This document shows, piece after piece, positions 1 to 64,000 of a stretch of 64,000 nucleotides of DNA. Source of the stretch: Hoyosella subflava DQS3-9A1 (GTDB lineage Bacteria; Actinomycetota; Actinomycetes; Mycobacteriales; Mycobacteriaceae); NCBI RefSeq assembly GCF_000214175.1, contig NC_015564.1, positions 1,116,001-1,180,000 of the forward strand. Direction: 5' to 3'. How positions within the stretch are numbered: position 1 is the first letter of the stretch; every line of letters begins with the position of its first letter. Below the pieces are notes generated by a model. The model searched no databases, was not told the origin of the DNA, and worked only from the letters and a program-made list of their open reading frames with translations. The translations under genes were made by a program, and so were the position numbers.

Positions 1-1
1 G

Positions 2-724
2 AACGATGGGTGCGGCCGCACTGCTGCCTCCTATCCCCGCCTTATCGAGGAGTGGCTGCAGCCGGAGTTCTTCAATTTCGCGGCATGCAGCGGTGCGCGT
101 GTTGAGCACATTCTCGATAACCCCCAAGAGTCGCGCAGCGGAGACGCTCGGCCGCTGCAAGTTGACGCGGTGACGGACGAAACCACTTTGATCACGATCA
201 GTATCGGCGGAAACGATGTGCGCTGGTACGACATTGCCCGCGCATGCTTCACAAAAGAGGAAGGCGCAGACCGGGAATGCCGCAACGATCCCGAAACCCG
301 GCTCGCCGCAATGGAATCGCTGCGGCCCCTACGTCCACGACTGGATCGACTGCTCGGAACGCTGCAGGAACGTGCGCCCAAAGCAAAGATCTTCCTTGCC
401 AGCCACGGAGGCACCGTCGGGGACCATGGCTGCTTCCCCGTGGTTCCGACCAGTGACGAGGACGCGCAGTTCATCGCCGAGTACCAGGACACGATGAACG
501 AGATCATAAGGGCCGCAGCGAGATACGCTGGCGTTACCTATGTGGATCTGGCGAAGGCCAGCGTCGGGCACGACGCGTGCCAGCCGCAAGGCGTCAAATG
601 GTACGAAGGCAACGTGACGACGTCGACGTCGCTGACAATGCACCCCAACAACACTGGTAACCGGGCGTTCGCGAAACTCTTCGAGGATGAAATCAAGCGG
701 GAGTTCCGCAAGCGCGTCAGGTGA
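2..724 (+). CDS. SGNH/GDSL-type esterase or lipase, 5'-truncated by the window edge
   Basis: The frame is open from base 2, so the N-terminus lies outside the window. Visible elements are a Ser-Tyr-Pro stretch, a FAACSGA segment, then GGNDV, which matches block III of SGNH hydrolases (the Gly/Asn oxyanion-hole residues). The end of the protein carries a TMHPNNTGNRAFA-like segment in the place of block V, where the catalytic Asp and His (D..H) usually lie; the histidine is present. The block I catalytic Ser (GDS) must lie upstream of the window. The family contains secreted or surface esterases that cleave acyl or acetyl esters of lipids and glycans; the substrate here cannot be told. The next gene starts about 100 bp downstream and has its own promoter, so this looks like the end of a separate transcription unit. 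Confidence 0.75.
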   Translation, partial: NDGCGRTAASYPRLIEEWLQPEFFNFAACSGARVEHILDNPQESRSGDARPLQVDAVTDETTLITISIGGNDVRWYDIARACFTKEEGADRECRNDPETRLAAMESLRPLRPRLDRLLGTLQERAPKAKIFLASHGGTVGDHGCFPVVPTSDEDAQFIAEYQDTMNEIIRAAARYAGVTYVDLAKASVGHDACQPQGVKWYEGNVTTSTSLTMHPNNTGNRAFAKLFEDEIKREFRKRVR

Positions 725-755
725 TGTGGCATTAAACACATCAACTGCCGGATAA

Positions 756-782
756 GGAACACAGCCGCTGAAGGATCTTGTT
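756..782 (+). promoter_or_regulatory. SigH-type promoter upstream of the CPWC oxidoreductase gene
   Basis: GGAACA at 756-761 is followed after 18 bases by GTT at 780-782. This fits the oxidative/heat-stress sigma factor SigH pattern of mycobacteria (GGAAC-N17-22-GTT). The site lies about 42 bp upstream of the chosen ATG at 825. The M. tuberculosis homologue Rv2466c is known to belong to the SigH regulon, which supports the assignment; start-site mapping is not available here. Confidence 0.55.
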
Positions 783-824
783 ACTGCCACCAGAGATCGC
801 AAACCAAGCGCGCGAGGAGTGGCT

Positions 825-1439
825 ATGCCTGAGACGATACGTGACCGCGTTGATTTCTGGTTCGATCCAGCGTGCCCCTGGTGCTGGATGACCTCGCGCT
901 GGATCATCGAGGTGCAGAAGGTGCGCGAGATCGATGTCAGCTTCCGCGTCATGAGCCTCTACCTTCTGAACGAGAAAAAAGACATTCCCGACGATTACCG
1001 CAGCAGGATTGCGGAAACACTCGGCCCGGTTCGCGTCCTCATCGCGGCGGCGCAGCAACACGGTGAGGACGTGCTGGGTCCTCTGTACACAGCGATGGGC
1101 ACGCGCATTCACAATGAGGGCATGAATGACCGGGTCGCGGTCATCAAGGACTCCCTCGGTGAACTCGGTCTCGACTTGTCGCTCGCTGAGGCCGCCGAAA
1201 CTGATGGCTTCGACAGTGCGTTGCGAGCAAGCCATGACGAAGGCATGAGCAAGGTCGGTGAGGACGTGGGCACCCCCACCATTCACGTCAACGGGACCGC
1301 GTTCTTCGGGCCGGTGCTCTCGAGGATTCCCCGCGGTGACGATGCCGGGAAGGTGTGGGACGGGGCTGTCGCACTGGCGAGCTACCCGCACTTTTACGAA
1401 CTGAAGCGCTCGCGTGACGAATCGCCAGACTTCAGCTGA
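825..1439 (+). CDS. DsbA-family mycothiol-dependent oxidoreductase/nitroreductase (Rv2466c-like)
   Basis: This is a 204-residue thioredoxin-fold DsbA-family protein with a CPWC active site close to the N-terminus (DPACPWCW). It keeps a cis-Pro region (VGTPTIHVNG) near the C-terminus. The closest family I recognise is the mycothiol-dependent nitroreductase Rv2466c, which uses mycothiol to reduce disulfides and some nitro-compounds in the cytosol. No signal peptide is seen. I chose ATG 825 over GTG 819 because GAGGAG at 814-819 overlaps the GTG but is correctly spaced from the ATG. It is followed by rpiB and nei in the same orientation, the order found in M. tuberculosis (Rv2466c-Rv2464c). A SigH-like promoter precedes it, consistent with a disulfide-stress role. 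Confidence 0.9.
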   Translation: MPETIRDRVDFWFDPACPWCWMTSRWIIEVQKVREIDVSFRVMSLYLLNEKKDIPDDYRSRIAETLGPVRVLIAAAQQHGEDVLGPLYTAMGTRIHNEGMNDRVAVIKDSLGELGLDLSLAEAAETDGFDSALRASHDEGMSKVGEDVGTPTIHVNGTAFFGPVLSRIPRGDDAGKVWDGAVALASYPHFYELKRSRDESPDFS

Positions 1440-1494
1440 GCGCCGCGACTGACTCGGTGCGTGACACCACGGCGGAACCTGACAGAATGGCGCC

Positions 1495-1968
1495 ATGCGC
1501 GTTTACCTTGGTGCCGATCACGCCGGCTTCGAACTGAAGAACCAGATTAAAGACCACCTCGAGGCGCTCGGCTACGAGCCTATCGACTGTGGAGCTTTCG
1601 AGTACGACGCTCTCGATGACTACCCAGCCTTCTGCATCGACGCAGCACGCAAGGTCGTCAAAGATCCCGGCAGCTTGGGAATCGTGCTCGGTGGCTCCGG
1701 AAATGGTGAGCAGATCGCCGCGAACAAGGTTCCAGGCGCCCGCTGCGCGCTCGCCTGGAGCGTAGAGACAGCGCAGCTCGCGCGGCAGCACAACAACGCT
1801 CAGCTCATGGGCCTCGGCGGTCGCATGCATAGCAAGGAGGAAGCATTCGCGATCGTTGAAGCATTCCTGACCACCCCGTGGTCCGATGAAGAACGTCACC
1901 AGCGCCGCATCGATATCCTCGCTGAATACGAGAAGTCAGGCGAAGCCCCCGCGGTGCCCGGAGCGTGA
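1495..1968 (+). CDS. rpiB: ribose-5-phosphate isomerase B
   Basis: The 157-residue protein begins MRVYLGADHAGFELK, the LacA/RpiB signature with the phosphate-binding Asp-His. It interconverts ribose 5-phosphate and ribulose 5-phosphate in the non-oxidative pentose phosphate pathway. Length is normal for actinobacterial RpiB. The glycine-rich loop LGGSGNGEQIAANK is present; actinobacterial enzymes have Ser or another residue instead of the Cys of the E. coli enzyme and use a Glu as the base, and the GSGNGE sequence fits that subgroup. It sits between the Rv2466c-like oxidoreductase and nei, with only 12 bp to nei, so rpiB and nei are probably cotranscribed. Confidence 0.95.
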   Translation: MRVYLGADHAGFELKNQIKDHLEALGYEPIDCGAFEYDALDDYPAFCIDAARKVVKDPGSLGIVLGGSGNGEQIAANKVPGARCALAWSVETAQLARQHNNAQLMGLGGRMHSKEEAFAIVEAFLTTPWSDEERHQRRIDILAEYEKSGEAPAVPGA

Positions 1969-1980
1969 GCGGTACGTCCA

Positions 1981-2775
1981 TTGCCTGAGGGACATACGCT
2001 CCATCGGCTCGCCCGTGACCACCATCAGCACTTCTCGGGTGAGATCGTTCGAGTGAGCAGTCCGCAGGGCCGTTTCGCCGCGGGCGCGCAACAGGTGGAC
2101 GGCAAACGTTTCGAGCGCGCCGAAGCATGGGGTAAGCACCTTCTGCACCACTACGAGGGTGGCGCGGTCGTGCACGTCCACCTGGGCCTCTACGGCAAAT
2201 TCACCTGCCAGTACACGCCGATGGCGGCGCCGGTAGGCGAGGTTCGCATGCGGATCGCAGGTGCGACATGGGGTGCCGACCTTCGAGGGCCGACGCGGTG
2301 CGAAGTCATCGGTGAGGAAGCTGTTGATCAGTTGCTTGCCCGACTCGGTCCAGACCCGCTGCGGGACGATGCTGATCCTGAGCAGGTGTGGCGCCGAGTG
2401 CATCGGTCACGCGCGGCGGTCGGCGGCCTGTTGCTGAATCAGTCCGTCATCGCCGGCGTGGGCAACGTGTACCGAGCGGAAGTGCTGTTCCGGCAGGGGA
2501 TAGCACCGGATCGGCCAGGTTCTTCCCTCTCGCGCGGCGAGTGGAACGATGTGTGGCGCGACCTCACTGATCTCATGCCGGTCGGAGTTGCCGAAGGCAA
2601 GATGATCACCATACGTCCAGAACACGACAATGGCGCACCGGCGTATGAGCCGGGCCGTCCTCGAACCTATGTCTACCGTCGTGCCGGTGAGAAATGCCGG
2701 GTGTGCGGCTCGCTCATCGAGCAGGCGGATCTGCAGGCACGCAAGATTTTCTGGTGCCCGCGATGTCAAGTGTGA
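1981..2775 (+). CDS. nei: Fpg/Nei-family DNA glycosylase (endonuclease VIII type)
   Basis: A 264-residue bifunctional glycosylase/AP lyase that excises oxidised bases. The start codon must be the TTG at 1981, because catalysis in this family uses the N-terminal proline exposed after Met removal, and the frame reads Met-Pro-Glu-Gly directly from it. The helix-two-turn-helix (NQSVIAGVGNVYRAEVLF) and a C-terminal zinc finger with two Cys pairs (CRVC and CPRC) are intact. It corresponds to Rv2464c (nei1) by position next to rpiB. The stop is only 23 bp from the end of the convergent gene at 2799. Confidence 0.93.
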   Translation: MPEGHTLHRLARDHHQHFSGEIVRVSSPQGRFAAGAQQVDGKRFERAEAWGKHLLHHYEGGAVVHVHLGLYGKFTCQYTPMAAPVGEVRMRIAGATWGADLRGPTRCEVIGEEAVDQLLARLGPDPLRDDADPEQVWRRVHRSRAAVGGLLLNQSVIAGVGNVYRAEVLFRQGIAPDRPGSSLSRGEWNDVWRDLTDLMPVGVAEGKMITIRPEHDNGAPAYEPGRPRTYVYRRAGEKCRVCGSLIEQADLQARKIFWCPRCQV

Positions 2776-2798
2776 CGCATGCTCTCCGCATGCGCGGC

Positions 2799-3581
2799 TC
2801 AGAAGTCGAGGCCACCAAAATCGAACCCGCCGCCCCCGTCGCCGCCGACGTCCCCACCATCAAATTCTCCGCCACCGCTGTCGCCGTAGTCGTCGCCGTA
2901 ACTGCCTTCGCCCGCACCATCGTCGCCCGTACCGCTCTCGAAGCTGGCTGCGTCATAGTTGACCCCCGACATGCCTGTGAAGAGAGCGCTGAACAGAAAC
3001 ACAGAACCAAGGCCCCATGCGCCCGCGACCAGTGCGGGTTTCCACCACGGTTCGGAGTACCAGCCTGCCGGAACGGGACGTCCTGCCACGTTTCCGCCGG
3101 GGTAGTAGTTGGGGGTCTGGGACGACGGAGCGGGTGACGCGCTGATATTGCGGCCCTCGACCTGCACGCTGCGATCCTCGCTCACGTGGCCTGCGCGCTC
3201 CTGACCGTCAAGGTCGGGGAGAGGCGGCCCGGGATCCATATTCATCGCCTCACGCGCCGCGCGAACGTAATAGAGACCCTCCATTGCCGTCTCCTGAGCG
3301 AGTTGCGCCTGGCGTGGTGTCGTCGCGCCCTCGATCTGTGCGCCTGCGGCGTTGTAGCGCTCAGCGGCGTCAGCGAGGGCTTGCTTCGACGGCTCGTCGT
3401 TGCCGGAGAGGTTCAAAACCTGACCGCCAAGCCGGTCGATCCATCGGCGAGCCTCCGCCTGCGCGTCTTCGAGTGATGCGCTGGCACCGGCCCCGCCCCG
3501 GATCTGTCCGGACTTAGCCGAGTTTGCGCGCATCACGAACACGATGACGAGGATGACTAGGGCTATGAGAAGAAGTTCCAT
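2799..3581 (-). CDS. conserved membrane-anchored protein with Gly/Asp-rich tail, function unknown
   Basis: A 260-residue protein from ATG 3581, chosen because the next residues (MELLLIALVILVIVFVM) form an N-terminal transmembrane helix and a GAAAG-type ribosome site precedes it; a longer frame exists but would put 29 charged residues in front of the helix. Residues about 35-115 form a soluble alpha-helical segment, followed by a Pro/Ser linker, a second hydrophobic helix around WKPALVAGAWGLGSVFLFSALF, and a C-terminal tail of Gly, Asp and Ser (GGGFDFGGLDF at the end). Related proteins labelled DUF1542 or hypothetical occur in other mycolata; no function is known to me. It is divergently arranged with the membrane hydrolase at 3657. 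Confidence 0.7.
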   Translation of the reverse strand: MELLLIALVILVIVFVMRANSAKSGQIRGGAGASASLEDAQAEARRWIDRLGGQVLNLSGNDEPSKQALADAAERYNAAGAQIEGATTPRQAQLAQETAMEGLYYVRAAREAMNMDPGPPLPDLDGQERAGHVSEDRSVQVEGRNISASPAPSSQTPNYYPGGNVAGRPVPAGWYSEPWWKPALVAGAWGLGSVFLFSALFTGMSGVNYDAASFESGTGDDGAGEGSYGDDYGDSGGGEFDGGDVGGDGGGGFDFGGLDF

Positions 3582-3656
3582 CGCACCACTTTCACCCGTG
3601 TGTACTTTCCTCCACCGTACCGATCGCGGGCGGGCGCATGTTGAGGCAAAGTCGGT

Positions 3657-5246
3657 GTGGTGAGGCACAGCACGATTGATTGGCGCGCCGCCGCTCGCCG
3701 TACCTGGCCACTGGCTGTCGTCGCGGCAGCAGTGATGGTGCTTGCGACACTAGGTGTGCTGCCTGTCTGGTCTGGGCTCGTCTATCTCGTAGGGCTGCCT
3801 CCGCTGGACATCTTCGCTGACCTGCGCCTGCTCCTGGTACTCGCGCCGACGTGGCCGGCATTCGCCGGTCTGCTCGCGGTTCTGGTGTGTGTCCGCATCG
3901 TTGTACTCGCGTATCTCCTGGGGGGAATCACCTGGCGACGTCTGCGGTTCGCTGCGCTTTTCTACAGCGCTGCGGCGGGCCCAGCTCTGGTCGCGGCGCA
4001 ACTCAGCTACATGGGATTCGCGATTCTGTATGTGCGGGCGTTCTGGGTCTCGGTGTGGATCACAATCGTCACGTTCATTGTGTTGGCAGCCGCGCCCTGG
4101 TCTGGCGCTGTACGCCTGCGGACCAGCGTTGCCGAGGGTCTTTCGAGCTACAAACGCATCGTTGCGCTGATGATCTACCTCGCGGTGATCGCCATGATCG
4201 GTGCGGCGGCGGAGCAGTGGCCGTCTCTGACCTTGGCGGCCATCCCCGCAGCCGTCCTGGCCACCGCACTGGTTGTGGTCCTTCTGCCCCATATCGATGC
4301 CGTACGGTCGCTTCTCTGGCCAGTGCCAGTGGCGCTCACCGGGGTAGCGCTTTTCCTCGCAGCGTGGGGCACAGACCGGTTGTTTGTGCGGGAGCCGGTG
4401 CCGCCTTCGCGCGAAGGGAGCCTGATGGTGATGTCAGGCATCAATTCGTCATCTGGTGACGGCGCGGTGTATCGGCTCCCGCCTGAAAGTTTCGGCTTTA
4501 CCTGCGAACAGATGTACTACTACTCGTACGCTGGCCCCGGTGACGGGGTTGAAGGCCCGGAAGGCCAGTGCCCAATCAGGACGGGAGCGCCGTTCACGGG
4601 GGAGGACACACACCAGCCGATGGATCTGCTGGCGGAGCATCTAGCGGCACAGGTCGAGGGACTGCCAAGGCCGATCACCGTAGTGGGACACTCGCACTCG
4701 GCGTGGGTCGCGTGGCTCGCTGCCTCGACCAAGCCTGACCTCCCGATCGACAGGGTTATAGTGCTCAGCGCTTTCCCCGAAAGCGGCCACGGCTACGTCG
4801 ATGCCCACACGGTCGGGGAAGGGAGGATCGCTGCGGACCTATTGCGAATCGCAGCGCCCATTGCGACCGAGTTCGGGATGGTTCTCGCGATCGACACACC
4901 GGCGCTCCAGCGTGTTCTCGGGGACCCGGAGGGCCCGGCGCAGATAATGCAAGCGCCCCTGCCCGACCATGTGCGTGGGCTCAGCATCGTGGCGGCGACG
5001 GACCTCGTGCTGCTTCCATCGGGATGGACGATCGGCGCCGAGGTGAACGCTTGCCCGGTGTGGAACTCACATCCCACCCTTCCCAATTCTCCAGCCGTGG
5101 CACGCGAGATCAACCGATTTCTCGACGGGGAGCAATCTCCTGAGTGCGCCCCGGTAGTGGCAGAACTTCTCGCGGCGGCGACCCGGCCTCTTGGTGTGCC
5201 ACGCCACGATCAAATAGTCCAGCGATCCTCTCCGCGAATGTTCTGA
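3657..5246 (+). CDS. polytopic membrane protein with C-terminal alpha/beta-hydrolase-like domain
   Basis: A 529-residue protein. Residues 1-250 hold about seven hydrophobic segments; the remainder is a soluble domain beginning near VMSGINSSSGD. That domain carries TVVGHSHSAW, which resembles the nucleophile elbow of alpha/beta hydrolases (GxSxS rather than the standard GxSxG) after a beta strand, and a late SHPTLPNSP that may supply the catalytic histidine. The predicted location is the cytoplasmic membrane with the hydrolase domain on one face. Substrate unknown. GTG 3657 and GTG 3660 are both possible starts. The 75-bp divergent gap with the gene ending at 2799 probably holds both promoters. 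Confidence 0.7.
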   Translation: MVRHSTIDWRAAARRTWPLAVVAAAVMVLATLGVLPVWSGLVYLVGLPPLDIFADLRLLLVLAPTWPAFAGLLAVLVCVRIVVLAYLLGGITWRRLRFAALFYSAAAGPALVAAQLSYMGFAILYVRAFWVSVWITIVTFIVLAAAPWSGAVRLRTSVAEGLSSYKRIVALMIYLAVIAMIGAAAEQWPSLTLAAIPAAVLATALVVVLLPHIDAVRSLLWPVPVALTGVALFLAAWGTDRLFVREPVPPSREGSLMVMSGINSSSGDGAVYRLPPESFGFTCEQMYYYSYAGPGDGVEGPEGQCPIRTGAPFTGEDTHQPMDLLAEHLAAQVEGLPRPITVVGHSHSAWVAWLAASTKPDLPIDRVIVLSAFPESGHGYVDAHTVGEGRIAADLLRIAAPIATEFGMVLAIDTPALQRVLGDPEGPAQIMQAPLPDHVRGLSIVAATDLVLLPSGWTIGAEVNACPVWNSHPTLPNSPAVAREINRFLDGEQSPECAPVVAELLAAATRPLGVPRHDQIVQRSSPRMF

Positions 5247-5279
5247 GCGGGTTAGAGTCCGGGAACAAATCGAACGCAA

Positions 5280-5588
5280 ATGAACGTTGGGATTGGTATG
5301 ACACCAACGGTTGAACACGACACTACTGGGCAGCGGTTCCGGGTACTTGTCGATGGGCGCGGTGTGGGTTTCGCGGACTACCAGATAGTCGACCATGTCC
5401 GCAATTTCAACCACACTGTAGTCAGCCCCGCTGAGCAAGGGCAGGGTTTCGGCTGTGTGGTGATAAAGGCTGCCCTCGATGACACCCGCAGCAATGGATT
5501 GCGGGTCCTCCCTACTTGCTCTTTCGTGCGGCACTTTATCGCGAAGAATCCGGAATACGGGGACCTGGTGGTGCGCGACCGCTCATGA
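5280..5588 (+). CDS. small GNAT-fold N-acetyltransferase-like protein (YidJ/GTL3 class)
   Basis: A 102-residue protein with the compact single-domain acetyltransferase pattern: GFADYQIVDHVRNFNHTVVSPAEQGQGFG, where the Q-G-x-G part corresponds to the acetyl-CoA pyrophosphate loop, and a C-terminal VLPTCSFVRHFIAKNPEY segment typical of the PF14542 family. Members acetylate small molecules or protein ends; the substrate is unknown. ATG 5280 and ATG 5298 are both possible starts, neither with a strong ribosome site. Its TGA overlaps the ATG of the next gene (5585), so the two are translationally coupled. Confidence 0.82.
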   Translation: MNVGIGMTPTVEHDTTGQRFRVLVDGRGVGFADYQIVDHVRNFNHTVVSPAEQGQGFGCVVIKAALDDTRSNGLRVLPTCSFVRHFIAKNPEYGDLVVRDRS

Positions 5589-6586
5589 CGGGCGACGATT
5601 TTGCGCCTGGACTTCTTCCGGCTCCACGCGCGTTTGACCTTGGTCCCGCGGGCCGGGCGCCTGACGGTCGCTACCTCGGTCCAATTGCGGACGTTTCGAC
5701 GGCCAAATGGGACGGGCGCGGGCCTTTCGCGCGGCGTCGGCGGCAGCGCAAGGCATGGATCTACACAGCCGCATTCACACCCCGTTTCACCGTGGGGCTA
5801 GCAGTTGTGGATGCTGGTTTTCTGGCGACGGCGTTTGTCTACGTTCATGATCGTCAGCGTGAGGTGTTTACCGAGCAGAAGGCGGTAGTTCCGGCCGGGT
5901 TTCCCGCTGGATTTCAGCCGTCGCTAGACGTCACCTGGCGGGTGGCGCGGGGTCCACGGAACTGGGAGATTACGCGTTCGGGGGCCGGATGGGCGGCGAA
6001 GTACTCTGGATCTGGTCTTGGCATCGGCATCGACATCGATGATCACGGTCGCGGACTTACGGCGATAAGTTCAGCGCCCGGCCGGCCGTTTCACCACACG
6101 TACAAGCTGTGCTCACTGAAATGCCGTCTATCCGTTCGGACTGAGGGTCGCATGGTGACACAAGAGGGGCATGCTGCCCTCGATTTCTCCCTCGGGTACC
6201 CACCGCGGGATACCCGCTGGAACTGGGCCAGTCTCGACGGCATGACCGCTGATGGCCAGCAAGTCGGGATTAATCTCGTCGCGCACTTCATGAATGGCCT
6301 GGAAAACGCGCTGTGGATCGACGGTGCCGTCATTCCGCTGGGGCAGGCAGTATTCACTTACGAGCCGGAAAACACCCTGGATCGGTGGAACGTAGCGACC
6401 GTTGATGGGTACGTGAATATCGACTTCTATCCGGATGGAGAACGGAAAGAGAATCTCCGCGCGGGTGTCATGGCAAGCGTTTTCTCGCAGCCGTTCGGCA
6501 GATTCGAAGGGCACATACGAACCCGGTCTGGTCTCGTCCCCATCAGTGGGCGGGGCGTCACCGAGCAGCATCGCGCTGTTTGGTGA
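5585..6586 (+). CDS. DUF2804 family protein
   Basis: A 333-residue soluble protein. Tryptophan-rich motifs such as WKW-like blocks in the N-terminal third, RWNWASLDG and FMNGLENALWIDG near the middle, and a final VPISGRGVTEQHRAVW match the DUF2804 family, whose members are widespread in actinobacteria and related by fold to lipocalin-like beta-barrel proteins. No catalytic role is established. I chose ATG 5585 because it overlaps the stop of the GNAT gene in an ATGA arrangement; the frame is open 69 bases further upstream only as a by-product of the upstream gene. It ends about 60 bp before tRNA-Gly on the opposite strand. Confidence 0.8.
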   Translation: MTGDDFAPGLLPAPRAFDLGPAGRAPDGRYLGPIADVSTAKWDGRGPFARRRRQRKAWIYTAAFTPRFTVGLAVVDAGFLATAFVYVHDRQREVFTEQKAVVPAGFPAGFQPSLDVTWRVARGPRNWEITRSGAGWAAKYSGSGLGIGIDIDDHGRGLTAISSAPGRPFHHTYKLCSLKCRLSVRTEGRMVTQEGHAALDFSLGYPPRDTRWNWASLDGMTADGQQVGINLVAHFMNGLENALWIDGAVIPLGQAVFTYEPENTLDRWNVATVDGYVNIDFYPDGERKENLRAGVMASVFSQPFGRFEGHIRTRSGLVPISGRGVTEQHRAVW

Positions 6587-6645
6587 GGCCGCGCGAAACT
6601 TGAAACATTCGCGAACGATATTTCTCAACGCTCTCAGAATGTGAG

Positions 6646-6716
<71 letters not shown>

Positions 6717-6943
6717 ATCGACACGTTCGACGTGTGCGATGAGTGACTGTACCGAACCTACTTTGAAACGCCAAGCTCTCCACGTAGGATCGTCGCGGCG
6801 GTGACGAAAACCATCCTCGCGGGCAGCAAACTACGGGCTCGGTGTTCCGTGCGGCGAACCGCGGGGTAGTCTGTCGGGCGGTAGTCTGCTGGAGCCGTCG
6901 CCGGGAGTCGTAAAGTCGTCTCGGTGACAGCTGGAGCGGTTTA

Positions 6944-7017
6944 CGGGGTGTAGCGCAGCTTGGTAGCGCATCCGCTTTGGGAGCGGAGGGTCGCAGGTTC
7001 AAATCCTGTCACCCCGA
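6944..7017 (+). tRNA. tRNA-Pro (anticodon UGG)
   Basis: CGGGGTGTAGCGCAGCTTGG opens the tRNA; the acceptor CGGGGTG pairs with CACCCCG at 7010-7016, discriminator A. The anticodon stem TCCGC/GCGGA holds the loop TTTGGGA, so the anticodon is UGG. The T-arm GCAGG-TTCAAAT-CCTGT is intact. It lies upstream of tig, in the same position as a proline tRNA in related actinobacteria. Confidence 0.95.
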
Positions 7018-7152
7018 CGGTGGTGGCGCTGGGTGCAGAAATGCGCCCAGCGGCTCCATGTCACGACAGCGCCATGTCATCACCGTTGGTGGCATTCACC
7101 ACAACGATAATTTGGCAACCATATTTTGGCAGACGAAGAATCAGGCAGGAGT

Positions 7153-8568
7153 ATGTCCGTGAAGAGCACCGTCGAGCAGCTGAGCCCGACGCGAGTACGT
7201 ATCAGTGTCGAGGTGCCGTTCGAGGAGCTGAAGGCGGATTTTGACCGCGCCTATAAGGCGCTCGCGCAGCAGGTTCGTGTTCCAGGCTTCCGGCCCGGCA
7301 AGGTACCCGCCCGCATCATCGACGCACGCGTGGGTCGCGGCGCCGTTCTTGAGCAGGTCATCAACGAATCACTCCCTGGGCGTTATTCCGAGGCTGTGAG
7401 CTCAGCAGACGTCAAGGCAATCGGCCAGCCTGAGATCGAGGTGACACGGATCGAGGATGGCGATCACTTCGCGTTTACCGCTGAAGTGGACGTGCGTCCC
7501 GAGGTCACTCTGCCTGACTACGAGTCGCTCGAGGTTTCAGTGGAAACCTCTGAGGTCTCCGAAGCTGATGTCGAAGAAGAACTCGAAGAGCTGCGTAAGC
7601 GCTTCGGCACGCTGAACCCCGTTGAGCGCGGCATCGAGAATGGCGACTTTGTGACGCTCGACCTCGCCGCGACGGTCAACGGTGAGGCTGTTGACGACGC
7701 GACGGCGTCTGGACTGTCTCATGAGGTCGGCTCCGGCCAGCTCATCGAAGGTCTCGACGAAGCTGTGCTCGGGCTCAAGGCCGGGGAGCAGACCGAGTTC
7801 ACTACGAAGCTGCTCGCCGGAGACCATGCTGGCGAAGATGCTGTCGTCGCGGTCACTATCGGCTCGGTGAAGGTTCGTGAGCTTCCTGAGGTCGACGATG
7901 ATTTCGCCTCGATGGCGAGCGAGTTCGATACCGTTGAGGAACTCCGCGAAGACCTCCGCAGCAAGGCTGAGCAGTCGAAGAAATCGCAGCTCGGCAACAC
8001 GATCCGTGACAAGGTCGTCGAGGCCCTGCTCGACGCCGTTGACATTCCGGTACCCGAGAATGTCGTCCAGTCTCAGGTGGATGAGCAGCTGCACAACGCG
8101 GTCCATGCACTGGACCACGATGAGGACACGCTAAACCGCCTCCTCGAGGCGCAAGGCAAGACTCGCGAGGAATTCGACAAGGATTCCCGCGAGGCCGCGG
8201 AGAAGGTCATTCGTACCCAGCTGCTCCTTGACACTATCGCTGACACCGATGAGGTATCTGTCGGGCAGCAGGAGTTGTTCGAGCGAATCTTCTTCGAGGC
8301 GCAGCGCTACGGCATGGAACCGCAGCAGTTCATTCAGGAACTGCAGAAGCAGCCGAATGGGCTGGCATCGATCTTCGCTGATGCGCGCCGTACCAAGGCT
8401 CTAGTTGAGGTGATCCGGAAGGTCGCGGTCAAGGACTCAGACGGCAACGACATCGACACAACAGAAATCTTCGGATCTGCTGAGTCGGACGCGGATCAGA
8501 CCGAGGAAGTAGCAGGCGAGGACACTGCTGAGCCTTCAGAACAAGAGTCTGAGGAAGCCAGCAAGTAA
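7153..8568 (+). CDS. tig: trigger factor, ribosome-associated chaperone and peptidyl-prolyl isomerase
   Basis: A 471-residue trigger factor. Residues about 1-115 are the ribosome-binding domain with the signature GFRPGKVP at the tip. The FKBP-type isomerase domain follows (from NGDFVTLDLAATV to GLKAGEQTEF), then the alpha-helical chaperone domain and an acidic C-terminal tail rich in Glu, Asp and Ser. ATG 7153 is chosen because CAGGAG lies just in front and the MSVKSTVEQL start is conserved; 27 bases of upstream frame are not needed. It binds nascent chains at the ribosome exit. It leads the tig-clpP1-clpP2-clpX cluster, separated from clpP1 by a hairpin. Confidence 0.97.
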   Translation: MSVKSTVEQLSPTRVRISVEVPFEELKADFDRAYKALAQQVRVPGFRPGKVPARIIDARVGRGAVLEQVINESLPGRYSEAVSSADVKAIGQPEIEVTRIEDGDHFAFTAEVDVRPEVTLPDYESLEVSVETSEVSEADVEEELEELRKRFGTLNPVERGIENGDFVTLDLAATVNGEAVDDATASGLSHEVGSGQLIEGLDEAVLGLKAGEQTEFTTKLLAGDHAGEDAVVAVTIGSVKVRELPEVDDDFASMASEFDTVEELREDLRSKAEQSKKSQLGNTIRDKVVEALLDAVDIPVPENVVQSQVDEQLHNAVHALDHDEDTLNRLLEAQGKTREEFDKDSREAAEKVIRTQLLLDTIADTDEVSVGQQELFERIFFEAQRYGMEPQQFIQELQKQPNGLASIFADARRTKALVEVIRKVAVKDSDGNDIDTTEIFGSAESDADQTEEVAGEDTAEPSEQESEEASK

Positions 8569-8589
8569 TCCAATTCATGACGCTTACAG

Positions 8590-8631
8590 CGAACTTGGGC
8601 GGTACCGGGATACTGGTGCCGCCCACGTTCG
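8590..8631 (+). terminator. strong hairpin between tig and clpP1
   Basis: GGGCGGTACC (8597-8606) pairs with GGTGCCGCCC (8615-8624) with one G-U pair and an 8-nt loop; a further CGAAC/GTTCG pair extends the stem past a 2x2 internal loop. No T-run follows, so it may be a weak terminator or an mRNA-end stabiliser rather than a full intrinsic terminator. It lies about 20 bp after the tig stop. Confidence 0.5.
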
Positions 8632-8675
8632 TTAGTGTCGACGTCAGTAAGTTTTGGCTGGGCCATCTCGGATGG

Positions 8676-8692
8676 CGCGCCGGTCCGGCGCG
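8676..8692. repeat. perfect GC-rich inverted repeat upstream of clpP1
   Basis: CGCGCCG (8676-8682) and CGGCGCG (8686-8692) are perfect inverted arms around GTC, 54 bp upstream of the clpP1 start. It could be an operator. It does not match the ClgR pattern as I know it, so the regulator is not assigned. Confidence 0.35.
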
Positions 8693-8745
8693 GCAAACTG
8701 AAATGTTCCCGGCTCAACGTTCTTCGTACCCGGAAGGCAGGCCCC

Positions 8746-9366
8746 GTGACCGTGCAGATTCCCGCGCAGAACCCAGAGATGCGTACCACTTCATACGGAA
8801 TGAACCTCTCAGACTCGGTGTTCGAGCGGCTGTTGCAGGAACGCATCATCTTCCTGGGATCACAGGTTGATGACGAGATCGCCAATAAGCTGTGTGCGCA
8901 GATTCTCCTGCTCTCTGCGGAAGACCCCACACGTGATATTTCGCTGTACATCAACTCGCCCGGTGGCTCAGTCACTTCGGGCATGGCGATCTTCGACACC
9001 ATGCAGTACGCGGAGTGTGACATCGCGACCTACGCGATGGGCCTCGCGGCGTCGATGGGACAGTTCTTGCTCTCCGCCGGTACGCCTGGGAAGCGATTCG
9101 CATTGCCGCACGCCCGCATCATGATGCACCAGCCCTCTGCCGGTATCGGTGGCACAGCGGCTGACATCGCGATCCAGGCGGAGCAGTTCGCGTATACGAA
9201 GCGAGAAATGGCTGAGCTTATCGCCGAGCACACTGGCCAGTCTGTCGAGCAGATTATTGAGGACTCCGATCGTGACCGCTGGTTCACGGCAACGGCGGCC
9301 AAGGAGTATGGCTTTGTCGACCACGTAATCAGTCGTGCGGCGCAGTCCGGCGGGGTGGGCCGCTAA
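8746..9366 (+). CDS. clpP1: ATP-dependent Clp protease proteolytic subunit ClpP1
   Basis: A 206-residue serine protease subunit with an intact triad: Ser103 in GLAASMG, His128 in RIMMHQP and Asp177 in the DRDRWF segment (numbering from the GTG start). GTG 8746 is chosen because GGAAGG lies about 10 bases upstream. Mycobacterial-type ClpP1 and ClpP2 form a mixed tetradecamer that degrades proteins fed by ClpX or ClpC1 in the cytosol, and the order clpP1-clpP2 here is the one found in that group. The segment QSGGVGR at the end is short. Confidence 0.96.
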   Translation: MTVQIPAQNPEMRTTSYGMNLSDSVFERLLQERIIFLGSQVDDEIANKLCAQILLLSAEDPTRDISLYINSPGGSVTSGMAIFDTMQYAECDIATYAMGLAASMGQFLLSAGTPGKRFALPHARIMMHQPSAGIGGTAADIAIQAEQFAYTKREMAELIAEHTGQSVEQIIEDSDRDRWFTATAAKEYGFVDHVISRAAQSGGVGR

Positions 9367-9424
9367 CGGGCGGCGCAGGCACCCAGAAAGTACTCACCCT
9401 TACCCGAGACCTGTGGAGAAAGTC

Positions 9425-10063
9425 ATGACGATTAACCCCAACATGCTGCCCCATTCGCGCTACATTCTGCCCTCTTTCATCGAGCACTCCAGCTACGGCG
9501 TCAAGGAATCGAACCCGTATAACAAGCTCTTCGAGGAGCGAATTATCTTCCTTGGTGTGCAGGTTGACGATGCGTCCGCGAACGACGTGATGGCGCAGCT
9601 GCTGGTGCTCGAGTCGCAGGATCCGGACCGCGACATCACGATGTATATCAACTCGCCAGGCGGCTCGTTCACCTCCCTGATGGCGATCTACGACACGATG
9701 CAGTACGTGCGCGCTGACATCACGACGGTCTGCCTCGGCCAGGCAGCTTCGGCAGCTGCGGTGCTGCTCGCGGCTGGCTCGCCAGGTAAGCGGCTGGCAC
9801 TGCCAAATGCTCGCGTTCTCATCCACCAGCCGTCCACCGGCGGTATGCAGGGCCAGGTCTCGGACCTCGAGATCCAGGCTAGGGAAATCGAGCGCATGCG
9901 TCGGCTGATGGAGACGACGCTGTCGCGGCACAGCGGGAAGACTGCGGAGCAAATCCGCAAGGACAGTGATCGTGATCTGATCCTCACCGCTGAAGAGGCG
10001 AAGGACTACGGGATCATCGACAACGTTCTTGAATACCGAAAGCTGTCACTGACCACTCAGTGA
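9425..10063 (+). CDS. clpP2: ATP-dependent Clp protease proteolytic subunit ClpP2
   Basis: A 212-residue ClpP with triad Ser109 (GQAASAA), His134 (VLIHQP) and Asp184 (DRDLIL). It starts at ATG 9425 behind a GAGAAAG ribosome site, 58 bp after clpP1; upstream frame reaching into clpP1 is not used. Together with ClpP1 it forms the hetero-tetradecameric protease core; in mycobacteria ClpP2 is the ring that docks the AAA+ unfoldases. Its TGA lies inside a perfect hairpin (10042-10067). Confidence 0.96.
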   Translation: MTINPNMLPHSRYILPSFIEHSSYGVKESNPYNKLFEERIIFLGVQVDDASANDVMAQLLVLESQDPDRDITMYINSPGGSFTSLMAIYDTMQYVRADITTVCLGQAASAAAVLLAAGSPGKRLALPNARVLIHQPSTGGMQGQVSDLEIQAREIERMRRLMETTLSRHSGKTAEQIRKDSDRDLILTAEEAKDYGIIDNVLEYRKLSLTTQ

Positions 10064-10067
10064 CAGC
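10042..10067 (+). terminator. perfect hairpin overlapping the clpP2 stop codon
   Basis: GCTGTCACTGA (10042-10052) and TCAGTGACAGC (10057-10067) are perfect 11-bp arms around CCAC, with the TGA stop at 10061-10063 inside the right arm. No T-run follows. It may end or attenuate the clpP1P2 transcript, or protect its 3' end. Confidence 0.55.
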
Positions 10068-10393
10068 AGTTCGCCGATACGGCGCCGTGCCGTATCCGCG
10101 GGTATTTATCTGATGCCGGTGTGTGCGCTGCACGCTATCCTGGGACGACACGCCGGACTGCTGCGAGTTACCGCCCTGCGGGCTATGTAGCGGCGAGGCT
10201 TGGAGTCCCAGGGTGAACCCGGAAGGCGCGGGCGATCACACTGCGAGAACACGTCAGGCGGATGGTGCATAACCTAGACCAGCCACGGCTGTGGCGAGTA
10301 CGGTCAGGAGAAGCCGGACAACACCGCTGCGTATGAATGCGGCCCGCTTTCGGGGGTTGCACGGGCGAGGATAGGGAAGTAGGGAGCACGGTT
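10064..10393. other. clpP2-clpX intergenic region with a second hairpin
   Basis: 330 bp without a gene. GATACGGC (10076-10083) and GCCGTATC (10089-10096) form a second perfect hairpin just after the first. The remainder probably holds the clpX promoter and leader (a TAACCT element near 10270 could be a -10), but I see no convincing -35, known operator or RNA family. Confidence 0.5.
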
Positions 10394-11674
10394 ATGGCGC
10401 GCATCGGCGACGGGGGCGATCTGCTGAAGTGCTCGTTCTGCGGAAAGAGTCAGAAACAGGTCAAGAAGCTCATCGCTGGCCCCGGTGTGTACATCTGCGA
10501 TGAGTGCATCGACTTGTGCAACGAAATCATCGAAGAGGAGCTCGCTGAAGCGAGCGACGTCAAGCTCGATGAGCTGCCTAAGCCCGTTGAAATCCACGAG
10601 TTCCTCGACCAGTACGTGATCGGTCAGGGCATGGCCAAGCGCACTCTCGCTGTCGCCGTGTACAACCACTACAAGCGCGTGCAGGCCGGTGAGAAGGCGC
10701 GCGACGCCCGCAACGACGGGGTTGAGTTGCAGAAGTCGAACATCCTGATGCTCGGCCCAACCGGTTGCGGCAAGACATACCTCGCGCAGACCCTGGCAAA
10801 GATGCTGAATGTTCCATTCGCGATTGCCGACGCCACTGCACTAACCGAAGCCGGATACGTCGGCGAGGATGTGGAGAACATCCTCCTCAAGCTCATCCAG
10901 GCTGCGGACTACGACGTCAAGCGCGCGGAAACCGGCATCATTTACATCGATGAGGTCGACAAGATCGCCCGCAAGAGCGAAAACCCGTCGATCACTCGTG
11001 ATGTCTCGGGTGAAGGTGTCCAGCAGGCCCTGCTGAAAATCCTCGAGGGCACCCAGGCGAGCGTTCCTCCGCAGGGTGGCCGTAAGCACCCGCACCAGGA
11101 GTTCATTCAGATCGACACGAGCAACGTGCTCTTCATTGTGGCTGGAGCGTTCGCAGGCCTCGAAAGGATCGTGTCCGACCGCGTGGGCAAGCGGGGGATC
11201 GGTTTTGGCGCGGATGTGCGTTCTAAGGCGGACGTCGACACCACAGACCACTTCGCCGAAGTTATGCCAGAGGACCTGATCAAGTTCGGTTTGATTCCGG
11301 AGTTCATCGGCCGGTTGCCGGTTGTTGCATCGGTGACGAATCTCGACAAACATTCGCTCGTGGAGATTCTCTCTGAGCCGAAGAACGCTCTGGTTAAGCA
11401 GTACACTCGGCTATTCGAGATGGACAACGTCGAACTCGAATTTACCCAGGATGCGCTTGAGGCAGTGGCTGACCAAGCGATTTTGCGGGGTACCGGAGCG
11501 CGTGGCCTCCGCGCAATCATGGAGGAAGTGCTCCTCCCGGTCATGTACGACATTCCCAGCCGGGACGACGTGGCGAAGGTCGTCGTCACAGGTGCGACAG
11601 TGCGGGAAAACGTCAACCCAACAATTATTCCGCGCCGAGCGGAGTCACCCGAGCGCCGGGACAAGTCCGCGTAA
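10394..11674 (+). CDS. clpX: ATP-dependent Clp protease ATP-binding subunit ClpX
   Basis: A 426-residue AAA+ unfoldase. The N-terminal C4 zinc-binding domain (CSFCGK and CDEC pairs) binds adaptors and substrates; Walker A GPTGCGKT, Walker [10 protein letters not shown], the RKHPHQEF pore-loop region and the IGF loop (KRGIGFG) that docks to ClpP are all present. It unfolds tagged proteins and feeds them into ClpP1P2. ATG 10394 follows an AGGGAG ribosome site; a 57-base upstream extension in frame is not supported. Only 2 bp separate it from aroQ, so they are likely cotranscribed. Confidence 0.97.
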
Positions 11675-11676
11675 CG

Positions 11677-12141
11677 ATGGAGAGCAGTCAGATGGATGGT
11701 GCCGGTAGCAACGGCACCATCGTCGTCTTGAACGGGCCTAACCTGAACCTCCTTGGCCAGCGACAGCCCGATATATACGGCAGTGACTCCCTCCCTGACG
11801 TGGAGCGGCTCTGTCAGGAGGCCGCAGCCCCGCGCGGATTCACGATCGATGCGCGTCAAAGCAACCATGAGGGTGTGCTCATCGACTGGATTCACGAGGT
11901 CAGGCAAACCTGCGCCGGTCTGGTGATCAACCCGGGTGGGCTCACCCACACGTCGGTGGCGCTGCGGGATGCGCTCGTCACGGTTGAAGCGCCGGTCATC
12001 GAGGTTCACATCAGCAACATCCACAAGCGTGAGGAGTTCCGCCACCGCTCCTACGTGTCTGGGATATCTGAGGGCGTTATCTGTGGTCTCGGTGTCTATG
12101 GCTACGTCGCGGCCGTCGGATACCTCACTGGCCGGTCGTGA
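11677..12141 (+). CDS. aroQ: type II 3-dehydroquinate dehydratase
   Basis: A 154-residue class II dehydroquinase: [18 protein letters not shown] at the N-terminus contains the catalytic Tyr of the flexible lid, RQSNHEG follows, and VEVHISN carries the catalytic His region (here [14 protein letters not shown]). It dehydrates 3-dehydroquinate to 3-dehydroshikimate in the shikimate pathway. ATG 11677 or ATG 11692 could start it. It overlaps the next gene by 4 bases (GTGA at 12138). In most relatives aroQ lies with aroB/aroK/aroC; a lone aroQ after clpX is either a relocated or a second copy. Confidence 0.93.
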
Positions 12142-14801
12142 CTCAGCAAGTCCGCCCCGCCGCGATAGTCCTGGCCGGTGGAGCATCGCTACGAATGGGG
12201 CGGGATAAGGCGTCACTCCCGTGGGAGCGCTCGACCTTCCTTGCCGCCGTTGTCGAGGCCGTGCGCCCAGTGTGTGCCGATGTCTTTGTGGTGGCTGCGC
12301 CGCGTCAGACGGTGCCTGAAGTAAACGCGATTGTCGTCCGCGATCCTGTCGCACACCACGGGCCTCTCCAGGGGTTGATCACTGGGCTTGAGGCGGCGGA
12401 AAAGGGTGGACATGTCTGGGCTTTCGTCTGTGCGACGGACATGCCACTGATTGAAACGAAACTGGTGACGCTGCTCGCTCAGCGCTGCCAGGCAGACGGA
12501 CCTGATGCTGTTCTGGCGCACGATGGCGACCGGCCACAGCCACTTGCCGGGGTCTACAGAGTGTCTGTGCTTCAAAAGGCTCGTTCCTACGCAGTCGGGG
12601 GACGGCGCAGTTTGTACGGATTTCTTGACACGTTGACCACGGTTTCGGTGGATGTGTCGGCCCGCGCGCGGCAGCTGATCAACGTCAACACTCCCGGTGA
12701 ACTAGCGGGACTGCACGGCTCGAAGGAGAAGAAGACAGTGAGCCATGGTAACAACGACAGTGTGACTGATACCGCTGCGTCCGCGTTCCACAGCCTCGAC
12801 GAGTACCTGCGAATCCCGCGAGTGTCGGGACTCGTGATCTCTCCGGACGGGGCGCGGCTCGTGACACGCGTGGAGCAAATAGACGACGAGGCGACGAAGT
12901 TCATTGGTGCTCTTTGGGAAGTTGACCCCGGAGGCAAGCGCCGTGCGCGTCAGATCACTGCCGGCCCGAAGGGAGATGCTGCACCGATCTTCACAACAGA
13001 CGGGGACCTGCTATTTGTCTCCGCGCGCGGTAAGGATGATGACGCGCCAGCCTCGCTTTGGTGCCTCCCCGCACGCGGCGGTGAGGCGTACGAGATCGCG
13101 AACCCGCCTGGCGGGGTGTCTTCGGCTCTTGCGGCTACGGACGCGGACCGGGTGGTCTTCACCGCGTCCACCTATCCTCATACCGCCACGGACGACGACG
13201 ACGCGAAGCTGCGAAAACTACGCAAAGAGTCGAAAGTCAATGCCATAGTCCACACCTCCTACCCGGTCCGTTATTGGGACCACGATCTCGGCCCCGAGGT
13301 TCCGGAACTCCGATCGGGTCCCGCATCCGGGGAGTTCACTCGGATAGCAGCTGGGCCGGGACTTCGGGAGGCGCGTGCCGATCTCAGCGCTGACGGTTCG
13401 TTCCTCGTGTCAACATGGCAGATCGCCGGTCCGCTGGCCCGCCAGCGAACCCAGCTCGTGCGTATCGACGCGGTGTCAGGTGAGCGATCAATCTTGGTCG
13501 ATGAGACGGACGCAGATTTCGGTGCGCCTGCGATTTCACCTGACTGCAATCTCGTCGCGTACGTGCGCGAAGCCCACGGAGACCCGGAAACACCCCCGCA
13601 AGTCACCCTGCACATTCATGACCTCACGACCGGTAAGAACACGCGGGTCGCGCAAGGCTGGGAGCGCTGGCCGACGTCGATCCGCTGGCTGCCAAACGGC
13701 AACTCACTGGTTGTCACAGCTGATCATTACAGTCGCTGCCCGATCTTCCTGGTGCCCGTGGCGACTCAGGGGAAGGTTCAGCAACTCACCGACGATGACT
13801 GGGCGTACTCAGACGTGGTCGTTGCCCCCGAGGGTAATGCTGTGTACGCGCTTCGTGCCGCCATTTCTCGTCCGCCGCACCCGGTCCGCGTCGAGTTGTC
13901 CACCGGTGAGGTGTCGGAACTGCTCGGCCCGGTGGCGGAGGCGCCGCCGGTGCCCGGTGCGTTGACCGAAGTGATGACGACAGCTGAGGATGGGACACCG
14001 CTACGCGCCTGGCTCGCCCAGCCGTCCGATGCGTCGGAAACGAACCCCGCGCCGCTGCTCGTGTGGATTCATGGGGGGCCGCTGAACTCATGGAACTCGT
14101 GGCAGTGGCGCTGGAATCCTTGGCTGATGGTCGCGCGTGGGTATGCCGTCCTCCTTCCCGACCCGGCGCTGTCGACGGGCTTCGGGCAGGAGTTCATTCA
14201 GCGCGGGTGGGGTCGGTGGGGCCAGGAACCGTACACCGACATCATGGCCCTCACGGATGCTGCTGAGCAGCGCCCCGAAATTGATGCTGCGCGGACTGCG
14301 GCGATGGGCGGTTCGTTTGGCGGTTACATGGCGAACTGGATCGCTGGCCACACCGACCGGTTCAAGGCGATTGTGACGCACGCGAGCCTATGGGCGCTCG
14401 ACCAGTTTGGACCGACGACTGACGCCGCGTGGTTCTGGGCCCGCGAAATGACGCCCGAGATGGCGGTCGAGAACTCGCCGCACCTCTACGTGGCCGATAT
14501 CAGAACACCAATGCTTGTGATCCACGGGGACAAGGATTACCGGGTGCCGATTGGTGAGGCGCTGCGCCTCTGGTACGAACTGAATGCAGAGTCCGCGCTG
14601 CCTGCTGATGATCACGGTGTTTCTGACCACCAGTTCCTGTATTTCCCCTCTGAGAACCACTGGATTCTTAGTCCGCCGCACGCGAAGATCTGGTACCAGA
14701 CCGTGTCTGCGTTTCTGGCACGTAACGTGCTCGGGAAGGCTGAGCCCTGGCCTGAGGCGCTGGGAGCCGGGGACTTTCCCGGCGTGAGCGACGAGGACTG
14801 A
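12138..14801 (+). CDS. MobA-like nucleotidyltransferase in frame with an S9-family serine peptidase
   Basis: One uninterrupted 887-codon frame. Residues 1-200 are a molybdenum cofactor guanylyltransferase: [13 protein letters not shown] is the GTP-binding signature, CATDMPL the metal-binding Asp region, NVNTPGEL the usual C-terminal end; it would attach GMP to molybdopterin. Residues from 201 are a prolyl-oligopeptidase/acyl-peptide hydrolase: a beta-propeller of about 380 residues then an alpha/beta-hydrolase domain with Ser726 (GGSFGGY), Asp800 (HGDKDYRVP) and His841 (ENHWI). No stop separates them, yet a strong Shine-Dalgarno site and GTG lie exactly at the junction (12722-12740). So it may make a fusion, two proteins, or both. 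Elsewhere these are separate proteins. A strong terminator follows at 14819. Confidence 0.85.
12722..12740 (+). promoter_or_regulatory. internal ribosome site and GTG start at the MobA/S9-peptidase junction
   Basis: GAAGGAG at 12722-12728 stands 9 bases before GTG 12738-12740, in frame with the upstream MobA part. Initiation here would give a free 687-residue S9 peptidase of normal family length, beginning MSHGNNDSV. MobA homologues normally end just before this point, so the site looks like the original start of the peptidase gene, kept after the mobA stop codon was lost. Confidence 0.6.
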
Positions 14802-14818
14802 ACGCCAACGCAGAGAAG

Positions 14819-14850
14819 GCTCCAGTAGACAAGGTCTACTGGAGCTTTTT
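14819..14850 (+). terminator. intrinsic terminator after the MobA/S9 gene
   Basis: GCTCCAGTAGAC (14819-14830) and GTCTACTGGAGC (14834-14845) form a perfect 12-bp stem around AAG, followed directly by TTTTT. This is a textbook Rho-independent terminator and separates the clpX-aroQ-mobA unit from the importer operon. Confidence 0.92.
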
Positions 14851-14881
14851 CGTCTCTCGCCGTCCGTCCGATATCGGTTAG

Positions 14882-14900
14882 TGAAAACGATTGTCGTTAC
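14882..14900 (+). promoter_or_regulatory. Zur/Fur-like operator upstream of the ABC importer operon
   Basis: TGAAAACGATTGTCG at 14882-14896 matches the TGAAAATGATTTTCA-type box bound by actinobacterial zinc regulator Zur at 12 of 15 positions, and differs at only 2 of 15 from the site at 30881. It lies in an imperfect palindrome (TTAGTG...GTTACTA) about 110 bp before the GTG at 15008; TATACT at 14902-14907 region could be a -10. The DtxR/IdeR iron box has a different sequence and is not matched. Confidence 0.55.
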
Positions 14901-15007
14901 TATATACTCCCGTCCGGTAAGCACCACCGATTCGGTAGAGAAAAGTGCGCCTGACGCGTGTTTTGCTACGGAATCGGCGTGATCGATCTTGGGGGAAGGA
15001 ACCTTTC

Positions 15008-16696
15008 GTGACGACACGTTCATCGGCTGCGTCTTGGTTGCGAGGAGGTGGAGCGGTCGTCGTGGCCGCTGCGCTTGCTCTGACCGGGTGCAGCTCATCG
15101 CAAACCGATTCACCCGGCGTTACCGGCGCCGCAGCTTCGCAGAGCATTAACCCGCAAGACCCGTCCACCCTGCAGGACGGCGGGGACCTGCGCATCCCGG
15201 TCGACGCGCTGCCCACCAACTACAACCCGATCCAGATCAATGGCGCGCGCCTCGTGACATGGCAGCTAGCGGAAGCCATCCTGCCCAGCGTCCACCTCGA
15301 TGGCGCGGACGGCGGGCACGAGCTGAACACCGCATTCTTCGACTCCGCCGAGTTGACGGCCGACAGCCCGCAAACCATTACGTACAAGATCAATGATGAC
15401 GCTGTCTGGAGCAACGGTCGCCCGCTCACCTGGGAAGATCTCGCCTCGCAGGTGAGTGCACTCAGTGGCAGCGACGAGGCGTTCGAGGGATACAGCACGG
15501 TCGGCTACAGCGATGTCGCCGCAGTCGAACGCGGTGAGACAGACAAGGAAGCGATCCTCACGTTCGAGAACACGTTCGCTGAGTGGGAGGGCCTCTTCAA
15601 CCTCCTCCTCCCGCTGGAAGTCACGGGGAACGCGGAGGAGTTCAACGAAGGCTGGATGAACGGCCCGACGATCACCTCAGGACCGTTCCAGGTGGACAGC
15701 ATCGACGACACAGCGAAGGCAATCGTCCTCGAACGTAACCCGGAGTGGTGGGCCGAGACTCCGCCGCTCGATCGCATCATCCTTCGCGCACTTGACTCCG
15801 CAGCACGCGCGGATGAACTCGCCAATGGGGGCATCGACCTGTATCCGATCGGCGGAAACGTCGACCTGTACACCCGAGCGCAGAACATGAGCGGCGTTGA
15901 GGTCCGCACCGCCCCAGAGCGGCGCGCCGGGCAGCTCACGCTGAACGGTTCCGACGACGCGATACTCCATGACCTCGAGTTGCGGCAGGCGATCGCCCAG
16001 GCAATTGACCCTCAGGGAGTCACTGACGTCGTGCTCGGTACGATCTCGCCCGGTGCTCAAGCGGTCGGCAATCATATTCTCCCGCCCACTGATCCAGGCT
16101 ATGAGGACAACTCAGATGTCCTTCCGTACGACCCCGAAGCTGCCGCGAGCGCACTTGAAGAACTCGGATGGTCGCTCGACGGGGATTTCCGCGCCAAGGA
16201 TGACGAACGTCTGAGCTTGCGGCTCATCGCCCAGTCGGCACCGGTGTTCGACACTGTTGCGGGAGTGATCCGTAACCAGCTGAACGAGGTTGGCGTCCAC
16301 GTCGATGTGGTGTCGGTCCCATCGGATCAGTTCTATGACGGATACCTGTTACCTGGCGCGTTTGACCTCGCTGTGTTCGAGTGGACCAAGTCCGCATCCC
16401 CGTTCGCTCACGACCGGCCGGTCTTCCAGACTCCTGAGGGAGACGACTTCGGTTCGAACTTCGGCCGCGTTGTCGTCCCCGGGGTCGAGGAACTCTACGA
16501 CGAAGGACTCGCAGAGCTTGATACGGACCGGCGCAACGAGATCGCGAACGAAATTGATCGGCTCGCTTGGGAGTACGCGCACCACATCCCGCTTTACGCG
16601 GAATCAGGCGCATACGCGGTGCGTGAAGGCCTCGCCAACTACGGTGCCCGGGGGCTTGCTCACTACGGGTTCGCGAAGGCTGGCTGGGTGAAGTGA
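15008..16696 (+). CDS. ABC transporter substrate-binding lipoprotein, peptide/nickel family 5
   Basis: A 562-residue family-5 extracytoplasmic binding protein. GTG 15008 is chosen because GGAAGGA lies just upstream and the frame then begins with a signal peptide ending in the lipobox LTGC (lipidated Cys28). The mature part shows family features: WQLAEAILPS, a YKINDDAVWSNGRPLTWEDL segment, and a C-terminal HHIPLYAESGAYAVR. Such proteins capture oligopeptides, nickel, or metal-opine complexes (for example CntA for staphylopine). It heads a four-gene operon with two permeases and a double ATPase, all joined by 4-base overlaps. A Zur-like operator precedes it, which favours a metal-chelate ligand; that is inference. 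Confidence 0.92.
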   Translation: MTTRSSAASWLRGGGAVVVAAALALTGCSSSQTDSPGVTGAAASQSINPQDPSTLQDGGDLRIPVDALPTNYNPIQINGARLVTWQLAEAILPSVHLDGADGGHELNTAFFDSAELTADSPQTITYKINDDAVWSNGRPLTWEDLASQVSALSGSDEAFEGYSTVGYSDVAAVERGETDKEAILTFENTFAEWEGLFNLLLPLEVTGNAEEFNEGWMNGPTITSGPFQVDSIDDTAKAIVLERNPEWWAETPPLDRIILRALDSAARADELANGGIDLYPIGGNVDLYTRAQNMSGVEVRTAPERRAGQLTLNGSDDAILHDLELRQAIAQAIDPQGVTDVVLGTISPGAQAVGNHILPPTDPGYEDNSDVLPYDPEAAASALEELGWSLDGDFRAKDDERLSLRLIAQSAPVFDTVAGVIRNQLNEVGVHVDVVSVPSDQFYDGYLLPGAFDLAVFEWTKSASPFAHDRPVFQTPEGDDFGSNFGRVVVPGVEELYDEGLAELDTDRRNEIANEIDRLAWEYAHHIPLYAESGAYAVREGLANYGARGLAHYGFAKAGWVK

Positions 16697-17697
16697 CCCG
16701 CACCGCCGTGGCCAGCCAGTACCTCGCGGGACGGCTTGCGGGTCGTGTCCTGCTGTGTCTGGCGGCCACGTTCTTTGCGTTCGCTTTGGCGTCAATGACG
16801 TTCGACCCGATGGCTGAGCTCCAGATGCGCCAGCCGCCGCCAGCGCCTGGCGTTCTGGAAGCTCAGGCAGCGAGGCTCGCCCTCGACTCACCGATTCCGC
16901 TGCGCTTCCTCGAGTGGATCGCTGGCTTCCCATCGGGTGACTTCGGAACGACAGTCGGTGGCCGTCCGATCGGAGATGAGCTGTGGTCCCGGGCGGGTAC
17001 AAGCATGCGACTGTTCTTCGCGGGCAGCATCGTCGCGATCCTCCTGGGAGTTGTCGTGGGGGTCCGCAGCGCACTGAACTCACGTCACGCCAGCGACCAC
17101 CTCACGATGTTCTGGACGCTCGCACTTCTCGCGATACCGGTGTTCGTCCTCGGCACCCTGCTCAAGCTGCTCTGGCTTCCCATCAATGAGGCCGCGGGAA
17201 CGCAGATCCTCTACTTCTCGGGGGAAAGCACTGTCGGCGCGAACTACACCGGATGGGAGGCGGTGCTCGACCGGATGCGGCACATGGTCCTGCCAACCCT
17301 TGCGATCGCGCTGCCGCAAATCGCCTATTTCAGCCGCTACCAGCGCGCCGCGATGCTCGAGATTCTGAACAGTGAGTTCGTGCGGACAGCCCGCGCCAAA
17401 GGTCTCCGCTGGCGCCAGGCCGTGCGCATTCACGCGCTGCGCGTGGCCCTCATACCTATGGTGTCGCTGTTCGCGTTCAGCTTCGGCCTGCATATCGTCG
17501 GGGGCGTGTTCACCGAACGCATATTCGGCTGGCACGGCATGGGGGACTGGTTGCTCACCGGCATCCACGATCATGACGCACGGATTGTCGCCATGGTCAC
17601 GCTGTTCATCGGCGTAGTTATCGTTATCGCAGGCTGGCTCTCGGACATCGTCCTCGTGATGCTTGATCCACGCATCAGGACGGACGGTGCGACGTGA
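16693..17697 (+). CDS. ABC transporter permease, DppB/OppB type
   Basis: A 334-residue integral membrane protein with an N-terminal helix, a periplasmic loop (about residues 30-95) and five further helices containing the BPD_transp_1 domain. The cytoplasmic EAA-like loop is EFVRTARAKGLRWRQAVRIHALR, which contacts the ATPase. GTG 16693 overlaps the stop of the binding-protein gene (GTGA), so translation is coupled. It forms the membrane channel with the next gene product. Confidence 0.93.
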   Translation: MTRTAVASQYLAGRLAGRVLLCLAATFFAFALASMTFDPMAELQMRQPPPAPGVLEAQAARLALDSPIPLRFLEWIAGFPSGDFGTTVGGRPIGDELWSRAGTSMRLFFAGSIVAILLGVVVGVRSALNSRHASDHLTMFWTLALLAIPVFVLGTLLKLLWLPINEAAGTQILYFSGESTVGANYTGWEAVLDRMRHMVLPTLAIALPQIAYFSRYQRAAMLEILNSEFVRTARAKGLRWRQAVRIHALRVALIPMVSLFAFSFGLHIVGGVFTERIFGWHGMGDWLLTGIHDHDARIVAMVTLFIGVVIVIAGWLSDIVLVMLDPRIRTDGAT

Positions 17698-18515
17698 AGC
17701 ACCCGCTGACGCTGGCTGGTTCCGCAATCCTGTTGACGATCGCTGGAATCGCTTTCCTTGGGCCGTGGCTCTACCCACACGATCACATTACGCAGAACCA
17801 CGCCGCAGTACTGCAGCCACCTTCTTGGGAGCATTGGCTGGGCACCTCCCGCCTCGGTGAGGATCTTCTCGCACAGACCATGCGGGGCTTGCAGAAGTCG
17901 CTTCTGATCGGGCTGGCGGTCGCGGTGTTGTCCACTGCAGTTGCTGCCATCGTCGGGACCCTCGCCGGCTATTACGGCGGCAGAGTCGACCGGGGCCTGA
18001 TGTGGTGCGTGGACATGCTGTTGATCCTTCCGACATTCCTCGTCGTCGCCGTGATGTCCCCGGTTCTGCGCGGACAGTCCTGGCTATTGCTCGTTGTCGT
18101 CATTGCGATGTTTCAGTGGACGCTCGCGTCCCGGATCGTGCGTGCCCGGGCCATGAGCTTGCGGGAGCGCGGGTTTGTTCGCGCTGCTGAATACATGGGG
18201 GCGCGCGGCCCGCGTGTCATCCGCACGCACCTGATTCCGAACATGGCGCCGCTTCTCATCATCGACTGCACCATCAATGTGGGTGTCGCGGTGATCGCGG
18301 AGGCGGGGCTCAGCTATTTCGGATTCGGTGTGCGTCCGCCTGACGTGTCGCTGGGCACGTTGATCGGGATTGGCAGTAACTCGGCAATCACCTACCCCTG
18401 GGTCTTCCTGGTACCTGTCGCGTTCCTCATCACCACCGTGATGGCTGTCGGCCTGATCGGCGAGGGGTTGCGCAGGACGATCGACCGCGAATCAGACAAG
18501 GCGGCACTGGTATGA
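17694..18515 (+). CDS. ABC transporter permease, DppC/OppC type
   Basis: A 273-residue second permease with six predicted helices. The periplasmic loop holds WEHWLGTSRLGEDLLAQ, typical of DppC/NikC (LGTDxxGRD pattern, here with Arg-Leu-Gly-Glu), and the coupling loop is GFVRAAEYMGARGPRVIRTHL. GTG 17694 overlaps the stop of the preceding permease. It pairs with that permease to form the translocation path. Confidence 0.93.
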   Translation: MKHPLTLAGSAILLTIAGIAFLGPWLYPHDHITQNHAAVLQPPSWEHWLGTSRLGEDLLAQTMRGLQKSLLIGLAVAVLSTAVAAIVGTLAGYYGGRVDRGLMWCVDMLLILPTFLVVAVMSPVLRGQSWLLLVVVIAMFQWTLASRIVRARAMSLRERGFVRAAEYMGARGPRVIRTHLIPNMAPLLIIDCTINVGVAVIAEAGLSYFGFGVRPPDVSLGTLIGIGSNSAITYPWVFLVPVAFLITTVMAVGLIGEGLRRTIDRESDKAALV

Positions 18516-20083
18516 CGAGCGTTCTCGAGGTCAGGGATCTGACGGTGCGGACCGGTCCACAGACGCTAATCAACAACATAGCGTTCACGCTCTGCGAAGG
18601 ACGTACGCTCGCGCTAGTGGGCGCGTCTGGTTCCGGTAAATCGCTCACTGCGCTGGCGGTGATGGGACTGCTCGGACATGAATTGCGGGCATCGGGCTCA
18701 GTGCGCCTGGGAGGCAAGGAGATACTCGGCCTGGGCGACCGGGAATTGTCGCGGCTGAGGGGTCGCCGCCTGACGTTGGTCTCACAGGATCCTCTTGCCT
18801 CACTCACGCCGGTGCATACTGTGGGCGCGCAGGTTGCCGAAGCGGTGCGCATTCATCAACGGGTTTCACGTGCAGATGCCTGGAAGCGGGCGGTCGCGAT
18901 GCTCACGCGAGTGGGGATAGAGGACGCCGAGCAACGGGCGCGGAGCTATCCGCACGAGTTCTCCGGTGGGATGCGGCAGCGCGTAGCGATTGCGATGGCG
19001 ATGATCAACGAGCCTGACCTGTTGATTGCTGACGAGCCCACTAGTGCACTGGATCCTACGATCGCAGCTCAGATCATGGAACTTTTCGGTGCTCTGCAAC
19101 GCGAAACGGGCACCGCAATTCTCTTCATCACCCATGACGTTTCGCTTGTCGAGCGGTACTGCGACGAACTGGTTCTGCTCGAAGGTGGATCAGTCGTCGA
19201 GCACGGTACCGTTCGGGAGGTCATTGCGGCGCCGCGCAGTGCGGAGTTACGGGCGATGGTGGCGGCGACCCCGCACTGGGAGCCCGTCGACCGTCCCGCC
19301 GTGACTGGCCCGGTCGCGTTGTCCGTGGCGGGGATGACTCGGACGTTTCGTGCACGGCGTCTACGCGAACGGAAGGTGACGGCGCTGGAGGATGTGACCT
19401 TTACGGTGCATGCCGGGGAAGCATTCGCGATTGTCGGCGAGTCAGGGGCGGGCAAGTCAACCTTGCTGCGTGAGATCCTGCACGCCGGTACAGCGCCGCC
19501 TGGGGTGCTGAGCATCTTCGGAGAGGATCCGTCCACTTTCTCGCGAGCTGAGCGGCAGAACTTGCGACGCGAAGTCCAGATCGTCCTCCAGGACCCGGGT
19601 GATTCGCTCGACCCGCTGATGTCGATTGCGTCAATCGTCGCCGAGCCGTTGCACATTCACCGGGTTCCTGGTGTGGATGCCCGCGTTCGGCGGTTGCTGC
19701 GGATCGTCGGTCTGACGGCGGACTTCGCGGAACGCAGATCTCGCCAGCTGTCAGGCGGTCAGCGGCAGCGCGTCGCCATCGCCCGGGCGCTTGCGCTCGA
19801 ACCGAGAATTCTGCTGCTCGACGAGCCAGTGTCGGCCCTGGACATGGCGTTACGGTCCGAGATCATGGCGCTACTCGACTCGCTGCGGCAGAGCTTAGGC
19901 CTGACGTACGTGATGGTGTCGCATGACATGCCACTGGTGCACCAATATTCGGACCGGGTCGCCGTGATGTGGCAAGGGCGGATTGTCGAACAAGGTCCCG
20001 CCGGTGAGGTTCTCGGCGCGCCGCAGCACCCTTATACTCAGCGGCTCGTCGCAGCAGTGGGGCTCGCGCCTTCTCCTATCTGA
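18512..20083 (+). CDS. ABC transporter dual ATPase (DppD-DppF fusion)
   Basis: A 523-residue protein with two complete nucleotide-binding domains. Domain 1 has Walker A GASGSGKS, signature FSGGMRQR and Walker B DLLIADEPTSALD; domain 2, from about residue 270, has GESGAGKS, LSGGQRQR and ILLLDEPVSALD, with a C-terminal PQHPYTQRL segment typical of the oligopeptide/nickel class. It powers import by the two permeases. ATG 18512 overlaps the previous stop (ATGA). Fused ATPases of this type are common in actinobacteria and cover the roles of DppD and DppF. Confidence 0.93.
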   Translation: MTSVLEVRDLTVRTGPQTLINNIAFTLCEGRTLALVGASGSGKSLTALAVMGLLGHELRASGSVRLGGKEILGLGDRELSRLRGRRLTLVSQDPLASLTPVHTVGAQVAEAVRIHQRVSRADAWKRAVAMLTRVGIEDAEQRARSYPHEFSGGMRQRVAIAMAMINEPDLLIADEPTSALDPTIAAQIMELFGALQRETGTAILFITHDVSLVERYCDELVLLEGGSVVEHGTVREVIAAPRSAELRAMVAATPHWEPVDRPAVTGPVALSVAGMTRTFRARRLRERKVTALEDVTFTVHAGEAFAIVGESGAGKSTLLREILHAGTAPPGVLSIFGEDPSTFSRAERQNLRREVQIVLQDPGDSLDPLMSIASIVAEPLHIHRVPGVDARVRRLLRIVGLTADFAERRSRQLSGGQRQRVAIARALALEPRILLLDEPVSALDMALRSEIMALLDSLRQSLGLTYVMVSHDMPLVHQYSDRVAVMWQGRIVEQGPAGEVLGAPQHPYTQRLVAAVGLAPSPI

Positions 20084-20166
20084 CCAGTTCAGACAGGTAC
20101 TTCACCGTAGAACGCTCGTCGGAGATATCGTTTCGATCCGTTGTCAGAACATCTCAGGAGTGAATA

Positions 20167-21201
20167 ATGCGGATCGGTCGTCGACTTCGGGCTCAGCGCA
20201 GCGTGCGGGCCTCGGTGCTTGCTGGGCTCCTGTTCGTGCTTGCGGCGTGCGGCAATAGCCCCGATAGCCCGGATGGTCCCGGCGGATCGGGGGGTGAAGC
20301 GGGGCCGGTCACCGTTTCGCATGCGTTCGGCGACACTGCTATTCCGGAGCCGCCGGATCGCGTGGTGACGTGGGGATGGGGCAGTGCCGACGCTGCGATA
20401 GCGCTAGGCGTGGTTCCCGCAGCCATCCCGTTTCAGAATTATGGCGGTGACGAGGAGGGGGTGCTGCCCTGGATCCGGGACGCGCTCGACGAACAGGGTG
20501 CGGACACGCCCACAGTGTTGCCCAATGTCACCGAGGTTCCGTTCGAGGCGATTGCTGCCGCTGAGCCCGATCTGATTCTCGCCGTGTACTCAGGCATTAC
20601 GGAGCAGGAGTACGAACTGTTGTCGCAGATTGCTCCCACCGTGGCGTACCCCGATCAGCCATGGGCGACCGAGTGGCGAGACACTATCCGCATCGTCGGT
20701 GACGCGCTTGGGCGCTCAGCGCAAGCGGCGGAGCTATTGGAAGACATCGACGTTCGGGTTGTCGCCAAAGCCGCCGAGAACCCGGTACTGCAGGGCAAAT
20801 CAGTAGCGATGGTGTGGGACACCCCCGAAGCGTTCTATGTGTACAAACCAGCGGACCCTAGGTTTGCGTTCACCCTCGATCTCGGATTCGTGACCGCAGA
20901 CAGCCTTGATGACCTGGCCAGTGGGGATTCGACGTTCTACTTCACGCTGAGCAAGGAGCGACTCGGTGACCTCACTAGCGACGTTCTTGTGACGTATTCC
21001 GACACTCCCGAAGAGTCAGCGGCGTTTCTCGCCTCGCCGGAAGCCGAGTTGATGGACCAGGTGCAGAGGGGCGCGGTCGCTGAGGTAGTCGGTACTGCGT
21101 TCATCGCCTCCGTGTCGCCGCCCACAGCGCTCTCTCTGACATGGGGACTGGATTCGTATGTCGAACTGTTGTCGGCAGCCGCGGAGCGGGCTGAGGGATA
21201 A
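20167..21201 (+). CDS. FecB/FepB-like siderophore-binding lipoprotein
   Basis: A 344-residue cluster-B (helical backbone) binding protein. The signal peptide ends in LAAC (lipidated Cys28), followed by a Gly/Pro/Ser/Asp linker. The TroA/FecB-like fold is shown by PPDRVVTWGWGSADAAIALGVVP, PFEAIAAAEPDLILA and AQIAPTVAYPDQPW-type segments. It is expected to bind ferric siderophores or other metal chelates at the cell surface. CAGGAG stands before ATG 20167. It lies 83 bp after the ATPase, so it may belong to the same operon; no separate FecCD permease or ATPase is present, so it would need either a distant partner or the importer next door. Confidence 0.88.
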   Translation: MRIGRRLRAQRSVRASVLAGLLFVLAACGNSPDSPDGPGGSGGEAGPVTVSHAFGDTAIPEPPDRVVTWGWGSADAAIALGVVPAAIPFQNYGGDEEGVLPWIRDALDEQGADTPTVLPNVTEVPFEAIAAAEPDLILAVYSGITEQEYELLSQIAPTVAYPDQPWATEWRDTIRIVGDALGRSAQAAELLEDIDVRVVAKAAENPVLQGKSVAMVWDTPEAFYVYKPADPRFAFTLDLGFVTADSLDDLASGDSTFYFTLSKERLGDLTSDVLVTYSDTPEESAAFLASPEAELMDQVQRGAVAEVVGTAFIASVSPPTALSLTWGLDSYVELLSAAAERAEG

Positions 21202-21258
21202 CGAGCGGATCGGTAGGGTATCCAGGGACCGGTGTGTTGGAGATGTGGATGGGGAATT

Positions 21259-21876
21259 GTGTCGACCGCTCGGAGGTTAAGTCAGCAGGAGCGGCGGGAT
21301 GCGACACAAGCCGCGCTACTTCAAGCGACCCTCGACTGTCTGGTTGAGGACGGGTACCTCCTCACCACAACGCGGCTAGTCGCGAAGCGGGCTGGCGTCA
21401 GTCAGGGCGCCCTTCAGTATCACTATTCCACTCGGTCGGAACTCATCATTGCGGCAATTCAGCATCTTGCGCATCAGCTTGCGGAGGTGGGGAGGGCGGA
21501 GTTCCCAGCCACGAGCGACACCAGCAACGAACGCGACCAGTGTGAGCAATACTTGGACTACTTGTGGGAAGTTCATAACTTGCCGATTGCCGGGGCGATT
21601 CACGAGTTGTTTGTTGCTGCGCGCACCGACGCCGATGTTGCCGCGCGCATGGGGCAGGTACTCGCGTACGCTGTGGATTTGGTTGTGGAGGTGGCCGGAC
21701 GAGTGGCCCCCACCCTCTCTGCTCTGAAGGGCTTCCGGGAGTGGCTTCTCCTCTCGGTCGCAACGATGCGGGGCGTCGTGACCGTGTCCGCGCTGGGTGT
21801 AGGTCCTGCCCATGTCGGTGATTGGGCGGTGCTCCGGAACCAGCTTATGGCTGTGCTGGATTCGCTGAAAACGTAA
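21259..21876 (+). CDS. TetR-family transcriptional regulator
   Basis: A 205-residue regulator. The N-terminal helix-turn-helix domain reads ATLDCLVEDGYLLTTTRLVAKRAGVSQGALQYHYSTRSEL, the TetR/AcrR pattern; the C-terminal ligand domain has no recognisable specificity. GTG 21259, preceded by GGGGA, gives the usual distance to the HTH; a start at 21232 would add nine residues. It lies 57 bp after the FecB-like gene and converges with the WS/DGAT gene. It may control the importer genes or the lipid genes nearby; the sequence does not decide. Confidence 0.88.
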   Translation: MSTARRLSQQERRDATQAALLQATLDCLVEDGYLLTTTRLVAKRAGVSQGALQYHYSTRSELIIAAIQHLAHQLAEVGRAEFPATSDTSNERDQCEQYLDYLWEVHNLPIAGAIHELFVAARTDADVAARMGQVLAYAVDLVVEVAGRVAPTLSALKGFREWLLLSVATMRGVVTVSALGVGPAHVGDWAVLRNQLMAVLDSLKT

Positions 21877-21900
21877 TGGACTATGGGCGCGCAGGCCGGT

Positions 21901-23253
21901 CTAGGTGGCTCTTTCTAAATCTTGCAAAGCGGACTCGAGATGGAGGAGCAGGCGCTGAAGATGGGGGACTGATCGCCTGCACCCGATCAGCCCGAAATCG
22001 ATGTTGTCGGCGTTGCTCGTGAGGGTGATATTGAGCGCGAGGCCGTCCATGACGATCGACGCGGGGTAGATCCCGTCGAGCCTGGCGCCGTTCCAGTAGA
22101 GGGGCTGAGTCGGTCCCGGCACGTTGGAGATGACGACATTGAAGGTCGGCGGCACCGCCTGTGATACACCCGTGATGCTTGAAATCGCGAATGGGCTGAC
22201 GAAGGCGGCGGAGAGCGCGAGTGCCTGCAGCTGGCTCAGGCCGCCCATCATCTCTTTGGCAATCGCGATTGTCCGCGTGATTTCTTGCATTCGATCCAGT
22301 GGATCGGCTTTGTGTGTCCCGAGGCTCGCGAGGACTGCTCCCACGGCGTTGCTGCCATTCGCGCCCGTCTGACGCAGGGAAACAGGGACTAGCGAGATCA
22401 GCGGCTTCTCCGGTAGGGCAGCTTGTTCCAGCAGATAGGAGCGAAGCGCCCCGGAACACATGCCGAGCACGACGTCGTTGAGTGTGCAATCGAGCGCGGT
22501 ACTGACTGTCTTGAGCCGTTCGATGCGCCACGATTGTCCGGCGAATCGCCGTGCACCGCCGATCGGAACATTGAACATGCTGCGTGGGGCACGTAGCGGT
22601 AGCGGAACCTGCTCGGCGAGTGCTGCTTTAAAGCCAATTCGACCCGCATGCGGAATGATGCCAGCGGTATCGAGTGAGAGTTTCGCGGCGGTTCGAATCG
22701 CTGAAAAAGCTGACCTCGACCCAGGGCGGTCACTCGTGTTTCGCGGAGCGAAGAAGCTCGGCACGTGGAGTTCACTGGGATCCGTGACGAGGGAGTTCTG
22801 CAGCAGCTTCAGAGCTGAGACGCCGTCGGCGAGCGCATGGTGGATTTTTGTATACACCGCGAAGCGTCCGTCCTCGAGTCCTTCGACGATGTTGATCTCC
22901 CACAGCGGCCGGTGGCGGTCCAGCAGCGAGCCATGCCACAGCGATACGGTCTCGAGCAGTTCTCTGATGCGTCCGGGACGTGGCAGTGCTGACAGGCGGA
23001 CGTGGTAACTCAGGTCAACGTCGCTGTCATCAGTCCACGTAAGCGCGCGCGGCGTCGCCATTGCGCTGCCGACGCGGCGGCGAAACATATTCGCCACCTT
23101 AGGCTCCGCGAGGAGGCTCTCGTAAAGATTGCGCGCGAAGTCTGGACCGGAGCCATGCGGGGGAGTGAACAGTTCCAAGCCACCCACGTGCATCGGGTGC
23201 TCTCGCGATTCCATCGCCAGGAACATGTAGTCGGGGGGAGCAATCAGATTCAT
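21901..23253 (-). CDS. wax ester synthase/diacylglycerol acyltransferase (WS/DGAT)
   Basis: A 450-residue bifunctional acyltransferase. The active-site motif HHALADG (His138, His139, Asp143, Gly144) matches HHxxxDG; the N-terminus (LIAPPDYMFLAMESREHPMHVGGLELF) and the later NVVISNVPGP segment are family signatures. It transfers acyl groups from acyl-CoA to diacylglycerol or fatty alcohol, making triacylglycerol or wax ester storage lipid, at the inner face of the membrane or lipid droplet surface. ATG 23253 has CGTGAAAGG-like sequence before it. It is divergent from the esterase at 23410, which suggests a lipid turnover pair. Confidence 0.95.
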   Translation of the reverse strand: MNLIAPPDYMFLAMESREHPMHVGGLELFTPPHGSGPDFARNLYESLLAEPKVANMFRRRVGSAMATPRALTWTDDSDVDLSYHVRLSALPRPGRIRELLETVSLWHGSLLDRHRPLWEINIVEGLEDGRFAVYTKIHHALADGVSALKLLQNSLVTDPSELHVPSFFAPRNTSDRPGSRSAFSAIRTAAKLSLDTAGIIPHAGRIGFKAALAEQVPLPLRAPRSMFNVPIGGARRFAGQSWRIERLKTVSTALDCTLNDVVLGMCSGALRSYLLEQAALPEKPLISLVPVSLRQTGANGSNAVGAVLASLGTHKADPLDRMQEITRTIAIAKEMMGGLSQLQALALSAAFVSPFAISSITGVSQAVPPTFNVVISNVPGPTQPLYWNGARLDGIYPASIVMDGLALNITLTSNADNIDFGLIGCRRSVPHLQRLLLHLESALQDLERAT

Positions 23254-23409
23254 TAGAACCTTTCACGGCCAATGCGAGACTTACAAGTCAGTCGAATGGT
23301 ATCTTACTGTCCGTCGTCTATCACAAAGCTGTAACAGTGCGAGAGCACAGGGCAGGGAGCGAGGTCAGGCCCGGTGAATCACCACCCATCGGATGGACTG
23401 AGAAGCGCT

Positions 23410-24423
23410 ATGGCCAGCGCCACGCCAGGATCAGGCGTCCCGACTGCCGTTCCCGTTCGTCGCTACCCTGCTGTGAGTGTGCGAGGGCAGATCGTTGCCG
23501 CGGCTCTTCGTGCCACCGTCAAGCCGTTGCTCTCGCTGTGGGCACGATGGCCTGAACTCCCGTGGCCGTACAATCTTGTCGACCATGCTGGGCGGCTGCT
23601 GACCGTGGCGCCCGGACAGGTCCGTGAGCCGGTTGAGCTAAACCAGTGCACCGCCGAATGGGTGCGCCCGGTCGAGGTGAGCGGAAATCGCGCGGTTCTG
23701 TATATGCACGGTGGCGGTTTTTACGTGGGACACCAGCATCTGCACCGGCAGATGGTCTCCCGAATTTGCCGGGACGTTGCCATGCCGGTGCTGACAGTGA
23801 ACTATCGGATGCTTCCGCAGAACGCTATAGAAGATTCGGTAACAGACTGCGTCGACGCATTTAGACACTTGCTTCAGTCCGGCATCAGGCCAGACCAGGT
23901 GGTATTCATGGGCGATTCCGCCGGTGGGTACTTGGTCTTTATGGCGGCAATCTGTGCGCTCGAGGCGGGCCTGCCCGCTCCAGGAGCGATTGTCGCACTC
24001 TCGCCGCTTACCAACTGGGACCACGAGCCTAAGCTGTCCGCCCGTACCGCAGATGCGTGCGCACTCTTTCCGCGAAGTGCCATCCGTGCCCTCACTGCCC
24101 AGGCTACCGGTGCGCGTCCTGGACCTGTCATCCCATCGAATCGGCGACCACCGCGCTCTCCAGTGGATGAGAATCTCTCCGGCCTTCCTCCAGTTCTGAT
24201 TCAGGCAAGCACGACCGAGATGCTGAGCCCAGACGCGCGGCTTATGGCTGGTCGGCTAAAGCAATACCGCGTGCCGTGCACGCTGCAGTACTGGGATAAG
24301 CAGGTGCATGTGTTTCAGGCGGCGGCAGGCTTTGTTCCTGAGGCGCGGCAAGCTATCGACCTCGTTGCTGAGTTCATCCACGAGTACGTGGTGGCGCATT
24401 CGCGTGACGAGGCCGCCGGGTGA
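23410..24423 (+). CDS. alpha/beta hydrolase, hormone-sensitive-lipase (LipN/LipU-like) family
   Basis: A 337-residue carboxylesterase. HGGGFYVG is the HSL-family oxyanion-hole motif (HGGG), GDSAGGY the nucleophile elbow, and DKQVHVFQ near the end supplies the catalytic His. It should hydrolyse short- or medium-chain acyl esters, possibly from the storage lipid made by the adjacent acyltransferase. ATG 23410 has GAGAAG just upstream; GTG 23374 is an alternative adding 12 residues. No signal peptide is seen. Confidence 0.9.
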   Translation: MASATPGSGVPTAVPVRRYPAVSVRGQIVAAALRATVKPLLSLWARWPELPWPYNLVDHAGRLLTVAPGQVREPVELNQCTAEWVRPVEVSGNRAVLYMHGGGFYVGHQHLHRQMVSRICRDVAMPVLTVNYRMLPQNAIEDSVTDCVDAFRHLLQSGIRPDQVVFMGDSAGGYLVFMAAICALEAGLPAPGAIVALSPLTNWDHEPKLSARTADACALFPRSAIRALTAQATGARPGPVIPSNRRPPRSPVDENLSGLPPVLIQASTTEMLSPDARLMAGRLKQYRVPCTLQYWDKQVHVFQAAAGFVPEARQAIDLVAEFIHEYVVAHSRDEAAG

Positions 24424-24495
24424 CACACACCAAGTGCATCCTTTTCGGTCATTCGCACTAAACGGTCAAAGAAACCATTCAAGCAGAAGGTGTCG

Positions 24496-25950
24496 ATGAA
24501 AATGCAAGCCGAGCTCGCTGGCGCTGGCCAGATGAACGAACCCCGTAAGTGGCGAGGACGGTTTATCGCGAAAATTCTCACTTTTGCGGTGGTACTTGCA
24601 TTGTGGCCATTGGGTGGAGGTGGAAGCGCTCTCGCAGAGCCGCCACCGCCGCCGGACGCGTTCTATGACCGACCGGAAAGGCTCGCGTCGTTTGAGCGCG
24701 GCGAGATCATAAGGTCACGCGAAGTCGCCGTTAATGCGATGCAGTCGCTCCCGATCAACGTACAAGCGTGGCAGCTGCTATATCGCACATCCGATGCCGA
24801 TGGCGCGCCAGACGCGGCGGTAACGACGGTGATGGTTCCCCGGGGTGTGTCACAGCCCCGCGCGCTCCTGTCGTACCAGGCCGCGACCGATTCGACGCTC
24901 CGAGTCTGCGGGCCATCATATTCGCTGGTGCATGGCGCACCGATAGACATTACTAACCCGGTCGGGCCCGTGACTCTTGCCGCGCCCGCAGCTGAGACCC
25001 TCCTTGCGGCAGCAGGTCTCGCGGAAGGGTGGGTGGTCGCGATGCCGGATCACGGCTCACTCGACGATCGTTTCCTCACGCCGCACCAGCCGGGGTACGC
25101 GGTACTCGACGGAATTCGGGCGGTCACGAATTTCCATCCCGTCGGTTTGGCTGGTCCAGCAACGCCGACGGCGCTCTGGGGGTACTCCGGCGGAGCCATA
25201 GCCTCGAGCTGGGCAATTGAGGAACACCCTAATTACGCTCCTGAGCTGAATATCCGCGGTGCAGCCTTCGGTGCACCGGAGCGCGACCTCGAAGCATCCC
25301 TCAGGTCGTCCAATCGCTCTCTGCTTGCGGGACTAATCCCAATAGCGCTGGCTAGTATTGGCAAAGACGCGCCTGAATTCATGGCCGAGATGAACAGGTA
25401 TCTCACTCCCCAAGGCAGGGATATCGTTGCCCGAACGCGGAACCACTGCGCTGCACAGAACGTGCTCAACAATCTATGGTTCGATTATGAGTTGCATCTG
25501 AATACGCCGATCGATGAGATACTCGCGAACCCGGTGATTCGGCGTGAAATAGCTGCGCGTGGAATAACCGGAAGGGCGCCGACGGTGCCGACGTATATCC
25601 ATAATGGAGTCAGTGAAGAAGTTGCACCCATTGTGGGTACCGACAAACTTGTCGAAAGTTATTGTCGAGGCGGGGCGCCAGTGACATATCGCAGGGAAGA
25701 CTTTCCGCAAAACCCGCCGCGTGAAATATTCACTACCCACGGATTCATTGCCGTGAGCGGCAGTCCGGGGGCCTTTAGGTGGCTGCAGGAGCGTCTCGCG
25801 GATCCATCGTCCGCCCCGCCCGCGGGCTGTGACATTCAGACCCTGCCGAGCACACTCCTTGAGCCGGGAGTCCCGGAGACGGTCGTCCCCTCCTTTGTCG
25901 ACAACTTCTTCGCGATCGTCGGGGGGCAAGCCATCGGCGCGGGAGGCTGA
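24496..25950 (+). CDS. secretory lipase (LIP family, PF03583 type)
   Basis: A 484-residue exported lipase. After a basic N-terminus (RKWRGRF), a hydrophobic stretch (ILTFAVVLALWPLGGG) ends at ALAEPP, a likely signal peptidase I site. The mature protein carries WGYSGGAIAS (nucleophile Ser in GYSGG), VVAMPDHGSLDD earlier, and THGFIAVSGSPGAFRWLQERL at the end with the candidate catalytic His. Relatives include actinobacterial and Candida secreted lipases acting on triacylglycerols. AGAAGG at 24485-24490 favours ATG 24496; GTG 24490 is too close. Cys-containing segments near RNHCAAQ and AGCDIQ may form disulfides outside the cell. Confidence 0.9.
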   Translation: MKMQAELAGAGQMNEPRKWRGRFIAKILTFAVVLALWPLGGGGSALAEPPPPPDAFYDRPERLASFERGEIIRSREVAVNAMQSLPINVQAWQLLYRTSDADGAPDAAVTTVMVPRGVSQPRALLSYQAATDSTLRVCGPSYSLVHGAPIDITNPVGPVTLAAPAAETLLAAAGLAEGWVVAMPDHGSLDDRFLTPHQPGYAVLDGIRAVTNFHPVGLAGPATPTALWGYSGGAIASSWAIEEHPNYAPELNIRGAAFGAPERDLEASLRSSNRSLLAGLIPIALASIGKDAPEFMAEMNRYLTPQGRDIVARTRNHCAAQNVLNNLWFDYELHLNTPIDEILANPVIRREIAARGITGRAPTVPTYIHNGVSEEVAPIVGTDKLVESYCRGGAPVTYRREDFPQNPPREIFTTHGFIAVSGSPGAFRWLQERLADPSSAPPAGCDIQTLPSTLLEPGVPETVVPSFVDNFFAIVGGQAIGAGG

Positions 25951-26077
25951 CTGCCTGCGGCATGTCGTGCGGTGTGCGACGAGTCGCTAACTTTCTGTTG
26001 CTAATTTTCGTTTAGTGCCTCTCAGGTGCTGCTGCGCCGGCAAAAATCGGTGAAGAGGACCGCTGGGAGGACCAGGC

Positions 26078-27043
26078 ATGTGCACACGGGCGTTATGGGC
26101 AGCGAGCGGACACGGTGTTCTCGTGGGCCGGAACATGGACTGGCGCGAGGAAATGGACACCAACCTCTGGGTGTCACCGCGCGGCGTGCAGCGAGTCGGC
26201 CACGGAGCGGACGCTAACCCCCTGACGTGGACCGCGGGCTACGGAAGTGTCGTAGCAACGGTGTGGGACATGGCCGCTTCAGATGGCGTAAACGAGGCGG
26301 GGCTGGCGGCGCATTTATTGTGGCTCGCAGAGTCGGGTTACGGCGAGCGGGATGCGTCACGGCCAGCGCTGGCGGTGTCGCTGTGGGCGCAATTGTTTCT
26401 CGACACCTGTGCGACTGTTGAAGAATGTCTGAAACTCATGGAGGAGCACAACTTTCAGATTCGGTCATTAATCGAGCCACGCTCGCAGCTCGAGGCTACG
26501 GTCCATCTTGCGCTCGACGATCGGAATGGGGACTCCGCGATCGTCCAATACGTTGACGGTGCCGCGCACGTCTATCACGACCGCGCGCACACCGTCATGA
26601 CGAACTCTCCCACGTTTGACGAGCAACTGCGTTTGCGGAACCGGTACGAAGGGTTCGGCGGCACCGAACCATTGCCGGGGACGACCGAAGCTGCCGACCG
26701 GTTTGTGCGCGCAAGCTACTACCTCGACCGGCTGCCGCCCGCTGAAACACGTCCCCGCGCCTATGCTGCACTACTCAGTGTGATGCGCAACGCCGCACAG
26801 CCATTCGGTGAACCGGACCCGCTGCGCCCCAACATATCCGCAACGATATGGCGCACCCTCGCCGACCTCACCGAGGGTGTTTATCTGTTCGAGTCGTCCT
26901 TCAGCCCGAACATTGTGTGGACGAAGCTTGAAGAAATCGATTTCACCACCTGGCAGAAGCTCGATCTCTCGGAAGATGGGCTGATCGGAAACATTACGCC
27001 TGCATTCAAGCGGGAGCAGGCGCTGGAGTTCACCATAAATTGA
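26078..27043 (+). CDS. linear amide C-N hydrolase, choloylglycine/penicillin V acylase family
   Basis: A 321-residue Ntn hydrolase. The frame reads Met-Cys-Thr from ATG 26078, so Cys2 would become the N-terminal nucleophile after Met removal, as in penicillin V acylase and bile salt hydrolase. GRNMDW supplies the conserved Arg and Asp residues near position 20. A GGGAGG site stands before the ATG. Members cleave amide bonds of bile salts, penicillin V or acyl-homoserine lactones; in a free-living actinobacterium quorum-signal or lipid-amide cleavage is a reasonable guess. No signal peptide is visible, so it is probably cytoplasmic. Confidence 0.9.
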   Translation: MCTRALWAASGHGVLVGRNMDWREEMDTNLWVSPRGVQRVGHGADANPLTWTAGYGSVVATVWDMAASDGVNEAGLAAHLLWLAESGYGERDASRPALAVSLWAQLFLDTCATVEECLKLMEEHNFQIRSLIEPRSQLEATVHLALDDRNGDSAIVQYVDGAAHVYHDRAHTVMTNSPTFDEQLRLRNRYEGFGGTEPLPGTTEAADRFVRASYYLDRLPPAETRPRAYAALLSVMRNAAQPFGEPDPLRPNISATIWRTLADLTEGVYLFESSFSPNIVWTKLEEIDFTTWQKLDLSEDGLIGNITPAFKREQALEFTIN

Positions 27044-27089
27044 AGTCACGCACTGACTGATTTTGAGTTCTGAGGAGAGTGGATCGCTG

Positions 27090-28199
27090 ATGATTGAGTT
27101 GTCCGTAGGCGTCTCAGCAGAGGCGGGAAGTCCGTTTAGACTCGACGCGTCTCGCTTCAATCGGCACACGTTCTGGTGCGGGCAGAGCGGCTCAGGAAAA
27201 ACCTACGCGCTCGGGGTCATCCTGGAACGGCTCATGATGCAGACATCGCTTCCGCTGCTCATTTTTGACCCCAACGCCGATTTTGTCTCTTTTGGCAAGC
27301 CGCGCGCCGACGCTCCGGCCGAGGTCGCCGATCGGCTACGTGACGCGGATGTGCGGGTCTTCCGTCCTCGAGGGGAGGCCTACCAGCGTCTGACGGTGCG
27401 GTTCGTCGACATGGATCTTGCGTCCCGCGCCGCAGTGCTGCGGCTTGATCCGATTCTCGATGCCGAAGAGTACAACGTGCTCGTCCGGATGGAGAGCGAG
27501 ATAGGGGCAGCTGGTGTCGATGCGCTGATTGAACGGCTCCGGGTGGCGCCAGCCCCCGGTGCCCGGAAGTTGTTGTTGAGACTCGAAAACCTCCAGGTAC
27601 TGCAATGGGACGTGTGGGCCTACGGCGGGCGCGGCGTAGAGGATGTTGTCGATGAGCGGCCCGACGCGACGGTGCTGGACCTGGGCGGGTTCAAGACCTC
27701 AGACGAGTCGGCCGCTGCAGCTCTCGCAGTGCTCGATCAACTTTGGTCGAAGCGCGAGGAACGCCGCCCGATACTGATGGTGATAGACGAAGCGCACAAT
27801 CTGTGCCCCCAGAGCCCCGTTTCACCCGCACAACAAGCGCTCTGCGAGAGGATCATTCAAATCGCTGCTGAAGGCCGGAAATTCGGGCTGTGGCTGCTTC
27901 TCTCCACGCAGCGGCCCTCGAAGATCCATGCCCAGGTCTTATCGCAGTGCGACAACCTTTGCCTGATGAAGCTGAACAGCCGTAAAGACCTGGCCGAAAT
28001 CGCGGACTTTTTCGGCACAGTGCCAGAAGCGTTACTCGGGCAGGCTCCTATTCTGCGGAAGGGGCAGGCAATCCTTGCCGGCGGGTTCGCGCCCGAACCT
28101 GCGATAGTGCAGGTCGCCAGCAGGTTCACCCTGGAAGGCGGCACCGATGTGAGGGTGCCGCCGCGCCATGACGGCGCCAGTGTAGAGAGCCTGGCCTAG
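27090..28199 (+). CDS. HerA-like/DUF87 AAA ATPase
   Basis: A 369-residue ATPase of the HerA/FtsK superfamily: Walker A GQSGSGKT near residue 30, IFDPNADF typical of DUF87 proteins, Walker B ILMVIDEAHN, and a STQRPSKI motif corresponding to sensor I. The C-terminal part is short. Archaeal HerA works with NurA nuclease in end resection; bacterial versions also occur in defence systems, but no nuclease or partner gene is next to this one. ATG 27090 follows GAGGAG at 27072-27077 at a long spacing; a TTG at 27063 is the alternative. Its role is unknown. Confidence 0.85.
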   Translation: MIELSVGVSAEAGSPFRLDASRFNRHTFWCGQSGSGKTYALGVILERLMMQTSLPLLIFDPNADFVSFGKPRADAPAEVADRLRDADVRVFRPRGEAYQRLTVRFVDMDLASRAAVLRLDPILDAEEYNVLVRMESEIGAAGVDALIERLRVAPAPGARKLLLRLENLQVLQWDVWAYGGRGVEDVVDERPDATVLDLGGFKTSDESAAAALAVLDQLWSKREERRPILMVIDEAHNLCPQSPVSPAQQALCERIIQIAAEGRKFGLWLLLSTQRPSKIHAQVLSQCDNLCLMKLNSRKDLAEIADFFGTVPEALLGQAPILRKGQAILAGGFAPEPAIVQVASRFTLEGGTDVRVPPRHDGASVESLA

Positions 28200-28214
28200 A
28201 CCATCGTCTCATCA

Positions 28215-28385
28215 CTAGCAGTCGAGGCCGGCTCGCAGTTCCTGCTCGGCCCGCTCGACATCACCGACTTCTTCCTGCAGCGAGGTGACAGCGTCCGGAA
28301 CTGACGCATCTGGATCGACATCGGCGACTGCAGAATCGAACTGTGCCCACGCTTCTTCGAGTGCGCGCACCCTGTCGTTCGTCAC
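28215..28385 (-). CDS. small acidic helical protein, hypothetical
   Basis: A 56-codon frame beginning at GTG 28385 (or GTG 28370) and ending at 28215, 15 bp after the pirin stop on the same strand. The product (VRALEEAWAQFDSAV ... LQEEVGDVERAEQEL) is acidic and has a regular hydrophobic spacing suggesting one coiled-coil helix pair. An ACGGAGG stretch overlaps the start. Coding is plausible from composition and position but no homologue is recognised. Confidence 0.4.
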   Translation of the reverse strand: MTNDRVRALEEAWAQFDSAVADVDPDASVPDAVTSLQEEVGDVERAEQELRAGLDC

Positions 28386-28400
28386 CTCCGTGAGCGGCGC

Positions 28401-29381
28401 CTACCCCTTCGGATTGCTTCGCGGCCTGAGCTGCGCATTGGGCAGCTGTGGCGCGGGCAGCCGTGAGACGGCGCCTACGTAGCCGTTGACCTCGCCGAAC
28501 TGATCGGACCCTGCTTCCCACGCTTCGCGGAAGGCAACAATCTCGTCGTGTGTGCGGCCGACGAAGTTCCACCACATGATGATTTCTTCTTCGAAAGGCG
28601 GCCCGCCGAGGAGGACGATCCGGCTTTGTTCATTCGCCAGGCTCGCGATCCGCAGATCAGGGCACCCAGGCGCTATATAGCCAAGTTCTGCCTGTTTGAC
28701 GGGCTGGCCCTGAACTGACACTGCACCGGTATCGACGAGGATGCCATGTTCAAAGGAACTGTCCACGGTAAGTGTGATTTCGGCGCCCGGGTCTAGGAGC
28801 AGCTCAGCGCCGAGTAGCGGGGTGAACGTATCGACCGGTGACGTATCCTCAGCAAGAGAGCCGAGGAACACGCGCACGCCCGCACCATCGAGATCGACGA
28901 CATCAGGGGCGTAGTGCTGGAAGTTGCGCGGCGCGTTACGTGCTTCTTCCGGCAGCGCTACCCAGAGTTGGACGCCATGAAGGACGCTGGTTCGGGCCGT
29001 CGATACCTCGGAGTGGCAGATGCCCCTCCCGCCCGTCATCAGGTTGATCTCGCCGGGACGCACCATGCCATGGACGCCACCGCTGTCGCGGTGCTCGACC
29101 TCGCCGGTGAACAACCAGCTGACAGTCTGCAAACCGGTATGCGGGTGCGGTGCGACGTCCATCCCGCCTGACGAGGTGACGTCGTCGGGTCCATAGTGAT
29201 CAACGAAGCACCACGCCCCGATGAACGATCGGTTGCGCTGCGGAAGTGTGCGCCGCACCTTCATAGCTCGCGGACCCCCTAGGGGCACGTCCCGGGGCGT
29301 GAGGATCTGCACCTCCGCGTCGTGGTGGGGGTTGTTCGCGGGACAGCGCAGTTCTGCTGGGTCGGCTTCGACGTTGCTCAT
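28401..29381 (-). CDS. pirin family protein
   Basis: A 326-residue bicupin. The N-terminal cupin carries HPHTGLQTVSW with the two metal-binding histidines, followed by GICHSEVS that provides the remaining His and Glu ligands; the C-terminal cupin follows (PFEEEIIMWWNFVGRTHDEI). Pirins are iron-containing proteins; some act as quercetin dioxygenases, others as redox-linked regulators. ATG 29381 is preceded by GGAG and matches the family start; the frame runs further upstream but that part overlaps the divergent gene. Substrate unknown. Confidence 0.92.
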   Translation of the reverse strand: MSNVEADPAELRCPANNPHHDAEVQILTPRDVPLGGPRAMKVRRTLPQRNRSFIGAWCFVDHYGPDDVTSSGGMDVAPHPHTGLQTVSWLFTGEVEHRDSGGVHGMVRPGEINLMTGGRGICHSEVSTARTSVLHGVQLWVALPEEARNAPRNFQHYAPDVVDLDGAGVRVFLGSLAEDTSPVDTFTPLLGAELLLDPGAEITLTVDSSFEHGILVDTGAVSVQGQPVKQAELGYIAPGCPDLRIASLANEQSRIVLLGGPPFEEEIIMWWNFVGRTHDEIVAFREAWEAGSDQFGEVNGYVGAVSRLPAPQLPNAQLRPRSNPKG

Positions 29382-29495
29382 GTATGACGCTCCAGGGGCT
29401 GCTGGATACTCGGCCACTCCGATCCTATGCGCCGTGTCCGGCAGCTGGTGCCGAAGCGCCTCGGTGACAGCTCGTACTTGCCTACGATTGCGTTC

Positions 29496-30872
29496 GTGAC
29501 GGTGGCGCAGGAGTTGTGGGCAAGGGGACAAGCACTTCGCGGTGAAACGCCCAGAAGTGCGCACAGCATGCTGGTTCTGAGCGATGACCGGGACCCACTC
29601 GGGATTCTCGAGGCGCAAAACAAAACCAGACTTGCCGACCTCGTCGCGGTGCGCACCGGACGGATGCTGCAGTCACCGTTCGCCTATTACCGCGGAACGG
29701 CGGCTGTGATGGCCGCGGATCTCAAATATGACCCGGTGATCGGCGAACAGGTGGTGTGCTGCGGGGACGCACATATCTCCAACTTCGGGCTGTTCGCCTC
29801 CCCGGAGCGACGGGTCCTCTTTGACCTCAATGATTTTGACGAGGCATCGAACGCACCGTGGGAGTGGGATGTGAAGCGTCTCGCGGCGAGTGTCGTAGTC
29901 GGTGGACGCGACAATGGTCTTTCGGACAAGGCATGCTCGGACGCTGTGCACGCGGCGGTGCGCAATTACCGTGAGTCGCTGCGGACGCTATGTGACATGA
30001 GCGCGATCGATCGCTACTTCTTCCAGGTTGAGACGGACTGGATGGAAGCGACGATCAAAGCCAAGAACCGGAAAGTGCTGCGCCGCACCGTGAAGAAGGC
30101 GCGCAGCCGAACGTCAGACCAAATTCTCAGCAAGCTGGTATCGACCGATGACATGCGCATCAAAGACGTTCCGCCCGTCACCCAGCATGTCGATCACGCG
30201 TCCATCGAGCAGCTTGACGACCTATTCGCGCAGTACCGCCGCACGCTCCGGGCGGATACGGCGCTGCTGCTCTCTCAGTTCCGGTTGGTCGACTACGTCC
30301 TGCGGGTTGTCGGGGTCGGGTCGGTGGGCACGCGGTGTTACGTGGCTCTATTCGTAGGCCCGGGGGATGAGCCGCTCTTTCTGCAGGTGAAAGAGGCGCC
30401 CCCCTCGGTGCTCGAAACGTTCGGTGGATGGCGATCCGCCCTGCCTGGACGCGCGGCTGTCGTCAATAAGGGCGTGCAAGGTTTCCGAGTGGTGTCAGGA
30501 CAGAGGATTCTGCAGGCGCAATCCGATCCATTCCTTGGCTGGATTCAGGGCGGTGCGGGGGGGAGCGGACTGACTCGTCGCGTTGACTATTACGTTCGGC
30601 AGTTCCGCGATATGAAGGGCTCCGTCGAGGTTGCCGAGCTGTCAGCGGAGCAGTTTCCCCTGTACGGCGCCCTGTGTGCCCGCTTGCTTGCGCGGGCCCA
30701 CAGTCAGAGTCCTGCGTTTGCGACGATCGGCGGGTACATGGGTAAGTCCGAGGCTTTCGACGATGCGGTCGCGGTGTGGGCACTGAAATACGCCGATCAG
30801 GCGGAGAAGGACTACGAGAACTTAGCGAAGGCGGTGAAGACCGGAAGGCTCGCTGCAGAGTCAGGCGTCTAG
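29496..30872 (+). CDS. DUF2252 family protein, kinase-like
   Basis: A 458-residue DUF2252 protein. GETPRSAHSML near the N-terminus, FAYYRGTAAVMAADL, CCGDAHISNFG and LNDFDEASNAPWEWDVKRLAAS are the family blocks. The GDxHxxN...DFD arrangement resembles the catalytic loop and metal-binding Asp of aminoglycoside phosphotransferase-like kinases, so ATP-dependent phosphorylation is possible; this is inference. GTG 29496 gives the usual distance from the N-terminus to the first block; ATG 29427 would add 23 residues. It lies 76 bp before the PLP operon but an operator lies between. Confidence 0.82.
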   Translation: MTVAQELWARGQALRGETPRSAHSMLVLSDDRDPLGILEAQNKTRLADLVAVRTGRMLQSPFAYYRGTAAVMAADLKYDPVIGEQVVCCGDAHISNFGLFASPERRVLFDLNDFDEASNAPWEWDVKRLAASVVVGGRDNGLSDKACSDAVHAAVRNYRESLRTLCDMSAIDRYFFQVETDWMEATIKAKNRKVLRRTVKKARSRTSDQILSKLVSTDDMRIKDVPPVTQHVDHASIEQLDDLFAQYRRTLRADTALLLSQFRLVDYVLRVVGVGSVGTRCYVALFVGPGDEPLFLQVKEAPPSVLETFGGWRSALPGRAAVVNKGVQGFRVVSGQRILQAQSDPFLGWIQGGAGGSGLTRRVDYYVRQFRDMKGSVEVAELSAEQFPLYGALCARLLARAHSQSPAFATIGGYMGKSEAFDDAVAVWALKYADQAEKDYENLAKAVKTGRLAAESGV

Positions 30873-30877
30873 GGCTG

Positions 30878-30898
30878 TATTGAAAACGATTATCAATA
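30878..30898 (+). promoter_or_regulatory. Zur/Fur-like operator upstream of the putative metallophore operon
   Basis: TATTGA (30878-30883) and TCAATA (30893-30898) are perfect inverted arms, and the core TGAAAACGATTATCA (30881-30895) matches the TGAAAATGATTTTCA-type Zur box at 13 of 15 positions. It lies 51 bp before the start codon of the operon and 5 bp after the DUF2252 stop. The core differs at 2 positions from the site at 14882, suggesting one shared regulator. Confidence 0.6.
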
Positions 30899-30948
30899 TG
30901 GAATAGACTGCTCGCGATCGTGCCGCCCCTATTGGAGGACGCCTACGC

Positions 30949-32469
30949 ATGGCAGCAGTCGCAGATACCTGCACCGAACCTTTAGTCACCATTCATCCGG
31001 CCGCGCCGCCGGTCTACCTCGACCCTGCACTCGCCCCATCGATGCAGCGCACTCTCGCTGACCGTGCTTTCCTGCACAGCCTTACTCGCAGCCTTGGCTC
31101 ACCACTCAACCTCCTCCTGCCTGAGCAGTTTGCGGCGAACGTCGACGCATTCACGAGCGTGTTCAGAGCACATCGCATCCGCGGGACTGTTTACTACGCC
31201 CACAAAGCCAATCGGTCGTCGGCGCTCGTGCGGCACCTCGCGGCGACACAGGCACGAATAGACATCGCGTCGCTAGGGGAGTTACAGCACGCGCTTGCCA
31301 GTGGGTTCACACCCGACCGGATCATGGCGACAGGTCCGAAGACGCCAGAGTTCCTCTGGCTCGCCGCGCGCAGTGGAGTCGTCGTCAACGTCGACTCGCC
31401 AGCAGAACTGGAAACGCTCGCGCGTATCTGCGCCGCTCACCGCTTGCCACGTCTCCCTGTGATGACGAGGTTCTCGGGGTTCAGTGCCTCTGGCACCACC
31501 ATCGCGTCCCGGCTATCCCGTTTCGGTATTCACGAGAGCGATGTTCGGAAGTATCTCGAAGCTCTTGACCGCAACGCTGCACACCTCGAACTTGTCGGTG
31601 TCGCATACCATCTCGACACGATTGGCGTTGCGGAAAAAGCCCTGGCGCTCGAGGGCTCGCTACGCCTGATCCACGAATTCCACGCCGCAGGTCACCGGCC
31701 CCGCGCCATCGACATCGGTGGCGGCTACGGCGTCAGCTACGTCGCGCGTGCATACCAGTGGGAGCAGTTCACAACCGAACTCACCAGAGCTGTTCTGGGG
31801 CAGCGCCCTTCCTTCACATGGCGCGGGCACGGGTACGGTCTGCGTGCGGAGAATGGCAGGCTGCGCGGCGCACTCAGCTTGTACCCCGCGCACCGTCCAG
31901 TCTCTGGACCCGCATACCTCGATGAGCTGCTGAGGCAGCGGTCACCTACCTGGGGACAGCCCTATGCCACGCTCCTGCAGGAACTCATGCTCGACCTGAT
32001 CGTCGAGCCGGGCCGCGCCCTCCTCGATCAGTGCGGAACAGTTCTCGCGAGGGTACTTGAAGTCCGAGAGGCCGACAGTGCAACGACTTTCGTGCGCCTG
32101 GATATCAATCACAGTGATGTCAGTCTCGAAGAGCATGGCGTCGCCATGGATCCGATCGTCATACCGGAACAAGAATCGTCGCGCGAGCCCGGCAGCGGCT
32201 ATCTCATCGGGAACCTCTGTCTCGAAGCGGACTTCATCAGTCGGCGAAAGATCTATTTCCGCTCCATGCCCCGCGCAGGTGACCTTCTCGCCTTTCCAAA
32301 CACCGCGGGGTACTTCATGGACTTCAATGCCGATCATGCGCTGCATCAGCCCATCGCGCGCAAGGTAGCGCTGACCGGAGACGGCGGCTGGTGCCTTGAC
32401 GACGAATACTGGCCGCACACAGGGCATCTGGCCGCGGCTACTCAGAAGACAGAGGGAGAATATTCATGA
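30949..32469 (+). CDS. fold-type III PLP-dependent decarboxylase-like enzyme (Y4yA-like)
   Basis: A 506-residue protein of the ornithine/diaminopimelate/arginine decarboxylase superfamily. YYAHKAN carries the PLP lysine (Lys86), IDIGGGYG binds the phosphate, EPGRALLDQCG matches the EPGR motif, and GNLCLEAD provides the catalytic-site Cys424 from the partner subunit. With all key residues present it should decarboxylate an amino acid or a related adduct. It resembles Y4yA-type enzymes more than true LysA or SpeA, judging by its long insertions (about residues 280-340). GGAGG precedes ATG 30949. It is the first gene of a six-gene coupled operon, and its TGA overlaps the ATG of the next gene. 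Confidence 0.85.
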   Translation: MAAVADTCTEPLVTIHPAAPPVYLDPALAPSMQRTLADRAFLHSLTRSLGSPLNLLLPEQFAANVDAFTSVFRAHRIRGTVYYAHKANRSSALVRHLAATQARIDIASLGELQHALASGFTPDRIMATGPKTPEFLWLAARSGVVVNVDSPAELETLARICAAHRLPRLPVMTRFSGFSASGTTIASRLSRFGIHESDVRKYLEALDRNAAHLELVGVAYHLDTIGVAEKALALEGSLRLIHEFHAAGHRPRAIDIGGGYGVSYVARAYQWEQFTTELTRAVLGQRPSFTWRGHGYGLRAENGRLRGALSLYPAHRPVSGPAYLDELLRQRSPTWGQPYATLLQELMLDLIVEPGRALLDQCGTVLARVLEVREADSATTFVRLDINHSDVSLEEHGVAMDPIVIPEQESSREPGSGYLIGNLCLEADFISRRKIYFRSMPRAGDLLAFPNTAGYFMDFNADHALHQPIARKVALTGDGGWCLDDEYWPHTGHLAAATQKTEGEYS

Positions 32470-33797
32470 GATGCGACAGCATCACCGAGGTCATCGGTGA
32501 TACGCCGCTGGTGCGAATCAGCCCGGAAATCCACGGGCTGAAGAACATTGACCTCTACGCCAAACTCGAGATGCTCAACCCATTCGGATCGGTCAAAGAC
32601 CGTGCTGCCTGGAGCATGGTGCGGGAATCGCTGGGGGATGCCCGCGCTGAAGGTCAGACAGTCATCGAACTATCGAGCGGCAACACCGCGAAAGCTCTCG
32701 CGGTGATTTCGGGCATGCATGGGGTGCCGTTCAAAAGCGTGACCAACCGCATGAAGGTCCCCGAAATCAAAGACTTACTGCTGCTCATCGGAGCCGACAT
32801 CGAGGAACTTCCAGGGCAGGCGGAATGCCTGGACCCCACTAATGTCGACGATCCACTCACGCGCATTCACCAAGCGATCGCCCAGGACTCGACGTACTTG
32901 CACACTGACCAGTACTTCAACCAGCGCAATACCGCCGCCCACATCGACAGTACGGGGCCTGAAATCATCGCCGACCTCGACGGGCAGGCTCCCGACTATT
33001 TCATCGCGTGCGTCGGCACCGCTGGTTCATCCACCGGTGTCGCGAAGGTGTTGCGGGAGGCCCGCGACGATGTGAATGTCATCGGTCTGGTCGCCCACAA
33101 ATCAGATTTCATTCCCGGCATCCGGAACATCGATGAAGTGCACGAAGTGGGGCTATTCGATCCCGATACCTACGACACAATTGAATCCGTCAGCGCGGAC
33201 GAAGCGATCGACGGAATGCTTGACCTCGTCCGGCGGTGCGGGATGCTTGCCGGGCCCACCGGCGGCGCCGCATACTACGGTGCGCAGCGATACCTGCAGA
33301 AGGTCGACGGCCAGCTCGAAGCTGAGGGCCTCGGCCAACGCCGCTCGGCTGTCTTCATCGTGTGCGATCGTGTCGAGTCGTACATGAGCTACGTGCGAGC
33401 TCGGCGGCCCGAACTGCTCGGTCAAACAGCCCGGCCACATTCGGTCACCACGGTGCGCGCCGACGAGCTCTCAGGGGTGACTGCACTGGATCCGGGCGAC
33501 GCTCAGGAGTGGATTGACGCCGCGAATCCGATTGTGGTGGATCTGCGGGGCGCCTTCGCCTACAGCGCATCGCACATTGCCGGAGCCATCAACATTGTGG
33601 ATGAACTGTTCGGTGAGCTCCTGCGCGGCGGCCTGCCCTTCGGCAAGTCTCAGCCAGCGCTTCTGACATGCCCCGTAGGTGAGAAGTCAGCGAAATACGC
33701 AGCGCTCCTGAAGCGCATGGGCCACGAAAACGTACGCAGCCTCGAAGGTGGCATCGTCGCGTGGCGCGACGCTGGTGCCCCGTTAGTGAGGGACTGA
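32466..33797 (+). CDS. SbnA/cysteine-synthase-like PLP enzyme fused to a C-terminal rhodanese domain
   Basis: A 443-residue two-domain protein. Residues 1-about 320 are a fold-II beta-replacement enzyme: NPFGSVKDR with the PLP Lys44, SSGNT (71-74 region) binding the substrate carboxylate, and GTAGSSTG binding the phosphate. In SbnA this chemistry joins O-phosphoserine and glutamate on the way to 2,3-diaminopropionate. Residues about 345-443 are a rhodanese: VVDLRGAFAYSASHIAGA and LTCPVGEKSAKY with the persulfide-forming Cys402. The fusion points to a product containing transferred sulfur or to a sulfur-delivered beta-replacement. ATG overlaps the previous stop; the next gene starts 1 base after this stop. 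Confidence 0.87.
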   Translation: MRCDSITEVIGDTPLVRISPEIHGLKNIDLYAKLEMLNPFGSVKDRAAWSMVRESLGDARAEGQTVIELSSGNTAKALAVISGMHGVPFKSVTNRMKVPEIKDLLLLIGADIEELPGQAECLDPTNVDDPLTRIHQAIAQDSTYLHTDQYFNQRNTAAHIDSTGPEIIADLDGQAPDYFIACVGTAGSSTGVAKVLREARDDVNVIGLVAHKSDFIPGIRNIDEVHEVGLFDPDTYDTIESVSADEAIDGMLDLVRRCGMLAGPTGGAAYYGAQRYLQKVDGQLEAEGLGQRRSAVFIVCDRVESYMSYVRARRPELLGQTARPHSVTTVRADELSGVTALDPGDAQEWIDAANPIVVDLRGAFAYSASHIAGAINIVDELFGELLRGGLPFGKSQPALLTCPVGEKSAKYAALLKRMGHENVRSLEGGIVAWRDAGAPLVRD

Positions 33798-33798
33798 C

Positions 33799-35019
33799 AT
33801 GATGCACGCGGCTGTTCTCCCCGCAGGCCTCGCCGAACTCGCTGACTGGCATGACGAGCTGCGCGCACAGTTTCCGCAAATCACCGCGGACCCGGGCCTG
33901 GCGTTCCTCGACAGCTCTGCCACCGCGCAGAAACCGTATGCGGTGCTCGAGAGCGTGCAGGACTACTTGCGCACCCGGAACGCCAATGCCGGGCGTGGTT
34001 CGTACCCGTGGGCGAACCAGACAACCACGATGATCGACAGCACTCGCGAGCAGGTCAAACGGTTTCTCCACGACTGCGCGCCTGCAACGTCGGGCGTCCA
34101 TTTCGTGAGCGGCGCGACCGAAGGACTTCGCCGTATCGCGCTGGACTGGCTGGTGCACGAACTCAGGGACGGCGACGAGATCATCGTGCCGTTCGCTGAC
34201 CATCAAGCCAACGCACTGTGCTGGCTGGAAGCACGAGATCAACTCGCCGCTCAGGGAATCCGGGTCGACGTCCACCCGATGCCATACGAGCCTGAATCGG
34301 GTGACTACTGTCAGGAATCGCTTGCTGCGCTGATCAATTCGCGAACCCGATTCATCGCCGCGACGCACGTCCATCACGTGTATGGCGTGGACATGAACGT
34401 CCATCGGCTCAGGGAGACCGCGGGACCGGACGTCGTCATCTGCCTCGACGCCGCCCAGAGTGCAGGCCACCTCAACCTGGACGTGTCAGCGGTCGGAGCC
34501 GACTTCGTTGTCTTCTCCGGCCACAAAGCAATGGCGATGCCTGGTATCGGGGTGGTGTGGAGCCGAAACCAGCGCGGTGCGGCGTTCGCTCTGAAGGGCT
34601 GGTCGGGGAGCCCTCACACCGTGGGCATTCTCAGCCTGTCTGCGGCACTGGATTGGCTGCAGCGCGCAGGACTCCACGACATCGACACGTGGACAACTGG
34701 TCTCGGCGCCATCCTCACTGACGCATTGAACCGGCTGGGGTCCTACGAGGTCCTGGGCTGCCAGGCCAGCCTCTCACTCGACTCCCCGGTGCAACGCCGG
34801 CAAGGCATAGTGTCGTTCCGCCATCGCAGTATCGACGCACATGACCTCGGATTCGTCCTCGAGAGCCATGGCTTCCTTGTTCGTGCGGACAGTCACTGTC
34901 AAGCACGCGACGGAGAAACCGCACCGTCGGTGCGCGTGAGTACCCACGTCTACAACACCGTCGAAGAGATCGTCCGACTCGTCAACTTTCTCACCGAACT
35001 GAATGAGGAGCCCTCGTGA
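33799..35019 (+). CDS. class V aminotransferase/cysteine desulfurase-like protein
   Basis: A 406-residue fold-I PLP enzyme. FSGHKAM carries the PLP lysine (Lys243), CLDAAQSAGH the Asp and Gln that bind the cofactor, and a cysteine (Cys367 in RADSHCQAR) stands where SufS-type desulfurases hold the persulfide-forming Cys. It could be a cysteine desulfurase that loads the rhodanese domain encoded just upstream, or a lyase/epimerase of the isopenicillin-N-epimerase group. Two consecutive ATG codons start at 33799. Its stop overlaps the GTG of the ATP-grasp gene. This is not a housekeeping suf gene, since no other suf genes are near. Confidence 0.85.
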   Translation: MMHAAVLPAGLAELADWHDELRAQFPQITADPGLAFLDSSATAQKPYAVLESVQDYLRTRNANAGRGSYPWANQTTTMIDSTREQVKRFLHDCAPATSGVHFVSGATEGLRRIALDWLVHELRDGDEIIVPFADHQANALCWLEARDQLAAQGIRVDVHPMPYEPESGDYCQESLAALINSRTRFIAATHVHHVYGVDMNVHRLRETAGPDVVICLDAAQSAGHLNLDVSAVGADFVVFSGHKAMAMPGIGVVWSRNQRGAAFALKGWSGSPHTVGILSLSAALDWLQRAGLHDIDTWTTGLGAILTDALNRLGSYEVLGCQASLSLDSPVQRRQGIVSFRHRSIDAHDLGFVLESHGFLVRADSHCQARDGETAPSVRVSTHVYNTVEEIVRLVNFLTELNEEPS

Positions 35020-36293
35020 GCACCGGCCGCCAGCACACCGTCGCGATCGTCGACGTCTACGCGCCCTCTGTGCGCCTGGCACGGGCATTCGCCGATGCTG
35101 GACACAAAGTCATCCGCGTCCAGAGCACCGTCAATGTTCCGCGCGTGTACAAGCCGGGCCTCGACGAATCGCTCCTCCGAGAGATATTCGGCGGGAACAT
35201 CATTCACGATGCCGATGTGTCAGCAACATTAGATTCCCTAAGCGAGTTCAGCCCTGATGCGGTCATCGCCGGCGGTGAATGCGGTGTAGAGCTTGCCGAC
35301 CTGCTGAGCGAAACCCTCGCTCTGCCCACCAACGGCACCGCTCACAGCGAGGCGCGACGCAACAAGTTCAATCAGGTTGAGGTTCTGCGCGCTGCAGGGC
35401 TGCGCGCGACCCGGCAGATCTTTGTGGAGAGCAGCGAGCACGTTCGGTCGTGGCATAACGCGCTCGGCGGACGGGTCGTCATCAAACCGCTGCGCAGCGC
35501 AGGCAACGATGGCGTCCAATTCTGCGATGATCCCGATGAATCGATGCGCGCCTTCGAGGCGATACGCGATGCGGAGAACATCTTCTCCGTCCGTAACGAA
35601 GGCGTGGTCGCTCAGGAATATCTTGTGGGCACCGAGTTCGTGGTGAACACCGTGAGCTGTGAGAGCCAGCATCGCGTCACAGATGTCTGGCGGTACACGA
35701 AGATGTCAGCTAACGGCGTGGCTGACCGGGTGAGCGCCGCGGTTTCCGTTCCACCTGACCACTCCCGCTACGACGCTCTCACCGCCTATGCCTTCGCAGT
35801 GCTCGACGCGCTTGGCATCCAGTTCGGTCCAGCGCACCTCGAAATCATGGACACCGCGGAAGGACCATGCCTCGTAGAAATCGGTGCACGGATTTCTGGA
35901 GCGGACACGGCCTATTACGCGATGCTCGCCGGTGGTGAGTCGCAGATCGAGTGGACCATCGAGGCCTACACAGACCCAATGCGATTCAAAGCGCGCTCCC
36001 AGACGCCACACGAAGTGCATAACCACGTCGCGATGGTGTTTCTGACATCGCCGCGGCAGGGCGTTCTGCGCGGCTATCCCTTGCTCGCGCATGTTGAGGC
36101 ACTTGAGAGTTTCCACAACCAGATTCAGATTGTGAAACCTGGGCAACCGATAGCCGTCACGATCTCAGATACCACTGAACCGATGATGATCGGTCTCGCG
36201 CACCCCGGGCCATCCGTCCTCGAGCGTGATTTGCTCACCGTCCACTACCTCGACGGTCACGGCTTCTACGACATCGAAATGGGGACCGCGTGA
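35016..36293 (+). CDS. ATP-grasp ligase
   Basis: A 425-residue ATP-grasp enzyme. The pre-ATP-grasp domain begins VAIVDVYAPSVRLARAF; RVVIKPLRSAGNDGVQFC is the ATP-binding beta-strand pair with its Lys, EYLVGTEFVVNTVS follows, and PCLVEIGARISGADT carries the metal-binding Glu and Asn-equivalent region. The closest groups are L-amino-acid ligases and carboxylate-amine ligases of small-molecule pathways, which form amide bonds through acyl phosphates. In the operon it would join building blocks made by the PLP enzymes, replacing an NRPS. GTG 35016 overlaps the previous stop. Confidence 0.87.
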   Translation: MSTGRQHTVAIVDVYAPSVRLARAFADAGHKVIRVQSTVNVPRVYKPGLDESLLREIFGGNIIHDADVSATLDSLSEFSPDAVIAGGECGVELADLLSETLALPTNGTAHSEARRNKFNQVEVLRAAGLRATRQIFVESSEHVRSWHNALGGRVVIKPLRSAGNDGVQFCDDPDESMRAFEAIRDAENIFSVRNEGVVAQEYLVGTEFVVNTVSCESQHRVTDVWRYTKMSANGVADRVSAAVSVPPDHSRYDALTAYAFAVLDALGIQFGPAHLEIMDTAEGPCLVEIGARISGADTAYYAMLAGGESQIEWTIEAYTDPMRFKARSQTPHEVHNHVAMVFLTSPRQGVLRGYPLLAHVEALESFHNQIQIVKPGQPIAVTISDTTEPMMIGLAHPGPSVLERDLLTVHYLDGHGFYDIEMGTA

Positions 36294-37576
36294 AAGGTTT
36301 CGCGCTGTACCGGGAAATGTGGCAGATACCGGGGGCACCCAGCCTTGTCAGCGGGGGTTTCGTCGCGCGGCTGGGACAGGGCGTCACCGTCATAGCGTGG
36401 CTGCTGCTAGTACGCGAAACTCGCGGAAGCTACTCGGAAGCAGCGCTTGTCGCGTCAGCAATCTCCCTTGCCACCGCGTGCGCCGCACCGGTGGCGGGTC
36501 GGCTCGCCGACCGGTTCAGTGCCAGCAAAGTGCTTCCGTACTATGCAGTTACCTACTCGATGAGCCAGCTCGCACTGCTCGCGGCGGTGCTGACCGGCCA
36601 GCCGATGACGCTGCTGGTGACGCTCGCGATCGTTTCCGGTGCGTCATTCCCGCCGGTTTCTCCGGCCGTCCGTGCGACCTGGTCTGTGCTGACGTCACCT
36701 GCATCAGGGCGCGCACCGCTGCGGCCCACCGCGATGGCGGCAGAGTCAGCGATGTTCGAATTCGTGTTCGTGATCGGCCCACTGATTCTCTCCACTTCTA
36801 TCCTCGCCGCAGGGCTGTTCGCCGGCGCGGAATCAGCCGCGCTGAGCGGGCCGGCACTGGCGCTCGGCGGATCAGCAGTATGCACATTGCTCGGCACATT
36901 GTGGATTTCGAGGGGTACTGCGATGCGTGCGGCGCGCACGCCGAGCGCGGGGTTCACCCGCGGCCTCGGTCCGCTGCGATCCCGCGGTTTCGTGGTGCTG
37001 CTGGTGAGCGCAGCGGGAGTAGCGCTGTCATTCGGTGCAGCACCAGTCGCCCTCGCTGCCTACGCCGAAGAACAGCACGGACTCTCTGGTGGCGCTGTCA
37101 CCGGAGTGCTCATCGCCGTGTGGTCCCTGGGCAGCGCCGCGGTCGGACTTTGGTTCGGGAGTCTTCGGCTGCTCGCACCGCTCCGGTCGCAGTACCTGGT
37201 CCTGCTGGCCGGACTCGGCGCGGGATATGCCCTGTGGGTCGTGGCACCGAGTACCTGGCTGCTCGGCGTGCTGCTGGTCTTCACGGGTGGCGTCATCGCG
37301 CCAGCGCTCGCGGTGACGGCGAACCTTGTCGCCGAACTCACCGCTGAAGCGATGCGTAACGAGGCATACACGTGGCTCACTACGACAAATATGGCGATTG
37401 CTGCGCTCGGGGCAGCGACTGCAGGGTTCGTCGTCGAACACCCCCCGCTGCCCACGTTCGCGGCTGGGCACAACGGTTTCCTGCTGTGTGCCGTGGCGGT
37501 CCTGTTCGCGCTGGCAGCCGCGATGTTTGTACGGGTACCGACACGCGGAGCGGAATTGCAGGAGGTGGCCGCATGA
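36290..37576 (+). CDS. MFS transporter, probable exporter
   Basis: A 428-residue major facilitator protein with about 12 transmembrane helices. The loop between helices 2 and 3 reads GRLADRFSASKVLPY, the GxLaDrxGrrxxl-type motif A. GTG 36290 overlaps the ATP-grasp stop. Its place inside a biosynthetic operon suggests export of the product across the cytoplasmic membrane. The class resembles drug and siderophore exporters, but the substrate is not determinable from sequence. Confidence 0.9.
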   Translation: MKGFALYREMWQIPGAPSLVSGGFVARLGQGVTVIAWLLLVRETRGSYSEAALVASAISLATACAAPVAGRLADRFSASKVLPYYAVTYSMSQLALLAAVLTGQPMTLLVTLAIVSGASFPPVSPAVRATWSVLTSPASGRAPLRPTAMAAESAMFEFVFVIGPLILSTSILAAGLFAGAESAALSGPALALGGSAVCTLLGTLWISRGTAMRAARTPSAGFTRGLGPLRSRGFVVLLVSAAGVALSFGAAPVALAAYAEEQHGLSGGAVTGVLIAVWSLGSAAVGLWFGSLRLLAPLRSQYLVLLAGLGAGYALWVVAPSTWLLGVLLVFTGGVIAPALAVTANLVAELTAEAMRNEAYTWLTTTNMAIAALGAATAGFVVEHPPLPTFAAGHNGFLLCAVAVLFALAAAMFVRVPTRGAELQEVAA

Positions 37577-38295
37577 TCAGTACGGAGGTGGCGAGGGATC
37601 TCGTTACCCGGTGGGACGCTCAGCAAGAGCGCTACGCCTACCAGCGAGAAGAACGGTTCGGTGTCGTGTGCGCGGTGCTTACCGCGCTCGCCGTCGAGGG
37701 GCCGGTAATCGATCTGGGGTGCGGGCCAGGCTCGCTTGCTGCGCGTATCGCCGCGCGCGTGCCAAGTGTTCAACCCGTCGGACTCGACGCCGATCCGTTT
37801 CTGCTCGCGCTGGGCAAAGCCGTTTATCCAGAGGTCGAACTCGCCGAAACTCTCGTCGGTGCCCCCGGATGGGAGGAATCCATCGTGAGTTTCGGCCAGC
37901 CCGCCGCGGTGGTGTCGTCCACGGCGCTGCATTACCCGTCACCGACACAGCTTGCGGACATCTACCGCACGCTCGTCCGGCTTCTTCGTGATCGTGGTGT
38001 GCTGATCAATGCGGACATGTTCCCACTCTCCACCCCAGTGCTCGACACCGTCGCCTCCGCGATGACACGGTGCGAACCGGCCGGAGAAGACTGGGAGGGC
38101 TGGTGGCGTGACGTGCACACGGACAAGCGATTGTCACTTCCGCTCGCGGCGCGAGCGAGGACAGTATTGCCACATGGCGGTGACAATGCGTTGTCCGCCG
38201 ACGCGCACATTGCGCTGATGCAGGCGGCGGGTTTTCGCGAAGCCGGGGAGGTATGGCGCGACGGGCGCAGTGCCGTCATCGTCGCCGTGAGGTAG
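37573..38295 (+). CDS. class I SAM-dependent methyltransferase
   Basis: A 240-residue methyltransferase. VIDLGCGPGSLAARI is motif I binding S-adenosylmethionine, VGLDADPFLLALGK the acidic motif II loop, and VVSSTALHYPSPTQLADIY a motif IV-like region. It ends the six-gene operon; its ATG 37573 overlaps the MFS stop, and GGAGG stands just before. It would methylate the operon's product at N, O or S; the position is unknown. Confidence 0.88.
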   Translation: MISTEVARDLVTRWDAQQERYAYQREERFGVVCAVLTALAVEGPVIDLGCGPGSLAARIAARVPSVQPVGLDADPFLLALGKAVYPEVELAETLVGAPGWEESIVSFGQPAAVVSSTALHYPSPTQLADIYRTLVRLLRDRGVLINADMFPLSTPVLDTVASAMTRCEPAGEDWEGWWRDVHTDKRLSLPLAARARTVLPHGGDNALSADAHIALMQAAGFREAGEVWRDGRSAVIVAVR

Positions 38296-38434
38296 CGGCA
38301 GGGTTAGTTTCCCGGTGCAGGAGAAGGCTGGCCGAGACACCAGAAACTCGCCGAGATCTGGGGAAGGGGAACACACTGGAGTTGAACCATTGGTCCGGGA
38401 CGCCAGGCGTCCTCGGGAAGCCAAGGAGGCTACC

Positions 38435-39244
38435 GTGTCAGAATTCCGCGAATGGAACTACGAAGGGCATGCAGGCGCCATTTACGCTCGCAGCTGGGAC
38501 AACCCCGACGCGAAGTTCTGCGCCCTGTTGTGCCACGGATACGGTGAGCACATCGGCCGTTACGACCACGTCGCTGACGCGCTCCTCAGCGCCGGAGCCG
38601 AAGTGCACGGCGCCGATCACGTCGGCCACGGCAGAAGTGACGGCGAACGGGTATTGGTCCCCGACTATGAAGCTGTCGTCGACGATTTCCACCGCCTTGC
38701 TGAGCAAGTGAATGCGCGCGGTCTTCCCCTCGTGCTAATAGGCCATTCGATGGGCGGGATGATCGCGTCCCGCTATGCTCAGCGGTTCGGTAATGAGCTC
38801 ACCGCACTGGTGCTGTCCGGACCAGTCCTCGGACGTTGGGATGCCGCAGCCGGACTGCTCGCCGCCGAGGAGATTCCAGAAGTACCGATTGATCCGGAAA
38901 CGCTTTCCCGCGACCCTGAGGTGGGAAGATCTTATGAGTCAGATCCGCTGGTCTGGCACGGAAAGTTCAAGCGGACCACTCTCGAGGCATTAATGAATTG
39001 CATCGAGACGATCAATGACGCGGGTGGTCTCGGGAGGCTGCCGACATTGTGGGTCCACGGTGAGGACGACGCGCTCGTTCCGGTCGAGGGCACACGCCAG
39101 GGAATCGACAAGATACGGGGAGGCCTGTTCAGCCAGAAGATCTACCCGGGGGCCAGGCATGAACTCTTCAACGAAATCAACAAGTCCGAGGTATTGCGGG
39201 ACGTTACGGGTTTCCTGCTCGAGATAGTTGAAGCACCCGAGTAA
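38435..39244 (+). CDS. monoacylglycerol lipase-like alpha/beta hydrolase
   Basis: A 269-residue lysophospholipase/monoacylglycerol lipase similar to Rv0183. HGYGEHIGRYDHVADAL is the family's HG dipeptide region, LIGHSMGG holds the nucleophile Ser105, and ARHELFNEINKSEV supplies the catalytic His. GTG 38435 follows AAGGAGG closely; the frame continues upstream without support. It should release fatty acid from monoacylglycerol, the last step of triacylglycerol breakdown. Its 3' end overlaps the 3' end of pknK on the opposite strand by 41 bp. Confidence 0.92.
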   Translation: MSEFREWNYEGHAGAIYARSWDNPDAKFCALLCHGYGEHIGRYDHVADALLSAGAEVHGADHVGHGRSDGERVLVPDYEAVVDDFHRLAEQVNARGLPLVLIGHSMGGMIASRYAQRFGNELTALVLSGPVLGRWDAAAGLLAAEEIPEVPIDPETLSRDPEVGRSYESDPLVWHGKFKRTTLEALMNCIETINDAGGLGRLPTLWVHGEDDALVPVEGTRQGIDKIRGGLFSQKIYPGARHELFNEINKSEVLRDVTGFLLEIVEAPE

Positions 39245-42200
39245 GGAACTTGCTGGATACGGGTGGCCAGGCTGTCGATTCCGCCGCGGACTGCATGGCT
39301 TGCTCCACCGCGATCAACAGTCCCTCGATTCGGGCGCCTGCGTCCAGCACAAACCGGGGCAAATCCAGCTGCTCGCATTGCGCGAGCATCAGCATCGCCA
39401 CCCGGATCGCCTCATCTTGCTTACCGGCCGCCCATAGGCACACCGCGAGCAGCCTGCGCGCCAGTAGCTCACCTCGCGGGTGGTGCAGGTCCGCTGCGAT
39501 CCCCACCCACTCTTGTGCCCACGTGCAGGCGAGCTCGCGCGGGGCGACCGCATCCTCACGGCTCAGGAGCAGAATCGCCGTCGACTCGCGGAACTGCAGC
39601 AGCGCGGCGTTCCGCACAGTTACCGGCCGCGGGCGCTCTTGGTAACTGGCCCGCTCGAAGCCCTTGGGCATCGCTAATCCCAATGAAGCCGCATCGAACT
39701 CCAAGGCGCCCCGCAACCGCGGCAGCGAGTCGGTATCGGCGCTCTCAACTCCGTCCGTGATGAACTCTTCCGCGGCCGGCATGTCTCCGTAGCTGGCCAT
39801 GATGCGCGCGCTTGAACTGAACCTCGCGATCCGGAAATCGACCATTCCCGAACGGGTGCTCACAAGTTGGCTTTCAGTAATGAAGAACTCTGCCTCGTCC
39901 ATGCGATCCCGTTCGTACAACAGGTTGCCGAGGAGCGCGGCCGGAAGACGCGCTGCGTGCCTGTTCATGCCGGAAACCTTCTTCACCGACTCGACAGATC
40001 GGCGGAAGGATTCCTCGGCAGCGTCGACCTGCAAAGCATCGAATTCCGCGATACCGAGTGCGGCGCTACCGTAGATCACGCTGTGCCCCCCACGCGTTCG
40101 TGCATGATATGGCTGCGCCCACTCCTGGATGCGGCGTGCTTCCCCGAACTCCAGTCGCGCCCGGGCTGCATAGGTGGCAGCGTTCGCCGCAGATGCCACT
40201 AACCATGGTGAGAACGCATCGGGATTGGTCAGGCACCCCTGCACGAGGTCATCGACTTTGTCGAAATGATCAGTAATGCATCGGATTACGCTTCGGACGA
40301 CGTCGGCCTCGACCAGAATCGCCTCCCGCTCTGCTGCTTTCAGCGAACTCGCCGCCAGGGTGCTTTGCAGGCGGGCGAGGATCGCCAGTGCTTCCGGCAC
40401 CTTGAGGAGCAACGTTTTCGCCCACGCGGAGATCAGTTGCAACCGCGGATTCGAGGTGACCTCACCTGGCGGAAGTTTAGCGAGAAGCGCCTCGAGCGTC
40501 CCCATCTGTGACAGTTCGACAAGCCGCATGCCGTCCTGCTCGATCAGGCGTGCAGCCTCTTTGTGATCGCCGGCGACAAGTGCGTGATCAACTGCTTCAC
40601 CGAGCGCTTTGTGGTCGGCAAACCACTGCGAGGCCGTCCGGTGGAGCTGCGGGATGCGTTCCGGGTGCTGACGTTCTAGTCGCCGCTGGAGGAATTCAGC
40701 GAACATGGTGTGAAAACGGAACCACTGGCGCTGTTCGTCGACGCGCGTGACGAACAGTTCACGCTCCTCAGCTTCTTCGAGGAGCAGCTGGCCGGTGGGG
40801 ACTTCCGCGAGTGCTGAAGCGAGGCTGCCGCACGTCCGCTCGGTTGTCGTCGCGCACATGAGGAAGTCAAGCATGCGCGGTTCGAGGCGGTTGATGACAT
40901 TCTCGGCCAGAAACTCTTCAATCGCGTAATGGCGACCCGTGATGTGGTGGATCAGCTCACTCGTATTCGATTGCCCGCGAAGTGAAATGGACGCCAGCTG
41001 CAGCCCTGCGACCCAGCCATCTGTCGACCGCGTGAGTTCCTCGACCTCGGCGGAGGTCAACTTCAGCTTTGCATGATCGACGAGAAACGTCTTCGCCTCA
41101 TCCGTGCCGAAACGCAAATTCGATGCGTCGATCTCCACGAGTTCATCGTGCACACGCATCCGGCCGATGGGAAGTCCGGTTTGAGTGCGTGTAGTAACGA
41201 CGATCTGAAGATGGTGGCAGCCATGGTCAAGCAGGAATTCCATCGCAGCAATCGGGCCGGGTTCAGTTACGCGGTGCCAATCGTCGATCACCAGCACGGT
41301 GTGCTGGCCGCCATCATGGATCTGATTGATCAGCGATGTGAGTACATAGCGCTCGGCTTCGTCGCCGTGCTCCTGCAGCACCTGAGTGAGTTCCTGCGCG
41401 AGTGCAGGCTGCACCCGGCGGAGCGCCTCGATCAGGTGCCCGAGGAACCACACGACCATGTTGTCGTCGCTGTCCACCGTCAGCCACGCGACAGGTACGC
41501 CCTGGGCGGTAAGGCGCGCACCCCATTGAGCCGCAAGGGTGCTCTTACCGAACCCCGTTGGTGCGTGAATGACGGTGAGGCGATGGCGCTTCACCGTCAT
41601 CAGCCTTTCGATCAGCTGTTGTCGCTCAACGAGGGGCCGGCCCGGCGATGGGGGCCGGAACCTGGTCGCGGGGGCCGGTGGTGTGTGTCGGGACGAGGGT
41701 GTGGCTGTGCGTGCCGGCTCAGTGAGCGGTTGCGCGGTCGCTGATTCGCCGACTCCATTGAATGCTGTCATGGCATGCGGCCGACGTTCAGGGATCGCCA
41801 TGGCGTCGGCGTCGAGCCCATGCCGCAACTGCACGTCACGCAGCAGTTGACCGAACTCTGCAGCACTCGATGGACGTGCGAGGGGGCTGCGGTTCATCGC
41901 CACTTCGATGGCTCCGCAGAGATCCTCGGGCATGCCGTGTTCCCGAAGATCAGGGAGTTTCTGAGTGGTCATCCGCACGAATTGGGCGATCACACGTTCA
42001 CCCTCGCGTCGCTCGAATGCGGCATGCCCGGTGGCAGCGCAAAACAGGGTGGCGCCAAGACTGAAGATATCGCCGGCGACGGTTGCAGCATCGGAAGTGA
42101 GTGTTTCAGGCGCCGTGAAGGCCGGCGAACCCATGATCATTCCAGCCGTGGTGGTGAAGCCGCCCGAGACGCGCGCTATGCCGAAGTCGGTGAGCTGCGG

Positions 42201-42686
42201 TTCCCCGTAGGAGGTGATGAGAATGTTGCCAGGCTTGACGTCTCGGTGCAGGACGCCTGCCTGGTGTGCGGTTTCCAGAGCTCCCGCCATCTTCACCCCG
42301 ATGCGCAGCGTGTCCTGCCAGGAGAAGGGACCGTGGTGGTGGATCAGCGTATCGAGCGACCCTTTCGGGTGATACGGCATTACCAGGTACAGCGCCCCAG
42401 AGGACGTAGTACCGACTTGCAGTACATCAACGATGTTCGGATGCCCTGAGAGCTTGCCCATGACGCGCTGCTCCCGAAGGAACCTGTCGATATTGTCCGG
42501 GTTGCCATCGGAGGAGAGGACTTTGATTGCGACAACTCGGTCCAGATACGGCTGTGAGCATCGGTAAACCACGCCGAATCCGCCCCGAGCTATGAGCTCA
42601 ACATCGTCGAATCCGGCGGCGGCTAGTTCTTCCGGAATGCGGGCAGCTAGGTTTCGCTGCGTCTTGTCCGGATCGACCTCGACCAT
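39204..42686 (-). CDS. pknK: serine/threonine protein kinase with MalT-like STAND regulatory domain (PknK-like)
   Basis: A 1160-residue protein. The kinase domain (about residues 30-285) has RGGFGVVY, the ATP Lys in VAIKVL, HRDVKPGN and DFGIAR. After a Pro/Ser/Thr linker a STAND NTPase begins near residue 375, with Walker A APTGFGKST and Walker B VLVIDDWH, then helical repeats to the C-terminus. This is the layout of M. tuberculosis PknK (about 1110 residues), which phosphorylates regulators and affects growth and translation. ATG 42686 gives the N-terminus MVEVDPDKTQRN, conserved in mycobacterial PknK; the frame extends 27 bases further. No C-terminal LuxR-type HTH is visible. Confidence 0.93.
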   Translation of the reverse strand: MVEVDPDKTQRNLAARIPEELAAAGFDDVELIARGGFGVVYRCSQPYLDRVVAIKVLSSDGNPDNIDRFLREQRVMGKLSGHPNIVDVLQVGTTSSGALYLVMPYHPKGSLDTLIHHHGPFSWQDTLRIGVKMAGALETAHQAGVLHRDVKPGNILITSYGEPQLTDFGIARVSGGFTTTAGMIMGSPAFTAPETLTSDAATVAGDIFSLGATLFCAATGHAAFERREGERVIAQFVRMTTQKLPDLREHGMPEDLCGAIEVAMNRSPLARPSSAAEFGQLLRDVQLRHGLDADAMAIPERRPHAMTAFNGVGESATAQPLTEPARTATPSSRHTPPAPATRFRPPSPGRPLVERQQLIERLMTVKRHRLTVIHAPTGFGKSTLAAQWGARLTAQGVPVAWLTVDSDDNMVVWFLGHLIEALRRVQPALAQELTQVLQEHGDEAERYVLTSLINQIHDGGQHTVLVIDDWHRVTEPGPIAAMEFLLDHGCHHLQIVVTTRTQTGLPIGRMRVHDELVEIDASNLRFGTDEAKTFLVDHAKLKLTSAEVEELTRSTDGWVAGLQLASISLRGQSNTSELIHHITGRHYAIEEFLAENVINRLEPRMLDFLMCATTTERTCGSLASALAEVPTGQLLLEEAEERELFVTRVDEQRQWFRFHTMFAEFLQRRLERQHPERIPQLHRTASQWFADHKALGEAVDHALVAGDHKEAARLIEQDGMRLVELSQMGTLEALLAKLPPGEVTSNPRLQLISAWAKTLLLKVPEALAILARLQSTLAASSLKAAEREAILVEADVVRSVIRCITDHFDKVDDLVQGCLTNPDAFSPWLVASAANAATYAARARLEFGEARRIQEWAQPYHARTRGGHSVIYGSAALGIAEFDALQVDAAEESFRRSVESVKKVSGMNRHAARLPAALLGNLLYERDRMDEAEFFITESQLVSTRSGMVDFRIARFSSSARIMASYGDMPAAEEFITDGVESADTDSLPRLRGALEFDAASLGLAMPKGFERASYQERPRPVTVRNAALLQFRESTAILLLSREDAVAPRELACTWAQEWVGIAADLHHPRGELLARRLLAVCLWAAGKQDEAIRVAMLMLAQCEQLDLPRFVLDAGARIEGLLIAVEQAMQSAAESTAWPPVSSKFLTRVLQLSRAGNP

Positions 42687-42783
42687 CACCGGCCCCAATC
42701 GTTGGCGCCCCAAACAGTCATCTGGGACCTATGCGCCCTCATGATCAGCATACCGCTGGTGCCGTTTGTCGGGAGCGGGATGG

Positions 42784-42820
42784 TGTAGCCGGATCCACCT
42801 GAGAAGTGGGTCCGGCTACA
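42784..42820 (-). terminator. hairpin downstream of the small membrane protein gene
   Basis: TGTAGCCGGATCCAC pairs with GTGGGTCCGGCTACA over about 15 bp with one G-U pair, loop of 7 nt. It lies between the stop at 42848 and pknK, both on the minus strand. No clear T-run; likely a terminator or processing barrier separating the two genes. Confidence 0.6.
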
Positions 42821-42847
42821 TCGCGGAAGGGTCTGGAGAAGCTTGCG

Positions 42848-43198
42848 TCACCACATGGTGGCCAGAAGGATGTTCAGAGTCGTCAGGCCCCCAACGGCGC
42901 CGAGCAGGGCATTCGATATGCGCGGGGCGTCACGATAGATGTACACGAGGGCGGTAATAACAAGGAGCACCAGGACCTTGATGCCGACCTTGATGTGGTT
43001 GAGGTCGTATCCTGCGGCTTCATTGAGGCCGACCAGTGCCACGCCGGAAACCAGCATCAGGAACGCGCCGTGCAGCATCCCGGGGACCATCCGGGCCTCG
43101 CCCGCCTTCATAGCCTTCATCTGGTAGAGGACACCGCCGAGTAGCGCGACGATGCCAATGATGTGCAGTGCCAGGAAAAAGCCAATCACCACGTCCAT
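42848..43198 (-). CDS. small four-helix membrane protein, hypothetical
   Basis: A 116-residue integral membrane protein with four predicted helices (FFLALHIIGIVALLGGVLY, MLHGAFLMLVSGVALVGL, IKVLVLLVITALVYI and a last helix near LLGAVGGLTTLNILLA). Short charged loops lie between. Homologues are found in mycobacteria and relatives as conserved membrane proteins without a function. It starts at ATG 43198 and is read toward pknK, with a hairpin between them. Confidence 0.8.
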   Translation of the reverse strand: MDVVIGFFLALHIIGIVALLGGVLYQMKAMKAGEARMVPGMLHGAFLMLVSGVALVGLNEAAGYDLNHIKVGIKVLVLLVITALVYIYRDAPRISNALLGAVGGLTTLNILLATMW

Positions 43199-43250
43199 AC
43201 GACACAGGGTAGTAGACGTATGGGCGTGGTGAAGAACTGACTGTTGCGAA

Positions 43251-43427
43251 TTACTCTGCGACTGCTGTGGCGGCGTCAGCCTCGGGTGCTTCAGCGCCGA
43301 GGCCGCCCAGCGATTCGAGCGATCCCGTGCCCGCCGTCAAGAAATCGGCGATTCCGCTGAAGAGTGCGCCGATGTCGCCAAATCCGCCGGTCGCTTCAAT
43401 GAGGGCGATGATCGTTTCGATATCCAT
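43251..43427 (-). CDS. PorH-like short amphipathic peptide, putative cell-wall channel
   Basis: A 58-residue peptide from ATG 43427 directly behind a strong AAGGAGA site; a longer open frame upstream lacks support. It has no signal peptide. Residues 2-42 (MDIETIIALIEATGG, then FGDIGALFSGIADFL) would form an amphipathic helix with glycine-rich turns, followed by an acidic Ala/Glu tail. Size, absence of a signal, and the MDxxxI...FGxIG...I.DFL pattern recall corynebacterial PorH and PorA, 45-60-residue helical, mycoloylated pore-forming peptides of the outer mycomembrane. The family assignment is by pattern only. An AT-rich region at 43600-43680 may hold its promoter. Confidence 0.6.
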   Translation of the reverse strand: MDIETIIALIEATGGFGDIGALFSGIADFLTAGTGSLESLGGLGAEAPEADAATAVAE

Positions 43428-43754
43428 AGGGTTCTCCTTGTGTGGTGCGTGAATTTGGCATGCCGAAATAGACCTCACTGGATGAAGCCAAGAGGTTGTT
43501 GCGGCGGTGACGACGATGTCGGGTGAATGAACGGTGGTCGGCAAGAATTCAGGTGCCGAAAGATTGAGGCCGTTCGAGGGGCCACGTTAGCGTGAACTGT
43601 TACCAAATTGGAACCCTAATTTAATGACTTTAAGACCTTTTCCTGTGTCCTTCATCACTTCAACCTTGAATTTACCGCCCGGTAACCAGGCAATGTCATG
43701 GGACTGCCGGGATGCGATGTGACCTCCGAGGGGCATCTTCCCTAGAATCGCGGG
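43428..43754. other. divergent control region between the PorH-like gene and valS
   Basis: 327 bp. The part 43600-43680 is clearly richer in A+T than its surroundings (runs such as CCCTAATTTAATGACTTTAAG), as expected of a strong promoter for the small porin-like gene. A 49-codon frame on the minus strand (43587-43736) covers this part; it encodes a Lys/Gly-rich peptide and may be accidental. No T-box-like leader structure for valS could be recognised by eye. Confidence 0.45.
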
Positions 43755-46475
43755 GTGACCAGTGCAGCGCCAGAGCCCCCCAAGACAACTGCGGCCGCAC
43801 AGAATGCCGCGGGCAGGACGGAAGCCGCAGATTCCGGCGTCCAGACCGAGACGACCTTGCCAAAGTCGTGGGAACCGCAGGCGGTAGAGGCTGACCTGTA
43901 CCAGAGGTGGATCGACGCGGGCTACTTCACGGCGGACCCGAAAAGCGACAAGCCTGGGTTCTCGATCGTGCTGCCGCCACCGAATGTCACCGGAAGCCTG
44001 CACATGGGCCACGCGCTTGACCACACGCTGATGGATGTTCTTTGCCGCCGCAAACGCATGCAGGGATTCGAAGTGCTGTGGCTGCCAGGTATGGACCACG
44101 CGGGCATCGCCACGCAGATGGTTGTAGAAAAGCAGCTCGATGCCCAAGGGGCTAGCCGCCACGAGCTCGGCCGCGACAAGTTCATCGAACGAGTCTGGGA
44201 CTGGAAGGCAGAATCTGGCGGAACGATCCTCGAGCAGATGCGCCGGATCGGTGACAGCGTCGACTGGACCCGAGAGCGGTTCACCCTCGATGAGGGGCTG
44301 TCGCGCGCCGTGCAGACCATCTTCAAGAATTTGTACGACTCCGGACTCATCTATCGCGCGGAGCGACTGGTCAACTGGTCGCCCGTGCTGCAAACGGCAA
44401 TCTCTGACATTGAGGTGAAGCACGAGGAGGTTGACGGCGAGCTCGTCTCGCTCCGGTATGGCTCACTTCAGGACGATGAGCCGCATGTGATCGTCGCGAC
44501 CACCCGTGTCGAGACGATGCTTGGGGACACCGCGGTGGCGGTGCATCCCGAGGACGAGCGGTACAAGCACCTAATCGGCACAACGGTGTACCACCCGATC
44601 ACCGAGCGCCAGATCCCGGTCATCGCCGACGATTACGTTGATCCGGCTTTCGGTTCCGGCGCTGTCAAGATCACCCCTGCGCACGACCCCAACGACTTTG
44701 AGATCGGGCTTCGGCACGACCTCCCGATGCCGACCATCATGGATGAGCAGGCCCGGATTTCGGGCACCGGCACGGAGTTCGATGGGATGGACAGATTTAA
44801 AGCCCGGGTGAAGATCCGCGAGCGTCTGGCCAGCGAGAGCCGTGTCGTCGCAGAAAAGCGTCCCTACGTACACAGCGTCGGGCATTCCGAACGTGGCGGT
44901 GAGGTCATTGAGCCGCGGCTATCCAAACAGTGGTGGGTCAAGGTCGCGGACCTTGCGACGATGGCGGGCGACGCCGTGCGTGACGGTGACACCGTGATCC
45001 ACCCGAAGAGCCTGGAACCGCGCTGGTTCGCGTGGGTCGATGACATGCATGACTGGTGTATTTCCCGGCAGTTGTGGTGGGGCCACCGGATCCCGATCTG
45101 GTACGGCCCAGAAGGCGACGTTGTCTGCCTCGGGCCCGACGAGACTGCCCCCGAGGGGTACGTCCAGGATCCGGACGTTCTCGATACCTGGTTCTCATCG
45201 GGGCTGTGGCCGTTCTCGACAATGGGGTGGCCAGACGCTACGCCGGAACTAGCCAAGTTCTATCCCACGAGCGTGCTTGTTACCGGCTACGACATTTTGT
45301 TCTTCTGGGTCGCCAGAATGATGATGTTCGGCCGCTTCGTCGCCGAGAGTGAATCGGCCAAAGCGCCCGGCAAGGTCCCGTTCCACGACGTTTTCCTCCA
45401 CGGCCTGGTCCGGGACGAGTTCGGCCGGAAAATGTCCAAGTCGCGCGGCAACGGGATCGACCCGCTCGACTGGGTTGAACGTTTCGGTGCGGACGCGCTG
45501 CGCTTCACACTCGCTCGCGGCGCCAACCCGGGATCCGACCTCCCGGTCGGTGAAGACCATGCGCAGGCCGCCCGCAACTTCGCGACGAAGCTTTTCAACG
45601 CGACGCGGTTCGCGCTGATGAACGGGGCCAAACCAGGGGAGTTGCCGCCATTTGGCGACCTCACCGATGCCGACCGGTGGATTCTTGACCGGCTCAACGC
45701 GGTTCGCGCAGAAGTGGACGCCGCCTTCGACAGATACGAATTCGGCAAGGCGTGTGAAGCGCTCTATCACTTCGCCTGGGATGAATTCTGTGACTGGTAC
45801 CTCGAGTTGTCCAAGGTGCAGTTCGGAACTGACGAGGCTGCCGCGACGACTCGGGCGGTGCTCGGCAACGTGCTCGATACCCTGCTGCGTCTTTTGCATC
45901 CGGTGATCCCGTTCGTCACCGAAACACTGTGGACAGCGCTGACCGCCGAAGAGTCCGTGGTGATCGCAGACTGGCCGTCCGCGGTTGGTGCCCCGCAGGA
46001 CAACCGTGCCGCAGGGCGGATCGCCGACACTCAGCATCTCGTGACCGAGATTCGGCGTTTTCGTTCAGACCAAGGTCTGCGTCCGGGGCAGAAGGTGCCG
46101 GCGCGCATCTCGGGGCTCGCGGAAGCCGACCTTTCGGAAATGGAGCCATACGTCGCCAGCCTCGCGAAACTCACCCCGGCAGGAGACGAGTTCTCCGTCA
46201 GTGCGTCGATCGAGGTTCGTGTGAGCCGGACAACCCTTACCGTGGAACTGGACACGTCAGGCACTGTCGACATCGAAGCGGAGAAGCGCCGCCTGGCAAA
46301 AGATCTGTCGTCTGCGGAAAAGGAACTCTCGCAGACTTCAGCGAAGCTTGGGAACGATGCGTTCCTCGCTAAGGCGCCGGAGCACGTGGTGGAGAAAATA
46401 AAAACGCGGCAGCGCGTCGCAGAAGAGGAAGTAGCGCGCATCGGCTCACGCCTTGCTGCGCTTGGTGGAGTATGA
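43755..46475 (+). CDS. valS: valyl-tRNA synthetase
   Basis: A 906-residue class I aminoacyl-tRNA synthetase. The HIGH motif is HMGH in [12 protein letters not shown] and the KMSKS motif is intact ([10 protein letters not shown]). The editing domain lies between them ([23 protein letters not shown]), the anticodon-binding domain follows, and the C-terminal coiled-coil arm ([21 protein letters not shown]) binds tRNA. It charges tRNA-Val and hydrolyses Thr-tRNA-Val. GTG 43755 is used; the first 40 residues are a Pro/Ala/Thr-rich extension. Its stop overlaps the folC start. Confidence 0.97.
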
Positions 46476-47959
46476 ACCGAAAAGATCCCCAGAACGCTCA
46501 CGACAACGCTTTCTTCCTGCCACTCGACGGTCCAGAGACCCCAGACACGCCGCTCGACGACACTCCCACCGCAGCGGACCTCGCTGAGCTTGCGGCCGTC
46601 GAGGCTGAGCTCGACCAGCGCTGGCCAGAGACCAAGATCGAGCCTTCGCTTGCCCGGATCAGCGCACTGATGGATGTTCTGGGGACGCCCCAGCATTCGT
46701 TCCCGTCGATTCACATCGCGGGGACGAATGGTAAGACATCGGTGAGCCGCATGATTGATGCACTACTGACGCGGCTAGGCCAGCGCACTGGCCGGACGAC
46801 GAGCCCCCACTTGCAGATCGTCACGGAACGGATCAGCGTGGACAATGCGCCGATCGCACCGCGCCGATATGTCGACACGTACGTCGAGCTTAAGCCGTAC
46901 ATCGAGATGATTGACGCGCAATCTCAGGCGAGTGGCGGGCCGCGCATGAGCAAATTCGAGGTTCTCACGGCAATCGCGTTCTCAGCGTTTGCGGATGCGC
47001 CTATCGACGTGGGAATTATCGAAGTCGGCCTCGGCGGAACCTGGGATGCGACGAACGTCGTCAATGGGCAGGTTGCGGTCATCACGCCGATCAGCACCGA
47101 TCACATCGAATATCTGGGGCCGGATCTCGCGTCGATAGCTGGTGAGAAGGCGGGCATCATCAAGAAGGCGCCCGAGAAGCTGATTCCCACGGACACCGTT
47201 GCTGTGGTCGCCCAGCAAGAACCTGAAGCGATGGAGGTCGTGATGCGGCGGGCCGTGGAAGCGGACGCCGCGGTTGCCCGCGAAGGCAGCGAGTTCCAAG
47301 TGACCTTGCGTCAAGTTGCTGTCGGCGGGCAGCAGCTCACCCTGCAGGGTCTCGGAGGTGTCTATGACGACATCTTCCTGCCGCTGCATGGCGAGCATCA
47401 GGCCCGGAACGCGTCTGTCGCACTCGCCGCTGTTGAGGCGTTCTTCGGGGCCGGGAGGGACCGCCAGCTCGACGTTGAGGCGGTACGCGACGCTTTTGCG
47501 AGCGTGGCAAGCCCCGGGCGGCTCGAACGCGTTCGGGCGGCGCCGACGGTCTTCCTTGATGCGGCACACAATCCGCACGGTGCGAAGGCGCTCGCCAGCG
47601 CGCTGAGTAGCGAATTCGACTTCCGTCGGCTAATAGGTATCGTCGCCGTCATGGCAGATAAGGACGCATCGGGCATCGTCGAAGCGCTCGAACCTGTTTT
47701 CGACGAAATCGTCGTCACCACCAATGGGTCCTCCCGCGCCATGCATCCGGACGAACTCGCCGCAGTCGCGCTTCCGAAGTTCGGCGAGGACCGCGTCATC
47801 GTCTCGCCTGATCTGGCGGACGCGATCGAGATCGCTGTCGCGCGCGCCGAGGACACCCGCGAACCAGGCGAGCATGTGTCAGGAGCCGGAATCGTGATCA
47901 CTGGATCTGTGGTCACCGCGGGAGTCGCGAGAACGCTTTTCGGAAAGGAGCCGGTGTGA
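46472..47959 (+). CDS. folC: bifunctional folylpolyglutamate synthase/dihydrofolate synthase
   Basis: A 495-residue Mur-ligase-superfamily enzyme. [18 protein letters not shown] is the P-loop; the central part with [19 protein letters not shown] carries the Mg-binding Glu region, and [14 protein letters not shown] marks the C-terminal domain. It joins dihydropteroate to glutamate and adds further glutamates to folate. A 45-residue acidic N-terminal extension precedes the catalytic core, as in mycobacteria. Overlaps valS (ATGA) and the next gene (GTGA), so the three are translationally coupled. Confidence 0.96.
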
Positions 47960-48384
47960 CCGAAGCGGTCCCGCCCCCGGCGAAGGATCCATGGAAGGGT
48001 CTGCGCGGCGTCATGGCCGGCACGCTCATCCTGCAGGCGATCGTGGTGATGCTCGCGCTGCCCGTCGTGTGGCGCGTGGGGGACGGGATCACCTGGTTCT
48101 CTGGCAGCTACGTCATTGGTCTCGCTGTTCTCATGATTCTCGGTGCTGGGCTGCAAGGACGGCCCTGGGCACTGAAGTTTGACATCGCGCTGCAGGTGCT
48201 GATGATAGGGACTTTCGTCATCAGCGTGGCGCTCGGCATCCTGGGCCTGATTTTCGCCGCGGTGTGGGGGTACATCTTGTATCTGCGCAACGACCTGCAG
48301 AGCCGGATCAAGGCTGGCTTGCTGCCGAGCCAGCAGATCAGCGCCGCTGAGGACGCTGAGGGGTCTGACGACGAACGGAAATAG
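47956..48384 (+). CDS. DUF4233 membrane protein (Rv2446c-like)
   Basis: A 142-residue integral membrane protein with about four helices (AGTLILQAIVVMLALPVVW, SYVIGLAVLMILGAGL, ALQVLMIGTFVISVALGILGLIFAAVWGYILYL). The WRVGDG after the first helix is typical of DUF4233. Its constant position between folC and ndk in mycolic-acid bacteria (Rv2446c) supports the assignment. Function unknown. GTG 47956 overlaps the folC stop. Confidence 0.88.
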   Translation: MTEAVPPPAKDPWKGLRGVMAGTLILQAIVVMLALPVVWRVGDGITWFSGSYVIGLAVLMILGAGLQGRPWALKFDIALQVLMIGTFVISVALGILGLIFAAVWGYILYLRNDLQSRIKAGLLPSQQISAAEDAEGSDDERK

Positions 48385-48427
48385 GACCCCGCGCAAATGC
48401 TGACGGCTTGGCAGATACGCTAGGCGC

Positions 48428-48841
48428 GTGAGTGAGCGCACCTTAGTCTTGATCAAGCCCGATGGAGTGGCCCGTGGCCTCGTTGGGGAAGTTGTTGGCC
48501 GTATCGAACGGCGCGGTCTGAAGCTCGTAGCTCTAGAGCTGAAGAATGTCGCCGACGATCTCGCGGCGAAGCACTACGCTGAGCATGAAGGCAAGCCCTT
48601 CTATCAATCTCTGCTCGACTTCATCACCTCGGGTCCGCTGGTGGCCGCAGTGGTGGAGGGGCCGCGCGCCGTGGGAGCCTTCCGTCAGATCGCTGGCGGC
48701 ACCGACCCTGTCGACAAGGCAGCCCCGGGCTCTATCCGTGGAGACTTTGCTCTCGAGGTCCAGGAGAACATCGTTCACGGCTCAGATTCGGCCGAGTCTG
48801 CCGCTCGTGAAATTGAATTGTGGTTCCCGGGACTTTCCTGA
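48428..48841 (+). CDS. ndk: nucleoside diphosphate kinase
   Basis: A 137-residue NDK. The active-site segment NIVHGSDS carries the phosphorylated His; the N-terminus [29 protein letters not shown] is conserved. It equilibrates nucleoside di- and triphosphates using ATP. GTG 48428 lies 43 bp after the DUF4233 gene, in the same order as in M. tuberculosis. A hairpin follows the stop. Confidence 0.97.
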
Positions 48842-49272
48842 CAAATACCTGGTCACTTGCCATGCTCCGTGGCGTGGTGCATGCGCACCGCACCACGGAG
48901 TGTGCCTATCTGGACGGGACTCGCCGCTAAGTGTGGGATAGTGGAGAAGTAGCAACGCTGCGCGGTGCTCTGACAATAACGAAGAGAACAAGTCAGGGTT
49001 AACGTGTAAGGGTGCTGCTGGACTTCACCAGTGAGTCCAGCCGGGCTGTGATCGCGACGTTGTGCGCGGCGGCGGAAGTCGCGACGCGCTAACGAAATGG
49101 ACGCAGAGGCAGGCCGGTTAGGCGAACTGTGGGGCCCGCAGGTGGTAAGTCGGCGATTTTGATGTCGGCGAGCCGCCACGAGACCGGACAACTATCTCGC
49201 GCCACTGTGCGTGAGCAGGCTTACGCCCCTGCGTGGCCGCGATTTTCGCGCCCGGGGGCCCGAGGAGAATAC
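48842..49272. other. ndk-rne intergenic region, long rne leader
   Basis: 431 bp without a convincing gene. It holds the hairpin at 48865-48900 and then probably the rne promoter and a long 5' untranslated region. A long leader is usual for rne, where RNase E controls its own mRNA. I see no defined RNA motif. An in-frame extension of rne from 49129 covers the last part but lacks a ribosome site. Confidence 0.5.
48865..48900 (+). terminator. hairpin after ndk
   Basis: CTCCGTGGCGTGGTGC (48865-48880) pairs with GCACCGCACCACGGAG (48885-48900) around ATGC, with one mismatch and one G-U pair in 16. It lies 24 bp after the ndk stop. No T-run follows, so termination may be partial. Confidence 0.6.
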
Positions 49273-52200
49273 GTGGCCGATAAAGCGCCGCCTAACAACG
49301 TAATCGAGAACACTGCAGGTGGAGATCAGCAGGACGACTCCAGCAACGGTGAGGATGCTCGACCAGTGTTTCCTGCGAAGATGCGTGTGCATGCATTAGC
49401 GAAACTGCTCGGACAGACGAGCAAGCAGCTGCTGTCAACGCTCAAGGAGCGTGGGCTGGAGTTGCGCAGCGCGCACTCCACGGTGGAGCGCCAGGTCGCT
49501 GAGGAGGTCTGGGACGCCGTCAGAAGCTCGCCCCCTGCGTCCGCCCCAACTGAACAGCCCGGCGAGGAAGCTGCCGCAAGCGCGGCGGCCGCGATCCCTG
49601 AACCCGAAGCCGATGAAGCGCCACCCACGGAGCCCGCGTCCAGTGAATCCCGCGGGCGTCAGGACTCCCTGTTTTCGGCTGCTTCTGCGACGGCCGAGAC
49701 CGAACGTGCGGAGCGCTCTCCATCAGCAGCGGAGGTAGGCCCGCCGCTTTTCCTGCCGCCACCACCACCGCCAGAAGCTGAGGAAGACGCGGAACGCGGT
49801 CGGCGGCGCAAGCGCACACGCAAGGCCAAGGAAGCTGAGCCGGAAGTGTCGGCTGGGAAACCCGAACCGTCGAAGCCAACAGGGGAGGCCGAGGCGGCAC
49901 CTGCAGAAAAAGTGACCGCCGAAGCTGATACAAAGGCTCAGGACGATTCAGACTTTTCGGATGACGGTGACGATGACGGCAGCAAGAAAGGCCGGCGCCG
50001 TCGTCGGGGTCGGCGCGGACGTGGGCGGGGAAAGGGTGAGCCCAGTTCAGAAAAGGGCGCTGACGACGAATCCGAGGATGCAGCCGAATCTGGCGATTCG
50101 GCGGAATCCGAGTCCGGCGAGGATTCAGCAGGGCCTCCGGATGAGCCCAAAGCTGCCAAGAAGAAGGCCGAGAAGGCGCTAGAGCGTCCGGCTGCTGAAG
50201 CTGCTGACGACGAGTCGGGGGAAGGCGAGTCGGAAGACAGCGAATCCGAGGAAGCCTCAGACGAGGGGTCTTCGGGCACCTCACGCCGCCGCCGTCGTCG
50301 CCGCCGCCGCAAGGCTGGGGGAGAGGACGGCGACGGGAGCGACGCCGCGTCATCAGACGACGATCCTCCGAACACCGTCATTCACGAACGCGAGCCCCGG
50401 AACAAGTCCCGTAAGGACGAAGTTCAGGGCATCTCTGGTTCGACTCGGCTGGAAGCGAAGCGGCAGCGACGCAAGGACGGACGCGACGCTGTCCGTCGGC
50501 GTCCGCCCATCCTGACTGAAGCTGAGTTCCTCGCACGCCGCGAGTCAGTCGACCGCGTCATGGTGGTGCGTGAGAAGCAGGCTGACAGCCAGCCGGGTAC
50601 TACAACGCAGATCGCGGTGCTCGAAGACAGCATGCTCGTCGAGCACTTCGTCACCAGTGCGTCGTCGGGGTCGATCGTCGGCAATATTTACCTCGGCCGG
50701 GTGCAGAACGTTCTCCCCAGCATGGAGGCGGCGTTCGTCGATATCGGCCGTGGCCGCAATGGAGTCCTCTACGCAGGTGAAGTGAACTGGGACGCTGCCG
50801 GTCTCGGGGGTAATTCGCGCAAGATCGAACAGGCGCTGAAGCCTGGCGATCAGGTGCTTGTGCAGGTCAGCAAGGACCCCGTCGGACACAAGGGCGCGCG
50901 CCTGACGACCCAGATCTCACTGGCGGGACGGTTCCTCGTATACGTGCCTGAAGGCTCGTCCACGGGTATCAGCCGCAAGCTGCCCGACAACGAGCGGAAA
51001 CGGCTTAAGGACATTCTCCGCGAAATCGTCCCAGCGGACGCCGGCGTCATCATCCGCACCGCGTCCGAGGGAGTATCAGCGGAGGAACTCGGACGTGACA
51101 TCGAGCGACTGCGCACGCTTTGGTCATCGATTGACGAGCAAGCAAAATCTGAGAAGGGTAACGCGCCCAAGAGTCTCTACGAAGAGCCCGATCTACTGGT
51201 GAAGGTCGTTCGCGACCTGTTCAATGAGGACTTCTCGCGGCTGGTGGTGCAGGGCGATCGCGTCTGGAACACCGTCGAAGGTTATGTCCGCAAGGTAGCC
51301 CCCGACCTGTTGGACCGGGTCGAGCACTACCAAGCTGACCAGGATGCTTTCGGCGCGTTCCGGATCGACGAGCAGATCACAAAGGCGCTCGACCGGAAGG
51401 TATGGCTGCCCTCCGGCGGCACCCTGGTGATCGACCGCACCGAGGCGATGACCGTTATCGACGTGAATACAGGGAAGTTCACCGGGTCTGGCGGAAATCT
51501 CGAGGAAACGGTGACGCGTAACAACATCGAGGCGGCTGAAGAGATCGTTCGGCAGCTGCGCTTGCGCGATATTGGCGGCATGATTGTTATCGACTTCATC
51601 GACATGGTTCTGGAGTCGAATCGCGATCTGGTGCTGCGCCGTCTGACGGAGGCGCTGAGCCGCGACCGTACACGTCACCAGGTGTCGGAAGTGACCTCGC
51701 TTGGTCTCGTCCAGATGACACGAAAGAAGATCGGTACTGGCCTGGTTGAGGCATACTCGACGCCCTGCGAGCACTGCCATGGCAGGGGCATCCTGGTGCA
51801 CGAGGAACCGGTTGATGCTCAGGTCACCGGCGATGGCCGCGGTGGTCTGCCCTCGAGCGGCCGACGGTCACGCAGGGCCAAGGCACGTCAGGAAGTTGTG
51901 CAGCCCCAGGCTAAACCCGACGATCTCAAAGCGCAGGCTCAGGTTCACAGCAAGCATCCGATGATCCTTGCCATGGCAGGTGGCACCGAAGTCGGTGACG
52001 AGCAAGATGAATCGGAAGCACCGTCGCCGCGCAGTGATGCGGTGACAAATGCTCCAGAGACTTCCGCGCCCGCTGAGATCGCAGAGGCGGTCGACGCTGC
52101 GCAGGCCGCCGAGCCAACCGATCACACTGGACCTGAGACAATTGAAGAACCTGATCGGCCCCTTGAAACTGAGGCGCCGTCAGAGCCGGTGGTGGCGGAC

Positions 52201-52485
52201 GAGCCTGTCGCCGTAGCGGTGCGTCGTCGCAGGGTTAGCAGAAGCGCGGCTCCAGCACAGGCCGCTGACCGTCCGGAGCCAACCGAGGCGGTGTTCGCGC
52301 TGCCGGTGCTTGACGAGGCGTCTGCGGACGGCTCAGGGGCTGATTCCGGAGAGGATGAGCACCTCAGTGCTGAGGTTGCTGCCGGACCTGTGAGGCGACG
52401 CCGCCGCGCCGCCGGTCGGCCGGCAGGCCCTCCCGTGGATGGGGAAACCGACCAGGGCCACGCAAGCGAGCAGGCCTCGGTGTGA
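49273..52485 (+). CDS. rne: ribonuclease E/G
   Basis: A 1070-residue RNase E/G. Residues about 40-90 (FPAKMRVHALAKLLGQTSKQLLSTLKERG) resemble the IF-2 N-terminal helical module. A long acidic Ser/Glu/Asp region with three Arg-rich blocks (RRRRGRRGRGRG type) follows, then the catalytic core: S1 domain (SIVGNIYLGRVQNVLPSMEAAFVDIG), VIDVNTGKFTG and IVIDFIDMV with the Mg-binding Asp residues, and the CEHCHG zinc link. The core is in the centre, with a disordered acidic C-terminus ending in Arg-rich RRRRRAAGRPAGPP, as in mycobacterial RNase E. It initiates mRNA decay and rRNA processing. GTG 49273 follows CGAGGAGA. Confidence 0.95.
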   Translation: MADKAPPNNVIENTAGGDQQDDSSNGEDARPVFPAKMRVHALAKLLGQTSKQLLSTLKERGLELRSAHSTVERQVAEEVWDAVRSSPPASAPTEQPGEEAAASAAAAIPEPEADEAPPTEPASSESRGRQDSLFSAASATAETERAERSPSAAEVGPPLFLPPPPPPEAEEDAERGRRRKRTRKAKEAEPEVSAGKPEPSKPTGEAEAAPAEKVTAEADTKAQDDSDFSDDGDDDGSKKGRRRRRGRRGRGRGKGEPSSEKGADDESEDAAESGDSAESESGEDSAGPPDEPKAAKKKAEKALERPAAEAADDESGEGESEDSESEEASDEGSSGTSRRRRRRRRRKAGGEDGDGSDAASSDDDPPNTVIHEREPRNKSRKDEVQGISGSTRLEAKRQRRKDGRDAVRRRPPILTEAEFLARRESVDRVMVVREKQADSQPGTTTQIAVLEDSMLVEHFVTSASSGSIVGNIYLGRVQNVLPSMEAAFVDIGRGRNGVLYAGEVNWDAAGLGGNSRKIEQALKPGDQVLVQVSKDPVGHKGARLTTQISLAGRFLVYVPEGSSTGISRKLPDNERKRLKDILREIVPADAGVIIRTASEGVSAEELGRDIERLRTLWSSIDEQAKSEKGNAPKSLYEEPDLLVKVVRDLFNEDFSRLVVQGDRVWNTVEGYVRKVAPDLLDRVEHYQADQDAFGAFRIDEQITKALDRKVWLPSGGTLVIDRTEAMTVIDVNTGKFTGSGGNLEETVTRNNIEAAEEIVRQLRLRDIGGMIVIDFIDMVLESNRDLVLRRLTEALSRDRTRHQVSEVTSLGLVQMTRKKIGTGLVEAYSTPCEHCHGRGILVHEEPVDAQVTGDGRGGLPSSGRRSRRAKARQEVVQPQAKPDDLKAQAQVHSKHPMILAMAGGTEVGDEQDESEAPSPRSDAVTNAPETSAPAEIAEAVDAAQAAEPTDHTGPETIEEPDRPLETEAPSEPVVADEPVAVAVRRRRVSRSAAPAQAADRPEPTEAVFALPVLDEASADGSGADSGEDEHLSAEVAAGPVRRRRRAAGRPAGPPVDGETDQGHASEQASV

Positions 52486-52511
52486 GTGCCGCTGATGTGT
52501 GGCCCGCCAGT

Positions 52512-52541
52512 TTGACCGCCAAGGCTGTGTTCCACTAACCT
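52512..52541 (+). promoter_or_regulatory. sigma-70-type promoter for rplU-rpmA
   Basis: TTGACC (52512-52517) and TAACCT (52536-52541) are separated by 18 bases, a good SigA-type promoter 158 bp before the rplU start. The leader that follows contains a CGCGG-GAAA-CCGCG hairpin with a GNRA loop at 52601-52614. Confidence 0.6.
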
Positions 52542-52698
52542 TGGCAAGTCGCTGCCCAGCGACGTTCCTTCAGGCTGCGGTTCTGTGTGAGCGTCAGCTT
52601 CGCGGGAAACCGCGGGATGTGGGCAGCAAACAATAGACCAGTCGCCCCGCGACAAGCGGTGCGAGTAGAAAGTTCGATGAAGCAAGGGGTAGCCCTCC

Positions 52699-53007
52699 AT
52701 GTACGCGATCGTCAAAACCGGCGGCAAGCAGTACAAGGTTGCTGTTGGTGACCTCGTGAAGGTCGAGAAGATCGAGGGTGCTCCGGGCACTGCTGTTGAG
52801 CTTCCTGTCGCCCTCGTTGTGAACGGCGCAGAAGTGACCTCCGACGCCGCTGCTTTGGCTAAGGCCACGGTCACTGGTGAGGTCGTCGAGCACACCAAGG
52901 GCCCGAAGATCCGCATCCACAAGTTCAAGAACAAGACCGGGTACCACAAGCGTCAGGGTCACCGGCAGAAGCTGACCGTCCTGAAGGTCACCGGTATCAA
53001 CGCGTAA
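52699..53007 (+). CDS. rplU: 50S ribosomal protein L21
   Basis: A 102-residue L21. [25 protein letters not shown] and the C-terminal [17 protein letters not shown] are conserved signatures. It binds 23S rRNA in the large subunit. AGGGG lies before ATG 52699. It is followed at 68 bp by rpmA, the usual L21-L27 pair. Confidence 0.98.
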
Positions 53008-53074
53008 GCGCCGGTTCAGGAAAGTTAGCACCAGGGCTTAAAAGGCCCGAGGGCCTTCGAGGAGGATCAGGGAA

Positions 53075-53335
53075 ATGGCACATAAGAAGGGTGCATCGAG
53101 TTCACGCAACGGGCGCGATTCCAACGCCCAGCGGCTCGGTGTGAAGCGATTCGGTGGTCAGCTGGTGAACGCGGGCGAGATCCTCGTCCGTCAGCGCGGA
53201 ACACACTTCCACCCGGGCGTGAACGTCGGGCGTGGCGGGGACGACACGCTGTTTGCGCTTTCAGCAGGCTCGGTGCAGTTCGGCGCCAAGCGTGGTCGCA
53301 AGACCGTAAACATCGTTCCGGCTGAAGCTGTCTGA
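53075..53335 (+). CDS. rpmA: 50S ribosomal protein L27
   Basis: An 86-residue L27. [28 protein letters not shown] is the typical N-terminal arm that reaches to the peptidyl transferase centre; there is no cleaved N-terminal extension of the Firmicutes type. GGAGGA stands before ATG 53075. Confidence 0.98.
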
Positions 53336-53390
53336 TTTAGTTCAGCGGGGTTCAGCTCAAGGAACAACACAGCACTAACGCTCTGAATTA

Positions 53391-53433
53391 GGGGCGGGCC
53401 CGGGCCAAGCTGCTCGTAGGCCCGCTCCTTTTT
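53391..53433 (+). terminator. intrinsic terminator between rpmA and obg
   Basis: GGGGCGGGCC (53391-53400) pairs with GGCCCGCTCC (53419-53428) with one G-U pair and an 18-nt loop, followed at once by TTTTT. It should end most rplU-rpmA transcripts; obg begins 33 bp later, so some readthrough or another promoter is needed. Confidence 0.8.
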
Positions 53434-53465
53434 CGTTTTCCGGTGCTGAAGAGGAGGAACTGACT

Positions 53466-54950
53466 GTGGCTCGATTTGTTGACCGGGTTGTTCTGCATGT
53501 GCAAGCGGGCAACGGCGGCCACGGCTGCGCGTCCGTGCACCGGGAGAAGTTCAAACCGCTGGGCGGTCCGGACGGTGGGAACGGTGGCCGGGGCGGAAAC
53601 GTCGTGCTCGTCGTCGATGCCGGTGTGCACACCCTGCTGGACTTTCACTTCCGCCCGCACGCTACAGCGACTAGCGGTCGGCCTGGGATGGGCAGCAACC
53701 GCAACGGTGCTGACGGCGAGGACCTCATCCTTCACGTCCCCGACGGTACAGTCGTCCTGGACAAAGACGGCGAGATGCTCGCCGACTTGGTAGGCCCCGG
53801 ATCTGAGTTTGTGATCGCGAAGGGTGGCCGGGGCGGGCTAGGTAATGCTGCGCTCGTGTCGAAGGCGCGGCGCGCGCCGGGCTTTGCTCTCCTTGGTGAG
53901 GAGGGTGAACAGGGCGAGGTCGTGCTTGAACTCAAGTCGGTCGCTGACGTTGGCCTGGTCGGTTTTCCGTCTGCGGGTAAGTCCTCGCTGATTTCGGTGC
54001 TATCAGCCGCTAAACCGAAGATCGCAGATTACCCATTCACTACGCTCGCGCCCAACCTCGGCGTCGTCGAAGCGGGCGAGACGACTTACACCATCGCTGA
54101 CGTGCCGGGACTTATCCCTGGTGCGAGCGATGGTAAAGGCCTTGGCCTCGATTTCCTGCGACACCTCGAACGCTGCGCGGTACTCGCACATGTCGTCGAT
54201 TGCGCCACGATGGACCCGGGTCGTGATCCTGTTTCCGACATCGATGCGCTGGAAGCAGAACTCGCTGCATATACCCCGGCGCTGGCCGCTGATACTGGCC
54301 TCGGAGATTTGGCTGAGCGTCCGCGGATCGTGGTCCTGAATAAAGCAGACGTGCCTGAGGCTGCGGAACTTGCCGACTTCGTGAAACCCGAGTTCGACAA
54401 ACGCGGCTGGCCCGTCTACATCATTTCGGCCGTGGCACGCACCGGTTTGCGTGACCTGAGTTTTGCCCTCGCGCGGATGGTGGAGGAATACCGCGAAGCG
54501 CATCCGAAGGAAACCCAGCGCCGGCCAATCATCCGTCCGGTGCAGGTGAAGGAGCGCGACTTCGCGGTATCGCCTGACCCAGCCACTCCAGGTGCTTTCG
54601 TGGTGCGGGGCACCAAACCTGAGCGCTGGATTCGCCAGACCCAGTTCGACAATGACGAAGCGGTCGGCTTCCTCGCAGACCGCCTTGCACGCCTCGGCGT
54701 CGAGGACGAACTGTTGCGTCTCGGAGCGGAACCAGGTGCACAGGTCACCATCGGTCCTGTGACGTTCGACTGGGAGCCACAGACACCGGCGGGTACCGAT
54801 GTCGTGCTGAGCGGCCGCGGGACCGATGCGCGCCTTGAACAGAGTGAGCGCATCGGCGCTAAAGAACGTAAGTTTGCACGCCGGGTCCGGCGGGGGCTGG
54901 AAGCGCGCGCTGAAGATGATGCGGATCAGGGAGGAGACACAGGCCGATGA
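53466..54950 (+). CDS. obg: GTPase Obg/CgtA
   Basis: A 494-residue Obg GTPase. The glycine-rich Obg fold covers residues 1-158 ([17 protein letters not shown]...GGDGG-like repeats), the G domain has [10 protein letters not shown] (G1), [10 protein letters not shown] (G3) and NKADVPE (G4), and the C-terminal OCT domain follows from about residue 350. It acts in 50S assembly and stress response. GTG 53466 follows GAGGAGG. A basic/acidic tail of about 50 residues is longer than in E. coli, as in mycobacteria. Confidence 0.97.
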
Positions 54951-56050
54951 GCGTCCGGGAGTCCATAGCGAGCGCCCGTCGCATCGTTGTCAAGATCGGC
55001 TCTTCCGCTATCACGACCCTCGAGGGTGGCCTTGAACTTGACCGGCTCAATGCGCTCGTGGACGCCTGTGAGGCGCGGATGCGCGCCGGGTCCGACGTTG
55101 TTGTCGTCTCCTCAGGCGCGGTAGGCGCGGGGATTTCGCCGCTAGGTCTGAAGAAACGTCCACAAGACCTCGCCACCAAACAGGCCGCCGCCAGTGTGGG
55201 GCAGCTTGCCATGGCGCAAGCGTGGTCCACCTCCTTCGCCCGGCACAATCGGGTCGTGGGCCAGGTGCTGCTCACCGCTGATGACATCGCACGTCGTGCC
55301 CAGCACCGGAATGCCCAGCGAACACTCGACCGCTTGCGTTCGCTGCGCGCCGTGGCGGTCGTCAATGAGAACGACACTGTCGCTACGACGGAGTTGAGGT
55401 TCGGCGATAACGACCGCTTGGCTGCTCTCGTCGCGCACCTAGTCGGTGCTGACGCGCTGGTTCTCCTGTCTGATGTGGACGGACTTTACGACGGAGACCC
55501 GCGCAAAGGGGGTGCCACAATCATTCGCGAGGTCGCTGGACCGGACGACCTCGACGGCGTGGTCGCCGGGACTGGGGGAGCGCTCGGTACCGGTGGAATG
55601 GCATCCAAACTGTCCGCCGCTCGTCTCGCGGCGGACTCAGGGGTTCCCGTGCTGCTTGCCGCGGCTGCGGACGCGGACAGCGCGCTGTCCACTGCTGCTG
55701 TAGGCACTGTGTTCGCAGCCCGGCCCGGGCGAATGTCAGCGCGGAAGTTCTGGGTGCGCCATGCGGCCGACACCAACGGCAGTCTGCAGCTCGATGATGG
55801 TGCGGTGGCAGCGGTGGTCGGCAAACGCCGCTCCTTGCTCGCCGCTGGCATCACTCGAATCGAGGGCCGATTCTATGGCGGCGATGTCGTGGACATCATC
55901 GACAAAGATGGCGCGAAGGTGGCGCGGGGTGTCGTCGCATTTGATTCGTCGGAATTGTCCGCGATGCTCGGCCGGTCCAGCACTGATCTTCCGGCCGAGC
56001 TGCGCCGTCCCGTTATCCACGCGGACGACCTGGTAGCACACTTGCGCTGA
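54947..56050 (+). CDS. proB: glutamate 5-kinase
   Basis: A 367-residue enzyme: amino acid kinase domain ([38 protein letters not shown], and [19 protein letters not shown]) with a C-terminal PUA domain ([28 protein letters not shown]). It phosphorylates glutamate in the first step of proline synthesis; proA lies 6.5 kb further on. Its ATG 54947 overlaps the obg stop. It converges with the arsC gene, 4 bp away. Confidence 0.96.
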
Positions 56051-56054
56051 CGTG

Positions 56055-56468
56055 CTAGCGCACTGTGACGAGTTCGCCGATCAGGGCTTCGACGCGCCGT
56101 CGGATCTCGTCACGAATTGGCCGTACCGACTCGAGGCCCTGGCCAGCAGGATCGTCGAGTTGCCAATCCCGGTAGCTCTTCCCAGGGAAGATTGGGCAGG
56201 CATCGCCGCATCCCATTGTGATGATCACGTCTGACACCCCGACAGCGTCGGTTGTGAGCACTTTGGGCTGTTGTGCGGTGATGTCGATGCCCTCTTCAGC
56301 CATCGCGGCGACTGCAGCGGGATTGATGGTGTCCGCGGGTGCGCTACCAGCTGATCGCACCTCGATTGTGTCACCGGCGAGGTGGCGGAGGTAGCCGGCG
56401 GCCATCTGCGAGCGGCCCGCGTTGTGGACGCACACAAACAGCACCGAAGGCTTGTCAGAGCTTTTCAC
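56055..56468 (-). CDS. arsC: arsenate reductase, low-molecular-weight phosphatase fold
   Basis: A 137-residue ArsC. VCVHNAGRSQMAAGY is the CX5R phosphatase loop with the nucleophilic Cys; ITMGCGDACPIFPG carries two further Cys residues, and LDDPAGQ is the DP motif. It reduces arsenate to arsenite, probably with mycothiol/mycoredoxin in this group. GTG 56468 overlaps the stop of the arsenite exporter gene, giving coupled translation; an in-frame extension of 19 residues upstream is unlikely. Confidence 0.92.
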   Translation of the reverse strand: MKSSDKPSVLFVCVHNAGRSQMAAGYLRHLAGDTIEVRSAGSAPADTINPAAVAAMAEEGIDITAQQPKVLTTDAVGVSDVIITMGCGDACPIFPGKSYRDWQLDDPAGQGLESVRPIRDEIRRRVEALIGELVTVR

Positions 56469-57574
56469 TTGCGGGTGCTTCCTTCCGGGAGGGGTGATGC
56501 GGCCCAGAAACGCTTTCGGAGCCACAGGGACACGTATACGAGTGCGACCAGGACAGGCACCTCGATCAGGGGTCCGACCACACCAGCGAGGGCCTGGCCT
56601 GACGTGACACCGAAGGTCGCTATGGCGACGGCGATAGCTAGTTCAAAGTTGTTGCCTGCGGCGGTGAACGCAAGCGTGGTGGTCCGCTCGTAGCTCAGTC
56701 CGATTGCCGCTCCTAGGAGGTAGCCACCGAACCACATGACTGCGAAGTAGATGAGCAGCGGCACAGAAATACGGACGACGTCCAGCGGGTTCGAGCTGAT
56801 CTGCTCACCCTGAAGGGCGAAGAGGACGACGATGGTGAATAGCAGCCCATAGAGGGCCCATGGGCCGATGACTGGCAGGAACTTGGCTTCGTACCACTCG
56901 CGTCCCTTCGCGCGTTCGCCGAAGCGGCGTGTCAGATATCCGGCCAGCAGAGGGATGCCCAGAAATATCAGCACGGATCGTGCGATGTCCCACGGGGAGG
57001 CGTCGATCGATGCCTGCTCGAACCCTAGCCAGCTGGGCAGGAGAGCGAGATAGAACCAGCCGAGCAGCGCGAACATGAAGACTTGGAACACCGAGTTGAG
57101 GGCGACTAGAACAGCCGCCGCTTCACGGTCACCGCAGGCCAGATCGTTCCAGATGATCACCATCGCGATGCATCGTGCGAGTCCGACGATGATGAGACCG
57201 GTGCGGTATTCCGGTAAGTCGGCGAGGAAGATCCACGCGAGCGCGAACATCACTGCTGGGCCGATGACCCAGTTCAGGAAGATTGAGCTTGTGAGCAGCC
57301 GACGGTCTCCGGTCACCGTGTCGAGCCGGTCGTAACGCACCTTCGCCAGAACCGGGTACATCATGATCAGCAGGCCGAGCGCAATGGGCAGGGAAATGCC
57401 GTCGATCTTGATGCCGTCGATCGCCGAGCCGAGCCCAGGCACGAACTGGCCCAGCAGCAGGCCTGCTCCCATCGCGAGGGCGATCCATAGGGGGAGGAAG
57501 CGGTCGAGCGTGGACAATCGGCCCGCCGGGGCGGGAGGGCTTGACGTAACAGCGTCCGTGCGTGCAGTACTCAC
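56465..57574 (-). CDS. acr3: ACR3-family arsenite efflux transporter
   Basis: A 369-residue membrane protein with ten predicted helices. The conserved RCIAMVIIWNDLACGDREAAA segment contains the cysteine of helix 4 required in ACR3 proteins; FTAAGNNFELAIAVAIATFG is the other family signature. It exports As(III) using the proton gradient. GTG 57574 starts it, 19 bp after arsR. The order arsR-acr3-arsC forms one minus-strand operon. Confidence 0.95.
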   Translation of the reverse strand: MSTARTDAVTSSPPAPAGRLSTLDRFLPLWIALAMGAGLLLGQFVPGLGSAIDGIKIDGISLPIALGLLIMMYPVLAKVRYDRLDTVTGDRRLLTSSIFLNWVIGPAVMFALAWIFLADLPEYRTGLIIVGLARCIAMVIIWNDLACGDREAAAVLVALNSVFQVFMFALLGWFYLALLPSWLGFEQASIDASPWDIARSVLIFLGIPLLAGYLTRRFGERAKGREWYEAKFLPVIGPWALYGLLFTIVVLFALQGEQISSNPLDVVRISVPLLIYFAVMWFGGYLLGAAIGLSYERTTTLAFTAAGNNFELAIAVAIATFGVTSGQALAGVVGPLIEVPVLVALVYVSLWLRKRFWAASPLPEGSTRK

Positions 57575-57593
57575 GGCACTCCTTCTTGAGGTT

Positions 57594-57938
57594 TCAGCAG
57601 CAGTTCGTGTCGGGTGTAACGGTGGGAGCGGAGGGGCCGAGCAGAGCGCTCACCAGTGGTTCGGCTCCGGGAGCGATCCAGTAGTACACCCAGGTGCCAG
57701 TGCGCTCACAAGAGAGGAGCCCCGCCTCTTTCAGCACCTTGAGGTGATGGGAAATTGTCGGTTGCGACAGGCTGAATTGTGGAGTGATGTCGCAGACGCA
57801 AACTTTGCCGCGGGGATCACTCGCGATGAGGCTCGCTATTCGTAAACGCACGGGGTCGCTTAGGGCTTTTAGCGTGCGCGCCCGCGATTGAGCTTCCTCA
57901 GCCGTGAGCGGCTGATGGCCAGCTGGTGCCATTGACAT
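57594..57938 (-). CDS. arsR: ArsR-family As(III)-responsive repressor
   Basis: A 114-residue winged-helix repressor. LSQPTISHHLKVLKEAGLL is the recognition helix; VCVCDI near residue 46 is the CxCD metal site of ArsR proteins, and the protein ends with two adjacent Cys. As(III) binding releases it from DNA. Two ATG codons (57938, 57932) could start it. It lies directly beside a palindromic operator at 57947, so it probably represses its own operon. Confidence 0.93.
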   Translation of the reverse strand: MSMAPAGHQPLTAEEAQSRARTLKALSDPVRLRIASLIASDPRGKVCVCDITPQFSLSQPTISHHLKVLKEAGLLSCERTGTWVYYWIAPGAEPLVSALLGPSAPTVTPDTNCC

Positions 57939-57946
57939 CCATCTAT

Positions 57947-57967
57947 ATTGATAGATATCTATTCAAT
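57947..57967. promoter_or_regulatory. ArsR operator
   Basis: ATTGATAGATATCTATTCAAT is an almost perfect palindrome (central TAGATATCTA exact), located 9 bp upstream of arsR and just after the SIR2 gene stop at 57977. This AT-rich dyad with ATTGA half sites fits operators of ArsR/SmtB repressors and probably overlaps the ars promoter. Confidence 0.72.
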
Positions 57968-57976
57968 GCGCAAACG

Positions 57977-58831
57977 CTACGTCAGTAGTCGCGCCAGAGT
58001 CGTGAGGACCTCGGTGCATCCCGCATTGAGCTTGAGTGCCGCGAGATCGTCGCCTCGCGTCTCCCCTCGATTGACGATGACGATGGGTTTTCCCTGCTTC
58101 GCTGCATGCCGCACGAACCGGAGCCCTGACATGACGGTGAGTGATGACCCCGCAACAAGAAGTGCCGTCGCGTCGTCCACGGCGGCATACGCGTGTTCGA
58201 CCCGTTCACGCGGAACAGACTCGCCGAAGAACACGATGTCTGGCTTGAGGATGCCCCCGCAGGCAACGCAGGCCGCGACGTGGAAATGCTCGACGGCGTG
58301 CACGATCGCATCCGCATCCGGCGCTACCTCCAGTCCATCGAGCGCAGTGCGGGCCCCGAAGTCAGCGTTGAGCTCGGTGAGCCGCTTCGCTAGGGCTTTG
58401 CGGTCGGTCGTACTTCCGCAGTCCAGGCAAACGACAGACCGGTAGGTGCCATGAAGATCAATGACGGTGCGGTGGCCTGCCTTGGTGTGGAGCAGGTCAA
58501 CGTTCTGTGTGATCAAATGGGCAACTGCGCCGGAACGCTCGAGTTCCGCAAGTGCCAGGTGCCCTGGGTTCGGCGACCGTGATTCGATGTACTGCCAGCC
58601 GAGGTGGTTACGCGCCCAGTATCGCTGACGGTTCGCGGCGCTTCCGACGAACTGCTGAAAGGTCATCGGAGTACGTTTGGGCGAGTCAGGCCCGCGGTAA
58701 TCGGGCACGCCAGAATCGGTAGAGATTCCAGCGCCCGTAAGGGCAAGAATGCGCTGGCCTGCCAAACACTCCATCAGCCGCACGGTGTGCTTCCGGCTGA
58801 GGGTCTGCTGCTCGCTGATCACTGAGCCCAC
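57977..58831 (-). CDS. SIR2-family NAD-dependent protein deacetylase
   Basis: A 284-residue sirtuin. ALTGAGISTDSGVPDYRG is the NAD-binding signature, ITQNVDLLH and DLHGTYRSVVC give the catalytic Asn-Asp and His, and two Cys pairs (VCLDC and CVACGG) form the zinc site. The spacing resembles class II (SIRT4-like) enzymes, which can also remove longer acyl groups. The start is uncertain; GTG 58831 has GGATGAG nine bases upstream, while GTG 58840 and an open frame from 58882 are alternatives. It transcribes toward the ars genes, but the ArsR operator separates it from them. Confidence 0.92.
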   Translation of the reverse strand: MGSVISEQQTLSRKHTVRLMECLAGQRILALTGAGISTDSGVPDYRGPDSPKRTPMTFQQFVGSAANRQRYWARNHLGWQYIESRSPNPGHLALAELERSGAVAHLITQNVDLLHTKAGHRTVIDLHGTYRSVVCLDCGSTTDRKALAKRLTELNADFGARTALDGLEVAPDADAIVHAVEHFHVAACVACGGILKPDIVFFGESVPRERVEHAYAAVDDATALLVAGSSLTVMSGLRFVRHAAKQGKPIVIVNRGETRGDDLAALKLNAGCTEVLTTLARLLT

Positions 58832-58896
58832 GGGTTTCACCTCATCCAGCTTAGCGAGCCCCCAGAACGACACAGAAGGCACAGAAAGACAGCGAA

Positions 58897-58928
58897 ACGC
58901 GGGGCAACCTTCCCTTGTTGCCCCGCGT
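58897..58928 (-). terminator. strong hairpin after ectC
   Basis: ACGCGGGGCAAC (58897-58908) and GTTGCCCCGCGT (58917-58928) form a perfect 12-bp stem around an 8-nt loop; on the minus strand TTT follows the stem. It lies between the end of ectC and the SIR2 start and should end the ect transcript. Confidence 0.8.
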
Positions 58929-59050
58929 CTCTACCGTTGTATCAGGCTGGACTGACACTCCCCGTCATCCAATATCAGAAGTTCGGTTTTGTTACCGTTC
59001 GGTGCGGCTTTGGTGGCCGCCCCGTAGCCCCGCCTGTCTATTCACCTCAG

Positions 59051-59446
59051 TCAGTCAAGCTCAATCAGCGGATACACACCGTTCTCGTCGTGTACTTCGC
59101 GTCCGGTAACGGGCGGGTTGAACACGCACAGCATCCGCATCTGCTCGTCGACCTCGAGACGGTGCTTCTCGTACTTGTTGAGCAGATACATGGAACCGGC
59201 GGCCAGGTCGTACACCTCGCCAGTTTCCAGGTCAGTGAGCTTGCCCCGGCCTTCCACCAGCCATACGGCCTCAACATGGTTCGCGTAGTGGAACTCGTTG
59301 ATCGTGCCCGCTTTGATCGTGGTCTCGTGGAAAGAGAAGCCCACACGATCGTCAGCGAGAACGATCCGCTTGCTGCGCCAGTTTCCGTTCTCGGCGGTTA
59401 CATCGCGATCAGTATCGGTGATCTCTTGGGTGGTGCGCACGATCAT
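59051..59446 (-). CDS. ectC: L-ectoine synthase
   Basis: A 131-residue cupin that closes N-gamma-acetyl-diaminobutyrate to ectoine. MIVRTTQEITDTDRDV, the iron-binding Glu-Tyr-His arrangement around INEFHYANHVEAVWLVEGRGKLTDLETGE, and LNKYEKHRLEVDEQMRMLCVFNPP are conserved EctC features. Slightly short at the C-terminus. It is separated from ectB by 112 bp that hold an intrinsic terminator. No ectD hydroxylase or dedicated aspartokinase gene follows, so hydroxyectoine synthesis is not encoded here. Confidence 0.97.
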   Translation of the reverse strand: MIVRTTQEITDTDRDVTAENGNWRSKRIVLADDRVGFSFHETTIKAGTINEFHYANHVEAVWLVEGRGKLTDLETGEVYDLAAGSMYLLNKYEKHRLEVDEQMRMLCVFNPPVTGREVHDENGVYPLIELD

Positions 59447-59507
59447 GGGAGCGGCCTTTCTGTTGTAGGGGGATCAGCGACTTCGAAATGTCTGGTGCCC
59501 GACGAAA

Positions 59508-59546
59508 ACGCGCCCCGGGGATTGGTTTGTCGATCCCGGGGCGCGT
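59508..59546 (-). terminator. intrinsic terminator between ectB and ectC
   Basis: On the minus strand ACGCGCCCCGGGAT pairs with ATCCCCGGGGCGCGT (one bulged base), and TTTT overlaps the end of the stem and runs just past it. It lies 12 bp after the ectB stop, in the middle of the ect operon, and would lower ectC transcription unless readthrough or a separate ectC promoter compensates. Confidence 0.75.
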
Positions 59547-59558
59547 ATTCGTGGGATA

Positions 59559-60869
59559 TCAGCTGAGGACCTGCTCAGTGGCATCGGCGAGAATCGCGAG
59601 GCCCTGGTCGAGTTCGTCGTCCGTGATGGTCAGCGGCGGCAGCAGCTTGACAACCTCATCTGACGGGCCGGAAGTCTCGGCGAGCAGCCCGTTCCCGAAA
59701 GCGATCTCGCATGCTTTCGAAGCGAGCTCTGGCTTGTCGAACACCAGACCCTGAACCATGCCTCGTCCGCGGCCGTGGACCTCTCCCTCGTACTTCTTGG
59801 CGAGGTCATCGAAATTCTCGGCGATCTTCTGGCCCTTGCGGATGGTGTCGAGCTCAAGCGCGTTGTTCGACCAGTAGGTATCCAGCGCGACCTTCGATGT
59901 CACGAACGCGGGGTTGTTGCCGCGGAAGGTGCCGTTGTGCTCGCCGGGAGCCCAGATGTCGAGTTCCGGTTTGAAGAGAGTCAGTGCCATCGGCAAGCCG
60001 TAGCCGCTGATCGACTTCGACACGGTGACGATGTCCGGAGTGATGCCAGCGATCTCGAAGGAGAAGAACGGTCCGGTACGGCCGCAGCCCATCTGGACGT
60101 CGTCAACAATCAAGAGGATATCGCGGCGAGCGCAGAGCTCAGCGAGAGCGGCGAGCCACTCGGGACGGGCGACGTTGACACCGCCCTCACCTTGAACGGT
60201 CTCGACGATGACGGCTGCCGGGCGGTTGAGGCCGGAGCCAGAATCGTCGAGGACACGCTCGAACCACTGGAAGTCCTCAGTGACGCCACCAAAGTAGTTG
60301 TCGTACGGCATTGGGGTGGCGTGCACCAGTGGGATCCCGGCGCCGGCGCGCTTCATCGAGTTGCCGGTGACGGACAGCGCGCCCAGTGTCATTCCGTGGA
60401 ACGCATTTGTGAAGTTGATGATCGCTTCGCGGCCGGTGGCCTTCCGTGCGAGCTTCAGCGCCGCCTCTACCGAGTTGGTGCCGGTAGGACCTGGGAACTG
60501 GACCTTGTAGTCGAGTTTGCGCGGCTTCAGAATGACGTTTTCGAAGGTCTCGAGGAATTCTTTCTTCGCGACCGTAGCCATGTCGAGGCCGTGCGTGATG
60601 CCGTCGCGCGCGATGTAGTCGATCAGCGCTTCTTTGAGAATGGGATTGTTGTGCCCGTAGTTCAGTGAACCGGCACCCGCAAAGAAGTCCAGAAACTTGC
60701 GGCCAGACGTGTCCGTGATCCACGCGCCCTGGGCGGTGTCGAACGTTGTCGGCCAGCCGCGGCAGTAACCCCGGACCTCGGATTCACGTGTTTCGATGAT
60801 GCTCGGAACCCCAGGGCCGGTGCCGGGCTTCTCGGCCTTTTCATCAGATGGCAGGTGAGCGATAGTCAT
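59559..60869 (-). CDS. ectB: diaminobutyrate-2-oxoglutarate transaminase
   Basis: A 436-residue class III aminotransferase converting aspartate semialdehyde and glutamate to diaminobutyrate. FFAGAGSLNYGHNNP, GPTGTNSVEAALKLARKATGR, DDVQMGCGRTG and the PLP lysine in TVSKSISGYGLPM are EctB signatures. It starts at ATG 60869, 73 bp after ectA. The N-terminal 25 residues are longer than the common start, as in other actinobacteria. Confidence 0.97.
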   Translation of the reverse strand: MTIAHLPSDEKAEKPGTGPGVPSIIETRESEVRGYCRGWPTTFDTAQGAWITDTSGRKFLDFFAGAGSLNYGHNNPILKEALIDYIARDGITHGLDMATVAKKEFLETFENVILKPRKLDYKVQFPGPTGTNSVEAALKLARKATGREAIINFTNAFHGMTLGALSVTGNSMKRAGAGIPLVHATPMPYDNYFGGVTEDFQWFERVLDDSGSGLNRPAAVIVETVQGEGGVNVARPEWLAALAELCARRDILLIVDDVQMGCGRTGPFFSFEIAGITPDIVTVSKSISGYGLPMALTLFKPELDIWAPGEHNGTFRGNNPAFVTSKVALDTYWSNNALELDTIRKGQKIAENFDDLAKKYEGEVHGRGRGMVQGLVFDKPELASKACEIAFGNGLLAETSGPSDEVVKLLPPLTITDDELDQGLAILADATEQVLS

Positions 60870-60942
60870 GAGTTACTCCTCATACGAAAGATACGGATAA
60901 GTTCTATTACCCAGCGTTGCCAGGTTTAGCCCTGTTGCGCGC

Positions 60943-61464
60943 TTAGCGCGGTTCAAATTCGCCGATTCGATAGAGATCCTCCGGCTCGTGGCTGTCCGGG
61001 AAGAGATCGGGCGGGAACAAATCGCTGCGCGTAATAGAGGTATTTCGGGTGCGCGCGAGCGAGGTGAACATCGCGATCGAGGCCTTGTTATCAGGGCTTA
61101 CGGTCGTTTCGAGGTGGGTTGCCCGACGCACTGGTGGCTGATCGAGCAGCCAGTCGAGCATCCCGTGGGCGATCTTCATGCCGCGATAATCGCTGTCGAC
61201 GGCAACCTGCCAGACGAACAGCGTCAGCGGGTCCTGCGGACGGAAGAAGCCAGTGACAAATCCGGCGACTCTCCCGTCGACCTCAGCGACTACGGATGAC
61301 TCACGGAAATCGCGGCACCATAAGACGTAGGCATAACTGGAATTCAGATCGAGGACCTGTGAATCGCGGGCAATCTCCCACAGCCGGACCCCATCCTTGG
61401 GCTCCGGGAAGCGGAATCGCACCGCACTCCGGGCGGTGTTTGGGCGTTCTGCTGTCGAATTCAT
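60943..61464 (-). CDS. ectA: diaminobutyrate acetyltransferase
   Basis: A 173-residue GNAT enzyme. FRFPEPKDGVRLWEIARDSQVLDLNSSYAY and VDSDYRGMKIAHGMLDWLL (acetyl-CoA loop) are typical of EctA. It acetylates diaminobutyrate at the gamma-amino group with acetyl-CoA. It is the first gene of ectABC; the 144-bp upstream region to rbsK should hold the osmotically controlled promoter, in which I cannot name a defined operator. Confidence 0.97.
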   Translation of the reverse strand: MNSTAERPNTARSAVRFRFPEPKDGVRLWEIARDSQVLDLNSSYAYVLWCRDFRESSVVAEVDGRVAGFVTGFFRPQDPLTLFVWQVAVDSDYRGMKIAHGMLDWLLDQPPVRRATHLETTVSPDNKASIAMFTSLARTRNTSITRSDLFPPDLFPDSHEPEDLYRIGEFEPR

Positions 61465-61608
61465 CGGTAACCCGAGATTAACAAGATGCCTTACCGATGT
61501 CAGGGCGGCCGAGGGATTCGGACATGGGATGACTAGCGTATCCCCTGGTTAGAGACACTATGTGACGATCATTACATTGTGATCATTGGCCAGGTGTGGT
61601 AGACACGC

Positions 61609-62472
61609 CTAGCTCTCGCGCAGGCTAGGCATTCTTTCCGCCACCTCGGCATATTCCGGACTGTACGCTCCCTCTCGAGTTACTGCGAGTGCACCGGCCG
61701 TGCAGGCCCACGGCACAGCGACGGATGCGCCGCGGTGCCAGAGTGCTGCGCAGGCGCCCGCGAACGCGTCTCCTGCCCCCGTGGTGTCGATAACGTCTAC
61801 CCCCAGGGCGGGTACGTCGAAGCTTTCGCCTCCACGACCGCGAAAGTGCGCACCGCGTCGCCCTCGGGTGATGAGGAGCTGACGCAACCCAGCCTGGTCG
61901 CGTCCGAGTTGTTCAGCCTCAATCTCGTTGAGGATCACTACGTCTGCATGGGTGAGCAGACGCTCGGGGAGTTGCTGATAGGGCGAAGGGTTGAGCATCA
62001 CGGTTGTGCCTGCCATGCACGCGAACTCGGCGGCCTCGGCGACGACGTCAATCGGTAACTCGAGCTGGAGCAGTACGACATCACAGTCGCGGATACGTGC
62101 CCGGTCTGCAGGCGTAAGTCCATGGAGCGACTGATTTGCGCCGGGGACGACGACGATTGCATTCTCACCCTCCTGGTTCACCGTGATCGACGCGAAACCA
62201 CTTGGGCCCGCGGTGGTGCGTAGCTCCGATGTGTGCACACCAGCCGACAGCAGGTGTTCCCGAAGGGGCTGTGCATAGCTGTCAGTTCCCACCGCTCCGA
62301 GAAACCAGACGTGCGCACCCATGCGGGCGGCCGCGATGGCCTGGTTGGCGCCCTTGCCGCCGGGGATCTCTCGCCGTGACTCACCGAGAACCGTTTCTCC
62401 AGGTGCAGGCAAGCGCTGCGCCCGCACGACAAGGTCCATGTTGATGCTGCCGAGAACCGCAATCCGGCTCAT
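61609..62472 (-). CDS. rbsK: ribokinase
   Basis: A 287-residue PfkB-family sugar kinase. [39 protein letters not shown] and the C-terminal [15 protein letters not shown] with the catalytic Asp are ribokinase signatures. It phosphorylates D-ribose to ribose 5-phosphate. ATG 62472 or GTG 62478 may start it. It is divergent from proA with about 58 bp between. M. tuberculosis has rbsK (Rv2436) in the same neighbourhood. Confidence 0.93.
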
Positions 62473-62530
62473 GTCCACAGCATCTCATCATGTAGTTCGG
62501 TCTTGTGACGCAACCGCTACCCTGGTGGTC

Positions 62531-63832
62531 ATGACTACGGGTATTCAGGGGTCCGCCGCCAGTGCCATCGAGACCAGCTCGTCGGGTGCGGAGGATCTGC
62601 GCGACGCCGTTCACGACGCAGCCCGCCGCGCGCGAGGGGCCGCGCGCGCGCTCGCTTTGCTCACCACTGAGGAGAAGAACCGGGCGCTTCATGCTGCGGC
62701 TGACGCTGTGCTCGCAGGTGCGGGGGACATCATCGCCGCCAATGACAGCGATATTGAGCGCGCACGGGCTGCTGGTACGGCGGAGAGCCTCCTCGACCGT
62801 CTGCGGCTGACCCAGGCTCGCGTGGAAGGTATTGCTTCCGGGTTGCGGCAAGTGGCGGGGCTGGCAGATCCTGTGGGTGAGGTTCTGCGCGGCACGACGC
62901 TGCCGAACGGGCTTGAACTCGTGCAGAAACGTGTCCCCCTCGGTGTCGTTGGAATCGTGTACGAAGCGCGCCCGAACGTAACAGTGGATGCGTTCGGCCT
63001 GGCGCTGAAGTCCGGAAACTCCGTGCTGCTGCGCGGGTCAGGCTCGGCAGCGGCATCGAATGCCCAGCTAGTCCATACTCTGCGCCGATCGCTGGCAGAA
63101 CTTGGCCTGCCTGCCGATGCTGTTCAGCTGCTGCCTAGCGAAAACCGCGCCTCGGTGACGCACCTGATTCAGGCACGCGGGCTCGTTGACGTTGTCATTC
63201 CACGCGGAGGCGCTGGGCTGATCAGTGCGGTCGTGCGCGACGCGACCGTGCCGACCATCGAGACGGGTGTCGGAAACTGCCACGTCTATGTGCACGGGAA
63301 CGCTGACCTGGACATGGCCGAAGAAATCGTTCTCAACTCGAAGACCCGTCGGCCGAGTGTGTGCAACACGGCGGAAACTCTACTTATCGATGAGTCAATT
63401 GCCTCGACCGCACTGCCACGTCTGATGAAAGCGCTGGAGAAGAGCAACGTCACCGTGCACGGTGATTTGCCGGGAATGGTTCCCGCGACGGACTCCGACT
63501 GGGGCGACGAGTACTTGAGCCTCGATATCGCGATCAAAGTGGTGAGCGGTATCGATGAGGCGATAGAGCACATCGACCGATGGGGAACCAGCCACACCGA
63601 AGCGATCGTCACGCAAGATCTCGCGGCCGCGCGGGAATTCACGAACCGGGTTGACGCGGCGGCGGTGATGGTGAACGCCTCCACCGCCTTCACCGACGGG
63701 GAGCAGTTCGGCTTCGGTGCCGAAATAGGTATCTCCACACAGAAGTTGCACGCACGCGGCCCCATGGCGCTACCCGAACTGACCTCGACAAAGTGGATCG
63801 TCTGGGGAGCGGGCCACACCAGACCGGTGTGA
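62531..63832 (+). CDS. proA: gamma-glutamyl phosphate reductase
   Basis: A 433-residue aldehyde-dehydrogenase-fold enzyme, second step of proline synthesis. [23 protein letters not shown] is the NADPH-binding signature and [14 protein letters not shown] carries the catalytic Cys. The C-terminal [26 protein letters not shown] is typical. ATG 62531 is used; the frame extends 210 bases upstream into rbsK without coding support. A MoxR-like gene follows 41 bp later. Confidence 0.97.
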
Positions 63833-63873
63833 CAGGTCTGCCCAGCGAAAGCTGACTTAGGAAAGGACCCGGA

Positions 63874-64000
63874 TTGGACCGTTCCATGCCCGCCGCCCGC
63901 CCGATATTCTCGAGCCCCGCGGATGTCACTGATCGACTCGCTGAGACCGGCTACCTTGCCGACACCGCGACCGCGACCGCAGTCTTTCTCGCCGACAGGC
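63874..64000 (+). CDS. MoxR-type AAA ATPase, 3'-truncated by the window edge
   Basis: Only about 42 codons are visible. From TTG 63874 (GAAAGGA lies upstream) or ATG 63886 the frame reads SSPADVTDRLAETGYLADTA and then TATAVFLADR before the window ends. This matches the N-terminus of the MoxR-like ATPase found after proA in M. tuberculosis (Rv2426c), just before the Walker A loop. The nucleotide-binding part lies outside, so the family call rests on the short N-terminus and on gene order. Confidence 0.7.
   Translation, partial: MDRSMPAARPIFSSPADVTDRLAETGYLADTATATAVFLADR

Follow-up and report, generated by a model that had tools for sequence, protein, structure and literature searches.

Gene content of the operon

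Within the 64-kb stretch of DNA analysed here (the window), the soil actinobacterium Hoyosella subflava DQS3-9A1 (genome 4.86 Mb) carries six genes behind a Zur-like dyad; do they make a ligand that scavenges zinc and, if so, by what chemistry? The original prediction read them as one coupled, zinc-regulated and NRPS-independent metallophore operon. All six open reading frames are present and intact on the plus strand, and four of the five junctions are 4-base overlaps, with a gap of 1 base (between 33797 and 33799) at the other, so the single-operon reading stands. The first gene, DEC (30949-32469), encodes a fold-III PLP decarboxylase (Orn/DAP/Arg; PF02784/PF00278) which is ∼32% identical to Y4yA-annotated proteins in plasmid tblastn and BLAST searches; comparison with three annotated Y4yA proteins gave 31.7-32.7% identity over 474-480 columns, i.e. 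homology over most of the length. It is followed by a PALP-rhodanese fusion (32466-33797; PF00291 and PF00581); AT5, a class-V aminotransferase resembling the cysteine desulfurase SufS (33799-35019; PF00266); an ATP-grasp ligase (35016-36293; PF13535); an MFS transporter that we propose to act as exporter (36290-37576; PF07690); and MT, a class-I SAM-dependent methyltransferase (37573-38295; Pfam/NCBIfam).

These Pfam and NCBIfam assignments agree with the gene families named originally, except that 'SbnA-like' proved a loose label for the second protein: it is a PALP enzyme with a rhodanese domain, as stated, yet it scored 148 bits with the SbnA model (cut-off 350) as against 166 bits with a generic CysK/CysM model. 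AT5 likewise reached 233.7 bits with the NCBIfam sufS model, below the cut-off of 475.1. The ATP-grasp protein passed the PRK07206 model, stayed at 214.9 bits with the DdaF model (cut-off 840), and had an L-amino acid ligase as its closest solved chain (3.2e-50). By Pfam and NCBIfam, no NRPS, nicotianamine-synthase-like enzyme or opine dehydrogenase family is represented among the six operon genes, and no IucA/IucC-type synthetase among these and the two scanned flanking genes; for the six genes, the proposed lack of NRPS, IucA/IucC and opine dehydrogenase functions was thus confirmed.

Zur-like boxes overlap two candidate promoters

The dyad TATTGAAAACGATTATCAATA (30878-30898, plus strand), predicted earlier as Zur-like, agrees with 15 of the 16 specified positions of the 21-bp actinobacterial Zur motif, taken from PMC5472717, and 50 bases separate it from the first ATG of the operon. 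It is overlapped by a putative promoter, TTGAAA-18-TAGACT (30880-30909, plus strand; 9/12, shuffles mean 0.1), the sole promoter-like site in a scan of positions 30760-31060. A second Zur-like box (14879-14899, plus strand; one mismatch on the minus strand, two on the plus strand) lies ∼16 kb upstream of the first, also within the window, and here too the only promoter-like site of the region scanned (14750-15060) overlaps the box (GTGAAA-16-TATACT, 14881-14908, plus strand; 9/12, shuffles mean 0.1).

Searching the whole genome with the 21-bp motif at ≤ 3 mismatches gave 36 strand-hits, representing 21 sites, versus five when the motif was reversed as a control. One mismatch in the better orientation is seen at only two sites, namely those before the six-gene operon and before the putative importer operon described below. 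These counts, together with the agreement at 15/16 positions, argue that the operon dyad is more than a chance match. The same motif finds classic Zur targets, i.e. a CobW gene and a CobW/L31-L28-L33-S14-S18 divergon (L31, L33, S14 and S18 identified by eye). At two to three mismatches it yields false positives, since 5 of 12 inspected sites (L123, L127, L129, L137 and L139) fall inside predicted ORFs. A 15-bp Zur motif on its own separated poorly from background, and the 21-bp motif was used; a strict 17-mer built from the operon box matched that box only. As for the regulator, the genome has three FUR genes, one by katG, one by a catalase gene, and a third adjoining an ArsR-like gene, the glycyl-tRNA synthetase gene glyS and uppS (neighbours named by eye). 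The last arrangement is that of zur in M. tuberculosis, and on this basis the genome probably encodes a Zur distinct from FurA.

A candidate importer operon under the second box

The operon under this box (15008-20083), which the original prediction did not list, is in our proposal the importing half of the system. It comprises a lipoprotein solute-binding protein of the SBP_bac_5 family (SBP; 15008-16696; PF00496), the proposed metallophore receptor, whose GTG start at 15008 leads into an LTGC lipobox; two ABC permeases (16693-17697, PF00528; 17694-18515, PF00528 and OppC_N); and a fused double ATPase (18512-20083; PF00005 in two stretches), all on the plus strand. A Peripla_BP_2 lipoprotein gene 83 bases past this operon (20167-21201, plus strand; PF01497) may supply a second binding protein, its membership being uncertain.

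In seven of the 62 related loci, SBP orthologues with 58-65% identity adjoin the biosynthetic operon. Of the seven importer promoters there, three (L042, L057 and L060) are cut by the locus end and were left out of the box count, and the four complete ones have boxes at 1-3 mismatches. A 1-mismatch box was found upstream of the SBP in 4/4 genomes inspected (our own and three relatives; L141-L144), while the fetched flank of the importer gene of genome G437 contained none. In two genome samples, the SBP at ≥ 61% identity occurred in five genomes, all of which are PALP-positive.

Conservation in related loci

Of the 394 Actinomycetes genomes sampled, 19, including the window's own, gave a match to the PALP protein, and in 17 of these the match was at ≥ 69% identity. 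In the related loci, the Y4yA-like DEC and the PALP-rhodanese fusion form a core present in 62/62, and the AT5-cluster gene was found in 54, but the ATP-grasp gene in only 16, 12 of which also have the MFS gene; the core and AT5 counts, and the gene counts that follow, rely on a custom, non-standard codon-usage ORF caller, and absences include loci cut by contig ends. The ATP-grasp enzyme therefore appears accessory, and its amide ligation, originally taken to be the assembly logic, is not the core chemistry.

With each neighbour cluster classified by Pfam from a single member, 22 of the 62 loci have zinc- or metallophore-type neighbours, including ZnuA/ABC-3 (ZnuABC), FecCD, CobW and zinc-free L31/L28/S14, and a FUR-family gene sits ∼1 kb before the operon in L078-L080. 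Four-gene versions of the operon, e.g. L036 and L041, have no recognised metal- or metallophore-type transporter beside them. The DEC relatives in four plasmid loci have a PALP-type gene nearby, and the Bradyrhizobium locus also has IucA/IucC and siderophore ABC genes. In seven Streptomyces-type loci, an RsgA GTPase gene is transcribed divergently from the operon; the idea that it encodes a zinc-sparing paralogue was rejected, because 7/7 proteins keep three clustered cysteines, with C-x4-C-x-H in the one sequence read.

A box at ≤ 3 mismatches precedes the DEC operon in 23/62 loci as compared with 6/451 control promoters (Fisher p 3e-18, in a test that ignores relatedness and in which 15/62 loci were searched in two windows and controls in one). 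The 451 controls are those left after removal of promoters that lay within 700 bases of the start of the operon, belonged to core or metal-linked clusters, or were close to the end of a locus. The operon box again has one mismatch in H. altamirensis (L034) and Hoyosella sp. YIM 151337 (L035). Homologous operons are thus not consistently devoid of a Fur-family box, yet in 39/62, among them 16/16 Actinoplanes-type loci, no box at ≤ 3 mismatches lies upstream of DEC or of the start of its transcription unit. Judged from the metal-uptake genes linked in relatives, the predicted metallophore role gains support, as does, judged from the box, the predicted regulation by zinc and Zur.

The PALP-rhodanese enzyme resembles aspergillomarasmine synthase

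In structure comparisons, aspergillomarasmine A (AMA) synthase (8h4h/8h4q) provided the only matches over both domains of the PALP protein. The alignment with the solved enzyme spans residues 1-443 at 22-24% identity; its scores were just slightly above those of single-domain CysM/CysK chains, and in the model the relative orientation of the two domains differs (rmsd ∼20). When the rhodanese cysteine was sought in AMA synthase, a profile search aligned this enzyme only up to position 377, and it was not among the matches listed for a C-terminal query. On the modelled structure, we classify the protein as an aspergillomarasmine-synthase-like PALP-rhodanese fusion and not a plain SbnA. According to PMC12751119, enzymes of the AMA-synthase type use O-phosphoserine, the fungal PALP-rhodanese enzymes join it to aspartate or alanine in sulfur-free conjugates, and the marasmins, the product family, are metal-chelating.

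Catalytic residues are well kept in the aligned relatives: PALP Lys44 and rhodanese Cys402 in 63/63 rows, Lys243 and Cys367 of AT5 in 56/56, and, for DEC, the PLP lysine in 61/63 and a cysteine of the C-terminal domain in 62/63. Alignments A1 and A2 comprise 25 and 32 chosen sequences, a subset of those available. A point against the pathway proposed below is that AMA synthase chemistry requires no desulfurase, yet AT5 is nearly always present in the relatives' loci.

A proposed zincophore pathway and its alternatives

We put at about 0.7 the probability that the two operons of the window are the two halves of a zinc-metallophore system repressed by Zur. The evidence lends good, though not conclusive, support to a zinc metallophore system under Zur control; the gene set appears fitted for making, exporting and re-importing a small zinc ligand on zinc shortage, and our best reading of the product is a zincophore of the aminopolycarboxylate type, with an extension added by the ATP-grasp ligase. 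With ample zinc, zinc-loaded Zur would occupy the boxes overlapping both promoters; when zinc is low, operon 30949-38295 would be expressed. The PALP-rhodanese enzyme, to go by the architecture of its fungal relatives, would condense O-phosphoserine with an amino acid at the latter's amino group, and the Y4yA-like decarboxylase would convert the new aminocarboxyethyl arm to an aminoethyl arm. The desulfurase-like enzyme may serve either an amino-group step or a sulfur step. The ATP-grasp ligase would then attach an amino acid through an amide bond and the methyltransferase cap a carboxylate or amine, after which the MFS protein would release the ligand and the SBP_bac_5 ABC system (15008-20083) return its metal complex.

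A pure sulfur relay, first favoured on the invariant cysteines, was demoted because the full-length structural match is AMA synthase, whose O-phosphoserine-aspartate product lacks sulfur. A sulfur-bearing zincophore, in which cysteine sulfur would pass from AT5 to a rhodanese persulfide and be added by the PALP domain to a unit derived from serine, so that zinc would be bound by a thiol or thioether, is a rather unlikely alternative. It would account for the invariance of rhodanese Cys402 and desulfurase Cys367 with intact PLP lysines, for the adjacency of the AT5 and PALP-rhodanese genes in most loci, and for the structural closeness of the PALP domain to M. tuberculosis CysM, an O-phosphoserine-dependent cysteine synthase. 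It fits less well with the sulfur-free products of the same-architecture fungal enzymes (PMC12751119), or with the eight of 62 loci that lack the AT5-cluster gene while the rhodanese cysteine is kept in all. A different class-V cluster is present in four of the eight (one member Pfam-confirmed); for these genes, a crude search for the motif gave no match to the catalytic cysteine in three cases and an unconvincing one in the fourth.

The metal-ligand-type importers linked in many relatives, and the MFS gene in 12/16 loci having ATP-grasp, make it improbable that the product is not a metallophore, i.e. that zinc starvation merely induces an intracellular thiol or zinc buffer or a dapdiamide-like antimetabolite, as the resemblance of the ATP-grasp protein to dapdiamide synthase and L-amino acid ligases and the minimal four-gene version without a recognised metallophore-type transporter might suggest. 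That the metal is nickel, cobalt or iron is quite improbable: the importer family does include nickel-binding NikA-type proteins and FecCD siderophore-type ABC genes adjoin some relatives, but the box fits the published motif of a zinc regulator, further genome sites of this motif precede zinc-free ribosomal protein and CobW genes, and ZnuABC genes and those of zinc-free ribosomal proteins occur next to relatives. We see very little chance that the operon represents, in a different host, the [S,S]-EDDS (aes) pathway of Amycolatopsis. EDDS production is Zur-controlled with aspartate as a precursor (PMC9252823), and a PALP enzyme and a decarboxylase would be chemically fit to make ethylenediamine arms; against this, 0/62 loci bear an Amycolatopsis title in the PALP genome scan, which finds close relatives only.

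Comparison with known systems

The proposed zincophore system shares with EDDS of Amycolatopsis japonicum a small, amino-acid-derived metal ligand, an actinobacterial host and Zur control (here predicted), and none of the 62 loci, as noted, has an Amycolatopsis title. With the fungal AMA synthase and Fda4 it has in common the two-domain PALP-rhodanese architecture, the marasmins, to which the product of AMA synthase belongs, being metal-chelating; it differs in being bacterial, in the low identity and modelled domain orientation noted above, and in an operon that adds a decarboxylase, a desulfurase-like enzyme, a methyltransferase and a ligase. Staphyloferrin B and Y4yA-type NIS siderophore loci likewise combine an SbnA-like enzyme with a Y4yA-like decarboxylase of fold III, both of which occur in the Bradyrhizobium locus, whereas the six genes here include neither IucA/IucC nor an SbnB-like or octopine-type dehydrogenase. 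In the staphylopine Cnt system of Staphylococcus aureus, an MFS exporter and an SBP_bac_5-type ABC importer serve one metallophore. We propose the same pairing here, in an operon whose six genes, unlike Cnt, include no nicotianamine-synthase-like or opine dehydrogenase family.

The enzyme combination was not matched by any described pathway among the open-licence PMC papers searched, and no paper on this gene set was found there by title or abstract start, which is weak evidence that none exists. Gram-positive bacteria have, to our knowledge, yielded few metallophores specific for zinc. If the proposal is correct, the operon family adds a biosynthetic route that genome mining keyed to NRPS, IucA/IucC or opine dehydrogenases would be unlikely to see. 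More speculatively, and with clear doubt on our part, it could represent a widespread, undescribed class of bacterial zincophores, i.e. marasmin-like aminopolycarboxylates built by the PALP-rhodanese/decarboxylase pair with a desulfurase-rhodanese sulfur relay, an optional ATP-grasp extension and an importer family that differs per branch (SBP_bac_5, FecCD or ZnuABC). The operon and 15008-20083 offer a testable importer-exporter pair. Zinc-stripping ligands of the aspergillomarasmine kind are studied as metallo-beta-lactamase inhibitors, and the link to aspergillomarasmine synthase suggests ligands of that kind here.

Two single-mismatch Zur boxes precede the operon and an importer

All six ORFs of the operon at 30949-38295, encoding a fold-III PLP decarboxylase (DEC), a PALP-rhodanese fusion, a class-V, desulfurase-like enzyme (AT5), an ATP-grasp protein, an MFS protein and a methyltransferase, are intact and joined by four 4-base overlaps and one 1-base gap, in line with the original prediction. 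The domain families it had named were likewise borne out, but the SbnA, SufS and DdaF models score under their cut-offs. The genome is 4.86 Mb in size, with the window at positions 1,116,001-1,180,000 of its contig 3.

The whole genome was searched at ≤ 3 mismatches for the 21-bp Zur motif taken from Choi et al. (2017; PMC5472717), with the reversed motif as a control. The motif gave 36 strand-hits at 21 sites, compared with 5 for the control. Exactly two sites carry a single mismatch (in the better orientation), and both lie within the window: the operon box at 30878-30898 (21-mer TATTGAAAACGATTATCAATA) and a second box at 14879, which precedes an importer operon. Each overlaps a promoter-like hexamer pair, the only one found per scanned region. 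Among the weaker sites, one adjoins a CobW gene (3795821), and another (3642368) has a CobW/L31 pair on one side and an L28-L33-S14-S18 run on the other (some of these ribosomal proteins were identified by eye). CobW genes and those for L31-, L28-, L33-, S14- and S18-type ribosomal proteins are classic Zur targets. Weak matches cannot all be real, because five of the 12 sites whose surroundings were inspected fall within predicted ORFs. The three FUR-family genes neighbour katG, a catalase gene, and an ArsR-like gene with glycyl-tRNA synthetase and uppS, respectively (neighbours named by eye).

Two further Zur-like sites, ∼1 kb apart (L125 and L132; contig 3 positions 226069 and 227110), lie on either side of a 334-aa membrane-protein-like ORF that neighbours a flavoprotein-like ORF, possibly a further zinc-regulated unit. 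A methyltransferase-like ORF, divergent from a putative gene for aminopeptidase N (both named by eye), has a 2-mismatch Zur-like site at its start (L126; contig 3 position 1106231).

Gene content and promoters of related operons

Relatives were collected in one scan of genome contigs with the window PALP protein, which is 98% identical to that of Hoyosella altamirensis and 86% to that of Hoyosella sp. YIM 151337. This yielded 62 loci, which come from Actinomycetes, from Obscuribacterales/Melainabacteria and from a small number of other MAGs. DEC and PALP-rhodanese occur together in all 62 and the AT5 cluster in 54, while tblastn detected ATP-grasp in 16 and MFS in 12. Eight loci carry an additional ATP-grasp-like gene (cluster 10), whose Pfam match is weak and under the cut-off. 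The same six-gene set, for which the original prediction had proposed a genome search, does recur: homologues of all six lie within the fetched stretch in 10/62 loci (L034, L035, L037, L038, L040, L045, L048, L074, L076 and L077), with the methyltransferase split in L034 and further away in L048. The L034 gene, from H. altamirensis DSM 45258 (14108-14826), matches as two separate segments, apparently because of a frameshift or an error in the assembly. Lolliginicoccus suaedae (L075) keeps DEC and PALP-rhodanese (56% identity) followed by 874- and 497-aa unannotated ORFs; no AT5 was recognised at this locus. Three genomes of genus g23, in the window's family (G024, G164 and G414), carry a PALP-rhodanese-type gene of 48-50% identity, which in G024 is a second copy, hinting at a diverged sister clade.

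At ≤ 3 mismatches, a box was present in 23 of 62 operon promoters versus 6 of 451 promoters taken as controls from these loci (Fisher p 3e-18), and at 1 mismatch in 7/62 versus 0/451 (p 3e-7); these p values ignore relatedness among loci, and 15 of the operons were tested in two windows (upstream of DEC and upstream of the transcription unit's first gene), each control in a single one. The other 39 operons had no box at ≤ 3 mismatches. These comprise all 16 Actinoplanes-type loci, where sequences like AAAACGATTACCGTTTC precede znuA instead of the operon, several from Streptomyces and Kitasatospora, most of the non-actinobacterial MAGs, and also L038 and L040, yet in the latter two a box precedes the importer genes.

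Zinc- or metallophore-type neighbours were found in 22/62 loci: SBP_bac_5 in seven, FecCD in seven, FecB-like in six, ZnuA, ABC-3 and CobW in five each, L31 and L28 in three each, and S14 in two (families named from one representative per cluster, or by sequence reading). As a yardstick, the three genomes of the genus carry three CobW-type and three ZnuA genes each, so that by chance the 1.09 Mb of loci should contain ∼0.7 of either kind. In the Obscuribacterales-type loci L078-L080, a FUR-family gene on the same strand precedes the operon by ∼1 kb (Pfam on L078 only). Near the operons of L045 (15367-15669) and L060 (6312-6608) are ∼100-aa histidine-rich proteins with repeated HAHGxxCGH-like motifs, which could possibly bind zinc.

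Relatives of the importer's binding protein lie beside the operon in some loci

Behind the 14879 box, four overlapping genes (15008-20083) encode an SBP_bac_5 binding lipoprotein, two permeases and a fused double ATPase. This binding protein shares 58-65% identity with one beside the DEC operon in seven loci (L038, L040, L042, L057, L060, L074 and L076), all of which also have ATP-grasp. Among 61 relatives, binding-protein matches at E 1e-60 or better occurred in 17 genomes, 13 of them only 31-41% identical; the four genomes with an orthologue (≥ 65%) all carry the PALP gene, which was found at ≥ 69% identity in five genomes, three from one genus. Of 394 genomes sampled across the class, two had the binding protein (E 1e-150 or better), and each is one of the 19 genomes that matched PALP at E 1e-110 or better. 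In the first sample, all four orthologue loci (L141-L144; one from the window's genome and three from relatives) have a 1-mismatch box upstream. Importer promoters of the seven operon-linked loci have boxes at 1-3 mismatches in all four covered, the other three being truncated at the locus end; no box was seen within the fetched flank of the G437 importer gene. A Peripla_BP_2 siderophore-type binding lipoprotein (20167-21201), 83 bases past the importer and with no adjoining FecCD permease, could serve this system as another receptor.

Several lines of comparative evidence support zinc control and a metallophore role for the system, and we class it as a putative Zur-controlled zincophore made without an NRPS, the product class being suggested by the relatives of the enzymes. 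The window operon departs from the NIS pathway in the feature tested, and from the opine pathway in the feature tested there, and therefore would belong to neither; we would tentatively place it outside the EDDS pathway as well.

In L078-L082 (Obscuribacterales-type, plus two further MAGs), the run from DEC through PALP-rhodanese and a class-V enzyme goes on to genes for a flavin amine oxidoreductase and a GNAT protein, a composition reminiscent of the gene types in the fungal fusadapamide cluster; a methyltransferase also continues the operon in three loci of the Obscuribacterales-type group. On Mycobacterium avium plasmid pMAH135 (L173; 100184-117521), a run of cysteine-synthase, ornithine cyclodeaminase, Y4yA decarboxylase and MATE genes near copper-handling genes resembles an operon for building blocks of the staphyloferrin B or EDDS type.
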